Source: Dysidea avara
Lineage: Eukaryota; Porifera; Demospongiae; Dictyoceratida; Dysideidae
DNA: 64,000 nucleotides
Assembly: GCF_963678975.1 (NCBI RefSeq)
Contig: NC_089281.1
Coordinates: 6,721,277 to 6,785,276, forward strand
Reading direction: 5' to 3'
The notes beneath the pieces are model-generated. The model saw nothing but the letters and a program-made list of their open reading frames with translations, was not told the origin of the DNA and searched no databases. Each line of letters opens with the position of its first letter. Position 1 is the stretch's first letter. The position numbers and the translations under genes were made by a program. Positions 1-64,000 of the stretch are shown here, piece after piece.

Positions 1-1445
1 GTCCTGGGTCAACAAATGTATCAAAGAAGCTAAAAAGGCAACTGGTAAACCATTTTATCCAGGTATTTATGTATTTGTTATATCGTGCATATAGTGTGAT
101 ACTCCATCTTCATACAGTTTTAGTGGCCCACAATGGGTTTGTTTTTGACTTCCGCATCCTTGCTGCAGAAGTTGAACGCCGAAATTTAGTACTGCAATTC
201 AACAGAGCAGATTTAGGATTTGCAGACACTCTTTATGAGTTGCAAAAGGTTTGCTAGCACAAATATAACATAAATTAGCGAGCATGGTAGCATCAAGGTG
301 TACTATAGTTCAGCATTGAAACCAGGTCAGGTGAACTGGGTCATGTTTTGACAGGTCAACTGCTAGATTATTGTGCATTGGATCATGTAGCATCTTGCTT
401 GATGGTGACGATAGAAGTGTAAATACTCAAGATGTTTAAAAATGGATCATTGTTGGTGGGTATATTCTAAGAAGAAAGGAAGTAAGCCATGGAAGCAGTT
501 TCAAATTAAGTTATGTGGCTGTTCTAGTAGAGCTTTGACTATTCAGTTAGGGTATTTTGATCATTTGGTGCTTGGAAAACTTACACCTATGTAGGGAAAT
601 GACCGTTTTCATATATCACATAATTCTTGCTTCTTTTCAATGATCACTCATTGGAGAAGCATCAATACAGCATGACAAATGCTACTAGTTGTCTAGCTGG
701 AAAGAAGTTTTTGAATAGAGTTTTCCTGTGTTTAACGTTTAGTTATATAGCCTCAATCTACACATTTACCTTCTGTTCTCGGAAAAAACCATAACACAGA
801 ACAAATTAAAAGTATGAGGCATCTAGTTTAATTGGATCAGATCTAGGTATCTATCCCAGATAACGACCTGGTTTCAACTCTGCTTTAGTTCTTACTCAAA
901 GGGCAGCACATTGTAAGGTTGTACAGAAAATAAAACATGAGTGGGTGAGGTCAAGTAGTAGAGCATGAGAGTTGATGATCTTAGTTCTTTAGTGCCACAC
1001 TTAACTCAGCTATAGTTAACTTGATATGAGACCCACATCACTAAACCTTGTACTCTTGGCTTGAGTTTATTCTTAAAACCAGTGGTCTGGGCACAGTATG
1101 CTAATCTTGAACTATATATTTGTACAGATGAGGAAAGCACGTGATCCTATTCTAAGTGACTGGAGTCCTCAAGAACGGAGGCGATTGTCCATGAACAATT
1201 TACACAGAAAGTACTTTCCAAGACAAAACCACTTTAGTAAGTTCCTTCACTGATTTATTCAGTGTCACTAGTTATATACTGTAACAGGCTCCCATCGAGC
1301 ATTAGAAGATGTCCAGATGATGATTAAAATATTCACCACATCACAACTTAGCAAAGTACTACAGTCTCTTACCATGAGAAGCACTAGTGAAATAATTTCA
1401 GACTGGAAGAAAAAACATAAGGCATATACAATCAGTAATATGTAG
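1..1445 (+). pseudogene. DEDDh 3'-5' exonuclease paralogue, 3' part, truncated C-terminus
   Basis: The window opens inside this gene. Exons deduced by comparison with the copy at 19,056-20,547: 1-62, 118-248, 1128-1236 and 1288-1445, all with GT-AG borders and matching phases. Exon 2 carries the Exo II motif LVAHNGFVFDFRIL and the last exon carries Exo III as SHRALEDVQMM, so the visible catalytic residues (FD, H and D) are kept; Exo I lies outside the window. The reading frame stops at 1443-1445, just after the stretch DWKKKHKAYTISNM, about 60 codons earlier than in the paralogue, so a C-terminal region is missing. The intron between exons 2 and 3 has swollen to about 880 bp and holds a hAT-like element. 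It may be a shortened but expressed gene or a young pseudogene; I favour degenerating copy because of the lost tail and the decayed fragment just downstream. Confidence 0.6.
311..882. mobile_element. Non-autonomous hAT-like element (572 bp) in exonuclease intron
   Basis: Left end CAGCATTGAAACCAGGTC and right end (reverse complement) CAGAGTTGAAACCAGGTC form an imperfect 18-bp terminal inverted repeat. It is flanked by CTATAGTT (303-310) and CTTTAGTT (883-890), a 7/8 match expected of an aged 8-bp hAT target duplication. No transposase frame is visible inside. The ends match the 68-bp element at 3523-3590, so both belong to one family. Confidence 0.7.
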
Positions 1446-1609
1446 TATAGGAATGATGTAATCTGTATAGCACATGAATGCTGTTTCCACTGATGTTCAC
1501 ATTTTCCAAAAGCAATATTATTTACTTCTGTAAATATTTTGCTTTCATGAGCATGTTAAATCATATTCCGTATTCTTAGCTTAATAACAAATTAAATTTT
1601 CAAAGTGTC

Positions 1610-1750
1610 GATTCACAAAGTTCTGTAACTTCTTAAGAATGCTACTCTGCATATCAGCAGAAGTTGAACACGCCAGAAAATAATGTTGCAGTTCCTAAGG
1701 TATATATGATGTTTGCAGATACGCAACTTTGAGCTGAGAAAGGTGAGAGT
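1610..1750 (+). pseudogene. Decayed exon fragment of the DEDDh exonuclease
   Basis: This stretch resembles exon 2 of the exonuclease copies (19,857-19,987). GCAGAAGTTGAAC is shared, followed by a diverged stretch, then a shared GCAGATAC/GCAGACAC block and a GAGCTGAGAAAGGT/GAGTTAAAAAAGGT end at the donor. Several stops and indels break the frame. It is a third, non-coding relic about 170 bp downstream of the truncated copy, which implies repeated local duplication of this gene. Confidence 0.5.
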
Positions 1751-2008
1751 GAAATTGGAGTAGTTTCATGAAGTTAGATTTTTTAAAGACAACACAGTAT
1801 TTGTGACTAGATATATACGTCATGTGCCATCCATACCTACATGATTACATCATGTATGTTCATTACACACAGCTATGTAGGTGCCTCCATCATTCCTTCA
1901 TCTAGGAATGACTCGGGGGGGGGCAAAATACAGTTTTATCAGAGTAAGGGGGGTGATAGTGTAAGCATATCTGTGCTTACTTTTATGTGCATGGGCCATG
2001 TCCACTAT

Positions 2009-2380
2009 ATTGCTTTTGGTGCATTCTCAGGTGCAGTTCCTCCAAATAACATGCCACTCCAGAAAATTTTACATTTTAGACTCTTGTAGATCGCTTCTGG
2101 TACATTCTCAGATACTAAAAATGTGACATGCCGCTCCAGAAATTTTTGTATTTTCAACTTTTAGATTGCTTTTGATGCATTCTGAGGTACTTGAGAATAA
2201 CATACTGCTCCAGGAAAATTTTTGCATTTCAGACTCTCATAGATTGCTTTTGGTGCATTCTCGGGTACCTGAGAATGTGATATGCTGCTCCAGAAATTTT
2301 TTGCATTTTAGACTGAGAATAAAATGCCATTCATCTCGTGGATTGCTTCGGATGCATTCTGAGACACTTTCATTTAAACT
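2009..2380. repeat. Tandem repeat, about 74-bp unit, 4-5 diverged copies
   Basis: The phrase TTGCTTTTGGTGCATTCTC or a close variant recurs at about 2010, 2093, 2167, 2244 and 2343. Each is followed by a variant of ATGCYRCTCCAGAAA and then TTTGCATTTTAGACT. The short open frames here follow from the repeat and look non-coding. Confidence 0.75.
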
Positions 2381-2514
2381 ATTGCTTAAAATTTAAGGGG
2401 GCAAAAATCGAGTGCCCCCTGCCCTTAACCTAAATGAAACTCTGTCCATAATTTCTGTTGCAATCCTTTGAGTGGAATAATGTGGAGGATGACTGTCTTG
2501 CAAAAATATTAGGC

Positions 2515-2770
2515 TCCAAGGCTCCTTATAGAAACTGCAGTGTGGTGGTGCATGATGTGACAGTCATAAAGTACTGAGTTAACTAGTGTGCAGTAAAAAG
2601 CTGTTGTCTAGCGGGTGCAATCTGCCCAAAAAGCTGTAGGATTATTGTAATTTAACAGCTTAAAAGGCTCAAAATGTTCATTTGTTTGAAAACATGGAAT
2701 GTAAGGGCAGCTGTGCTAAGTACATAATAGTACTTAGCACAGCTGCAATGGCTGCCCTATAACTCCATTA
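2515..2770 (+). repeat. Dispersed repeat, copy A (inverted partner at 6105-6265)
   Basis: Blocks such as TAGAAACTGCAGTG, GCATGATGTGACAGTCATAA, GTACTGAGTTAACTAGTGTG and CAGCTGCAATGGCTGCCCTA match the reverse complement of 6105-6265. This copy carries about 100 extra bases between the CAATCTGCC block and the CAGCTGCAATGG block. Confidence 0.7.
2709..2744. repeat. Short palindrome with 15-bp arms
   Basis: AGCTGTGCTAAGTAC is followed after a short AT-rich loop (ATAATA) by its reverse complement GTACTTAGCACAGCT. It falls at the boundary of the sequence that copy A has and copy B (6105-6265) lacks, so it may mark the end of an insertion. Confidence 0.6.
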
Positions 2771-3352
2771 CAACAGCATGCATGCATGCAAGAGTGTGCA
2801 AAAGTATTGCAATCTGCATGTGTATTATAGATCTTGATTTATTCATTATGCTTGCATGTTTATGATAGTTCACCACCTTTATTAAAGGAGGCACGTATGC
2901 AGTACAAACTCCTCAACCTTGCAAGCTACATAGCAAGTTTCCAAACTATAAGATATTGCATGAGCGTTTTAATTGTATGCAAGTTAAAAGCACTATGCAA
3001 GTACTGGTTAACCTGTAGTGCAATGACAACACATGCAAGACATACATGCACTGATATAATGCTAGGGTAGTATAGCCAGTCACTGAAAGTATAAGAAGTG
3101 GCATTTTTACACCTATAGCATTGCAGAATGGTGACAGCTAAAGAATTTTAATCAGCCCTTTTAGGTGATGTCATTTCTGGTTACTATGAATGAATAAAAT
3201 ATTGTGTAAATTTGGTGCATTAGTTTGTAGTTTTTGATAGACTCATTCTGGCAATTGATACAAGTTGCAACGTACAGCTTCATTAACAGGTACTTATAAA
3301 ATAATCACAGAGTTTTAGGCTACCAGTTGTTGTTCCCAGCTAACACTACCAG

Positions 3353-4399
3353 ATGGAGGTTCAAATCAACTATACACTGTGTGATCAGTCATCAAATGGA
3401 TCTTCTGATAATGTCTTCTCTGATGTCCCATTGTTTGCTACCTACTTAAAGATATTGCTGTTGCTACTAGCAATCCCTATTGTTGTGATATCAGCTTCAT
3501 TGATTATACATGTCATATGGAACAACGTTGAAACCGGGTCACTACTGCTGACCCGGATGACCCGGATGAACCGACCCGGTTTCAACGCTGATATGGAAGA
3601 ATGAAAGATTACACAAGAAATATTATTTCTTTGTGGTCAACCCTCTTATCAATGATATTGCCACTACACCTAAATATGTGTACGAGATATATATTCAATG
3701 ATCCTATATTTGTTGGATGTGAAGGTGGAACACAATGATATCATCTTTGCCATTTTAACAATCCCAAGAATCAACTTGCATTATTCCTTTCTCCTCCTGG
3801 CTATTGATCATGTCATTGGTGTTGGGTTCCCATATCATCACAGGAAGATAATGACAATTAGAGTAGTCCTTATAACTGCTGCATGGCTATTGGCAGCTAT
3901 TACTACATTCATTGTCAGGGTTACATCGACTGTAGAGTTCGCACCTCCTTTTGGTAGTTATACACCATCATCTGGTCCAGTGGGGTCCATTATAGTTATG
4001 GTTTCATTGTTTATGTCCATAGGACCGATAGTGGTTAGCAATGCTTACCTGTACTACATCGCAATCAATACCACCCAAAATGAAAGCAGATGCAGTAGGC
4101 TTGGCTTGCATGTGAAGAAAGTTCAATAATCTTTGTATTCTATTAGTTTCATTGTTATCTCCACCATGTAATTTTCTGTTCTGCTCTAGTTTCTTGTTTG
4201 ATTTGGTATCACCTATGTGTACATCTTCCTATTATATTACCCAATTGAATGGTGTCAAATAATATCCCACTTCTTCATTTATGGCATATACATGAAAGAG
4301 ATCCGAAGGTGTTTACAGAAATACAAATTATACCAAAGATTTCAAAGAATAGTTCATTTGCGACCCAGCCAGGTTGTTCCAGTTATTCCACACAACTGA
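3353..4399 (+). pseudogene. Rhodopsin-like seven-helix GPCR, disrupted
   Basis: The 5' part has N-glycosylation sites (NYT, NGS) and a first helix (about 3440-3520). The frame is then broken by a 68-bp element plus 8-bp target duplication (76 bp, not a multiple of 3). Beyond it in another frame come a TM2-like stretch with FFVVNPLINDIA, then from 3698 a TM3-TM5-like stretch whose AIDHVIGVGFPYHHR segment sits where class A receptors carry the DRY motif, and finally a TM6/7-like stretch with YYPIEWCQIISHFFIYGIY and a basic helix 8 (4217-4399). A further frame change occurs near 3698 and another before 4217. Some could hide an intron, but the element insertion is a clear lesion. The receptor subfamily and ligand cannot be told. 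Confidence 0.6.
3523..3590. mobile_element. 68-bp hAT-like mini-MITE inside the GPCR
   Basis: Ends CAACGTTGAAACCGGGTC and, reverse-complemented, CAGCGTTGAAACCGGGTC are 17/18 identical inverted repeats. Flanks are perfect 8-bp direct repeats ATATGGAA at 3515-3522 and 3591-3598. It is little more than two terminal repeats around GACCCGG-rich sequence. The perfect duplication implies a recent insertion. Confidence 0.85.
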
Positions 4400-6104
4400 C
4401 AATAAACCAGCAGACAGTAATTAGCAAACTACTATAGTAACATAGCTATGTTATATCCCTGTCTTGGAGCAGTAGTGTAGTAGTTAGTGTATTGTTGTAT
4501 TTTTGCATGTGTGCTATTTCATAGCTTATGATAATCTCTGTTGTAGCTATACCATAGGAAGTTAAGACCAGAAAAAAATGACTATTTTGTGCACTTTGTG
4601 ATATAATTGTAAAACCTTTCTGCACAACTTCACTCCTTTTCAGGAGTAGATCTAGGAGGGGTGCTAAGTGGAGGAAGGGAGTGCTACAAAGTGGCAACTG
4701 GCATGCTTTTATGAAACTGTGTTTTGTGCCACTATCATCGTTTCTGCATACAGAACTTATGGAACCTTTTAGGTTTTATCCACCAGAATACACCAGTACA
4801 TGTCAAAAGAACACACAGAAATTTTTCGATGGTGCTAAGCTTCACAGCAGTGTATTCAGGCTCAGGATTGCTGCAAGTGGGTCCCCTCACCAGACTGATT
4901 TTTCTTTGTAATTATGCCTATCTTTTTGTAATTTTCAACGCTTCCTTGCCATGCATGCACACACAGGTGTTAATTACTAACTCTGTTGTAGTGGTCACAT
5001 GTGACTGAAGGCTCATGCATTTATTAGTTTGTCTCATTATTATTTCAATAACGATTGTTCTCTCTCATATAGTGACTAGCTAGTACAGTGTGCAAAGCAC
5101 ACTCAGCATGCAGAGCATATACTCTATTTAGGAGTTATTGGGGCATGCCTCCACAGAAAAATTTTGAACCTCCTGAGATTGAATTTGGTGATAATTTTGA
5201 CTGAGTATAAGCATATAGGAATTGTGAGCCACTTTAACTATGTGAAACCACTATATTCTCTAGCAGTGGTAAAGGGCACTCTAAATTGAACAGTATAAAA
5301 ACTGGTATTGAATGAAGATTTGTTACAATAAAGCCATTTTACTGTTGTATTACCTTTGGATAGAAATATCTGTTAACTGTGGCTTACCAACAAATTGTAC
5401 AGCAGCTGTCTCATATAGACATGCACAATATGTAATAGATAAAGTAGTACATGCTATATACAGCCTAGCAATAACATTAATACACACCCAGCTAACTTTA
5501 TAGGCCAAAAGTCTTATAGTCTGTCCATATCCAATTTCATTCCAACAGTTCTATGCATAAAAAGTTGAACAAATTGTTTCCTTGCATGGGCTTTTGATAT
5601 CACTTGCCAATTGGATGAAAATATTTGCCAATTCCTAGCTCTTTCAGCTTCATTAACACATCTGTTTTTTATAAAATTGAAAGTCTGTAAAGTGGAAAGA
5701 TACTTTTCCCAAGAGCTAGAACAAACTTAAGACCAATAGCACCAACTGTCCCATAACTTCGAATTCTTAAAATCCAGTGCACCGATACTACAGGTGACAA
5801 GAAAGAGGAGACTATAATATAATAGCAACATTGTCTGTAAAAATCAGTGGCTATATATAGTTAGCATCATCAAAAAGTTCTGAAATGACACCCAGTGTTA
5901 TCATTCATGCTAAGAGAACAACGTTACAGTGTCCACCCATATACACTTTGTTATTTATTAAGGCTTTACAGCACAAGTGCTAAAGGCCTGTTGGACACCT
6001 GGTGGTACAACTTGTTTAATTAAATTATGTTGGAAAAGGTACAGAAAGGAGAAAAATCCATGACTGAAACTGGACAGCCTCGAACCTGCAGCCATCCGAT
6101 TTAC

Positions 6105-6265
6105 ACTCGCTACTGCTGCTGTATAGGGCAACCATTGCAGCTGTACTTTTAGGCAGATTGCATTTTGCAGAGAACAGTTTTTCACCGCACACTAGTTAAC
6201 TCAGTACTTTATGACTGTCACATCATGCACCACTGTATTGCAGTTTCTATAAAGAGCCATGGATT
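6105..6265 (-). repeat. Dispersed repeat, copy B
   Basis: The reverse complement shares long blocks with 2515-2770, including GCATGATGTGACAGTCATAA and GTACTGAGTTAACTAGTGTG. The two copies are about 3.5 kb apart in opposite orientation. No coding potential or terminal repeats were recognised. Confidence 0.7.
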
Positions 6266-7324
6266 ATATTTACACCCTAAAGATTTAAACAACTGCATGG
6301 ACTTGTAGACACATTGGGGATGATAATACCAAACTGGTTTTCTTTAGTACAACTACAAGCTATATAGACCATTCAGTTAGCTATAATTAAATGCTGTATG
6401 ATATAACTGATGAATTAAGTCTGTGATGCCATTACTGAAACATGAAGAATAGCTATATAGTTGTCTAGTTCTTTGGTGGATTGAGCTGCAGATGTGTATG
6501 CAAGGGACACCAATTCAGATTAGTGTGCCTGCACAAGTAGAACTTCGCATTTTGACAATATATTATATAAAACTGCCATGACTATATGTAATAATCATTC
6601 TGAAGATATAATTGTACTAAGCTTTGAACATGTGTCCATCACAAGAAGGTCATGTAGACGTAACTATTTCAGAGTAAATTATTGTGACCACTGTATATGT
6701 ATAATTACATACTTTCCATACTGTAGTGAACCTATATACAATTGATGTTAGTATATACTGCTGCTGTCAGTTTGTTCTTAGCTATTTATAGCATGCAATT
6801 TGCTGACAAGTTTTCAATTCAATATACGTTTATTATAGGGTTAGTTGATGTAAGCAAAATGCTACGAAATATACTGCATTGCTTCCTTCAATTCATTATG
6901 TATAGTGAATATTATCAATATAGTATACAGACACACTTTCACTGATCATTACTTTGTGCTCAATAAACACTTAATTCCTTCAGATCCTCAAGCTCATATT
7001 CAATTTAACATATAATTAGTGGGTGGAAAATTGTGTGTTATGTATGTACACTGGACCCATCTAGTCAGCATGCAAAATTTTAAAATTATAAAAAAATAAC
7101 TTTATATACCACTTAGGTAATAACACATCTAGTAGCTAGCTATATCTTATGTGTATTCTCCCAGTTCTCAGAGAAACAGACATAATATGATTATGCAGCT
7201 GAATATTCATACAACAATGAATATACACAATAGCAGTTCAGTTCATTGTATACAGGAAATCAGGAACCAGTAAAGGAGCAAATTATTAATTTTTTTTTTG
7301 AAATTGTTTTCAGTTTTATTGTGT

Positions 7325-7326
7325 TT

Positions 7327-7357
<31 letters not shown>
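7325..7357. repeat. Poly-T / poly-G homopolymer junction
   Basis: A run of about 13 T is followed directly by a run of more than 20 G, then CTCACACACAAG. Such tracts can form G-quadruplexes but are also frequent assembly or sequencing artefacts. Exact lengths should not be trusted. Confidence 0.6.
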
Positions 7358-7399
7358 CTCACACACAAGCCTATAGCTATACTGATTTACATTACAAAA

Positions 7400-10300
7400 T
7401 TAAGGAAAAGGAAAAAAAGAAAACTGATGCTGCATAACAGATGGTTCATTCCTTTCTGGAAACCAGTTGAGTTTATTAAACTCTGCCCAAAAAGCATCAC
7501 AATAGTTGAACATTCTCTTTGCTCCAGTAATGGAGTCCAGAAGCATATCTTGTGCTTTGTTGTACTTCTTTTCACCCAACAATTCATATGATCTCAGCAT
7601 CATATATCTTGGACCAAATACTCGACATGTCTTTATCTTCTTCTTCAACTTTTTCATTGTCTAATGACACAACAAATTCAACACAAATCTCATCAGATAT
7701 GTATGAGTACCTTAGTGGCTTGTTTGCTGATAGTTTTATCATCAAGTGAGTTGTTAAGGAGTAGCAAACACTCAGCTTGTCGACAAAATGCCTTGGTCAT
7801 CGCAAAATTGTATGAGGTAGGTGTTTTACCTGAATGTTATTGCAATCATAGATCAACAGTGGCTATGATATATTACAGGAGCATAGGAAGATATTTCACT
7901 TATGGGTGCCCAGTGTTAAAGCTGAATACCATAAAAAAAAAGGTCGCCAGTGTACGTGACTGCTTTATTAGAGTATCTCAATCTTTTCAGTAATATATAA
8001 TACAGTGTGCTGACACCAATTAGTTATGCAACTGAAAATATTTATGGGTGCCCAAGCACCCATGGTACCCATGCTTCCTACACCTCTGTATTATACAAAC
8101 AACAGAATGTTTTGATGCTTTACGCTATTACTGCACAACATCCCAGCATATACTGCCTGCACACAATACACTTACTATTGGCTATAGCAATGTATTTCTT
8201 TGCCAGACGCCACTGTCTTATTCTTGCATACCTACAATGATCACATACTAATGGCAATATACACTGACTGGACTACTACTACTCACCATGTTGCCAAACA
8301 AGTAGCCAGATAGAAGTCTTCACCAGTTGTGAACTTTTGAATACAGTATCGCTTTGCTGCTGCTATCATGTCTTCAAAATCATCTGGCTTCATACCTGTA
8401 TAATACAGTGAAAAATAACAAACACCCAAAACCTATTGTGGTATACCACATAACACAATGGTTAGCTATATACACCATGCATGAAGTTTTATGTAGCATG
8501 TTGCAGAAAACCATTAAACATACCTAAGGGCATGGTTAGGTGCAATGAAGCACTTAAATCATTGTGCTGAACAAATTATATAGGTATAATGCATGTAGTA
8601 AAGAGTCATGTAGTGCTGATAAAACATACCAATTTCCAAGAAAACATCAAAATTTCCACAAGTGATGAGTGCTGTAATTCTATCATGATCTTCAAGATCT
8701 TTCGGAATGTCACACATCTGGTTAAGGCATTCCTTGATAGCTGGAGTACTAAGAGGAAAGAAGAAAAATCTTTGATGTCATGCCAAAATGCACACACACA
8801 ACACTCACAAAATGTTTTACAGCAAAATTTCACAACACACAACACACACATATACGAGAATTACCATTATTAGTATATTAACTCACTTCAACATTAACAA
8901 TTCTGTGGAAAGATACTCTATTGTGGTGGTCAATAGTATAGAAACATCATGTTTTTCAACAATAGACATGGATGTTTTTCCTGTATACAAACAATTACAA
9001 ATAATGTTACTGCAATTCTATCCAACTTGCATACCCTTCTGGCCTGCCACCACAATTTCACCATGGCACAATTCAAACATCATGGTTGATCTAAGCAAGT
9101 GTAGAGTGGCAGTACTGTCATCCAAGTTCATCTCTGATGACCTATGACCATATATCAATCACTACAACATCTTATGGTTAACTATTACACTTACTTCTTG
9201 TTGGCTTTCTTCACATAATGTTCACTCAAATTGTCAAGACTGTACAATTGGCAGCAGTCAATTACAGAAGCATATGCTTCCATCAGCTGTAATACATTCT
9301 CATTGTCTATCATATACACAAACCAACAAAGTATAGCTACCTCATAAATGTCTCCACACTTCTCAGCAGCATTGAGCTGTTGGTATGAAGACATCAATGC
9401 TAGTAAGTTTTGTTGTTGATGGTGATAGGCTTTGGTTAGTTGACCTATACAGTACGCTCTCTCACACTGAACTCCATCAAGATATAGTTTCCTATAGAAA
9501 TGATGATGGTCAATAACACATTAGCTCAATAAATTTCATACACAGTTCTAGCACTTACTTCTTCTGGGACAGTTTCGATGTTTTCACATTTAAATAATGC
9601 TTGACAGCTTGATAGGCTAGGTTAAAAGCTAATCCAACTTTGGTTGATGGCAATTTAATACCAAGATGACCGACTCCTTTTTTAAAGTGAATGATACTTT
9701 CTTCTACTTTACCAGCATTAAATAATGCCTAAAGAATTTAAAAAAAGATTATACAAGTATACAGCCAAATATAGATTAACTCACTTGGCCATAGCAGGTC
9801 TCAAACTCAGCCATGCTCTCATATTGTGTGATGTTCTCATCAAACATATTACCACTGAATTGATTGCAGTATCCTAACAACTCTGTGTTATTTCCATTTG
9901 CTTCCACATCAAATGTTGCATCCACGATGCCAGAATCAACAAAACCAACCATTCCCATTTCAAATACATCTCCTTTAACGGTTACAGTGAATGTCTCAAA
10001 TCTCATGAACTTTAAACTCACCAGTAACTTCACCATCTTCACCATGAACATTTGATATCATCTCTTCAAAAACTGATGATGGAATATCAGCTTGGATAAT
10101 ACCAGTGATACAGGCAGCCCCTTCATCTTCTGTGGCAATCACAACATCACTAGAACATGTTGGTTCTTCCATATAATCCATCATGGTTGATTGATCTTGT
10201 AAATTGGAACGTTTGCTAATAGTAAGCAAAGTGCAGGCAACATGCTGAGGCTCTGGTGTAAATGAATCATTGGTGGCTATGCAGCTTAATTCAGACTCAT

Positions 10301-11730
10301 GGAGACGTTTAGTGCCAAGAACAGTTTTGTTATTGTCGCTCGGGTTCTTGATAACAGTTGAGCATTGATCATCAGGATTAGCTGTACATGGTATTTTATA
10401 GTTGGGTGAATTATCCTTATCCTCCTCAATGCCACTGTTATGAGTTGTATCAACAGGACAAGTGGTTCTTCCACTGATGTTATCAAACAAGATGGCAATA
10501 ACTGTTGTGAATGAAAGGTATATAATATTATGAGCTTTAAAACCAGTATAGTGAAACCTCAGTTATCCGAACTCCAATGTGTATCAGGAGATGGTAAAAG
10601 TTTTCAGATAAGTGAATAGTTTGGATAACTGAAGCCCATACATTTATATACAGAGCTCTGTTGAAATACTTTTAATAGAACATACACTTGTACTCAAAAT
10701 ACTCTAATAGAACAGTCATTTCCAATTTCCAAAATGTACACATACAGTTCACATACACTTACCACATATGATGCAATTGATCATAAACCAGATCATGGTA
10801 AATAGTGGGTTAAAATCATCTCTTGATGATTGTCGTCCTACAATAAGTAACAAGTATCATACCCTGCATATGCTGCATGTTTGGCAAGGAACATTTAGAT
10901 GGAGTTTCATATCCTACATACACATGGATGAAGGGAATAATATTATTTCTCTCTTTTTGTTGATTCTATTACATCAAGTATTAACCAACAAGTACAGCTA
11001 GCAAATCCCCTACCATCAGGGCCGCCCACAGGGGGGGCAACTGGGGCATTTTGCCCCGAGCCCCAGCCTGAAAGGGCCCCAGGAGGCCCCATGAAGGGTC
11101 CCCTGAATACCTGTTTAAAAGATCTAAATACTCTAATAGAGCAGTCACAGTATTCTTCAGAGGAGCAGTGTAGCAAGCTTATAGATAAGGAGATATGGTT
11201 GGTGATGGGTAGTTATTGTCATTGCCAGCAGGTTGTGACCTTTTTTTTTTTTTGGTCTTCACCTTACAACTTGGGTGAAGGGCCCCACTTTAACTCTTTG
11301 CCCTGGGCCCCTTAATTTCTCTGGGCGGCCCTGCCTACCATTAGTACCAGCTGTCAAATACTGGACTAGCATTAGAGTTACTAGTGCATTATCTTTGTTT
11401 CACTCAAGAGCATCAATCATGACTTAAAGAGAAGGCCATATATTATGGGACAGTGAGCTGTGTACCCGTGACCTGCATAAAATGGAAGGCCGCTTTAGCA
11501 ATCCCAGTGTGTATGGATCGGCATACATGGATGGATCCCAATTATCTCAAATAATTTTAGACTGTTCTATTATATACACAATGTGAGTGTTACATTAGAG
11601 TAGTTCCCAGTAGCTAAGTGAACCCTAAACTTTCTGAGGTATAGTTAGCAGACTGGCAGTCAATTTAGTGGAGGCACAGATATATCGACTAACCTTCACC
11701 AGACAATTGATCCTTCGGCTTCGCCATCAT
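7400..11730 (-). CDS. Membrane-anchored protein with adenylyl-cyclase-10-like helical tail
   Basis: Multi-exon gene. Start ATG ATG at 11,730. Early exons: 11,694-11,730, 10,763-10,837, 10,022-10,501, 9,785-9,972, 9,559-9,728 and 9,341-9,491, all phase-compatible. Later exons are near 9,190-9,290, 9,050-9,140, 8,890-8,985, 8,630-8,750, 8,290-8,395, 7,711-7,830 and 7,400-7,660. The 7,711-7,830 exon did not join the one before it in phase, so an exon or border there is wrong. A hydrophobic segment (FTMIWFMINCIICVIAILF) near residue 26 is followed by an acidic, Ser/Thr-rich region, then helical repeats. The repeats include KKGVGHLGIKLPSTKVGLAF and later LMSSYQQLNAAEKCGDIYE, a pattern (LG-x-P..., ...LNxAExxG) known from TPR tails of soluble adenylyl cyclase (ADCY10) and related bacterial ATPases. 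No cyclase or ATPase domain is seen. Orthology is unproven. Confidence 0.5.
10540..10640. repeat. Tigger/pogo-like MITE remnant
   Basis: GTGAAACCTCAGTTATCCGA and, about 80 bp on, TTTGGATAACTGAAG form the inverted ends seen in the fuller element at 26,830-27,036. It lies in an intron of the helical-tail gene, close to motif copies at 10,650-10,720. Confidence 0.5.
10700..10719 (+). repeat. Dispersed TCTAATAGARCAGTCA motif
   Basis: ACTCTAATAGAACAGTCATT. One of a scattered series also present near 7957 (minus), 11,129, 13,080-13,140 (three in tandem), 17,720-17,760, 18,420-18,480, 21,820, 26,950-26,990, 28,537-28,566, 56,871 and 57,727 (minus). Several copies are preceded by AAAAGATYKA. Confidence 0.7.
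11017..11333 (+). mobile_element. Non-autonomous hAT-like element, copy 1
   Basis: Left end CAGGGCCGCCCACAGG and right end (reverse complement) CAGGGCCGCCCAGAGAAA form terminal inverted repeats. It is flanked by perfect 8-bp duplications CCTACCAT (11,009-11,016 and 11,334-11,341). The interior matches 56,746-57,102 over most of its length, including the TCTAATAGAGCAGTCA motif, AGGAGATATGGTTGGTGA and a long T run. No protein is encoded. It sits in the first part of the helical-tail gene, in an intron. Confidence 0.85.
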
Positions 11731-12060
11731 TAGCAAGCTAAACAAATAAAATCAAACAGTGTCAAACAGTGTTGTTGGTATTTAAAAGTTAAGTATAAAA
11801 TCTACGTAGTTAGCTATCGCTATAGCTAGCTAAACTGATACTATTAACGTGCCTGCAGTTGACGTACCTACTAAAATTGAGTTTCACTCTCTTTCTGTGA
11901 ACGCAATTACTCACAATAAATCGCACAAAACGCACTGCAACTTGAAAGAAACAGTTCTAACGCGGTAATAAGGACGCGCGTCTTTAGAAACGTTTGTAGC
12001 ACGTGATACGTTACCAAGGTAATAGCGTCTGTCAAAGTGTACGGAGAAGAACCGAACGGA
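11731..12060. promoter_or_regulatory. Likely promoter region of the minus-strand helical-tail gene
   Basis: This is the stretch upstream of the minus-strand start codon at 11,730. It contains GACGTAC and several CG-containing words, unlike the CpG-poor surroundings. No TATA box was identified. The call rests on position only. Confidence 0.3.
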
Positions 12061-12063
12061 AGT

Positions 12064-12850
12064 GATGAAATTCATTGAGACATAATTATATGAGTGTTGT
12101 GATGAAGACTCAAAAACAACTGTCAGATTAAATTAAAGTATAGGTAACAACTGTGGCAAAAGTTGTCTAATGATGCTAGCTCGGGCCAGAACCAACACCG
12201 ATTTTGGCTCCCAGAATTTTTTTTGGCTCCCAGATGTATTCAGTTGTAAATTATGCGTGTACTTGTTATTCGTAGGAGGCTTTTTTTTTGTCAACCCTCT
12301 GCGCCTGTCTGTTTTAACATTTAAGTGCTTTTTGCCGTATCCTGGGGTAGGATGGATTTTTTCCCTTTCTTTGGCCCTTTTCTGTTTCACCTTTAGATTA
12401 AGTCATCATTTAAAGTCTCCAGTTCCTGTTAGGTTAGGTAATCCTAAGGCTGCAGCACATGTTGCTGTCAGACCTTCAGTGCTGGTCACTGTAAAATAAT
12501 AATAATAATAATGCTGACTGGCACGTAATGTCCATAGCTTGTAGAAATTCCTTGCATTTGACTGGCCAGTGATTGATGAAGAACTGTTTAATGTCCCCTG
12601 TGCATGAAGCTCTGAAATGAGATGCTATTTCTACTGACGAAGTGGCTTTACTTCAATGCTTGGTTGTCAGAATTGTGTGATATTACGGAACTTTTTAACT
12701 GTTTTTAGTAAATGCTGTAATTGTGTATATTAGTTTTGTCTTGCCAGAGATCCAGCTACCTGTGTTTCAAGTAGTTGTGTATCCCTGTGTCTAGGCCCCC
12801 CCCTTACCTTAGTTATTCCTGAATGTTAATTATCATTATCATGATGTTCA
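12064..12850. other. Intergenic; possible 3' end of a retroelement
   Basis: An open frame at 12,170-12,499 has hydrophobic, low-complexity translation and no recognised domain. It ends at an (AAT)n tract (about 12,496-12,512), which resembles the 3' tail of a non-LTR element. I do not consider the frame a gene. Confidence 0.3.
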
Positions 12851-12853
12851 CTA

Positions 12854-13653
12854 CAGGGGCGTAGGGAGGGGGGTTCCGGGGGGTTCAGGAACCCCCTGTA
12901 AAATTTAGACTTCTGCAAGCAGGATCCTAACACACCATTTAGTGTGGCAGGACAAAATGAGTGAGCAATATAGTGTAATGGCACAGCACAACAATTGATA
13001 AAACTTACATTCATCTCTCAGGGAAGGATTTACAGAGGTAACATGAGCCCTCTTCAAAACTTGTTAAAAAGATCGATATACTTAATAGAGCAGTCAGGTA
13101 TATACTCTAATAGAGCAGTCAGGTATACTCTAATAGAACATGCATTTAAATATCCATGTCCATATGAAGTTTTTCAGACATTCCAACATTAAATGCAAAA
13201 CTTAGCATGACCTTATACTGCTATAGCTTTGGTGTGCAGTGTTTAAAGATATAGAGCTCCAGTAATTTATCACTTGTGTTATGCAAAATGAATTCATGTT
13301 ATGCATATTTGTATAGTTATATTGTTTTGATTGTCATTTGTATCAGTGGATTCATGGCTCCTATACCACAGTGAGATATAACCATCACTTACAGATTACT
13401 ATATGTGTCTCTATGTGTTATGCTGTCTGTTTCCACTAGGTGACTTTATCTAGTACTACTTTCATCCCAGGGGGACTTAATGCATCATAATTAATGTACT
13501 TTTTGCATAAAATATAGCAATTTGCTGAGTTTTGATTTATTAAAATATTGAAAGTCTCTCAGTGGCTGGGGGCTGCGCCCCCCAGACCCCTGCTTCTAGT
13601 AACTCAATGCTGATGCTGGAACCCCCCTTCAAAAAATCCTGGCTACGCCCCTG
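12854..13653. mobile_element. Possible DNA-transposon remnant with CAGGGGCGTAG ends
   Basis: The left end reads CAGGGGCGTAGGGAGGGGGG and the right end, reverse-complemented, CAGGGGCGTAGCCAGGATTT. The first 11 bases are inverted copies. No 8-bp duplication was found, so these could be two separate elements. The interior has three tandem copies of the dispersed TCTAATAGAGCAGTCA-type motif at about 13,080-13,140. Confidence 0.5.
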
Positions 13654-13684
13654 TACCCTAAAACAGTTCAGATGTGTAATTGCA

Positions 13685-14460
13685 TAGTCTCGCGTAGCCA
13701 GACTCTTTTCTTTCTTTTGCGTGGGGGCGGGGAAAGAAAAGAGTCTGCGTCGTCGTTGCATAGGTTATCGCGAGATTGATTCTACTACCATAGATATACA
13801 GACAAGTACCCGGGATTGGAATCATCCGGTTTTTTGTGCCGGATCATTGTTACCGGAAGTAGCAATATCTTCGAATTTATCACATAGAAGAATAGTTCTA
13901 CTCTTGTGACTACTTCCTAAAACATTAATAATTAGTTGCCGTGTACTATAAGTCCGGTTCCTTCGATAATGGTGGTTACGCATCGGCCAGCCGCATCGAG
14001 AGACACACCTACAAACCAGGCCCTACCGCTAATTAACCACCCCCTTTTGCGAGGAAGGCTTACCAACACTTAAACAAACACTCTCACATATTGACATTTT
14101 ACAGAAATGTATAGTGAAAGGCGTATTTCACTATCCCGCCTTTTTCCAAGGGGGTAACAATGATCCGGCGAACGCGTTTGTATTGAAGCTAATGGGCTCA
14201 CGTGAGATGATTCCAATCCCGGGTACTTGTCTGTATATCTATGCTACTACGCAGCTTCCGGATTGTTGATTGGCACGAATGACGTAATTTGCTAATATTT
14301 GCGTCATTTGCATCCTGTTACCATAGCTACTACTGAAATATCTATGGTAACAGGATGCAAATGCAGCAACCGTGAGATCACGCCATTTGCATAGCCCAAC
14401 GACGATGTTCACCAGACCATTTTCTTTCCCGCCCCCACACAAAAGAAAGAAAAGGGTCTC
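13685..14460. mobile_element. Nested inverted-repeat elements
   Basis: Outer arms: CTTTTCTTTCTTTTGCGTGG followed by GGGCGGG (13,702-13,732) pair with the inverse at about 14,420-14,455. Inner arms: 13,790-13,826 and 14,206-14,242 are perfect 37-bp inverted repeats that start and end at ATAGATATAC. The left outer end starts TAGTCTCGCGTAGCCAGAC, the same end as the element at 15,519-16,407. This suggests one MITE inserted in another. Confidence 0.7.
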
Positions 14461-14732
14461 CTATAATACAATCATAGTGAAGAATGGCTTTTGCCGACTA
14501 CCATGAGATTGACTCCCTGCTTCACAGGCTTACTGTTAGCCTCCTTGCAGGTCCCTAGAAGGATAGTCCCGGCTAGTTGTCTACTAAAATCGATCAATTA
14601 AAGGGTGGGCGCCCCCAGGTAAGCATGATACGAAGTCATTTACGGAGATCTCATATTTTAAAATTTAGTCGGGTTGATAGGTGACGATTGATCGACATTT
14701 GGCCAAGCTGGCAGGTTTTTTCGATCGATTAA

Positions 14733-14960
14733 GTGATAGACCATAATCTACTACCACTGTATACAATGCTAGCAGCTATTGCCAGATCCTTGGGGCTGAC
14801 TTCTCTTTACCGCCAATTTTTTCCCGAAATTGAGACAAATGAGGGTCATGCTAAGGAAACGCCAAAGAAACGAAGTAGGCCTATGTATTCACCACCGAGT
14901 TCTCCACCAACAGCAAAGAAAGTTCGGGGTAAGAACTACTACAATCCCCCAACGTCTTTT
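14733..14960 (+). CDS. Possible first exon of an unrecognised small nuclear-type protein
   Basis: An ATG at 14,733, or the in-frame ATG at 14,766, opens a frame with a hydrophobic start (MLAAIARSLGLTSLYRQFFP). A basic, proline/serine-rich part follows, with PKKRSRP and PPSSPPTAKK, ending at a plausible donor GTAAGA near 14,930. The basic clusters look like a nuclear localisation signal. I could not link it to a convincing second exon (15,000-15,055 is a candidate but the phase is ambiguous) and do not recognise the family. It may be spurious. Confidence 0.25.
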
Positions 14961-15081
14961 TTTTATATGATTACCACATTTTTATACTAGCATCCAGCAC
15001 TACAATTACAATGAACAGCGAGGTAAACAGTTGGCCCTCGAATTGGCAGGCAGAAAGGTCAGTCAACTTCCGTAGACTGTA

Positions 15082-15352
15082 ATGCACCTATCAATGTCAA
15101 GCCCCACCTACCCCAGGTTGGGCAGAGGTGGGGATTTGCAAATGTTAGATGACATATTCCCCACCCCTGGGGACAACTTCGAGTTATAAATCCCCTACTA
15201 ATTCATATTATTTATCCCGGGAATCACTAACAATATGGCCAAGTATGACTATTTGTGTTGCAAATGCCCCTACCCTGGGGACAAGTTTGGGTGACAAATC
15301 CCCCATCCACTGCCCAACCTGGGGTAGGTGGGGCGTGACATTGATAGGTGCA
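15082..15352. mobile_element. MITE with about 46-bp inverted ends
   Basis: ATGCACCTATCAATGTCA then GCCCCACCTACCCCAGG (15,082-15,127) is inverted at 15,307-15,352. The interior has internal repeats of CCCACCCCTGGGGACAA type. A partial relative with ATGCACCTATCA lies near 24,950. Confidence 0.7.
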
Positions 15353-15518
15353 TAATCGATTACAGACTATCATAGGTTTCCCGCCCCTACCTGTCATGCC
15401 CCACCCCCCTCCCTCGGAGCATATAGATACAAGGGTATTCTGGTGTCAAATCCTATAATAGGGTACTTGGTGAACGAATAGAAAATTTCAGCATTTGTAG
15501 TTGCCAACAGACCCAGTA

Positions 15519-16407
15519 GGTAGTCTCGCGTGGCCAGACCGTTTCTGTGTATTTGGTAGGGGGGGAAAGGGTCTGGTGCAACTCCAATAGCTGTTTACTT
15601 CTGAGCTGTCTTCAGACACTGGGGACACTAATTGAATTAGATTGGCCACAAAGGGAGGTGCGAATGACGTCGGTAAGCCAATGATGACGTGACAAAATCA
15701 TGGCTCGGTTGTGAGTCTTGTTAAACGATGAAGATGACTTTCAAGGCACTATAAAAGAGACGCCAGAGCAAATTATAAAGGATACATGTAAACAGGTCGA
15801 AGCCAATCTCAAGTAGAAGCACGGATATTGTCACATCATCATTGGCTTACCGACATCATTCGTGCCTCCCTTTGTGATCAATCTAATCCAATTAGCATCC
15901 CCAGTGTGGGGACGGCTCAGAAGTAAACAGCCATTGGAGTTGCACCAGACCCTCTTTCCCTACCATATCTCAAATGATTTAGTATACCTTACTCTTCCAC
16001 AGAAAATTTGGTGCTTTTATCACAAAGTGATCGTGAACGATTTCATCAAAATTCGTTGCTTAGCCGCTCTACTAACTGCAATTTAAATTAAAGAATGAGG
16101 GTACAAGCTTCTGTAGCTTTTACATATGGTTGTGCCCAGACAAATAATAGCTTGAAAAAATGATCAGTGCCTATCTTATAATGAAAATGGACCACCCACA
16201 TACAAATGTGGAGTAGCCTGCTGGTCATCATATAAATTGTAGATTAGACACAGTTACAATTTGGGTCACTCCAACTTGATTTCCTTTCCCAACTAGCCAA
16301 ACAAACTTTGTCATGTGGGCGGGTGGAAAATTCCATTATTCCATTATGTTAACTGCTGCCCAACCCAATATACGGGGAAAAAGCGGTCTGGCCACGCAAG
16401 ACTACCC
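15519..16407. mobile_element. Long fold-back element
   Basis: The ends TAGTCTCGCGTGGCCAGACC and, reverse-complemented, TAGTCTTGCGTGGCCAGACC are 19/20 inverted repeats. A second, much longer inverted pair lies inside: about 15,560-15,695 against about 15,830-15,965 (shared words include GGTCTGGTGCAACTCCAAT and GTTTACTTCTGAGC). No transposase is seen. Confidence 0.75.
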
Positions 16408-16409
16408 TC

Positions 16410-18480
16410 TAAGTCCAAGCCACTTTCCTGTCCACTGCCCGCTTGGTATTTTAGTCAAGCAGTTAACATAGTTGTTAGGTAACAGACATGTACAAAATAT
16501 TTGTAATTGTGTGCATGGCAGTTACGTCAAACTCATTGCCTTAGGGCATGTTTAGAAACTTTTAAACTAGGTTATAATTCCATTTCTAGCTGGTTAGGAA
16601 ACCATACAAGTGCATTCAAATCTTCCGTTTTGCTTAAATCACATGAATGTATTTCTTATTTACAGGTGCAATCAGAAAATCTTTCAAAGTGTGGTAAAAT
16701 AACCTATTTTTAAACACTTCTAATGGAGCCAATATTTCAGTGTCAAAAAATAAAGGCACAGTCCTATAGAAATAATATATTGTACATCTATGGCTTCATA
16801 TACCATGACCCTCCGTGCTTCTTAACATGGCAAGTTGATGACCTGGACGGACACCTCCCTTGTTCAGCTTTTGGATATGACCATCCCTTGCTCATCCAGT
16901 CAGATGCAAAGTTTCACTTCATTCACTATTGAACACTTTTATGGCTTCCTCAATATATATTGGTTTCGCTTTTTTTAAGGTTCTTTGAGCATGACATGAT
17001 TGATAATTTTAATGGCACCGTATAAATAATTAAGCAAATGTTGTACCAAGTTTGGTGCTTTTATCAAAAGTGAATTATTTTTTCAATTAGCCGCTCTACT
17101 AAGTATAATGCAGGCAAATTTGCTGCTGACTTGATAGCACACTGCATGATACCTTTAATGCTAGATTGGTTTACTGAGCCTGTGCAGTCACAGCAGAAAA
17201 TAATAGAAGGAGTACTGACAGTAAGCAGATGCTGGTGGTGTATAAAGAGATTTTATTTGGTAATCTGGAGTGGTCTAAGAGAGGAGGTGGTGCATAACAT
17301 TAGAATGCATGCATGGGTAGTTGCACATGCAATTGTATTATATCTGGAATAGCATTCCAGCTGACATGATTTTGCAAGGAAAAGCTTCAGGCTGGCACAC
17401 TGTGCTAAAAGACATTCAGCATTTTGTGTGTAACTGACATTTTATATGGTGAAGTTTGTTACAGTAAAAAAAAGTGTGGCAGCACAGATAGTAGGGCTGC
17501 AGCGATTCTAGTATCAGTATTGGGCCGATATTGCTGTTTCATGAGGTATCGGAATCAGCCAATGTATTGTTGCAGGTACCGATTATCACATGTGCCAGAT
17601 GGAAATGACATTTGTTTGTGCTAGCCTATTTCACAGACACAATAAATGCTTGTAAGCATCAAGCATAATGCTAGTAATAACAGTCATTTTTATTTTTTTG
17701 TCTGAAAAAAGATTTGATATAGTCTAATAGAACAGTCAGTACCTCTAATGGAGCAATCAGGTTAGCAGTTGGTCATGATTGGTTTATTAGAGTATTATAG
17801 TAGTATTTCTGTGACAACCATTATCTAGATTTCTTTTCAAGCTGTAGTAGAGCATAGAAGAGTACTTGACTAGCTGCTGAACTTCTAGTGAATCTTGTAC
17901 AGTTAGTCGCTTTGTCATGCGCTGAATTGTCCATCAGAGGTACCATGAACCACACAATAATTAATAGAAGTTACATATGGTGTACATTACAAATAAATGT
18001 GTGCAGTGATGAAGTAGCTAAGGTACTTGGTATCGGTACTTGTACTTGCAGATACTTCCAAAGTAAGTACTTGTTATTTGAAGTGTTGGTAAAATGTAGA
18101 ATCAGTGTAGATAGGCTAGTCTCTGAGAATAACTGTCACCTAATCTCACAACTCAACATCAGACATGCCATACTTTTATTCCTAATACCGTTAGGCTAAC
18201 CAGTGGCATGTGCCTTTTGGGGTTCCTACAAGTGCTTGCTGTCTGCGCCTCGCCTATCTTCAATCAACAATCAAGGAAAACACTCCTTAATGATCTAGTG
18301 GACTTAAAGCAATTGATCATAAAATACACGCCTCTTATTGGTAGCGCAATGAAATAAAAACAAAGCATGAAAGACCATGCCCTTAAATATTGCAGTTGGT
18401 TAAAGCCCACTTGAGATACTCTAATAAAGCAGTCACCCTAATACAACAGCCATGTTCAATATTCTAATAAAGAGCAATCA
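16410..18480. other. Intergenic, repeat-derived, no supported gene
   Basis: Open frames here are short and of unlikely composition. Copies of the dispersed TCTAATAGARCAGTCA motif occur at about 17,720-17,760 and 18,420-18,480, and a GGGCTGCAGCGATTC stretch near 17,493 resembles a transposon end. I recognise no conserved protein segment. Confidence 0.5.
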
Positions 18481-18521
18481 CACGTGTATATCATAGCTTA
18501 GTTACATATAATTAAAAAATA

Positions 18522-18656
18522 GAGATATGAATAATGGTATTATAAACATAGCTCTGTGGGAAAATCCCTACTTTGACATTGCCAAGCAAAATAATTGTTA
18601 TGACGTGTCAGGGATTTCCCACGTAGCTATGTTATAATACCACTATTCATGTATCT
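18522..18656. mobile_element. Small fold-back element
   Basis: Arms of about 48 bp: GAGATATGAATAATGGTATT through ATAGCTCTGTGGGAAAATCCCT on the left pair with AGGGATTTCCCACGTAGCTA through CATGTATCTC on the right, with a loop of about 38 bp. It does not encode a protein. Confidence 0.7.
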
Positions 18657-19055
18657 CATGTTTCACTACTTTTTATCACTTGGATCCCTACTTCATTAAT
18701 AGCTTTGAAATACCTGTACATTACATTATCACTGAAGTAGAATGAATATCAGACTCTATATTGTTACATCGCGATTATATAATTGTATTGGTAATTATAA
18801 AGCTAACTTGATTAGCAAATAAAGTTCTTCAATTTGCAAACTTATTGTTTATATTATCCACACAAAAATAGCCAAGCTGTGAAAAACTCACGTAGCCTTT
18901 AAAAGTTGTGAATTCAGATTTGTCTTATAAGGGTAGAAGGAACATATAATTTGAAAGTCAAGAAATCGTAAGCTCTAATGCTTGTAGCAGATCTGAAAGT
19001 AGTTTGTCTTGTTCCCAGAAAAATATATACTCTCCATGCATGTAGTAAAAACTGA

Positions 19056-20547
19056 ATGCAGCTAGTGATGAAAAACACAACTTTAACAAATGGTATTATT
19101 GCTGACCAGAATGCTACTGGGGAATATGTCTTGAATCTGAAGTCTTTGTGTTTGTGTGCTGGAGTGAACTCACTGCCAGAACTATCAATAATTCCATACA
19201 ACAATACGTTGTCCAACAGTTCTCTTATTCTTGCCATATTTCATGGTGTTAGGAATGTGTTTCAACAAAAAACTACCCACAACTATGGACAAGCTAGGTC
19301 TATAAGACCAGTTGGAGCAAGTGGAACATACTACAACGACAGTGTTATTACTCCAAGCCAGCAGCCAATGAAAAGCAGGACAAAGGCTAGTGACGTTGCA
19401 GACTGTACAGGATCATGGCAGCCTGCTAGAGGATACCTGTTATCTGGTGGAACACCACTTCTGTTCTTCTATGACTGTGAATCAACTGGTGGTAATGTAC
19501 ATGATGATCATATTATTGAGATTGCAGCTGAAGTTGTTGGGCCAGAGGAAATGTTTGTCACTGTAAAGTCATTCTCTGAATTGTGTTTCACCTCTCGAAT
19601 TATTGGTGGAATAGGTACAACCTCAAAATCATTGATATCATTAAGTACTTTTAGTTCATTTCTTTTAGGTTGCGGTGTTAACAAGCAGATGCTGGTAGGA
19701 ACGAGAGAATTTTCATATGTCTTTCCAGACTTTTTGTCCTGGGTCAACAAGTGTGTCATTGAAGTCAAAAAGGCATATGGTAAACCATTTTACCCAGGTA
19801 TGTGCATGTGTATGTATGTGTTTACTAATATACATTAGAGCTTAATTTTTTTACAGTTTTGGTGGCTCACAATGGGTTTACTTTTGACTACCGCATCCTT
19901 GCTGCAGAAGTTGAACGTCGAAAGCTGATGGCGCAGTTCATTAAAGCTGATTTAGGATTCGCAGACACTCTTTTTGAGTTAAAAAAGGTTAAATTGTAGA
20001 GTGTTATAGTATGCCAACAACTACACCTTTCATATAGATGAGGAAAGCAGATGATTCCATCCTAAGTGAGTGGAGTCCTGAAGAACAGCGACGTCTATCC
20101 ATGGATGGTTTACACAGAAAATGCTTTCCAGAAGACAACTGTAACAGTATGTTATTTGAAGTAAGCAAATCACTATTACTACCTATTACAGGAGCTCATC
20201 GAGCATTAGAAGATGTACAGATGATGATTAAAATATTCATTTCATCTGGTCATTTTAATGACATATTCAAATCTCTTACCATTAGAAGTGCCACTCAGAT
20301 AATTACTGACTGGAAGAATACACTCGAAGCTTACTTAGTTCAAAATGAAGCACAGAATCTATATGGTTCACATACCAGTAAGGCCATGGCTATATGTCTA
20401 AAGCAAAACCGGCTAAGCTATGAAGTACTACAGGAGATGTTTAGACGTTGCCAATCACAAGAATCGTTTGATAATATGATAAAAGATTCCGGTGTGAAAC
20501 ATAAAAACTGGAGACAACAATTATGGGAACATTTCTCGCAGCAATGA
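19056..20547 (+). CDS. DEDDh 3'-5' exonuclease domain protein
   Basis: Exons 19,056-19,797, 19,857-19,987 and 20,038-20,547. The last one probably contains a 45-base intron (20,147-20,191), because the paralogue has a clear intron at the same place. The three motifs of the DEDDh superfamily are complete: Exo I FFYDCESTGG, Exo II LVAHNGFTFDYRIL, Exo III AHRALEDVQMM. It should therefore remove nucleotides from 3' ends with two metal ions. The roughly 145 residues before Exo I match nothing I recognise, and the start is the first ATG of the open frame, so an upstream exon is possible. The C-terminus continues about 100 residues after Exo III with helical, polar sequence. Similar exonuclease domains occur in PML-like and TREX-like animal proteins; substrate unknown. 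Confidence 0.8.
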
Positions 20548-21601
20548 CACCAAAGAGTATTGATTAACTTTTTTATGGTGGTTTGTTATTGAGGTTACAT
20601 GCAAGTTTATAAATTTTGTACTTCAATGTTGCATGTCTGTCTACTCCAATCACTTTTTATCTCTCTTCTTTTCACATACTGTAGGCATACATATCTTAGC
20701 AGAATACACGTTCCACTGTGTTGCATGGCATGATTTATATTGTCCAACTTAATTTAGGCCCAAGTAGAATGCATGCTCAATTAAGACAACATGATTAAGA
20801 GACTGGCTGGGGATTATCATATTTACATTATAGACCACTATAGCTGTTAGTGTATGATGTAAATGCAAGAAACTGAGGTGTACTCAAATGACATAGCAGA
20901 TTATAATTATAATATGCCGCTATTTTTTTGACATCATATGCATGTTAACACAGCTGCATTTACATTTGGTTTATAGGGGGCGAGAGAGCTATAAACCACC
21001 AAACAAGGATGTTAGTCAGTGTCAACGTACAATCAGTTAATCAATGCCTTTCCAAAGAACGGTTAACTCTGCACACACATTATTAAGCAGTCCGCCCTGC
21101 TTGTCACCAATTAAGAGTTCATTATAATTCATAAAAAAATAATGTGCATGTGCGGTTGTTTTTGCATGTGTGCCAGGTACCCAGCAGTATTTGATGGAGA
21201 TATCCAACAATTATTATAGTGAAGATACAATATTGTGTGGCTCAATGGGTTCGTAATGATTACAGCAATATCTTAGAGGAGAATCATCATAAAAATAATG
21301 TCCCAGAACACTAACCACTACACAAGGCATTAATTCATTATGTATTGAGTATACAGTTGAACTAGACAATAGTTATTACACCATTTGCATTTCATATTCT
21401 CCTACTATACATCATCAAACCATGCAGTTGTTGAATGGAAAACTCTATCATTGAACATTGAACCTCCCATGATTCTGACCTGTTTGCCACCTTTATCACA
21501 CTAATGCTATCATGTGTCACTAATTCATTGGCTAGCTACATTGCAAATTTTTTACCTGGTCTGGAGTGCAATCAGTGACAACAACTGCAAGCACACACAC
21601 A

Positions 21602-21664
<63 letters not shown>

Positions 21665-21905
21665 CAATTTTAAATTGCATAGCTACAGAATACCGTTAAC
21701 TTTTTTCTCTTTTTCTTGAAATCATCTAATGACATGAAGTGTTAATTAATACATACGACTCTCTATAATAAAAGGAATCAGGTATTTGGATAGGTCAATG
21801 CTATCAAACCAAATGTTTTATTCTAATAGAACATTTATATTACGTCATTCCAGTATTGTGATTTTTTTTTTTATATTGTCGAGTGTGGGTTTCAATGCCG
21901 GATAG
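20548..21905. other. Intergenic region with CA microsatellite
   Basis: Apart from a (CA)n tract at 21,594-21,662 and AT-rich sequence, I see nothing that supports a gene. The stretch lies between the 3' end of the exonuclease gene and the probable GON7 promoter. Confidence 0.5.
21594..21662. repeat. (CA)n microsatellite
   Basis: An almost uninterrupted CA dinucleotide run of about 35 units. Similar tracts occur at about 28,230-28,275 (TG), 28,950-29,018 (CA), 51,292-51,335 (TG), 55,686-55,772 (CA with a CG block) and 57,102-57,138 (TG). Confidence 0.95.
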
Positions 21906-22233
21906 ATGAGTTCTGTACACTTCACACTAACTAAACGCGATGGTAGTAAGTCATGCATGGAGCACACGTGTAAAGAGAACGACCTCAGCAGTCTTTCAAG
22001 CAGCCTAAGAACGCTGAAGACGGACGCGAACGCGATGTTGTCCGAACTCGTGGCACAAGAAAAAGCTGCAAATCCACAGAAAGCTGCTCAGAAACAAGAA
22101 AGCAGCGAAGATGAAGGTAAATAGTTGGGTCTTACTCTTAACTAACACTCAAATGTTTACGCGTTTAGATGAAGACGAAGAAGATTCAGACAATTCTCCA
22201 CCCAGCCCGAAGAAAGCTAAACGACCGACATAA
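21906..22233 (+). CDS. GON7: Probable GON7, small KEOPS/EKC complex subunit
   Basis: Two exons, 21,906-22,116 and 22,169-22,233, encode about 91 residues. The N-terminal half is a short, possibly beta-then-helical segment (LSSLSSSLRTLKTDANAMLS). The C-terminal half is disordered, with an acidic run (EDEDEEDSDN) and the ending PPSPKKAKRPT. Size, a single helix with a ...L..LV spacing, the acidic stretch and the basic PKKAKRP end parallel vertebrate GON7, which caps KEOPS, the complex that makes t6A37 on tRNA. GON7 evolves fast, so identity rests on layout and weak similarity. It converges on PSMA6 with about 80 bp between stops. Confidence 0.5.
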
Positions 22234-22312
22234 ATCTACATTATTTTTAACTAGGTGAAATTGTAGTTTATAATGGAAATATACTATATACGGTGTAATG
22301 AGTGGAATGTTG

Positions 22313-23790
<1,478 letters not shown>

Positions 23791-26672
23791 ATGGAAGACT
23801 TAATGTATTTCGATGAGCAGCCTGATAGTGCAGACACTAACCACATAGACTGTGTTAAGCCAAATATTGGTACTGGAGAAAATCAAGTTAATTCAGTTCA
23901 TGAAAATAGTGTTAGCAACTCCATACCAGATACTGGTAAGGTGACACATCAAGATGACCATATTAGTTCTTTACGAAGTGACTCATTTAGTGATGAATGG
24001 CAAGACTTCACTACCTCAGCAAGTGACGGCTCTCAAGGGGTGCCTCAATACGACAACTCAACATTAGACAGTAGCGAAGACAATACTAGCACTGTTATAG
24101 CTAGTGATATTAGTGCTGTTGATAACAATGTTGATTTTATCTCTCTGTCAAAAACTGTACTTCGACAGTGTTTTAACTGTGGAACACACAACCATTCCAT
24201 ATCTGATAATGAGGACTTTGATTGTCAAGATGAGTAAGATTTCATCATATAGCACGTTGCATAATAGATCTTCATAACATTCTCTCATCTTTAGTCAACA
24301 ATATAGATGGCCATGCTACCAGCCTAAATGTTTTGAGGGAGAAATTTTGCTGATTTTGAGGTTTTGGGGGTTAACAGCAGAAATTTTAGCCTTAGACCTC
24401 ATGTGGTCAATACATAAGCTGCCATTTTTTCCATCTGTTATAGTACAGTTTACCCTCAGTTATTCAAACTCGGCAATGGTAAAAGTGTTCAGATAAGAAG
24501 GTACAAAGCTCTTGAAATACAGTCATTTCCGATTCCAGATAAATAAGGGTCAGATACAAGGGTCTACCGTACACACAGGCATTATCCTTGTGCAGGTTCC
24601 ACCATCATGTTATTGCTGTACATGTCTTACAGGTTCTGGAAAGAGCTGGTTGACCATGTTATGCCAATCAGTTGGTCATGTGAGCAGACTGAGGATTACT
24701 TGTTGATGTCACTTCACGTATGTTAAGTGTACATTAAGCTACAAATGGGATAAGTCTATCAATAGCTCTCTTAATTTGCTAATTGGGGTCTATTGGGCGG
24801 GGATATGATATCACTAATAAAAAACAGTGTTATTTATAATAGGGTTAGCGTTACACAAATTTGGCACTTAATAAACGTGTTGTAATGTGTTTATTATGTT
24901 CGTAAATTCTTGAGTACAATTTTTTATTGTGACCTTACCAGTTATTGTATGCACCTATCAGTTATATATACGGGTAAAAGTGGGGTGTAGGTGAGAATTA
25001 GCGCCTGGAGAAGTAGGGGAACAAAATACCACTGAGTTTCAGTACTGAGTAGGGGAGAAGGTGAGGATTTGACACACAATTTGGCCCCAGGTAGTGAATT
25101 TTTGAATGTCTAAATTTTCACCTATCCCCCCAGTATACTTATGGGCTGAACGTCTCACAATAGGTTATAATTATTATACTGGGTAGCTGATTGTGCCCTG
25201 GGGACTGGATTTGTCCCAGCAAACAATTAGTTATAATTACATACTTAGGTATTGAATGTCTGAAATGAACCAAGTGAGTTAGAGTCAATAGTGTATTAAA
25301 TACTAATTGCTTGCAATTCATAAAATAGCTTAGCAGCTGCCATTGGGTCCACTAAATTTTATCCTCAAAATCAACATAATTATGATCCTCTTTAAGTGGT
25401 GATGTAGGAGAACCCATAAGGATTGATTGTTGTAGATCAAGTGTCATTCGACTACAGGATGTCTTGTACATCAAAGTAAATAATTTGTCATTCAACTACA
25501 GGATGGCTGAAATAGGACTTATCAATATCTCTGTATGTTTAGGATAGAAGAAAGAAGATCTCAAGATGTTCCAGTTCACGCGTTTCCATTTCACCTGACT
25601 CTGACCTGAGTTATTTTGATTGGAGTGAGGATGCAGTATGTCCCATGCTGTTGGAACTGAGAATGGGGAACCTAGATCTGGAATCAACCAGCTACGTATA
25701 TTCCATGCAAATCAGTCCTATAGAACTGGAATTTGACCACGACAAAGCTGCACTCGGTAATATTGTAACTCTTTGTTGATTCTTCAGGTATTTTTTTTAG
25801 GACTTTCTATTCTAAGTGTGGAAGAGTTGACAGCAATGCACGATGAAATGGCTGAGAAGGTTTCCTCATTGTCTGACGATTTAATTAAAGAGTTACAGCA
25901 GAGAGACGTTTTAGTAAGAGACCTGGAAGTGCGTAACCAGTTTGTTGCCATGCTGATGAAAGTGGAGGGAAAGAAGAAAGCTGTCAGTCAAGCTAAAGCT
26001 CAAGCGGCAGCTAACAGCAGTAGTAGTGGTAAACGTCTTGTTTTTAAAGCCAAAAACTTTAGAAGAAAGAACAGCGAAGATATAACCAATCAGTGTAAAG
26101 TGAGTTACTTTGTAAAACCAATATTAATTGTAGAATTTAATTTTGTAATATTAAATAACAAGACGTGGTAGGATGAGAATAGCAGTGTCCCGTGTAGAAA
26201 AAGAAAAAAACAGTATTTTGCATGCGCCAAATATGATTTGACGAGGGCCCAAAGGGTATGAAGTTAATGAGTGAGATGAGCAAATGTAACACTGGTTGCT
26301 ATAATTTTGTATGTAGAAAGAGAAAAAAGTTTTGAAAGTTATACTCTGTACTGTTCCTTGTTTCTATCTCACAGTTTCTAGGCACCGTTATTCCGTACGT
26401 GCCACCTTCTGACAGTGAATGGAGAACAGAAACTCTACAAACATTAACTAAACGTATGTACACATCAGTAAAACTGTTCATTGAGTAATAAATATATCTG
26501 TTTTAACAGTACTTAATGCCGTACATGATGACAGCCCCACACTGGCTGGTTTAACGTCTGACTACCTCTCCACGGAGGGTAGGTTAGATGAAATGTCATG
26601 ATAATACTTTTAGCTGTTGTCTTCTTTTTAGTGTTTAATTTCTCATCAACTGATTCTGATAATGATACTTAA
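23791..26672 (+). CDS. FEZ family kinesin-1 cargo adaptor
   Basis: Exons 23,791-24,234 (donor GTAAGA), 25,548-25,756, 25,801-26,099, 26,375-26,453, 26,510-26,578 and 26,632-26,672, phases consistent. The first exon is acidic and disordered with a DEWQDF segment that resembles the FEZ acidic box. The middle holds a coiled coil (LTAMHDEMAEKVSSLSDDL, then KELQQRDVLVRDLEVRNQF). The C-terminal part has TVIPYVPP, ETLQTLTKLLNAVHDDSPT and LTSDYLSTE, aligning with the conserved vertebrate FEZ1/FEZ2 end (TVIPYEK..., LTDYILK). The protein then ends STDSDNDT. FEZ proteins link kinesin-1 heavy chain to cargo. One gene is expected outside vertebrates. Exon 1's donor and exon 2's acceptor after GATAG were chosen for phase. 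Confidence 0.8.
24430..24560 (+). repeat. Degraded Tigger/pogo-type repeat in FEZ intron
   Basis: ACCCTCAGTTATTCAAACTC and the following GGTAAAAGTGTTCAGATAAG match the remnant at 10,555-10,610. The long intron 24,235-25,547 also has a relative of the 15,082 MITE near 24,950. Confidence 0.5.
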
Positions 26673-27372
26673 TACCTTGATAATTAATGTGTAAATAATT
26701 GTAAATAATTTTTCTTACTTTATTTTTTAACTAAATTATGATTAATTTATTTATAATTATGCTATTTCTATCAAGATGTGTTCCTTACTTTGTGGGTCTA
26801 GGATTATCACCAAAAACCAAAACTGCTTACAGTAGAACCTCAGTTATCTGAACCCCTTGGGACCAGGTCTGATCCATAAGTCTGAAAAGTCTGAAGCTGT
26901 GCATAAATAACCTTAAAATAACATTTTTAAAAGTATCAGTATTATCAACTACCCTAATAGAACAGTCACTACTCTAATAGAGCAGTCATTTCTGTAGTTC
27001 AGTTAACCGAGAATCCGGATAACTGAGGTTCCACTGTACTAAGAAATGGTTTCTGACGACCAGGTTTTTGATTGAACTCAAAATTTTAAGTGAAACAGTT
27101 TAGTGTTGTAATGCACAATTTTTTGATGTGCAAAACAAACAAGTCAAGTTTATCTCCATAAAGAATTCGTGTACCAATGGCTGCTTTTGTAAGTATATGT
27201 ACCTACTGTAGCAAAATTGTCAGTTACAGTAGTCTGAGTTGTTTTATTTTTCAAGATGATAATGACCAATGTCGTGTATAATCTACATAACATTAATTTC
27301 AACTTTTATATATGCTTTCATAAATTATGTGTGCATGTATATATGTATTGTGTATTATGAACTTCCATTGTG
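26673..27372. other. Intergenic, contains a complete small DNA transposon
   Basis: This gap lies between the FEZ stop and the 3' end of the ADGRV1-like gene. Besides the element at 26,830-27,036 it is AT-rich with no supported frame. The 3' ends of both flanking genes point into it. Confidence 0.5.
26830..27036. mobile_element. Tigger/pogo-like MITE with TA duplication
   Basis: Left end CAGTAGAACCTCAGTTATCT and right end (reverse complement) CAGTGGAACCTCAGTTATCC form about 20-bp inverted repeats, flanked by TA on both sides as expected for Tc1/mariner-pogo insertions. The interior carries two copies of the dispersed CTAATAGARCAGTCA motif (26,952-26,990). Confidence 0.8.
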
Positions 27373-27690
27373 TCACAAGTGGGTGTCAGCTATTGAGATA
27401 CGTCTCAGTTCATAATGTTCTGATGATGATGGCTTTGTTGTGTCAGTCTCATCAGTGGCATTAGTTGCATATGACTCCCGTATGCCTTCTTCCATTGAGT
27501 ATGATCCACCTGTCTTCAGCATGAACATGATGTCGTCAAGGTGAGAGTCTTCTTGGTCGGTTGGCGGGCTGACCGGACGATGCTTGGCAATGCTGCTATG
27601 GAAGGATTCATTGCCCACTGATGATCCATGTTGACTTTGATCCCATTCCTCTTGTAACTGTAGACACAATGTAGTGGGTGTGTTATACAT
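27373..27690 (-). other. ADGRV1-like cytoplasmic tail with DTHL PDZ ligand
   Basis: The last exon begins LQEEWDQSQHG and is rich in Ser, Thr, Asp and Glu. It ends RRISIADTHL before TGA at 27,373-27,375. T at -2 and L at 0 make a class I PDZ-binding motif. From memory, vertebrate ADGRV1 and usherin end in the same DTHL and bind whirlin and harmonin PDZ domains. The join from the previous exon (SADQ to LQEE) is in phase 0. Confidence 0.8.
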
Positions 27691-27795
27691 GTGCGTAATA
27701 GTGGTAGTACGAAATGCGAGTGTTGTGTGTATTATGCTGTATTGCCTCTAATTACAGCAAATTCCTGGTCCCATTTTAGTCGCCAGAATTACAAC

Positions 27796-27826
<31 letters not shown>

Positions 27827-28960
27827 ATGAGTAAAAACCAGATCTCAAATGAATGCTGTGAGGGGGCATAGGAAAAGGGACCTATAGAGACTTTTTAAAC
27901 TTATGAGTAAAAGTCAGTAAATTTCCATTTATTGATAGGTAATTATAGTAAATTATATACATTAGGAAATTACACTTGTATTTAAATTCTTCATAACTTT
28001 ATGAAACAATTGTGTATTGATTTGAAATATGAATAGCCCCCCTCACATATACAGTATCATCAACTATAATGCTAATGTTAAAGTGATTTGTAAAATATGG
28101 TGATAAAACATCAAGGAGAGTATAACACTGAATGCATTAGCAAAATATAAATGCCAGCCTCTTTCAGTGGATGAGGTGAAAGTAGCAATACAGTATACGT
28201 TTGTTGAGTGTGTGTATAGAATGTTGTGGTGTGTGTGTGTGTGCGTGCGTGCGTGTGTGTGTATGTGTGTGTGTGTGCTTGCATCCATGCATACATACAT
28301 GCATGCGTGTCAACAAGCTTATTGTAATCACTAATACATTTATGTTGGATAATTAAAGACCATTTGATGTACAGGTCTACAAGAATGAGGAAACTGGAAT
28401 ATAGGCAAGTTCTGTTGCAACACATTATAAACTCAAGAATTATCAAAACCCCTGCCAGGTGTTTAGATTAACTGAAAAGTATGTATCTCTGATGTCATGT
28501 GTAACCAAGCAACTTAATGAACAATGGTTTTGGATACTCTAATAGAAGACTCGATTACTCTAATTGAAAAATGGTCTGATTTGTTTCCCTGATTCATAAG
28601 TACTTGGTAAATTGCTATAAAATATCTATCACAGTATTTATGACTGCTCCTTTTTATACGTATGTGTTATGTGCCTCAGTATCATTCAATAACAACTCTA
28701 ATGTATGTGTGTGTACTAATCATGAGTGCCTCATAAAGTCCTAACCTGATCAGCTGATAGTAGATCTCTTGTTGAGCTAGTGATGGGACCAGCTAGTGTT
28801 TGCTGAGCAACAGGTGGAAGTGGTGTTTGCAGTGGGATGATATCATCTTTAGGAGAATAGCTCTGTTGTTTTCTGAGCATTGTTCTCCAGCTCAGGAAGA
28901 AGTAGACAACAACAGCATATATTGCCTACAAAATAAACGTCATGCAATGCTCACACACAC

Positions 28961-29020
<60 letters not shown>

Positions 29021-32000
29021 GCATGTAATTGAAGACTTGAAATAATACTAGAAGGTATACCGTGCCAAGGTAAGCATGTAGGGAGCCAAATATCCACGGC
29101 AGTGTAATGAGTAAGAAGAACACCAGCATTCGTGGCACTTCTACATTAGTCATGGAGAAAGTTTAAAGAACACAGCAAGCACACTCACAACAGTTACCTC
29201 TGTAGTTGTGGGAATAATAATACAAGTCATCGTATTGTTCCCACTGGTTCCAGAAGATACAGGCATGTGAGAACATCAGTGCCATGCACATTAGACACAG
29301 GACAATTGGTAGAACAGTTGACACAAGAGCTACCCAGTGGTTGGGCATATAGCAACTGTAGTAGAGCAATACGTAAAGATGATAATGATATCTAATAATG
29401 TGTTTCTTACAAATAGTAAGTTGTGTCAAAGTCTCTTCCATAAATTTCACCATTTATATCATCATCAAAGACAAACCTCACAATTAAGATGGTGGCCACT
29501 ACTATTAACACTGGGACTGCCCAGACTATTAGAATGAATCCTAATAAAGGTTCTTTTCCTTCGCTATATCCTAAGAATGTCATCCAGAAGTTGATTGCCT
29601 GGTTGAGCAGAGAAAATTAATATCATGGTTGTGGTTTATGTAATTTACTGACCAGAGCAGCTATCCATGCAAACTGGGCTATGACAGTAAGTTGGGTGAG
29701 AATGGAGAGCACTGTACATCCTGTCTCACTAGCTGAATCTGTTGCCAACATGTTGACTAAGGCTATTGTCTGGAAATGTATAGAAGCAATTAAATCTTTG
29801 TACTATATTGTAAATGATATGACTTACCTGGAAAAGGAATATGGAGATGCAGAGATTGACAAATATTTTTGTTGGTTGTTGCATCTTTTGGTAATACACG
29901 ATGTGCAAGATTATGATAAGAAGCATCACAACCTGTTGTAGCAGAGATACAGTGATCTATGCTATGATTATGAGCAGTTGAAATCCTTACCATCACAGCT
30001 GCACAAGATATGGGTCCAGAAGGTAACCATTCCTTTTCATCATCATCTTGGTCAGTACTTTGGCGAGCTGGTGTAGTTTCCCTGCGGGCAGCAAATTCTC
30101 CAAAAGTTGTGCACTGACACTCAACATAATCAACCGGGAATGCACCATTATCAAGTAACTAATGTGTATAATTGTGATTCTCAGAACATGTCAAATCTTA
30201 TGGCTTACCACTGGAGTACATGAATCATCCATTATCCATCTTCCTGAAGCAGTATTGGTAGCAGGATATTCAAATCGAACACACCTGTGAAGAGGTCCCA
30301 GTTTAATTTCATTAAACAATGAGAACTCTTACTCTTGTCTGGTCACATTGGTCCTCCTGGTGCTGCTACTACTTTCACTATATATTCTGTATGTGAGCGG
30401 AGATGTTCCTGTGACAACTTGGTTTTGAATTCCTATGGAGAGTGAAACACTTCTGAGGTTTGGAGTTGGTGTGAAAAATGTGGCTTGGTTTCGTAGTGTC
30501 AAAAAGTTGACACGGAGGCACTAGAGAAAAAAATTACAAATGAAAAACCCAATAGTGTTGCACTTTCTCACATTAGATGTTCCTGATATTGCAGTGCTTG
30601 GTAAAATGAGGTAATCCATTACATCACTAAAGCTGGGATCACGTGATGCAGTAAATCGTTGCTCTCTTAGGGCTTCAGGAGTAGTGTAGGTAAGCTCCAT
30701 GTAGAATGAGCTCCGAGTGTAAAACAAACTACAAATGGCACACATAATAAATTTGTTTAACAAGAGACTTTTGTTTTTACCTGTCTGTTCTTGGACAAGC
30801 ACTACCAACAAGTAATGAGTAGCCAAATTGTTGCAATGAAGTGAAAAACTGACTCTGATATCTGTAGCGATAGTATCGGTATTTTGAATGCAGTGTTATG
30901 AATGATGTTTCAAATCATACCTGAATATATCTGAGGTCAAGATCATGTTATAAATGTCTAATAAGTTGTTCTGTAATGCACCGCTATACCGAAGGTTGTT
31001 AGCTTCTACAACACTTGGGATCCCGTCCAACACCATCTGTACAAGGCTAGACTGCTGTGGGTTTGTACCAACTATCTGTCCTTGGGTTATGATGGCTAAT
31101 AGTGAATTTGCCACACTGCAAAAAATATGAGAGATGGCCAAAGAATAATTAATAGTTCAACTCTCACCTCTCTAATTGAGGCACTGTTGTTGCTAGTTGT
31201 AGTTCTGTGTAAAGACTTAGTAACATTCCCTCCACTGGTGGTGACAAGATGACCAATGCTTGTCCATTTTGTACTTGTCTGTTGATAGAATGATGCAACA
31301 ATCATGATGAAGTCAATAATGATGCTTACATATTAGATCTATTAGCTGCATCTAGTTCAACATAGAACCCTCTGAAATTAGTAACGCTCTGAATATCGAC
31401 TATTGGCACACTGAAGTCAGCGGACGACTGAAATTGATATCACAATGAGACTAACATGATAGTTGCGATAACGTATTACATACCTCTCCTCTGTCCATTC
31501 TAATAGTGTCTCTGATGGCACTATAGTGTTCAGCACCAATTGCTGGTTGTACTGTCAATCCTTGATATGTGAATGATGCACTTGGTGAACGAGTTGTGAT
31601 GGACACTTCCCCTATTAGTAGTACTCCTCTGATTCTTTCTATTACTAGTTGTGCTGCACTACCACTAGTGATCACAGTGGTTCTGAGAGAAGTTAAATTA
31701 CTTGAGCTACTTTTTAAAAATCTATCATACCTTGAAGTCTGAGAGAACTGAAATAAGGATAGGGGTGATGGTATGACTGTTACAGTTGCAATGTTGTTCA
31801 CAATGTTTATGTCTGGCTGGTTGGAGAATATCTCAACTGTGAACTGTTCTCCATTTTCAGGTACCTATGTTCAAAGTCAATGCAGTAGTATTTTGGTTGC
31901 GCCACACACATGCAACTTACACCAACACTACACACACATTCAATCATTTATACACAATCACGTACACGCTAGAACACAACTTACACTATTTGGTCGGAGT

Positions 32001-35000
32001 TGAAGTTGAATAGTAGCACTGGTTATGTTAGATGCTAAAGAGACACTTCCGGAAGACTCAACTAACAGATCATCCACTGTCACAGTATGGGAAACTGCTG
32101 GATCCAGTACAGTTCTCCAGTTTATCTGAACAGTTCCAAACAACCCAGGCTCTCTGACTACAGTAATGGTTCTTGTTGGGGACTGCTCTTCATCCAATTC
32201 TAATGTCAATGGTGTTAAGGAGAATACACCACCAGGGTAATCATTGGATCTGATCGACACTTCAAAAGTTGTCTGCAATGTGACAATAGATATAAATTAT
32301 GATATAGTTGAGCTTACAGCTGTGCCAGCTAACAAAGCTCCTCCTGAAGGATTGGTCAGCTCTAGAGTGAAGTATTCCAGTAGTTCTGGGACATCATCAT
32401 CTAACACACGTAGGAGGATGAACTGTTCTATTATCCCACTCTGTGAAGTAACACAATTTTAACTACATCACTCTGTTAGTTAAATATTTTCAAACTTACC
32501 TCAAAAACTAGAGTCTCACTATATGACTCATAATCTAATCCTGATGTGGCTGTTGCAGCAGTACCTAAAGATCACAACAAAATTTTGCTACATGAATTTT
32601 GATGAGTACATTTCTAATTCTTACTGGTGTCTGTTCCTATTCTCCCATCTACAGTTCTAACCATCACTTCAACACGACCAAAGCTTCCTCCACCACGTGC
32701 AACAATAGCTTGTACCAGTGGAGAACCATCTTCTGCTACTGATGATCCACTGCTGGTGAACTGGAAGATACCACTACCTCCTTCGTCATCTGCTATAACA
32801 ACTTGACTGTTGAGCATGCTTGAAGCTAGTCTTGGTGAAGACACTCGGCCTAACAATGTCACATATGTAGCACTTGTAACAATGTTTGGTTGTATAACAT
32901 ACTTTGTACAGCTGGAACTCTTTCAACACTGGTCAAGTTAAATTGGAACACTTTTGGTGATCCTATTACATTGTTATCACCCAGTGGAATTGTTATGGTT
33001 CCAGTGGTCATGCCATCGGCAATTACAACAGTGAGTGATGTGGTGGGGAAATCAATCACAGCCTGTGCTGGGCTCTGGTTTGTTCCTACTTGTGTAACAG
33101 CACTTGCTATCCCAGTAACCATGATGTCTCCACGAGAACCAAATCGACGCCACACAGTTACATTAGCCTGTGTTATTATACAATACAAAATCGGCTTATA
33201 ATAAGATCTATTGTGATCCTTACATTCCTTCCTTCAGTTCCTATGTAGCTTGTGTGCGATAGTTGTACTACACCATAGGGCTCAATAGTTGATATTGCTG
33301 CCTCTCGTCGAACCCCAGCAGCAAATCCTGGTATCTGTGACAGTACAGACAGCTGGACACCGAAGATCTCTGCCTGTCCATGTGGGACCCTTGCCACAGC
33401 CTACAATTATAATTTAATAAAGTTGGTATGATCTTTTAAATCCTTACTGTAAGAGAAAATGATGCTGTTGAGTCTGTTGGTTGCATTTCAATGCTACCAG
33501 TGATTGGGACAATTGATCCATTTTCAACACCAGCTAATTGATTAGACCCTGTCGTCCAAACTACTTGAATTACACCAACTTGTCCGAATCGATTGATTGT
33601 CAGTTGAACGTTATTTGTGGTTACAGCTGTAACACACACTGTCATGCTATTCCACAATGCACTTGTGGTACGTACCATCATTGACTGAAGCCTCAATAGA
33701 AACATCATCAAATCCTATCAAGGGGTTAGCCACCTGCTCAGTAATCATTGCCATAGTGGACCCAAACAGAGAGGAGATCTCAGGAGTAGAGTCACTCCCT
33801 TAACACATCATACACAAACAGTGATAAATTACCTCATATGATAACTCACTGTACCTGATGAGTCACTTAGGGTTGCATTAGTGATAGTAATGTTAAAAGC
33901 TGCTCCAAATGATAAAAATGCATCCACAGCAATTGGGAGACTCAATGATTGCTGCTGCACACCATCAGCAAATGTGATAAGTGATGTAGCAGGCACATAC
34001 ATAGCTCCAGGAAGCTAAGGAAGTTTATGTAGATTGTAATTCACATCTTGACATTTAGATTTTACCTGATCGTAATACATCAATATGCTAACTATTACAG
34101 TTCCTTGACTGCCAAACTGTCTGGAAATGGTAAAGTTTAGTTGTCTAGAAGTGGCTGACCCTAGTCCACTAGTGGCAACCACTGCACTTCCCACCACAAA
34201 TACTCCATGAGGAGCATCATTGGATCTATAGAAAAGATAAATTACAACACACTAACTATGAGTGGCTTACCCAATTGTGAATGTTGATGTGAGTCGGTCA
34301 CTTAGTTCAGCACCACCTTCAACCCTTGTGATTACAACCATAAACACTTCAGCCATTTCTGGTATATCCTCAGACAAAATACTTATATCAATAGAGCCTC
34401 GCACTTGACCATCTAGTATAGTGGCTGAACCATTAACTGGTGTTATGTCCAACTGAAGGCCAGGAGGTCCTTCTACTACAAAGAAAACCTATTAGGAGAT
34501 AAGATAAAATCTTACTTTCCTACAACAGCAATAAGATACATACTTGCATGGTGCCTGTGTCTCCTCCAGTACGGCCAATTGGTAAGGAAATATTAACTGG
34601 TGCATTTGGGTCTTCCATGAAATTTTGAGGCTGTAGTGCTTCTCCCACAAACCCCACTGTCCCAAATGGATTTCCACGTTGACGAATCTAAGTAAATGCA
34701 TAACTTAAATGCTTAAAAGATTATGTGGCAAGTACACTCACAGTTAATGTGGTAGTATCTGCTGATGGATCAATGATAGCATCACCTGAAGCTAACAGGA
34801 GTCTGACTGTGTATACTTCTTCTGCTTCTGGTGCAGCATCAGGGAGAACTGTCACTTGAAGAGTACGAGTGACACTGTCAAGGAATTTGAATAATAAAAC
34901 ACTGACTATTATTATTATTTAATTTGGGTCATACATTTGTTCTGATCCAAATGAAACAAATCCTTGTAGAGTGGCAGGATCAATATCATCACTTTCTCTT

Positions 35001-38000
35001 CCTGGCGAGGGACCTGTTACCATCCACTGAACAACTGTGGCTCCAATGTTTCCACCATCTCTTTCCACAGTGAAACTTACATGCAGTACTCCCTGACCAG
35101 GGGATGGGTTTTGTATTATCACTCCTGCTTGTGATTCAACTGCAAATCTAATTACTCCATTTGGATCATCACTGGGCTCAATTATAACAGCTGCTACAGT
35201 AATTCCAGCTATAGACGCTCCACCGGTGGCACCAGTCAACTGCACAAAGAATTGCTCCTGAAGTTCAGGGAGGGTATCATCACGTATGGGTATCATTATG
35301 GAAGCCACTTCCTGTCCTTGTGTAAACACCAGTTCACCTTGCAGACTAGCTACAAAATAGTCTTCTCCATTACCTCTGGCACTACCATCAGTTATGTTAT
35401 ATCGTACACTAATGTCTCCAAATGTGCCACCTGATCTGGTCAAGTTTATGTATGCAGTCTGTCCCTCTACAGCTGGAAACATGTTAGTATCAAGTGACAC
35501 TATGCCTCTAGCATTGTCACTTTCCAATATGGTTATCTCTAGTTGATCAACAGTACCCAATATGGGAGGCATATCAATGAGATTACTGTCTCCAACAAAT
35601 GTGAAGCCTCTCAAGTCATCAAAACTGTCCAGTAACTCCACTGACAACAGTCTCACAATAAACGTCTCGTCTAATTCTGGCTCGTCATCATTAATAATAC
35701 TCACTTGAATTTCACCCATTGCAACTCTGTCTGCTATAGTTAGAGCTGAAAAGTATACAACATTAATAAGTATTATTTGGTGTCTATTATATCCTTACAA
35801 TTTTCTGTAGACTGGTAATCACTGCCTGCTACAGCAGACATAGACTCTACTGAATAGTTGACTCTGACTGTACCAATGATGCCAGCATTGCGTGGTACTG
35901 GTATAGTTATAACACCAGACCCTTCCTGAGTCTCTCGAAAGGGTGGAGCTTGGAATTGTATCACACCATGAGGGTAATCACTGGAAGCTACAATCACTTC
36001 TACTTCAGTTTCATTTGTATTAATTGCTAATCGTCCTTGTAATGATGACACCAGGGCAAGTGTGTACTGTCTGGCTATTTCAGGATTGCTATCTTGCAGG
36101 GTCTGTAGTTGTATCAGTTATTGGCCATGAATGTAAACACTGTACATTTACTTACTGAAACAGTGAAATTTGCTGATTGCTGTCCATTGAGCAAAGTAAC
36201 TGAGTCACTAACAATCTGAAATGTGTTAGTGTCCATCGGAGCCAGCTGCCAAACAACAGAAACTTCTCCCAATGTTCCAGCACTCCGAAGAATTCTAGAA
36301 AAATAACATTATGCATGTGGGACAATAGCATTGTGTTTTAGCATACGTGGCAGTAAAGTCTTCTCCCTCATTCACCACTATTCCCAAAGGATATGACTCA
36401 AATCCAAGTATTCCCATTGGATCATTACTTGCAGAAATGACTATGCTTGCTGACTGAGGTGCTGATAGTCTACCACCATTGCTAGCAGATAATAGAGACA
36501 CAGTATAGCTCTCAGATGGTTCAGGTTGGTTGTCACTAATGGCTCGGAGAATAAATTGCTGTTCAGTGATATTCTAAAAGTGATTTGTGAATAATCAAAA
36601 TTGTGTTTATACCAAAAGTTTTTTTCATTACCTCTGGAAAGACAAGAGTTCCACTGTCTGGCTCCAGGTCATCTCTTCCATCACTATTCACTGCCCACTC
36701 AACTACAACAGTTCCTACAAATGATGTTCTACGCATCACCCTGAAGGTTGCCACTTCTGACGAGTTGTCCATAGACTCTGGAATCAGCAGCTACAAACAA
36801 ACACAACATTACCCACCATATAGTTAGAAATAGTTTCATACCACTAAAGTGTCAAGTGCAAAAGTGAATACTCCATTGACGTCATCATTTCTGAGTATGG
36901 TGACAGTAAATGTACCATTATCACCCACTCTGGCTCCCCCAGTTGGTTGAACAATGGAGATCTCAAAAGTCTAATAGGAAAACTAACATGTGATAAACTT
37001 CAAGCAGATACACACTCACTTCTTCTGATTCAGGAATGGCATCATTTACAATGGTCACTATGAACTGAGTAGTGTTTTGTCCTTCTCTAAACTCCAGCGG
37101 TCCCATGTCTACATTATAGTCCATACCCCCACCAACAGCAGTAATTGAGGTGGTAGCAATACTACAGCCCACAATTCCAGTTGTGCCAGCACTACGTGTG
37201 ACAGTGACTGTGAATGTTCTGATGTTTTCAGGAACTCCGACTGTCCCCTCAAAATTCTGAACACCAAACAACAGATAAGTCACTATTACTTGTGGTTTAG
37301 TATGTTAGCTCACCAAGTCTACAACAAAGTTAAGGATTCCTCTTGCATTATCATTTTCGTTTATTTGTATCTCTGCATTTTCAGCATCAGGAAGAGCTCT
37401 CGGTGATAGTGAGTCTTCTCCCAAGGTCCCATCAGCCAGTGTCACATTGGTTATGCTGACAAAGAATGTCTCCATAATTTCCGGCACGTCATCCTGTGCA
37501 GGAATAATGAATAAATTAGTGTTTAGCTTGTCCATAACTTACTGGCAGGATGGTTACACTGATTGTAGTTGAAGTAACATTTTCCATCATTTCAACTGTA
37601 CTTGATGTGAAGGTATAATCCTCCCCAGCTATTGCTGAGGCATCAACAGTGCTACAGAAAGTGAAACATGGTTTACATAGTCATTATCCTGTCTTACAGA
37701 CCTGTATGTGATAAGGATGTCTCCAATGGCTCCTGATAATCTGATTAGTGCCAGCTCCACAACTACTGCAGTATCATTTGGTTCAGGAATCATAACAAGT
37801 AAAGATGCTGAATCCCATGTAATTTGACCATGAGGGAAGTCATTGGCTGCTACACTAATAACTGCTGTCATAGTTGCATCATCAATATATGCCCCTTGGA
37901 CTTCTCCTTCTCTTTGCAATGTCATGCTATCAACACCATCAACTGTAACTTCAGTCAGTACAACTTCAGTTATTTCAGTCAGTTCTGGTAAATTATCAGC

Positions 38001-41000
38001 TTGTATCATTAAAACAATGTTGTCTTCCATAGCACCATCAGGAAATACTACCTATAATCTCAATCAATTTTATGCTACATTTAGATTTAATTCATACCTC
38101 TCCACTAGAAGGATGGATTTCACCTCCAGTGTGGTCCCCTCTTAATTCCCAATTAACATGAACTTGTCCAATTGTTCCGTTACGTCGCTCTACAGTGAGA
38201 ACTACTGTACCATTCTGTTGTAATTCTTGTACTATCAGTGATTGTGAAGACTGAAAAATATGGATTTAGTTTTTTTGCTTTATTCTGTTATTTATTCAAC
38301 ACTTACCTGAGCAAAACCAACTATTCCATGTGCATTGTCATTAGTACGAATTCCAACTATCATAGAGTTGTTTGCCCCAAGCTGTGCCCCACCTGTAGGT
38401 ACTGACAGAAAGACTTGAAATGCTTCCAATGTTTCTGGAATATCATCTTCCAAAATTGTCACAATAAACGTCATGTTTGTTTCATCTTCTGCAAACATCA
38501 GTACTTCTGATCTGTAGACAAATAAACAATGTGTGTAACTATTGTATTACAGCAAGCTATAAGCATGATAGATACCCAGGGGACTTTAACCATTCTAAAA
38601 ACTCTCCCACCATTGTGTCCACCATGACTTACTCATCAAGATAATCTTGTCCTGGCATGGTATCACCACCAAGTGGTCTTATGCCCCATGTGACACTGAC
38701 TTCTCCAAATGTTCCAAATGACCGCAACACAAGAAATTCCACTTCTTCCTGAGTCTCATTAATTAATACAACTGCTAGTCCACCATCAGTTATACTACAA
38801 AAATATTATGTTCAAAGAAAAACGTATAAACTATGTAATATCAATCAACTCACGATCCATCTGTCATCAATTCAAATACTCCATAAGGATTGTCATTGGG
38901 TAATATGGTGATGTCTGCTACAATATCAGATTCATCTAACTGGCCACCACCAGTTACTTCAGTGAGTTGGACACTGTAGGTTTCATTTAGTTCAGGGATA
39001 CCATCTGACACTGCAGTAAGTTCTAGTGTCTAAAAATCACATACACTAACACTGCTGCTATATAACAGTCCTATAATACAGACCATGCTATCCACTCCAG
39101 CTTCAAATACGATTCCACCCATAGCAGGTGTTATTTCTGAAAAGATTGGAGAACTGTGTGTACACTTGTATACTTTATGGAATGTTCATTCGTACCATCA
39201 GCTCCACTGGCTTCTACTTCATACAGAACAGTGATTCTTCCAAATGACCCTCTGTTACGTCTGATTTCTAATTCAACTGTTTTAGAAAACATGTATTGTG
39301 CATAAAAGAACATGATACTTTGTGCTAGTTACTGACCGATTTGTGACTCTTCTACTTCAAATGATGTTAATACAAAACTGATAACTCCATTTGGATCATC
39401 ATTAGCTTCAATAGTAACCACAGCTACAAGAGAAATTCATGTTTTTAAATGGTTTCAGACTTGCAACTAGTGACATACTTTGATTGAATGTTCCTAAAGT
39501 CGCCCCTCCCATGGGATTATTTAATTCTACTTGAAATTGTTCATCAATTTCAGGAATATCATCTTGCCCAATTCTGATAGGGATTACTTGTTCCATTACA
39601 CCATCTCCAAACACTAATATCTATACCACAGAATGTACGTGCGACACTAGAATAATAAAGATATAAGGAATTTACCCCTGATGTCATTGTGATGTAATCT
39701 GTAGGTAAGCCCATTGCGTTAGTATTGATGTTTATGACTCCATATAGCACTGAAACTTCCCCAAATACTCCTCTGCTTCTCAGTACCGTGAGATTAAACT
39801 GACCAATATCTTCACTGACCCTACAGTGAAGACAATAATGATGGTACATGTGTGCATGTTTTGATCAAATAACTTACCTAAAAGATTGGGCAGAGAAGCC
39901 TATTTCTCCTTGAGGACTATCATTTGGGGTCACTTCCACTTGTGAGATGTTGGCATTTCCTAATGCTGGAGGTATGGTATCTGGTATGTTGTCTACAAGT
40001 TGTACATCGGTGAGTTGAACAATAAATACTTCAGTGAGTTCTGGAATATCATCCTATAAATGATATAAATGTCTTTTAAATGTATCTCCAAATTTGTCAT
40101 TACTAACATCAATTAAAGGGACTTGTATAACAGTCGACGCTTGTCTGTCTTGAAGTATCACACTTTGCGTGCTTGAATTAAAGTCTTCACCAGAGGTGGC
40201 AAGTGACTGGCCACTGCTGAGAGGTGATAGGCTACCTTCTTGTGCTTCAAAGCTAACCATAATAGCACCTACAGAGAATCTATGCATTCAACATAGTTAT
40301 ATAATACTGTACTTTACCTATTGTTCCAAACATCCTCATGACTGTGAGTTCAAGAGTTGCAGCTTCATCTGTTACTATATCAAGTGAACTAGCCTGAAAC
40401 TCTACAATTCCATGTGGGTTGTTGCTTGCTCGGATTGTTATGATAGCAATGGAAGATGTTTGATCCAGTACGGCAACTCCACCACTGGATGATATGTCAG
40501 TAGAAAGTGTTTCCACTGATGTAATGTTGACAGTGTATGGTTCAGAAATCTCGGCCGTAGCATCAGCCAAGACTTCCAAAATAATGGAGGTTGTATCTTC
40601 ACCCTGCAAAATTTCACACATCAAAATCTGTATAGTTAATGATAAGAAGAGTGCATGATTTTAGTATTAAATGCTATTACTGAGAGAATGAACTCGTAAT
40701 GTTGTTATTTGTGTGCTAACCTCATTAAATACAGCTGAACCAGTTATGTTAACAAACTCAGCAGAGACATCAGGACCAGTTACTTCCCATGTGATTCTCA
40801 CTCTTCCCAGGCTACTCACAGTTCTAACAGCTGTTAAATTTACTTGTTCACCTTCGCTGACTACAGCTGATCGTGAGAAAGGGCCAAAGCCCACAACACC
40901 AGCAGCCCTGTCATTAGCCATGATGGTAACAACAACTCGGCCTCCATCCCCATCTGCAATACTTGCACCTCCAGTCACTCCAGTTAATTGCACAATAATG

Positions 41001-44000
41001 TCTTCATTCCTTTCAGGGATGTCATCTTCCAGGATAGACAGAATGATGATAGAGCTATCCATGCCATCTTGGAAAGTGATGGAAGCGCCAGAGGCCATAT
41101 AATCTTGTCCAGCTGTGGCAGTACTTCCAGTTATTTGCCATGACACCACCACATTGCCAATAGTTCCGCCCAATCGCCTCACTGTCAATGTGACTGCAAG
41201 ATTATCTGATTCTGGTACTGTGATCACATTCATGTCAGTGTTGGCGTACAAGAAGAATTCTCCACGTGCATCGTCATTTTCAAGGATTATCACATCAGCA
41301 CTGGACAATGATCCAATCTGAGGTTCATTCTCTGCTAACACAGTTCTGCCAACTACTTGAACTGAATTTAGCACCACAATAAAAGTTTCATTTAATTCTG
41401 GTGTAATATCATCCATAGTGTTTACAGAAATTTCTCCTACATTAATCCCAGCTGGTATTGTTGTACTTGCATTAGTAGTAACAGTAAAGTCATCGTGGGT
41501 AGCTTGTGAACGCTCTAGTGGTCTCACCTGCAGAAAATAAATATCAAGATTCATAGTTATACTTATAAAGATTTGTATGTACCATGTCACTGTCTTTTTC
41601 ATAATACTGTACTCCACTTGATGAGACACTATTCTCTGAATTCCTGGAAACAGCATAGAGGACACATGACCTGGCAGTAGTATCTAATCCAAATGACTGG
41701 CAAGCTCTCCGAGACAAGCACTGTGAGGAACATGTCATCAAAGCACTTGACCCAAGATTGCTAAAGCTTCCAATGCTCGATCCCATAATTGTTATGTCTG
41801 CAACTGGAGGCAAAAAGTAGTCAGTGACAGCTCTTCCAGTTCTCTCAGCCAAAACTGTTAAGTCCAGTGTACGAACAGTGTAAAATATCTCCAAGTCCCC
41901 AAATGCACCAAAACTGAAGAAAAAAAATAATGAAGTTGCAAGTACATTCTTTCGTGTACCTTCTTTGTAGTGTTAGCAATGAAACATTCCCTTCTTCAGT
42001 TGTATAACTTCCTTGAGAAAACATGACTGTTCCATATGGGTTATCATTAGCTACAATGGTTATAGTTGCTTGAGAATTTGAAGTAATGCGAACTCCACCA
42101 GTTGGATTATGCAGTTCAACAGTAAAGACCTACAAAATAAGTGCATAATTTCAGACATACCTAAAACTACAGTGTATCTAACCTCATCATCTTCAGGAAT
42201 ATTGTCTGGCTGAATTTCTAGTGTAATAGTTCTCTCCCTCATATCTGTGATAAACTGAACTGAACCACTAATTGGTTGAATATCTGCGGCTGGATTTGAC
42301 CCTGAAAAAATTTCAATAAATAATTAAATATTTGCTACTAACATTTAATAACCTTCAACTCTTGTTAACCGCCATTGTGCTGACACTACTCCAACAGAAC
42401 CTCCAATTCTGTTAACAGTCAGTGTTATCATATTTGTTCCAGCTGCCTCCATCGCATTTGTCACTATCCTACTACCACCAGCAAACTCTGCAATTACCAT
42501 CAGTACATAAAACTCCTGTATACAAATACTGTAAGGGAATACCTAGTGCTCCATTAGGATCATCATTGGCTAAGATGGTCACTGTAGTTGTCAGTATTCC
42601 ATCTAACCTAGCACCTCCAGAAACACTAGTTAGACTGACTGTAAAACTCTCAGAAAACTCAGGAACATTGTCGTCAATAGTATCCAGTGAAATTGTGCCT
42701 TCATTTTGTTGATCAAAAATGTTAAGGACACCTACTATAGGTCTGAAATCACTGAAGTCAGCAGTGCCAATGGTTGTCATCCATTGAACAGTGATCTGCA
42801 TGAAAGTGATCAAACACCAAATCATTTTCATGACCACTAGCATCAACTCACATCTCCAAAAGTTCCGGCAGATCGTATAACAGTGAGGAACCGTTCTGTG
42901 TTAGGTTCTGTGGTATTAAATTCAGCACTAGAAAACTGTACAACTCCTCTAGCATCATCATTCTCTGCTATTATGATTTCTGCCACTGAAGAGTCTCCGT
43001 CTATTCTTACACCGGTAGCTGCATAAAGAAGGAATACAATACCACTCAAGTTGTATTCAGCAAAATTTCCTCACCATTTCCTCCAGAGCCACCTTCTTGG
43101 AACAGATATGCACCAGTTAATCTGATGAACACACTTTCATCCAGCTCAGGAAAATCATCACTATAGATGGTAATTGCAATGTTGGCTGATGTTTGACTTG
43201 CTTCGAAGATTATTTGGCCTTCGTCTGCTTCATAATCTGCTCCAGCTGTCGCAAGACTGTATGAAAATGATAATATTCACTTCACTAGTACAAATATTTG
43301 CCTCTACTCACTTGTCAGGGTCTCTGTTGACCTGCATTGGATTTGTCAGTAAAGTAGCATAATTAACAACAACCCTTTCTATTGTTCCAAACAGCCTGTC
43401 AACTGTGACATTCATGCTGGTTATATTTTCAGAAACACGCAATGGTCTAAATGCTGGCGGGAAACTGAATACTCCATAAGGATCATCACTGGCTTGAACA
43501 GTAATCACTGCTTCAGTGTTTCCCATGTTACTCAGTCTACCTCCCCCAGTAACATTTACTAAAGCAATAGTGACCATCTCATCTAACTCAGGAAGCTGCA
43601 TGGGTTGTAAACAAACAGTTTAATATGCACAGAAGACATGAATAGCTCTACCTGATCTTCCAGAATGGTCACAGTAAAACTATTTTCATTTTGGCTAATC
43701 GTAAAGTTGATACTGCCAGCAGAAGGCACAACATCTTCTGCAAACTGTTGTGCTTCCCAGTACACAGTAACTTCTCCAAGGTCTCCACCCATTCGCTGAA
43801 CAGTAAATGTTACTTGTGTGCTGGGAGCTTCCTCTACCACTTGAGATAGACTATCTGTGTTAAATGAAAATACTCCAAAAGCATCATCACTAGGTTCAAT
43901 CTGAATTGTTATGCGACTTCCTATACCAAGTGATGGAGCTTGAGGATCTGTAATGCAAATAAGATACTAAATAATATGAGATTTATAGAACTCACTTCCT

Positions 44001-47000
44001 GAGGGATTAGATAATTCAACATTGAATGTTTTTAGTAGTTCGGGAATGCTGTCATCATTGAGAACAATATCTATGTTCTGTGCTCGAACACCGGGAGGAA
44101 AGTTTAAAGTGCCTACATTAGTTTGATAGTCAGGTCGTACTCCAGATGCTATTGCAGTTCCGTCAACTGTCTGGTACTCCACACTGACTGTTCCCTCACT
44201 ACCTTGGGCTCTCACAACATACAACCTTATTGTACCATTCTCTTCCATTACACTTAATACAGGAGATTCAGTGGCTGCTGGAACAAATGGATCCCCTGGA
44301 GCTGGGGGTGAAGAAGTTGTAAACTGTAGTAGACCATAAGGGTGATCGTTTTCTTCCACAGTGACAGCTACTTGTGCATTGGTAGCTGATATACTGGCAC
44401 CACTAGTGTCTGTTGAACTGGTCTCGTTGTCAAGTGCAACAGCAGACACTAGGACTATGTTGAAATTCTCTGCTAACTCAGGGATAGTTTCATTCACAAC
44501 CATAACATCAAATGTCTGCAAAGTAAATAAGTGTAATATTCAAGTGTTACATAGTTAATACAAAGTCTTACTGCATTGGAAACTTGTGGGTCAAAAACTA
44601 TCTCATCAGTGGAGGGGTAAAAGTCACCAGTAGATAATGGTCGGACTTCCCATGTCACCAACACTGACCCAAAACTACCTCCCACTCTGACCACCTCAAA
44701 TGATAGCGTGTCAGCTTCATTAGCCATCCTTGAAACTAGTGATTCAGTGGCAAAAGCAAATTGTCCATTGGCTCTATCACTCTTTAGAACTACATGGTCA
44801 AATATTATAATCGATAATTGTGACTCATTGTGTAGTTGTGTACCTGTTAAACTGGCTTGACTATTTGGTCTTTCAATGATTCTTCCTTTGCTACTGGAGA
44901 ATCCAAGAGCGACCACCAATGGGGTGTTTGGCTCAGCAATATCATCATTTATTGACATCACAGTGATACTCTGTATATCAACATCTTGCTGGTACTGCAG
45001 GTAGCCAGTGATTGGAGTAACATGGGCAGCTGCACCATCACCAGAAAGTAATACTATATCACTGGAGTGGAGCACCATAATTATATGTGACTTGTAATAG
45101 TAAAACTCGAGCCACTTACTCAGTGCTCAAAGCGGAGGAATAGAATCGTGCATCTTGCATAGCACCAACAAAAGTACCTCCACCAACTACAAATTCTGAA
45201 CCATTAACATCTACTACTGCACCACTCAAAGTCCTGAAATAAATGATGATATTACAGTCAAGTAAAATATAAGTTCACCTTGTTGCCACATTGTCACCAT
45301 CAAAATAAATTTTAGCTATCGTTTGAGTTATGGTCACTGCTATATGATGAAAATTTCCATCTTCCAATTGTGACTCTACAATTCTAGATGATTCAACAAC
45401 AGCAGTGCTGAATACCTAATACAACAGTGTTGCTTCAATTAGCTACACATATGTAATAGATACATACTGTTGTGCCAGTTTGATAGGTGTATTCAAACTG
45501 TATTTGGTAGTTCCCTGAATCAAAAATTAACGATAAGCTGAAGGGTGTACGACTACCCAGAGTTCTTTTGGTCATCAAGAGACCAGACAGAGTTGGCATT
45601 ACCCATACACTGATTGAGAAGCTGCCTGCCACACTTGGTGTATAGAAATCCATTACAATTGCACTACCTGTAATGTCAACAATACTTAAACAACTATTAA
45701 TGGTAGTATACTCTCACTGTTTGAGTCATCAAACTGGTATGCTGTTGTATTTGTATTGGGACGTCCTGTCAACATTATGACAGAAGCAGTTGTAGATGCC
45801 AATAGTAAGTCAGTAAACATTGGTAGCATTGCTCCACTTTCAGGGAGGACTTCCCATACAACCTGCAAGAGTTACACCCATAATATGAATGTAATGTAAA
45901 GCTCTATCTGAAGTATTTACCATCACATTGCCAAATGTGCCTTGATTCCTGTTAACATCCAAGTCAACCATTCTTGACCCACCAGCTGGAATGTCTTCAG
46001 GAATTTCCACATCTCGTGAAGAAGCTTCAAACTCATATGCACCAAAAGGATCATCATTTTCTAGTATTGTTACACTAGCTACCATTCCACTGGAAGCAAA
46101 TGATCCTGAATTAACATTCAATAGCCGGAATTCAAACAATTCCGTAAGTTCTGGCACAACATCATCTATTACATTAAACTCAATTAGCTGATAACTTTCA
46201 TCCTCAGGAAAAGTGAGTGTCCCAAATGTAATTGAAATGTCTTCACCAGAAACAACCGACTGATCAAGATTATTGAATACACCCCACGTCACTGTAGAAT
46301 TTCCAAAAGTACCTCTAGTTCGGTTTACTCTAAATAAGCACATACATAAGCATTAGCAGTCAATACAGGCAACACTATTGGTCTCTTACCCTAGCTGATT
46401 TCCTTCATCCCCTTCCATCAAATTAAGAGAAGTTACAGTGAACAAGAACACACCATAAGGATCATCATTTTCCGTTATGTCTATTGTGATAATTCTGGGC
46501 TGGACAATAACAGCATCACCTACATGTGAAGCAGTGTAAGTTGCATACTTAACACTGAAGCACATACAGTTTAGCACATACCTGTTGTATTTACTAATTC
46601 TAATGTGAAGCGTTCTGCTATCTCGGGAACGTCATCATTCGTAATGTTAAGAGATATCTCAGCTTCTCTTATTCCACTTGTAAACATCACTTCATAAGTA
46701 GACAGCAAATCTACATCATCACTTGCAGCAGTCAGAAAAGAGAACTCAAATGTTGCTGTGGCTAATCCATTTGCTTGTCCGCCACGTGTCACACGGATAG
46801 ATACTTCATCTCCTTCATTGACTGACAGAGAGCTCCTTGTAAAAGAAATTGGATCATCATTTTGTAGGATAGTTAACCGGGCCTCAGCACTGTTGAGATC
46901 AAGCCTTCCAAGATTGTTTATGTTCAACTCTACTGTAAAAGTTTGATTACCCTCTGGAAGCTGCAAATATGAAAAGAAATGTTGTACTACATACTAATAT

Positions 47001-50000
47001 ACATGGTAACATGTCTTACATTATCTGAAACAGAATCTATGTAAAACATTTCTGTGTTTTGGTTTGCTCTAAACAGTACACCTCCTTCTGTGGGTGATAT
47101 ATCTGATGTAGCATTCACAACAGTCCAATTTACTATAACATCTTCAAACAACCCTTGCATTCTTTGGACAGTAAACACTGCCCGGTATGGGGTGATATCA
47201 CCACCAAAATCAGGTGGAATTTCAGCTATACAATAGAAATGTGAAGGTCAATAGCTATAGCTACTTTGTCAAATGCTATGTGTGTGCAGTGGCTTACCAA
47301 TAGCAACTTGAAGAGAGTCTTGTGCAAATGAAAAAATGCCATTAGCATCATCATTTTTGGCAATGATAATATCTACCGTTGTCCTGTTACCCAGAAGGTT
47401 TGTGTTGCCATCTAACTGAGACAGTTGTATGCTATATGTTTCATCAATCTGGATTTTAATAGTTTAATATTTACAAATCATCTGCATTAATTAGCTGCAT
47501 ACTTCAGGAGTTGTATCATCTACTGCTATGATATTGATCAGATATGAAGTTTGTCGACTTGAGAATGTAGCCAATCCAGTAGCACCAATGAGATCCGTTT
47601 GACCTATTCAAATTGTACTTTGTGCATGGCTAATAATGATAGATATCAAGCTACCTACCAATAGGACTGGTCTGATATGAGATTGATACTTCACTTAGTG
47701 AACCTCCAATTCTTTCAATAGCAAGAGTTATCACTCTTGTATTGGATTCCTAGAATGTACATAGTTGAATGATATTCATACAATGTATCCTTCCACTTAC
47801 ATTCACCCTATGTGGACCAGCTGTACTAACAGCAAACTGAAACACTCCATCAGGATTATCATTACGAGATATAGTAATGGTTGATGTATTCTAACATTTA
47901 CATATCAGTACTGACTACATACAGCAAGTTGGTGCTTACATCGCTAGAGCTGATACGCTGATTTGGTTGAGTGACAAAATTTAATGCTACTTGAAACTGC
48001 TCATCAATTTCTGGCTCATCATCTCCCTGAATGGCTAGTGGGATGGTTACATTGTTGGAACCTGTGTTCATATAATATATATAAGTAAAGGTTAATATGA
48101 TACATTCCCTCTACTAACCTGAAGGGATTGTGACTGGCCCCCCTGTCCCAGCAATATCTGATGTAAGATTGAAATCTGTACTGATTCCTATTGCACTCCA
48201 GAACACTGTTGCATCTCCTGAAAAGCCACTTCGAGTTATCACCAAGTTGACAGGGGCTAATAGCTGTAGTTCTGGCTCCATAGCAGTTACCATGAGTGAC
48301 TGTGTAGTAAATTTGATTTCTCCATTTGCAGCCTCTTGTGGTACTGAAATAAACAGACTTGACCGAATCCCAATCCTTGGAGACAACAGTTGTGATCTTG
48401 GTATCAAAGTGCTTGCTAAAAATAAGTTTATATACTACAGTACAAATAAATATGCACCTCTTGTCACTTACATGAAGACAACAAGACTCCTGTAATATTT
48501 ATCCAGAAAAATCCTTCTTGCTCTAAAAATGCATTAGTTGCTATGTTTACCTCAACAGTCATTTCAGTTTGACCACCAAGCATATTTACTGAGTTAGCTT
48601 GGTTAGTGAACACTGATGTATCACCATTAGCAGGATCTGTTATGCCAGGTGGTAGGTAAACAGCAGTATATTCCACAGTAATCACTCCTTCACTACCCCC
48701 ATATCGAATAATTGTCAGCTCCAGTCTGCGAGGCTCCTAAAAGAAATTATGTGTGAATACCAGTCACAAATTTAATGATGACTTACTGGATTGACTCGGA
48801 GCTGACTTTCGGCACCCCATTCTATTCTGCCATAAGCATCATCACTATCCCGCACTGTCAATGATACTATACGTTCATTTTCTGCCCCTAGTCTCCCAGT
48901 TCCTTCTACCACAGCATTTAGCATAACCGTGAACAGTTCAGGTATTTCAGGATCAGAATCATCAAATGCTGTAATTTCTAACACAGCTTGTGACTGTCTG
49001 TGTGGTATAGTAATAGTTCCATTAGGTGGCATGAAATCAGATTCAGCTGGATTATTATTGTTATCCACCACAGTCCATGTAACAGTGATGTCCCCATTAG
49101 TACCAACAGTTCGTTGCACAGTGAACATGGCTGTTGTGCCGTCACTGCCATCTTCAGAAATAATTACACCTGCAACGTGGTTAGGAAATTTCACCAACTT
49201 ATAATAAAAATGCTACACAGTGAAGATGACTTTAAACACACGCCTTAATTCCCTTGACTTACATACAAATACAACATACTTATACTTACAATTTATCATT
49301 GTCACACATGCAAATGAAATCCTTTGACTACTACAGCACAACCATAATGAGGAAATACAGTTCATTACACCACTAAACAAACTTTTCATTAGTGCCAAAG
49401 GTATCAGCTAAGGCAATGCAGGCACTTGGAATAATCAAGAGGACCTAAACAAAGAATCCCTTTCTGCTAGCTTACAAACCTTAGATTAGACCATACTTGG
49501 AGTATTGTGTTCAGCTCTGAAACCCTTATTTAGTTAAAGACATTGACATATTAAAGAAAGTCCAAAGCAGAGCTACTGTACTTGTAAAGAATATTGCTAC
49601 TTTACCATATGAGGACAGATTAAGATATCTTGATTTGTACTCATTATATTGTCGAAGGAAGAGAGGCCTGGGAGATCATATAGAAACTTTCAAAATCTTA
49701 AACTCAATGACATCTATTAACCCAGAGTCCTTTTACCCTATTTAGTGAAACATGAACAAGATGACTCACACTAAAGTATATAAGAACAGATTTTCTTTGG
49801 CATCTACCCAGAACTTTCTAACTAGTTAATGATTGAACTTCTTACCTGAAGAGGTCATTTCAGTAAATTCCATTTCTATGTTTAGGAACTTGTTAGATAA
49901 GTAGCACTGGCATAATCTAGGATATGGACTTATAATAGGCCAGTGGCCTAAATGTATACTTGATTGTATATATGATTATAATAGTAATAATTGTACTGGA

Positions 50001-52986
50001 CAAAATTTGTATGGAGAAGGTTAAAAATAATAACATTAAATGATGAAACACTACATCATGATACTGCTAACCTGCTGTAGACACAAATGAGACTATTCCA
50101 CCAGCATCATCAGACACTTCTATTATAACCATCGTAGTGGAGGGTGGATATAGCACTGATGATGATCCAGGATCAGACAAGGTTACAAAAAAGTTTTCAT
50201 CTCCTTCTGGGTTAGGATCATCAATAATTACAATCTCCTCAGTCACTGACATAGATCCAGCAGGAAACGTTATTATTGTTTGTTGAGTAGTGTAATCCTG
50301 ACCAGGAGTTGCTGTTCCATTCATTGTACTTAATGTTACGTTTGTAGCTATGTTGATTGGTCCCACTTGTGTACCATCTTCTAACAACCCTCTAGTAACA
50401 GTTAGGCTAACTGTACCATCAGATTCTGACACTCTGTACTCTGATTGGCTAAATCGAATGGGACTATCGTTTTCCAGAATGGTTAGCATAGCTTCAGTAT
50501 CTGTAGAGTTTAACATTCCACCTCCTGTGACTGACATCAGTCTAACAGTGAACTGCTCGTTGTTCTCTGGAATATCATCAGCAACAATGAAAACAGTGAT
50601 CTGTTGTGTTGACACCTGATCAGCAAATGTTATTTCACCACTAGTGCGGGTAATATCATCACTGCTGACACCTGATGAAGCTATAATCTGTGAAGGAATA
50701 AAATACATTTTTGGCATTAAGATATACGTATCACAGGGATACATTGGTAATGGTTCATGATTCTAAATGCAATTAATACAGCTAGAGGTTAAAGTCATAC
50801 AATTAATTTCCTGCTTTGATTCTTTTAACTTACATACTTACCTCCCAAGTAACTCCTATTGTACCAAAAGTTCCTGGTCCTCTTAGCACCTGGAAGCTAA
50901 CACCTGTAGTAGTTGCAGTTTCTTCAGCAGTTACTGATAGTGATGCCTGCAAGTGCATATAAATTGTGTTAATACAAGTACATGTACTGTACACACCTGG
51001 TTGAATTGTACACGTCCATTTGGCTCGTCACTTGCTTGGATTACTATTTCTGTTGTATTTGGTGAGCCTACTGCAATTCCAACTGTACTAAAAATCTCAA
51101 TAATAAATGTCTCATTTCCTTCAGGAATGTTGTCATTCACAATTGACAGTGAACCAGAAGCATCTGACACGCCATCATTAAAAAATATACTAGCACTTCC
51201 AGCATGAAAGTCACCAGTAGTTGTATTTGTAACCTGTGTTAAAAATTAATAATAGCAATGTGCTAGCTATAGTGTGAGCACACATGTAGGCATGTGTGTG
51301 TGTGTGCGTACGTGTGTGTGTGCGTGTGTGTGCTTATTATTGGGCACTAGGCTAGTCACTTACCCTTATAAAGGCAAAAGCTGTTCCTGCTGTCCCACCA
51401 GTTCTCTGTAGCGGTATTGCCACAGGAACAGGAGTGGTGCCTGCATCTTCTATGGCTACTATCCTAGACTGTGAGAAGCTGACTTCTTGTTGTGCCTGTG
51501 CTAACCCTCCCAGCAGTACGGTGGTTATCAATGCTGCTGCAAATAAAATACACATATTACAATATAATGAATAGTCACTCTATCAGCTGAGCTAACACAG
51601 AGCTAGGTCAAGGATAATAGATTTAAAAAACAGATGATGTCTTAAGTATATGGCTTTCCATATATCACAAGCCTTATGGCACAGTGACGCTACACTAACT
51701 ATTTCTGTATGAATTTTAATTACAGAGTTTAGGTAATATTATATATAAAGCAGACTGTACAAGATTGTTAGTTATGGTACCCTGCTTGATGGTATATCAT
51801 TTGATTGCTGAGATGCATATAATTTCTACTAAACTGTAACCATGGCAGTGAGTCAGGTAGCTAACCATCACTATAGCTATACAAACACCTTCAAAACATA
51901 TTGAGTTACAATACTTCAATGTTTCGGCATTCAATCACTTATAATCGGAGGCATAGCTACACCTGGGCATATGCCTGGGTATCAGCTCACATTGCTCAGA
52001 CATCAGAAATTGTTATGACATGGCAACCATGCATGGAAATATTATGTTTAATGTCCATGCACAAATTATAACTTGCGATTCTATCCACCACGGCACCACA
52101 GCTTCAAAATAAGTGCAGCCAAGAGTTCGTAATAATATTATATCATACGGAACTCTATATACAACTCTCTATATATTATGAACTCTGAACTATATAATAT
52201 TATGAACTCTTGGTGTGGTGCATTCAAATGAGTCTGATATAATAAACTTATAGACTACTAGTTACCATTTAAACGTGACTCGGATATGCCCACCAAAAAT
52301 GAATGAATCATGATTGTTGCATGCTAGCTCAAACTTTACAGATGGCTGCATATACAGATTTATCTAAGTGGCACTTTTATAAGTTCCTGCTAATAAGTCA
52401 ATTTATGCACATACACAACAGAGTCAACATCTGTAGCTAGCCATGCCATGCACTTGAAAACAGCAATTCATATAGTATGAACACCTATGCATAGGTTCAG
52501 TATAAGGGGGCTAGATACTCCCGGTCCTGCTTTGTTATTGTTGAACCTCATACAGAGTTCAGTGAACATGGTAGAAATTTAACACAGTAAAACTCCTCAG
52601 TTTCAGGACCAACTTGAAGTATTTAGGAAATGTGATTTAATGTAAGTGCAACTTTTATGCATTCGTGCATGGCAAGGTGTCGATCAGCTTAGGCCAGTTA
52701 AGCAGTTAGCACATTCGTCACACTATACTTCTAACCTCTGTTCTGGTTTATATAGTGAATTGACAGAACAGTTGCAATTATCTAATAGGATTATCTCATG
52801 CTGTAGGCGACACGCCCATAGCTAAACATGTATAGTTAGTTAATAGCGTTTGAGAAAAACAAGGTTCCAAACAGCAAGCTAGAGCGATATATAGGCTTGT
52901 TTTATGCAATACATTTATTCCCACACTGTGCAGTGCGTGCGTTATGAGCAATACGTGTACTTACCAAGAAATGGGCGGATCTCCAT
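27373..52986 (-). CDS. ADGRV1: Giant Calx-beta adhesion GPCR, ADGRV1/VLGR1-like
   Basis: One minus-strand gene with dozens of small exons and mostly 50-60-base introns. It starts at 52,986 (MEIRPFL), joins the exon at 51,543-51,360 to give a signal peptide, then runs through about 38 Calx-beta repeats, a LamG-like domain, a PAN-like insert, a GAIN/GPS region, seven helices and a cytoplasmic tail ending DTHL. The Calx-beta repeats show the pattern G(T/S)FG.(V/I).V.W, a (G).L.F..G block, DD.PE..E.F.V.L and NDDP.G...F. In vertebrates this receptor forms ankle links of stereocilia and periciliary membranes with usherin, whirlin and harmonin; Calx-beta domains bind calcium. Product length is several thousand residues. 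Whether the first exon and all small exons are right needs transcript data. An alternative is a Calx-beta adhesin without orthology, but tail, LamG position and 7TM argue against it. Confidence 0.85.
27798..27828. repeat. (AT)n tract in ADGRV1-like intron
   Basis: A TATATA run within the intron between the last two coding exons. The same intron holds TG repeats near 28,230-28,275 and a CATGCATACATACATGCATG stretch near 28,290. It is about 1.05 kb, far longer than most introns of this gene. Confidence 0.7.
28747..29935 (-). other. Seven-transmembrane region of the ADGRV1-like receptor
   Basis: Helices are spread over small exons. TM1-2: VVMLLIIILHIVYY and FVNLCISIFLF (29,840-29,935). TM3: CTVLSILTQLTVIAQFAWI (29,650-29,770), with the extracellular-end Cys. 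TM4 and the second loop: LGFILIVWAVPVLIVVATIL (29,410-29,600). TM5: LVSTVLPIVLCLMCMALMF (29,200-29,340). TM6: FFLLITLPWIFGSL (29,004-29,140). TM7: AIYAVVVYFFLSW (28,850-28,923). The FLL.TL.WIFG block of TM6 is typical of adhesion-class receptors. The basic WRTMLRK follows TM7. Confidence 0.8.
28950..29018. repeat. CA/TG microsatellite abutting a splice donor
   Basis: Read on the gene strand, the TM6 exon ends ...AATTACATGCAG and the intron begins directly with about 30 GT units. The first GT doubles as the 5' splice site. See the separate finding. Confidence 0.85.
30000..30285 (-). other. GPS motif with degenerate cleavage triad
   Basis: The exon at 30,210-30,285 encodes CVRFEYPATNTASGRWIM...SC, and the next (30,000-30,160) gives YVECQCTTFGEFAARRE. 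The two Trp/aromatic and four Cys positions of a GPCR proteolysis site are present. The canonical C-x-C-x-H-L-(T/S) is replaced by CQCTTFG, so the His general base and the Thr/Ser nucleophile are missing. Self-cleavage is therefore unlikely. Confidence 0.75.
30290..31750 (-). other. GAIN-domain region
   Basis: Exons between the last Calx-beta repeat and the GPS encode alternating hydrophobic strands, such as FTPTPNLRSVSLSIGIQNQ near 30,440, and helical segments (LVQMVLDGIPSVVEANNLRY near 31,030). This fits a GAIN domain, though it is too divergent to mark subdomains. Confidence 0.5.
31750..41200 (-). other. C-terminal Calx-beta array, about 20 repeats
   Basis: Consecutive repeats of about 115-140 residues each, with signature segments such as DDIPERNEDIIVQLTGVTGG (near 40,980), DDIPEIDEQFQVEL (39,540), DDVPEIMETFFVSIT (37,470), DDEPELDETFIVRLL (35,660) and DDVPELLEYFTLEL (32,370). 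Exon borders often split each repeat near its middle and end. Repeats nearest the GAIN domain (33,000-34,200) have lost the DD.PE acidic pair, which suggests weaker calcium binding there. Confidence 0.8.
41583..41830 (-). other. PAN/apple-like insert within a Calx-beta repeat
   Basis: After a Calx-beta start (FGAFGDLEIFYTV) the exon encodes CSSQCLSRRACQSFGLD, then C-VLYAVS and GVQYYEKD. The C-x3-C-x5-C-x2-F spacing and final CxLY resemble PAN/apple domains, which bind proteins or sugars. The Calx-beta fold resumes in the next exon (HDDFTV..., DDITPELNETFIVVLNS). Confidence 0.6.
41980..45100 (-). other. Middle Calx-beta array, about 7 repeats
   Basis: Repeats between the LamG-like domain and the PAN insert, for example DDNVPEFSESFTVSLTSVSG (42,660), DDFPELDESVFIRLTG (43,140), DDSIPELLKTFNVEL (44,050) and EDQLPELDEMVTIAL (43,590 and 43,650, spanning an intron). 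Each has the NDDPxG-type linker. The first one after LamG (near 44,940) is atypical, with DDIAEPNTPLVVALG. Confidence 0.8.
45110..45675 (-). other. Laminin-G/pentraxin-like domain
   Basis: Exons encode FYTPSVAGSFSISVWVMPTL, SLSLIFDSGNYQIQFEYTYQ, LEDGNFHHIAVTITQTIAKI with YFDG, and GGGTFVGAMQDARFYSSAL. The order (FSISVWV; FHHIAVTI...IYFDG; GAMQDARFYS..AL) is the concanavalin-like LamG/pentraxin signature. In vertebrate ADGRV1 a single LamG domain likewise lies among the N-terminal Calx-beta repeats. Confidence 0.8.
45690..51545 (-). other. N-terminal Calx-beta array, about 11 repeats
   Basis: It begins with VSFSQSRIVAIEDAGTTPVP just after the signal peptide and proceeds through repeats marked by DNIPEGNETFIIEIFS (51,110), DDIPENNEQFTVRLMS (50,560), DDSDPEIPELFTVML (48,940), DDEPEIDEQFQVALNF (48,010), DDVPEIAERFTLEL (46,620) and DDVVPELTELFEFRLLN (46,150). 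The eleventh runs into the LamG-like domain without a full acidic motif. Confidence 0.8.
49390..49930 (+). mobile_element. Non-LTR retrotransposon relic (reverse transcriptase C-terminus)
   Basis: On the plus strand, inside an ADGRV1-like intron, broken frames read AMQALGIIKR, LVRPYLEYCVQLWNPYL (with single-base changes), DIDILKKVQSRATVLVKNI, DRLRYLDLYSLYCRRKRGD and ETFKILNSM. This is the conserved end of LINE reverse transcriptases (R-P-x-L-E-Y-x-V-x-x-W-x-P, K-V-Q-R-R-A). Stops and a frameshift near 49,470 show it is dead. Confidence 0.75.
51546..52961 (-). other. First intron of the ADGRV1-like gene
   Basis: About 1.4 kb between the seven-codon first exon (52,965-52,986) and the exon finishing the signal peptide. 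It contains an AT-rich stretch with repeated TATATTATGAACTC-type words (52,140-52,210) and no evident coding sequence. It could hold regulatory elements; nothing specific was recognised. Confidence 0.5.
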
Positions 52987-53337
52987 GCTTAGCTAGCGAA
53001 GCAGCAACGATCACAAAACGTTTTCAGCACACGGGATAGAGATCACTAATTCCAAAACTATTTTTGACTACTTTTTATGCTGAATATATTCTACTAATCC
53101 GCATTAGAAGCATCGTAATTGTAGAGCTACTGCTGTAAAAATAGGGCGGTACCAAAAACTTTTTAAAAGGTGTGTGCTCATACAGCACGTGAGATATCAT
53201 TACGAAATGCACCTCGTGCGTGTTTGTATTCTAATATATTAGTTATCGATTCTTTATCCGTTCATTGTGTGAAACACGAGGCACAGCAACGAAGTGTAAT
53301 TAATGTGAGGTCACCTTTAGGGGTAAATGACTTGTTA
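52987..53337. promoter_or_regulatory. Divergent promoter of the ADGRV1-like gene and VPS54
   Basis: The start codons are only 351 bp apart on opposite strands. Part of this gap is open in the VPS54 frame back to 53,170, but the ATG at 53,338 better fits a normal N-terminus. No TATA box was identified. Confidence 0.5.
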
Positions 53338-55687
53338 ATGGCCAGCGCTGCCAACGCTAGCTATAAAGTGGATGTTCCATCATCCACAGCTAGCCTCAAG
53401 GGACCACAAACCACCAAGCCAGCTGTTGTACAGACCAAGACTCACCTACCGAAGGTCTCAGAGCTGTTAAAGAAAGATGAGAGCCTGTGGACTATCTATT
53501 CTTGCACTCAAAATCTTCCAGCAGCATTAAATGACCCTAGCGACAGAGAAGTGGACTTGTTTACTAAGACATGGGGGGAGACATTTGTACCCATGGCAAC
53601 ACTAGCCATTTCAGATATGTATCCAAAATTAAAACGTTCAGATTTTGATAGTTACCTGAAGGACTCGCGTAAGAAGAAACGACATCATAAATCATCTCCA
53701 GAAACTGCAGACCTTCAGATCAACACAGCAACTACAATTTGGCAAGGTATAGTTACAGTGTGATGCTTGGTATATCGTAAGTGTTATAGTAAGCAAGCTA
53801 GTGTTGTATTTTAATGTGTTTGGTGAGATAAAATTCTTCAAATTTTAGTTGTTGGTTTTATAGTTACACTTACTAGTACTGTTCTTACAGTTTGATTTGA
53901 TGAATTTTTACCAATTTCCCTGTCAAAGCTAGTACATTGCTATTACTCCAGTGTTCCATGACTGATGTCAATAATGAGCAACTCCTTCACAAAATTAACA
54001 GTCCATCGCCACCAATATGGTTACTATCAAAAGTGTCTAATATAATTGTTGCAAATAAAATCATATGTCCTTCAGAAGACAATTCAATCATTGAATTTTG
54101 CTTCGATGCTCATGAATGTGTTCTACATTTTTGTAACATTTTAATGTTATAGCAAGCATTTACTATTTTTGTTGTTTAGATGGGCAAGATTATGATTTAA
54201 CATCAGTACCAAAGGTGAGATGTGCTTGGTGTGCAATGTACTATAAGTACTTCCTCAGATGAATGTATTATTAGAGTGTTTGAGTGTTCACTCATAAAGC
54301 CTGTTGACTGTTACACTGCATGTGTGTCACTTATGGCTACTTCACTTCTAATTCTATGGTAGGACTTTGGGTCGCCTTCAGGCTAAAATATTTCTAAAGA
54401 GCAGATGACTGCTAATGCAAGTTCCACTGTAATCACAGAGCAGTTCTAGTATAATAATAATAAATTATTCTTGTTCTAAGCTATTGTTGGTAAGGTTTAC
54501 TGGTCACCAGTGTTGGGCAAGTTACTTTGTAAAAGTAACTAGTTACATATTACATATTACTTGCAACTGAACTATTTAGTTACAGTTACATATTACCCAT
54601 AAAATAAAGTAACTATAATAATATTACATATATTATATTACTTTGTGTCCACAGCCTTAAGCTGTCACGTGTGAAACTACCACTTTATCACGTGACATGA
54701 TCGCGTTGTTGGACAATGTGCAAATCTTGGTTATAAGTAAGAAGCTGATGAATAAGCTTCATTAAGTAGGCTTCGTTACTTCGTTGTGGCTAGGCGTTAC
54801 TTAGAGGATAACTAACGAGATTAGTAACTTTGTTACTTGTAGTAATAGTATTATGTAATATTAGACTCGTTACAGTAACTATATTACTTAGGTAACACGT
54901 TACATTTTAAAGCAAAGTAGTGAGTTATATTACCTGCTTTTATAGCATATTTCGTTATATTACTTAGTTACCAGAAAAGTAATAATATTATGTAATGCGT
55001 TACTCCCAACACTGCTGGTCACCAATGTAGTTTATACCATAACATCTGTATTTCTGTTGATAGACATTCTGATGTGTGATGGTACTGTTAAATATAAAAC
55101 TGCTTGTTAAAATTACACTGTGTATTGTATAATTATTTCAAAAAAAAATTTGAACACATTTTGAAACTATATACGAAATTTTGCTAGATATTTATGCAGC
55201 CATCATTCAACCTAAACAACTCAACAACATTTACTGAAGTGCTTCCGGGAATCTTCACTGGTCCAGCTACTAGCAGTGAACATAGAAGAAGGCCATCACA
55301 GTCAGATGGTAAATCCAGTTCAGTTCGATCAGCACAGCTTCTTCATGAAAAGGTATTTATATGTAAATCCTGTTGTTAAAGTTTTAACTTCTTTTACCTG
55401 TTTCAGCTTGTGCACTATTTGGATATAGTGGAAGTACACTTGGCATACCATGTCTCTAGGAAGTCTGACGTGTTCTTTAGTACACTGACCTCACAAAAAG
55501 AGTTGCAGGAGCAGATAGCAGAGACAAGAGAGCAGGTCACTTCATTGAGGCAGAAGCTTGGCAGTGTTGATGAACTGACAACCCATGGGTTGTTACATGC
55601 TGTTAAACTACATGCTCTGAAATCAAGACACTACCAGATATTTCACAAGGTTGGAGATTGATAAGCATCACACATTCACAATGCACA

Positions 55688-55742
<55 letters not shown>

Positions 55743-57098
55743 GCGCGCGCACACACACACAAACACACACACACTACACACATGCGTAAATAGCTAATAC
55801 AATATATACAGTAAGTTAACAGTGTGACCATTTTAGCTCAAATTGATGGCTACAGTGGCCCAGACACAGCCCACAATACAACTACTACTGAAGAGTTCAG
55901 ACTTCATCGCTGCACTAGACCTGATCAACACCACACAAGAAGTGCTGCAACAAGAACTGAGTGGAATACATTGCCTAAGGTATTTTGTGTAGTTCACAAT
56001 ATGGTTGGGTGATATTAAATTAGTGACATGCGAGTCATTTGATGTGATTATTGCAATATTGTATATGAATATTGAAACACAACCACACAGTTAGAAAAGT
56101 CCATGCAACTGTCTGTTTTCACTGAGAGTTAGTTTACAAACATAACTTCTTTGCTAACAAGTTAACCAACAGACATAGTAAGCAATAGTACGCATGAACT
56201 ACATCAAATATGAGGCCAAGAAGAGACACAATTATTGTTGCAAAATGCAATAATATTGTGAAGGTTAAATACATGCGATGATGGTATTATGAGCACATGA
56301 TTAGGTCATATTGACGAAATATTGCCCAACCCTAGTTCACAAGTATTTCTAATAATTGCATGTGTACATTTCATGCAATTCAAATAATTTACAGTTTACT
56401 AATCTTTCTTTAACTCATAGAATATTTATAATTCATTAACTAAAATTTGAAATCCAGGTAGAGCATGTATGCATGTTATTTGTATTACGAGTTAATGTGT
56501 GTGTGCTCATTATATGTAGGCATCTAGGCTCACAGTTAGCTGAGCTTGAGAATGCCATAGAGAAAATGATGGAGTGTGATTTTGTACGTTTCTTTATGGA
56601 GGGGTTGAAAATGAAGCTGAACAGCCAAGAGAAAATTTCTGGAGAAGATAAACAGACAACTGAAGTGAGAAAAAAAGTGTTCTCTGTGTGTATTGTACCT
56701 TGTTCTATGTACATGCAAACATATGTTGTGTGTATAGTGTGTGTGCAGGGCCACCCCCAGGGGGTGGGGGGGAGGCAACTGGGGCATTTTTCCCTGGGCC
56801 CCAGCCTGAAAGGGGCCCCCAGGAGGCCCCACGAAGGGCCCCCTGAATACCTGTTTAAAAGACCGATATACTCTAATAGAGCAGTCACAGTATTCTTCAG
56901 AGGAGCAGTATAGCAAGCTTATAAATAAGGAGATATGGTTGGTGAGGGGTAGCTATTGTCATTGTCAGCATGTAATGACCTTTTTTTTTTTGGTCTTCAA
57001 CTTACAGCTTGGGTGAAGTTGCGATTATGGAAACCTCCTTGTCCCTGGGGGCCCCACTTTAACTCTTTGCCCTGGGCCCCTTAATTTCTCTGGGCAGC

Positions 57099-57140
<42 letters not shown>

Positions 57141-60100
57141 CATGCATTCATTCATGCTTGTGAGTGTTGAGTAAATATATTTTCACTGTAGGAGAACATG
57201 ATAGCAGTTGTGGTTGGTCTCTTGAGGCAGAAGAAGGTACATTTTCTGTTTGCTGCCAGAGAAGAATTATCAACCTTCATCAAGAATTTTATGAAAGAGG
57301 TTCACCACAAACACAACCTGTACAACTGTTACACTAGTAATGTATAACAGATGCTGTCCAACTTTTTACCAGAGAAACAAGTCACATCCAGTGGAACTTT
57401 ACAAAGGTACACTTGAAAGAATTAACCCTTGTGAGGTCATGAACAAAGCCCATTTTACTTTTTTTGAGTAAACTGTCCCATCATTCCGGTTGGCAAAGCT
57501 AAAAGAGTGGGTTGTTGGTTGTCTTGGTGTTTCATCCAAACATGGTATCATATTTGTTTTTTAACATTAATTTTGGAACCCCTAATTCTCAAAAAGGTTT
57601 ACTTCTTAACTAACAAAAAACACTGTCATTGTGTTGGGATGAGGTTTATGAGTGTGTACACACAAAGGAGGTTAGTCATGCTGCATAGCTTTATGATGTA
57701 TTGCTGTAATTACACACACAAACATGACTGCTACATTAGAGTATCTCGATCTTTTTGCAAGCTGAAAAGTAGTCCAGCCAATGCAGTATCATTGTTTTGA
57801 AGTCCTAAATGGGTTGAACTTTTCTGTTGAGATCACAATATGTTTGTTGATGCATGACCAACTTCCTCTGGTGTACAGGTAACTAGGGAGTACAATTCAC
57901 ACAGTAGTTTATGTACTAGGTATCAATGTACTGGGTTTGTAAGATCTCAAGATTGGTTGGTCAACTTCCCATGGTCTAAGGGCCTATCAATTTTGTGTGT
58001 GTTCTTTTAGAGTGTTTTAGTGATCATTTCTTACCTGTAGTAATGCTGAGCAGATAAGACCACTGGACTTCTCTCAGTGGCTTGAGCTGCTTGAGAGACT
58101 GTTTGAAACTATGTTGAAACTGCTTCGAGCTGTACAGGTATGCAGCATAATGTGTAATTTTCCTGAATAGTAGCAGTCTTTGTGATTAATGATGTCGGAA
58201 TAGTAAGGGCAGTAGAGTGTAGGCATTTTGGTGGGACCAATTTATTTTGTTCCTTTACTTTAGAGGTATGCTTCCTGTGGTAAGACAATTTGTATTGGCA
58301 TAGACTAATTGAGAGTGAATGGCTTGTACTACTTTGGTTAGTTGGTTCTCTCTAGCTCTCTAGTATTTAAAATTTAGTTTGTGTGCTGTTTTCTGTTTTG
58401 CGTACAGGCACATTCAGTGAAATCTGGGCCTCCTCATTATAGTGACCATGTCAAGTAGGTCCCAAACATAGCTAAGGTGTACTTCAGGACCTCATCAATA
58501 AGACCACCTCATTATGGTGACCTTGTCAAGTAGGTCCCAAGCTATATACTTCATGACTTTTTCTTTAAGATCACGATTCTTCATCCCATCTTATTGGTGG
58601 TGTATTCAGTCCATTTTACTGTATTTAATACATTGGTTTACTGATTGTCTATCCAGAGCATTATGAAGCTGATCATCGGTGTGTGTCATGCTGCCTCATC
58701 TGATTCAAACTTCACCATATCAGAACTGGGCTCTGTGATGGATGACAATCAAACAGAGGACACAACCATCTACCAACAACAGAGCAGCTCCTCCATGATC
58801 AGCCAGTCAGAAGGTGAAGTGTCCACTGCTTCATCTTCTCAGATGATTGAACAATTTGAGAAGAACACTGAAGAGCAAGACGCGCAAGATCGTGTTGATC
58901 AGCTACTTCTTGAGGATGAACTGAGTGACACTAGAATAGCATCACATAGTGGTAAAGACGTACAGCACACTTCAATCACAGAGTTAACAGATCAAAAAGA
59001 CACAAGGGTGGTTCAGCCATCACCCAGCCCTACTGGCGAACCAGCTGCTAGTACTAGTACTCCAATAGTTTCAGTTGCTGCTTCTCAAAGATTAGTGGAT
59101 AGTTGTTTGGACATGCTTGCTGGCTCATGTGAGCTAATACATTCTCGTTGTGCTAAGATATTGAACATATGGGCTAAGGTAATTGCATTGTGTATTAGTA
59201 AAGAGAATCTTAGTTGTAACAATTATTTTATTGTTCTCTACTGAACACCTTAAAATTCTTGAAAAGTTTTGTGGCCTTGTGTTTAGAGCCTGAGGCAGTT
59301 AGATTGTCTGGATTCTGTTTAATGCAATGTGATATGTGGAGCACATTTGAGTAGACTAACTGGCTAGATATTTTACATGTTTTTATGATACCATTTAATT
59401 ATTTCACTCATTAATTTGACATACCTGTAAGGTTGCCATTGGAAACGTCTAATAATGTCAGCAACCATTTCGTTATTTGCTTACAGGCCGGTAAACTAAC
59501 CACTCTCAGTTCCAAAGACTTCATGATGCTTGTGGAGCTGATTGAAAAGTTTGTGAGTGACTGTGCAGCCATCACAGGTCGGAAACATCCCAACCTTCGT
59601 GCCCCGCTCTTATCACAGGTATGAAACAAGACAAGATAAAGGCACGGTGTCTTATTACCTGGTTGTGCAGGGGAAGAAATTTCTTGAGAATTTCCATGAG
59701 GCAAGAAAAAGCAACTTAAGGTTGGTTAGCAAATGAATTATTCCTCTATAGTACACTGCTTTAGTTTGTTGTTAGATGGAGAGAGATGGAAGCAGGTGGA
59801 TATCCCTCCTGAAATGCAGAGTATTGTGGAACGCTTTGAAACAGGTTTTATATCTGTTGTATTTACACTTTTTGTACCAGATTCACTGATTTAAAAAAAT
59901 GTAAGGACCCAGCCCCTACAATAAAATAGCTATATGTGACTGTCACAGGGAAAACTGGTCTTATTGCCTAGTAAGTATATATCAAGAAATGCTGCTGGTT
60001 TTAAGTATTTAGTGTGTTGTTGCTTGATAGTTTGAGGCAACATTTACCAAAATTTTCACGGGCAAGCTCTAATAGGGGTGGTGGGTAGGAGAGGAGGGCT

Positions 60101-63100
60101 AGAGGTTGTTTTTAAAATTAAAGATGAACGCTGAGGGATGAATTACCTAGGCCAAATTATGGGCTTGGGTCTTAAATGATGGAATTTACAGCACAAGTAT
60201 TTATTCAACACCATGGAGTTGTAATGTGGGAAAACCAGTCTTATCGCCCACGACAGCAGATTTGATTTTTCAAAGCCACATGAATACATTATCAAATTTC
60301 ACTGTCAAAATCAGCCAGGCTTGAGTGGTCTGCTATTGGTGGTTGCTGCTTTTAATGGAGCTGTGTACATGTAAACTAGCTATAACTCTACAAATTACAG
60401 TTGGTCCCAGCACATTCATAATCTTAATAGAAGTGTCTTCACCTTGTTCTATTGTTTCTGCAGATTCTTTGTCAGCAAAATCCAGCAGCTACACTGCTCT
60501 AGGTGAATGATGGTGTGTGTAGTGTATTGATTTCTATCTTGTGTATGTTAGAGTCTAAACCTGATCAACCTGCACAACAATATCTGGTTGTGAAGGGACA
60601 ACGGTTTGCAGTAGTGGGGTAAGCATATCCGGAGTGTACAATATGTTGAAAAATGGGTCTGGCTCTTCTGGGTCACTGCATCACGGGTCAACTAAATCTT
60701 GTCCACTTTATATAGAATATCCAAGTCTGTCTTGCTTGGCAATGCACTTGTAGTAAGTCATTGCTGATAAATCAATGTTAAATAAGAATTCAGTGAGCTG
60801 TAGTCTGGTCCTCTAGCTTTTTCACCAGAATAGTGCAGAGAGTAGAACTTAAGATCTCTAATAAGTCCCAAGCAAAAGAATAGAAAATGGGAGACAAGAC
60901 TAGTGAAGCTGAAATCCTGCAGCAGCTTCATATTGTGAACAATTGCTCAAATGGTAGAAAACGGTCTTCAGGGTTACGTAGAGGCCACACTGCACTTATT
61001 GAGTGCAATCTTGGGTGCATTCAAGCAACTGTAATAGTTTTGATATAAAAGGACTTTCATGTGTGAGTATTTTCTTTCATTCTTGCTGATGATCTTACTG
61101 TCATCAAGGCTAACTGCTGCCAACATTGCCTGAAATGAAGCTGATGCATGCCTCTGCTTTAATTGAAAAGGATCTGATCTTTGTCCCATGTGGATCATTA
61201 TTCCTGTCAGTGGGTCATCTGTGTCAGCAATGCTGTCCTGGTTTCAACCGTGATGTGCATGTGTATATAATGAGACCTCTTTTTACCAACTCTCGCTTAA
61301 TAGCATATCAGTTTTTAAGAGGTTACAACATGTATGTACTAGAGACTGTGTTAAAATTCCTATAGAGCACACTACTGAAGTACACATATCCAACTACTTT
61401 GTTATCATCATGTACTGTTATCATTGCTATTCCCACAGTACCCTATTACTACTGGTGAGGATGATCACAGAATATTGTTCTTGTGCTGATAATCTACCAA
61501 TGTTGACTACTGACATTGTGACCAAGTTGACTGATCTTCTTAAGGTAAACCACTCCACTCCATACATTGGTCTACCTTTGGGCCAAAATTACTTCGATTT
61601 GTACACAAATAACATGAGTCCAAAAACAAGTAAAATTGCCTACAAGATTTCAAAATCTTTAGATTTTACCCAAGATCAAGTTTCTGGTGAAAATTTCAAG
61701 ACTTGATTACAAATGCACTTCAAAAAATGGGTGTAGTATCTTGTGTAATATCCGAAAATTTCCGGAAATTTTAAAATTTTAAAGATTTCAAATTTTTATC
61801 CCAGTGATTTCTAGTAAAGATTTCAAGGTCGACCTACAAGATTTCCAGCTTGTTTCAGACCCCTTGAACACATTTTAGGAGGGTATTATATACGTGATCA
61901 GTTTAGACAGGTGGCCATATTATTAATTGTGCAGTGACCTGAGTTTGTGCCATGTAGGTACACATAGCGATTTTATATACTAGAATGTATGTAGTGCTTT
62001 TTGTGCAGTAACTTTAAATGTACTACTATTGAGTGTGGATATACACATTTGAGATGTACGTACTCCATATTGTAGTTGTTCAACTCTCGTACTAGTCAGC
62101 TGGTGTTGGGTGCAGGGGCAGTACAGGCAGTTGGTATTAAGACAATCACAACAAGACACTTGGCACTATCATCACGTTGTCTACAAGTGATCATGTTATT
62201 ACTAACTGATCTGAGTAGGTTCTTCCAGACCAGACTATCCACCCAACAGAGTGTACTACTAACACAGTTCAGCCTGATCACTGAGGTATGGTCTATAGGA
62301 CTTGTTCTTTACTACCTGTACAAGTCATGTACCTCTGCCCATTTTACAAATAGGAGTATGTTACTATAAGTTATCAGTGGCTAAAAGTAATGGGTTGGTT
62401 CCCTTTTTTTCCTCTGAAGCTTTAGTACATCACTAAAGAGAGATTCCACTGTATTTGAGCCACTGGTTTTTATACACTTATTTCACAGGATTTCAGTGGT
62501 CACTGTCGTGAGATCAGCAACAAACTAGTGTTCATTATTGATGAGGTGATATTGAAGCAGCTAACACGATGGGAGGCCAAACCACCCACTCCTTCCCCTC
62601 CATTCAAGGTCATCATCAAACAGACCACTAAACTACATGAAGCACTGGTAGACTTGCTGCCCCCTGAACAGCTTCAAGCTGTCTTCAACGGGATTGAGGA
62701 GAGTGTGAAGAAGAGACTAAGGGTTGTCCTGAACAAAGCTAAGATAACTAACAATGGCAGTGCACAACATGGGTAAGTGGACATGTACTAACTGATAAAC
62801 TGCAATGGAATCCCACTTTCATTATAGACCCAAAATATTTTGTTAGTTACTGGGAGAACATTTGGTGTCAGCTAGCACGTGGCTTAGTATGCTTATCAGA
62901 TCAGTATTAGAGCTCTTTAAAGGCAACAACATTTTGGCTAGGATGTTTTTTTTTCTGTCCCTTTCACAGGCGAAATGGTTACCGAGTCTATTAGACATAA
63001 GGACCACTATTCTGTGTAGTAGTAGGATTCAGTCCTGTGTTACATTTTAACCAATGCAATTCTTTTCCAGGTTGGTCAATTCAGAGTTAACATTATTCAA

Positions 63101-63175
63101 GTCAGCACTGAACTCCCTAGAAGGCTTACAGAATTTCGGTGACAGTGTGTTTGATGTTTGGACTGTCAATAGATG
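53338..63175 (+). CDS. VPS54: GARP/EARP-type tethering subunit VPS54
   Basis: Exons by splice signal and phase: 53,338-53,746; 54,180-54,214; 55,188-55,352; 55,407-55,649; 55,837-55,979; 56,520-56,664; 57,192-57,299; 57,351-57,406; 58,041-58,137; 58,657-59,178; 59,487-59,618; 59,669-59,719; 59,765-59,844; 60,552-60,618; 61,439-61,544; 62,076-62,285; 62,489-62,772; 63,071-63,175. Segments matching animal VPS54 as remembered: KLVHYLDIVEVHLAYHVS, LKLMATVAQTQPT, NTTQEVLQQELSGIH, LLLDGERWKQVDIPPEM, LVLGAGAVQAVGIKTITT and LHEALVDLLPPEQLQAVF. The N-terminal part is the coiled-coil region that joins VPS51-53; the C-terminal part is the Golgi-binding helical domain. GARP tethers endosome-derived vesicles at the trans-Golgi. 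The Ser-rich insert at 58,750-59,080 is disordered. Confidence 0.9.
54508..55014. mobile_element. hAT-like MITE (507 bp) in VPS54 intron
   Basis: Ends CAGTGTTGGGCAAGTTACTT and (reverse complement) CAGTGTTGGGAGTAACGCAT share the first ten bases. It is flanked by perfect 8-bp duplications CTGGTCAC (54,500-54,507 and 55,015-55,022). The interior is made of many GTAACTAGTTAC-like repeats. CAGTGTTGGG ends with 8-bp duplications are typical of hAT non-autonomous elements. Confidence 0.9.
55686..55772. repeat. (CA)n microsatellite with (CG)n block
   Basis: ACACAC run interrupted by a GCGCGCGCGC stretch near 55,741. It lies in the intron between VPS54 exons ending 55,649 and starting 55,837, so length changes there would leave coding sequence untouched. 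Confidence 0.9.
56746..57102 (+). mobile_element. Non-autonomous hAT-like element, copy 2
   Basis: Same family and orientation as 11,017-11,333, with left end CAGGGCCACCCCCAGGG and right end (reverse complement) CAGGGCTGCCCAGAGAAA. It sits in a VPS54 intron within a TG microsatellite; the 8 bases on each side read TGTGTGTG, compatible with a target duplication. The interior again contains the TCTAATAGAGCAGTCA motif (56,873-56,888). It has an extra segment near 57,018-57,048 that copy 1 lacks. Confidence 0.85.
57726..57760 (-). repeat. Dispersed TCTAATAGAGCAGTCA-type motif, minus orientation
   Basis: Plus strand reads TGACTGCTACATTAGAGTAT then CTCGATCTTTTT. Its reverse complement is the motif preceded by AAAAAGATCGAG, the same extended context as at 13,070 and 56,860 but outside any recognised element. 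Confidence 0.7.
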
Positions 63176-63207
63176 ATAAACAATCTCATTATTATTATCA
63201 TTAATGA

Positions 63208-63213
63208 AATAAA
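63208..63213 (+). terminator. Polyadenylation signal of VPS54
   Basis: AATAAA 33 bp after the VPS54 stop codon. The transcript would end near 63,225-63,245, so the 3' ends of VPS54 and NUDT14 (stop at 63,243) probably overlap on opposite strands. Confidence 0.6.
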
Positions 63214-63242
63214 TACAAGTTTTTAATGTATCTATAAATCAC

Positions 63243-64000
63243 TCATTTTTTCAGACTAGGTAATTTTTTCTGCAGAAACCACATAATCGCTAGTACTACA
63301 CTTGGGGTTTTCAACTTCTTCTCATCATACATAAACGTGGTGATCTCATCCAGTGAGATATACACTACATCAATCATTTCTCCCTCAGCAGCTGATCCTC
63401 CCCCCTTATTGACTAACATGTCATCAGAGACCTCAGCATAAAACAAAGTTTGGTAGCTGCCAGATACACCAACACTGGAATAGTATGATGTAATTTTCTC
63501 AATGCAGTTAAGGGGTACATCATAGCCACATTCTTCTAAAATCTCTTCCTTTGTGATTTGTTCGTAGCTGTTTTCACTGTCCACTACTCCGGCACATAAT
63601 TCATGAGTTAGGCCAGTGCTACTGGGTGTGAAAATGGTACTCAAATCTTCAACAGGAATTTGATCATTTGCTGTTGCTGGCTGTGGTGTACTGCTGGCAC
63701 TCTTTGTCTTAACATTAAGAGGGGTAGCAAACACAGGATGATTCTTAATCTTGTCCTTGTTATGAGCCAGATATACAACTGTAACAGAGAGATGTTATTA
63801 CATTTCCTTGTATCCACTAAAAGGGCACAATTCTGACCTGGACGAAACTGCCTTACAAAGACAAACTCAGACCTTGACTTGTGGAATATCAACACAGCTA
63901 CACTGTATAAGTAATATAAGGTTGAGTATTTAAACGTAAAACAAACCTATCGTGCTGCTTGACACAGTCCCAAATTCTTGGTTGACCATTCTAAGATGTA
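63243..64000 (-). CDS. NUDT14: NUDT14-like UDP-sugar pyrophosphatase (5' end outside window)
   Basis: Exons 63,243-63,778, 63,838-63,902 and part of another from about 63,950 to the window end. The joined product contains RIWDCVKQHDSVAVLIFHK and EFVFVRQFRP, then a Nudix-type segment: LTHELCAGVVDSENSYEQ, followed by KEEILEECGYDV with the metal-binding EE, then SYYSSVGVSGSYQTLFYAEV and the EGEMIDVVYISLDE end. These match human NUDT14 (KTHDSV..., ELCAG, EAWEECGY, VGLTGSRQTMFYTEV), as remembered. NUDT14 hydrolyses UDP-glucose and related sugars. A Ser/Thr/Pro-rich insert (KSASSTPQPATANDQIPVED) lies before the ELCAG block. It converges on VPS54 with 67 bp between stop codons. Confidence 0.9.

Follow-up and report, generated by a model that had tools for sequence, protein, structure and literature searches.

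Human ADGRV1, also called VLGR1, is among the genes of Usher syndrome type 2. VLGR1 was reported in 2016 from both sponges and choanoflagellates, with enrichment in choanocytes in sponges, as in Ephydatia, where two whirlin homologs were also described (PMC4942974). In 2025, the choanoflagellate aGPCR class theta was placed as orthologous to ADGRV by a 7TM tree with 83% support, in a study that also reports N-terminal similarity for a filasterean ADGRV and says that Rhodopsin-family orthologs are missing from sponges (PMC12716839). The excerpted text of a 2014 survey of Amphimedon receptors names no VLGR1 ortholog (PMC4302439). On the vertebrate side, human VLGR1b is described with 35 Calx-beta and seven epitempin repeats (PMC9262510), which agrees with the figure of about 35 Calx-beta repeats that the initial annotation of our locus had given for vertebrate ADGRV1. 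WHRN is reported to bind the ADGRV1 tail via the PBM and via an NTD-binding helix of about 20 residues that lies upstream, DTHL being the PDZ ligand (PMC10039067), and peptides derived from the Stachel, 10 and 11 residues long, are reported to activate VLGR1 given a Gsq chimera (PMC9146371).

The initial annotation had suggested that, if the host is a sponge, the Usher-type receptor would predate nerves and could have a role in choanocytes. Because of the 2016 sponge and choanoflagellate report and the 2025 choanoflagellate and filasterean report, that idea was already known (PMC4942974, PMC12716839). We examined the gene behind it in the window, by which we mean the whole 64,000-nucleotide stretch of DNA analysed here, and we conclude that it is real, confidently an ADGRV receptor and of an ordinary kind. 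Two of its features are unusual, the GPS without H-L-S/T and the lack of an epitempin match. Vertebrate ADGRV1 (9fte_A) is alike in the Calx-beta array, the 7TM subfamily, the tail block and the RRIxIADTHL end. Our likening to Ephydatia VLGR1, a reported sponge ortholog (PMC4942974), and to choanoflagellate theta and filasterean ADGRV, both published relatives (PMC12716839), is by description only.

A predicted 85-exon receptor gene on the minus strand

A complete ADGRV1-type gene had been claimed on the minus strand at 27373..52986, and we recovered such a gene as a model of 85 predicted exons and 5795 aa, with a CDS at 27373..51555 (-) and predicted splicing. The 3' end stood, with the stop codon ending at 27373, whereas the CDS begins further in than claimed, with an ATG at 51555. 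This ATG heads the signal peptide that had also been claimed (MCILFAAALITTVLLGGLAQAQ, 51490..51555 (-), identified by eye).

To build the model, we used dynamic programming that scored codon use together with splice signals, with the region itself as the training set. In the adopted version, eleven stretches picked by eye, mostly in the 3' part of the gene, received a bonus, the start was fixed at 51555, and tiny exons were forbidden. The first fully unguided run had given 86 exons, missing several TM exons, leaving zero-length exons and splicing out 108 bp that were later recognised as PAN-like. When the bonus was removed, with tables trained on the adopted (and thus favoured) model, 80 of the 85 exons came back identical, the PAN exon included, and the deviations fell in exon 1 and four TM exons. 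This bonus-free run scored 1564, versus 20.6 for the best plus-strand gene in the same stretch. The 84 predicted introns have a median length of 55 bp (73 of 84 are at most 62 bp), and all 84 are GT-AG by construction of the model.

Along the predicted protein, one open chain runs from a signal peptide through a Calx-beta array with first LamG and then PAN inside it, a cysteine-pattern GPS and 7TM to a PDZ-ligand tail, which bears out the order of parts that had been claimed.

An ectodomain of Calx-beta repeats with LamG and PAN inside

The Calx-beta array (31251..51483 (-)) was delimited with Pfam and with an in-house profile that had been seeded and iterated on the window gene's own protein. 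The profile gave 41 hits in the protein, each at i-E <= 1.4e-8, corresponding to 39 or 40 repeats. Hits 19 and 20 add up to a single, cleanly divided repeat (profile positions 1-46 and 47-117) with PAN between them; hits 11 and 12 flank LamG with overlapping profile ranges (1-70 and 49-110), and the count is 39 or 40 because these two may belong to a single interrupted repeat or to two incomplete repeats. The long array that had been claimed is therefore present, with a count somewhat above the stated 38 or so, and vertebrate VLGR1 differs in being described with 35 repeats (PMC9262510).

With Pfam alone, aa 1-2900 showed 18 Calx-beta stretches, aa 2901-4900 showed 10 and the final 999 aa showed 2, a total of at most 30, since the last two pieces share 104 residues. 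None of 20 shuffles of the protein gave Calx-beta at i-E < 1e-3, the best value being 0.08, and all 73 hits of a six-frame search (frames of at least 25 aa, i-E <= 0.01) lay on the minus strand within 31329-51579. Leaving aside the LamG and PAN sites, the largest gap between repeats is no more than 30 aa.

As claimed, one LamG domain follows about 11 repeats: Pfam places a single Laminin_G_3 match in the N-terminal third of the protein, at Calx-beta repeat 11 (aa 1330-1469, 45055..45629 (-), E 4.3e-15). Vertebrate ADGRV1 likewise has its LamG in the N-terminal third. Further along, a PAN_1/apple domain (aa 2396-2445, 41595..41744 (-)) splits a Calx-beta repeat. Its Pfam match just clears the cut-off (22.3 vs 21.4 bits), and the stretch was retained in two of the three gene-finding runs, one favoured and one not, and partly spliced out in the third. 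The domain is an addition relative to vertebrate ADGRV1, which to our knowledge lacks PAN, and a search of the open-library literature found no report of PAN in VLGR1. Conversely, epitempin (EPTP/EAR) repeats, of which vertebrate VLGR1 is described with seven (PMC9262510), gave no match at E <= 1 in the predicted protein. Given the added PAN and the lack of an epitempin match, the ectodomain does not simply reproduce that of vertebrates.

The seven-transmembrane region and tail point to ADGRV

The seven-transmembrane region lies at 28863..30017 (-), within exons 78-84. Pfam 7tm_2 matched it at E 3.6e-11 when the TM part was searched alone, in keeping with the seven helices that had been claimed, and was unlisted at E <= 1 for the last 999-aa piece. 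Among the aGPCR subfamilies with solved structures, which are those that a PDB comparison covers, the GPS-7TM piece matched ADGRV1 (9fte_A) first at 111.3 bits, with ADGRL3 next at 38.8, and the piece from TM6 to the end matched ADGRV1 at 75.2 bits and others at 15 at most. As a control, the 7TM pieces of two other host genes matched ADGRL3 and ADGRD1 best, and ADGRV1 was not among the 60 matches listed for each, of 100 and of 107 respectively.

When the window gene was placed in a tree with ADGRV1, ADGRL3, ADGRD1 and seven of 30 host extracts picked for 7TM content, 11 rows in all, its 7TM grouped with ADGRV1 at 100/99; at 2.07 its branch is long, and the tree program issues a warning for rows of this kind. 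A 7TM region outside the ADGRV family, which the initial annotation had named as the outcome that would count against it, is not what the PDB match and this tree gave. A search of the host genome with the 7TM plus tail found six matches, all at the window locus. The TM4 exon met 183 and 28 pattern stretches in genome and viral contig sets, respectively, none of which was confirmed by tblastn.

The protein ends in ELRRISIADTHL (27376..27411 (-)), where ADGRV1 (9fte) has ELRRIPIADTHL; 11 of these 12 last residues are identical. The final SIADTHL contains DTHL, by sequence a class I PDZ ligand, so the PDZ-ligand tail that had been claimed is in place. A block upstream, DDIMFMLKTG (27508..27537 (-)), is the cognate of ADGRV1 DDLIFALKTG, with 7 of 10 residues shared. 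The claimed ADGRV1 identity is supported by the way the domains are ordered, by the tail, and by the 7TM in both its PDB match and the small tree; on these sequence comparisons we regard membership in ADGRV as well supported.

A GPS that keeps its cysteines and lacks the cleavage residues

The GAIN-position region with its cysteine-pattern GPS (30093..31241 (-)) was recognised by eye. Four Cys and the Trp of the GPS are present, and its letters (CVRFEYPATNTASGRWIMDDSC ... CQCTTFGEF) read C-Q-C-T-T-F-G-E-F where C-x-C-x-H-L-T-x-F is expected. The Pfam GPS and GAIN models gave no match even at E <= 10; the length and position of the region fit. A comparison of the GAIN region with PDB gave a nanobody (E 1.3) as its single row. 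Across 29900-30400, the three reading frames of the minus strand are all without H-L-S/T. The profile searches that had been proposed for this gene matched Calx-beta and LamG and left GAIN unmatched at E <= 10, and the GAIN/GPS that had been claimed fits in its position and its GPS cysteines. This description sets the window GPS against the expected pattern.

Loss of the cleavage residues is not host-wide, because 11 of 30 host 7tm_2 paralog extracts have a visible GPS and each of the 11 keeps HLTSF, some of them being near-copies of each other; the other 19 have no recognisable GPS. With the cleavage residues gone, we infer that the window receptor stays uncleaved, in one piece, and that its signalling, if there is any, would proceed without a freed tethered agonist.

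The host genome and a harmonin/whirlin-type scaffold

We searched the host genome (550.8 Mb in 108 contigs) with the USH1C_N profile and found one place, C10:26489415-26489609, at 34.6 bits, in a frame that runs on into a PDZ domain. The first match of this NTD-PDZ frame is DLG4, a generic PDZ protein (3.1e-25), and its second is solved harmonin NTD-PDZ1 (E 3e-20), to which it is closer than to the solved KIAA1526 chains. A further scaffold frame, a PDZ2 piece, matches KIAA1526 best (8.3e-12; next 1.4e-8). KIAA1526 is, we assume, whirlin, and we take this match to be to whirlin PDZ2. Since DLG4 comes first, NTD-PDZ1 is nearer harmonin and the PDZ2 piece is best to KIAA1526, we call the putative scaffold harmonin/whirlin-type and make no choice between the two.

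The initial annotation had suggested an early-branching animal, and a nuclear copy of COX1 supports a non-bilaterian host. COX1 fragments occur on several chromosomes (21 matches, e.g., C8:25954946-25956247). The copy in question reads with code 4: TGA stands for W in three positions, and AGA/AGG stands for R at sites that include PRLNN, TDRN and the second arginine of PRRYSD and that we take to be conserved Arg. This reading disfavours the bilaterian codes; code 4 is also used by cnidarians, placozoans and choanoflagellates. A Ser-type silicatein was not seen among 30 Peptidase_C1 loci, whose four distinct active-site exons all carry Cys, an outcome that counts neither for nor against a sponge.

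Matches to 7tm_2 in the host genome number at least 153, many of them on C4, C5, C7 and C8, suggesting an expansion of adhesion-type receptors. There are at least 151 Calx-beta matches. Clusters of Calx-beta exons lie on C2, C4, C5, C7, C9, C11 and C15, and these are perhaps, we presume, sponge aggregation-factor genes. Within the window, a scan of nine open frames and one predicted protein identified a FEZ-like exon (25761-26171 (+)) and a Vps54 exon (61254-61706 (+)) flanking the receptor gene. A 260-aa open frame at 19056-19838 (+) resembles RNase_T weakly, its 23.1 bits falling short of the cut-off at 24. No RNA family reached its gathering threshold in the window.

Alternative readings of the locus

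The evidence described above bears on whether this gene could be something other than a single, uncleaved ADGRV receptor. Our model might have fused two genes, of which one would encode a Calx-beta/LamG matrix protein and the other a 7TM protein. The splice sites are predicted, and the adopted model favoured eleven stretches that lie mostly in the 3' part, so such a fusion is conceivable; yet from exon 69, at the end of the array, to exon 83, which carries TM6-7, the chain stays open and its predicted introns measure 48-59 bp, the run without the bonus recovered 80 of 85 exons, and the order of domains equals that of ADGRV1. We consider it very improbable that two genes are involved, and the array and 7TM as separate genes, which the initial annotation had named as grounds for rejecting its claim, sit here in one predicted open chain. 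An equally slim chance attaches to the idea that an unrelated adhesion GPCR acquired a Calx-beta array by domain shuffling, so that the likeness to ADGRV1 is one of convergent architecture. The abundance of both kinds of exon in the host makes shuffling possible in principle, but it is not the array alone that resembles ADGRV1: the 7TM and the tail are also closest to it, the last 12 residues at 11 of 12.

Somewhat less remote, though still unlikely, is that a wrong splice site led us to misread the GPS of what would then be a normal, self-cleaving ADGRV1, given that a predicted 50-bp intron joins GPS exons 77 and 78. However, CQCTTFGEFAARRE lies inside a single open frame (30158..29991), and H-L-S/T occurs nowhere in the three frames of the minus strand across 29900-30400.

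A possible mechanical link at microvilli or the collar

We therefore return to a single, putatively uncleaved ADGRV receptor. We think it very likely that this is the ADGRV (VLGR1) of a non-bilaterian, probably a sponge, which would form a fibre at microvilli or the collar and be docked to a scaffold at two points. Its roughly 39 Calx-beta repeats would form a long, calcium-dependent fibre linking neighbouring microvilli or the collar. At the other end of the protein, the terminal DTHL would dock into a PDZ domain of the scaffold. The DD-x-x-F-x-LKTG block, which may be helical, would dock into the scaffold's N-terminal domain, and this two-point docking of the tail would tie the fibre to the actin core. 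We guess that the helix described as binding the NTD (PMC10039067) is this conserved DDxxFxLKTG block. The receptor would remain uncleaved, and any signalling would occur without a freed tethered agonist.

More tentatively, and with the odds against it, self-cleavage and the tethered agonist may have been lost while the two-point whirlin-type dock was kept nearly letter for letter, so that ADGRV1 would have begun as a mechanical microvillar link. If this reading is true, agonist-driven signalling would be a dispensable part of ADGRV1. The locus provides a whole-gene model of a non-bilaterian ADGRV1 in its chromosome context. The degenerate GPS makes it possible to test whether the link function needs cleavage, and the near-identical tail end, together with a harmonin/whirlin-type gene in the same host, makes the age of USH2 docking directly testable.
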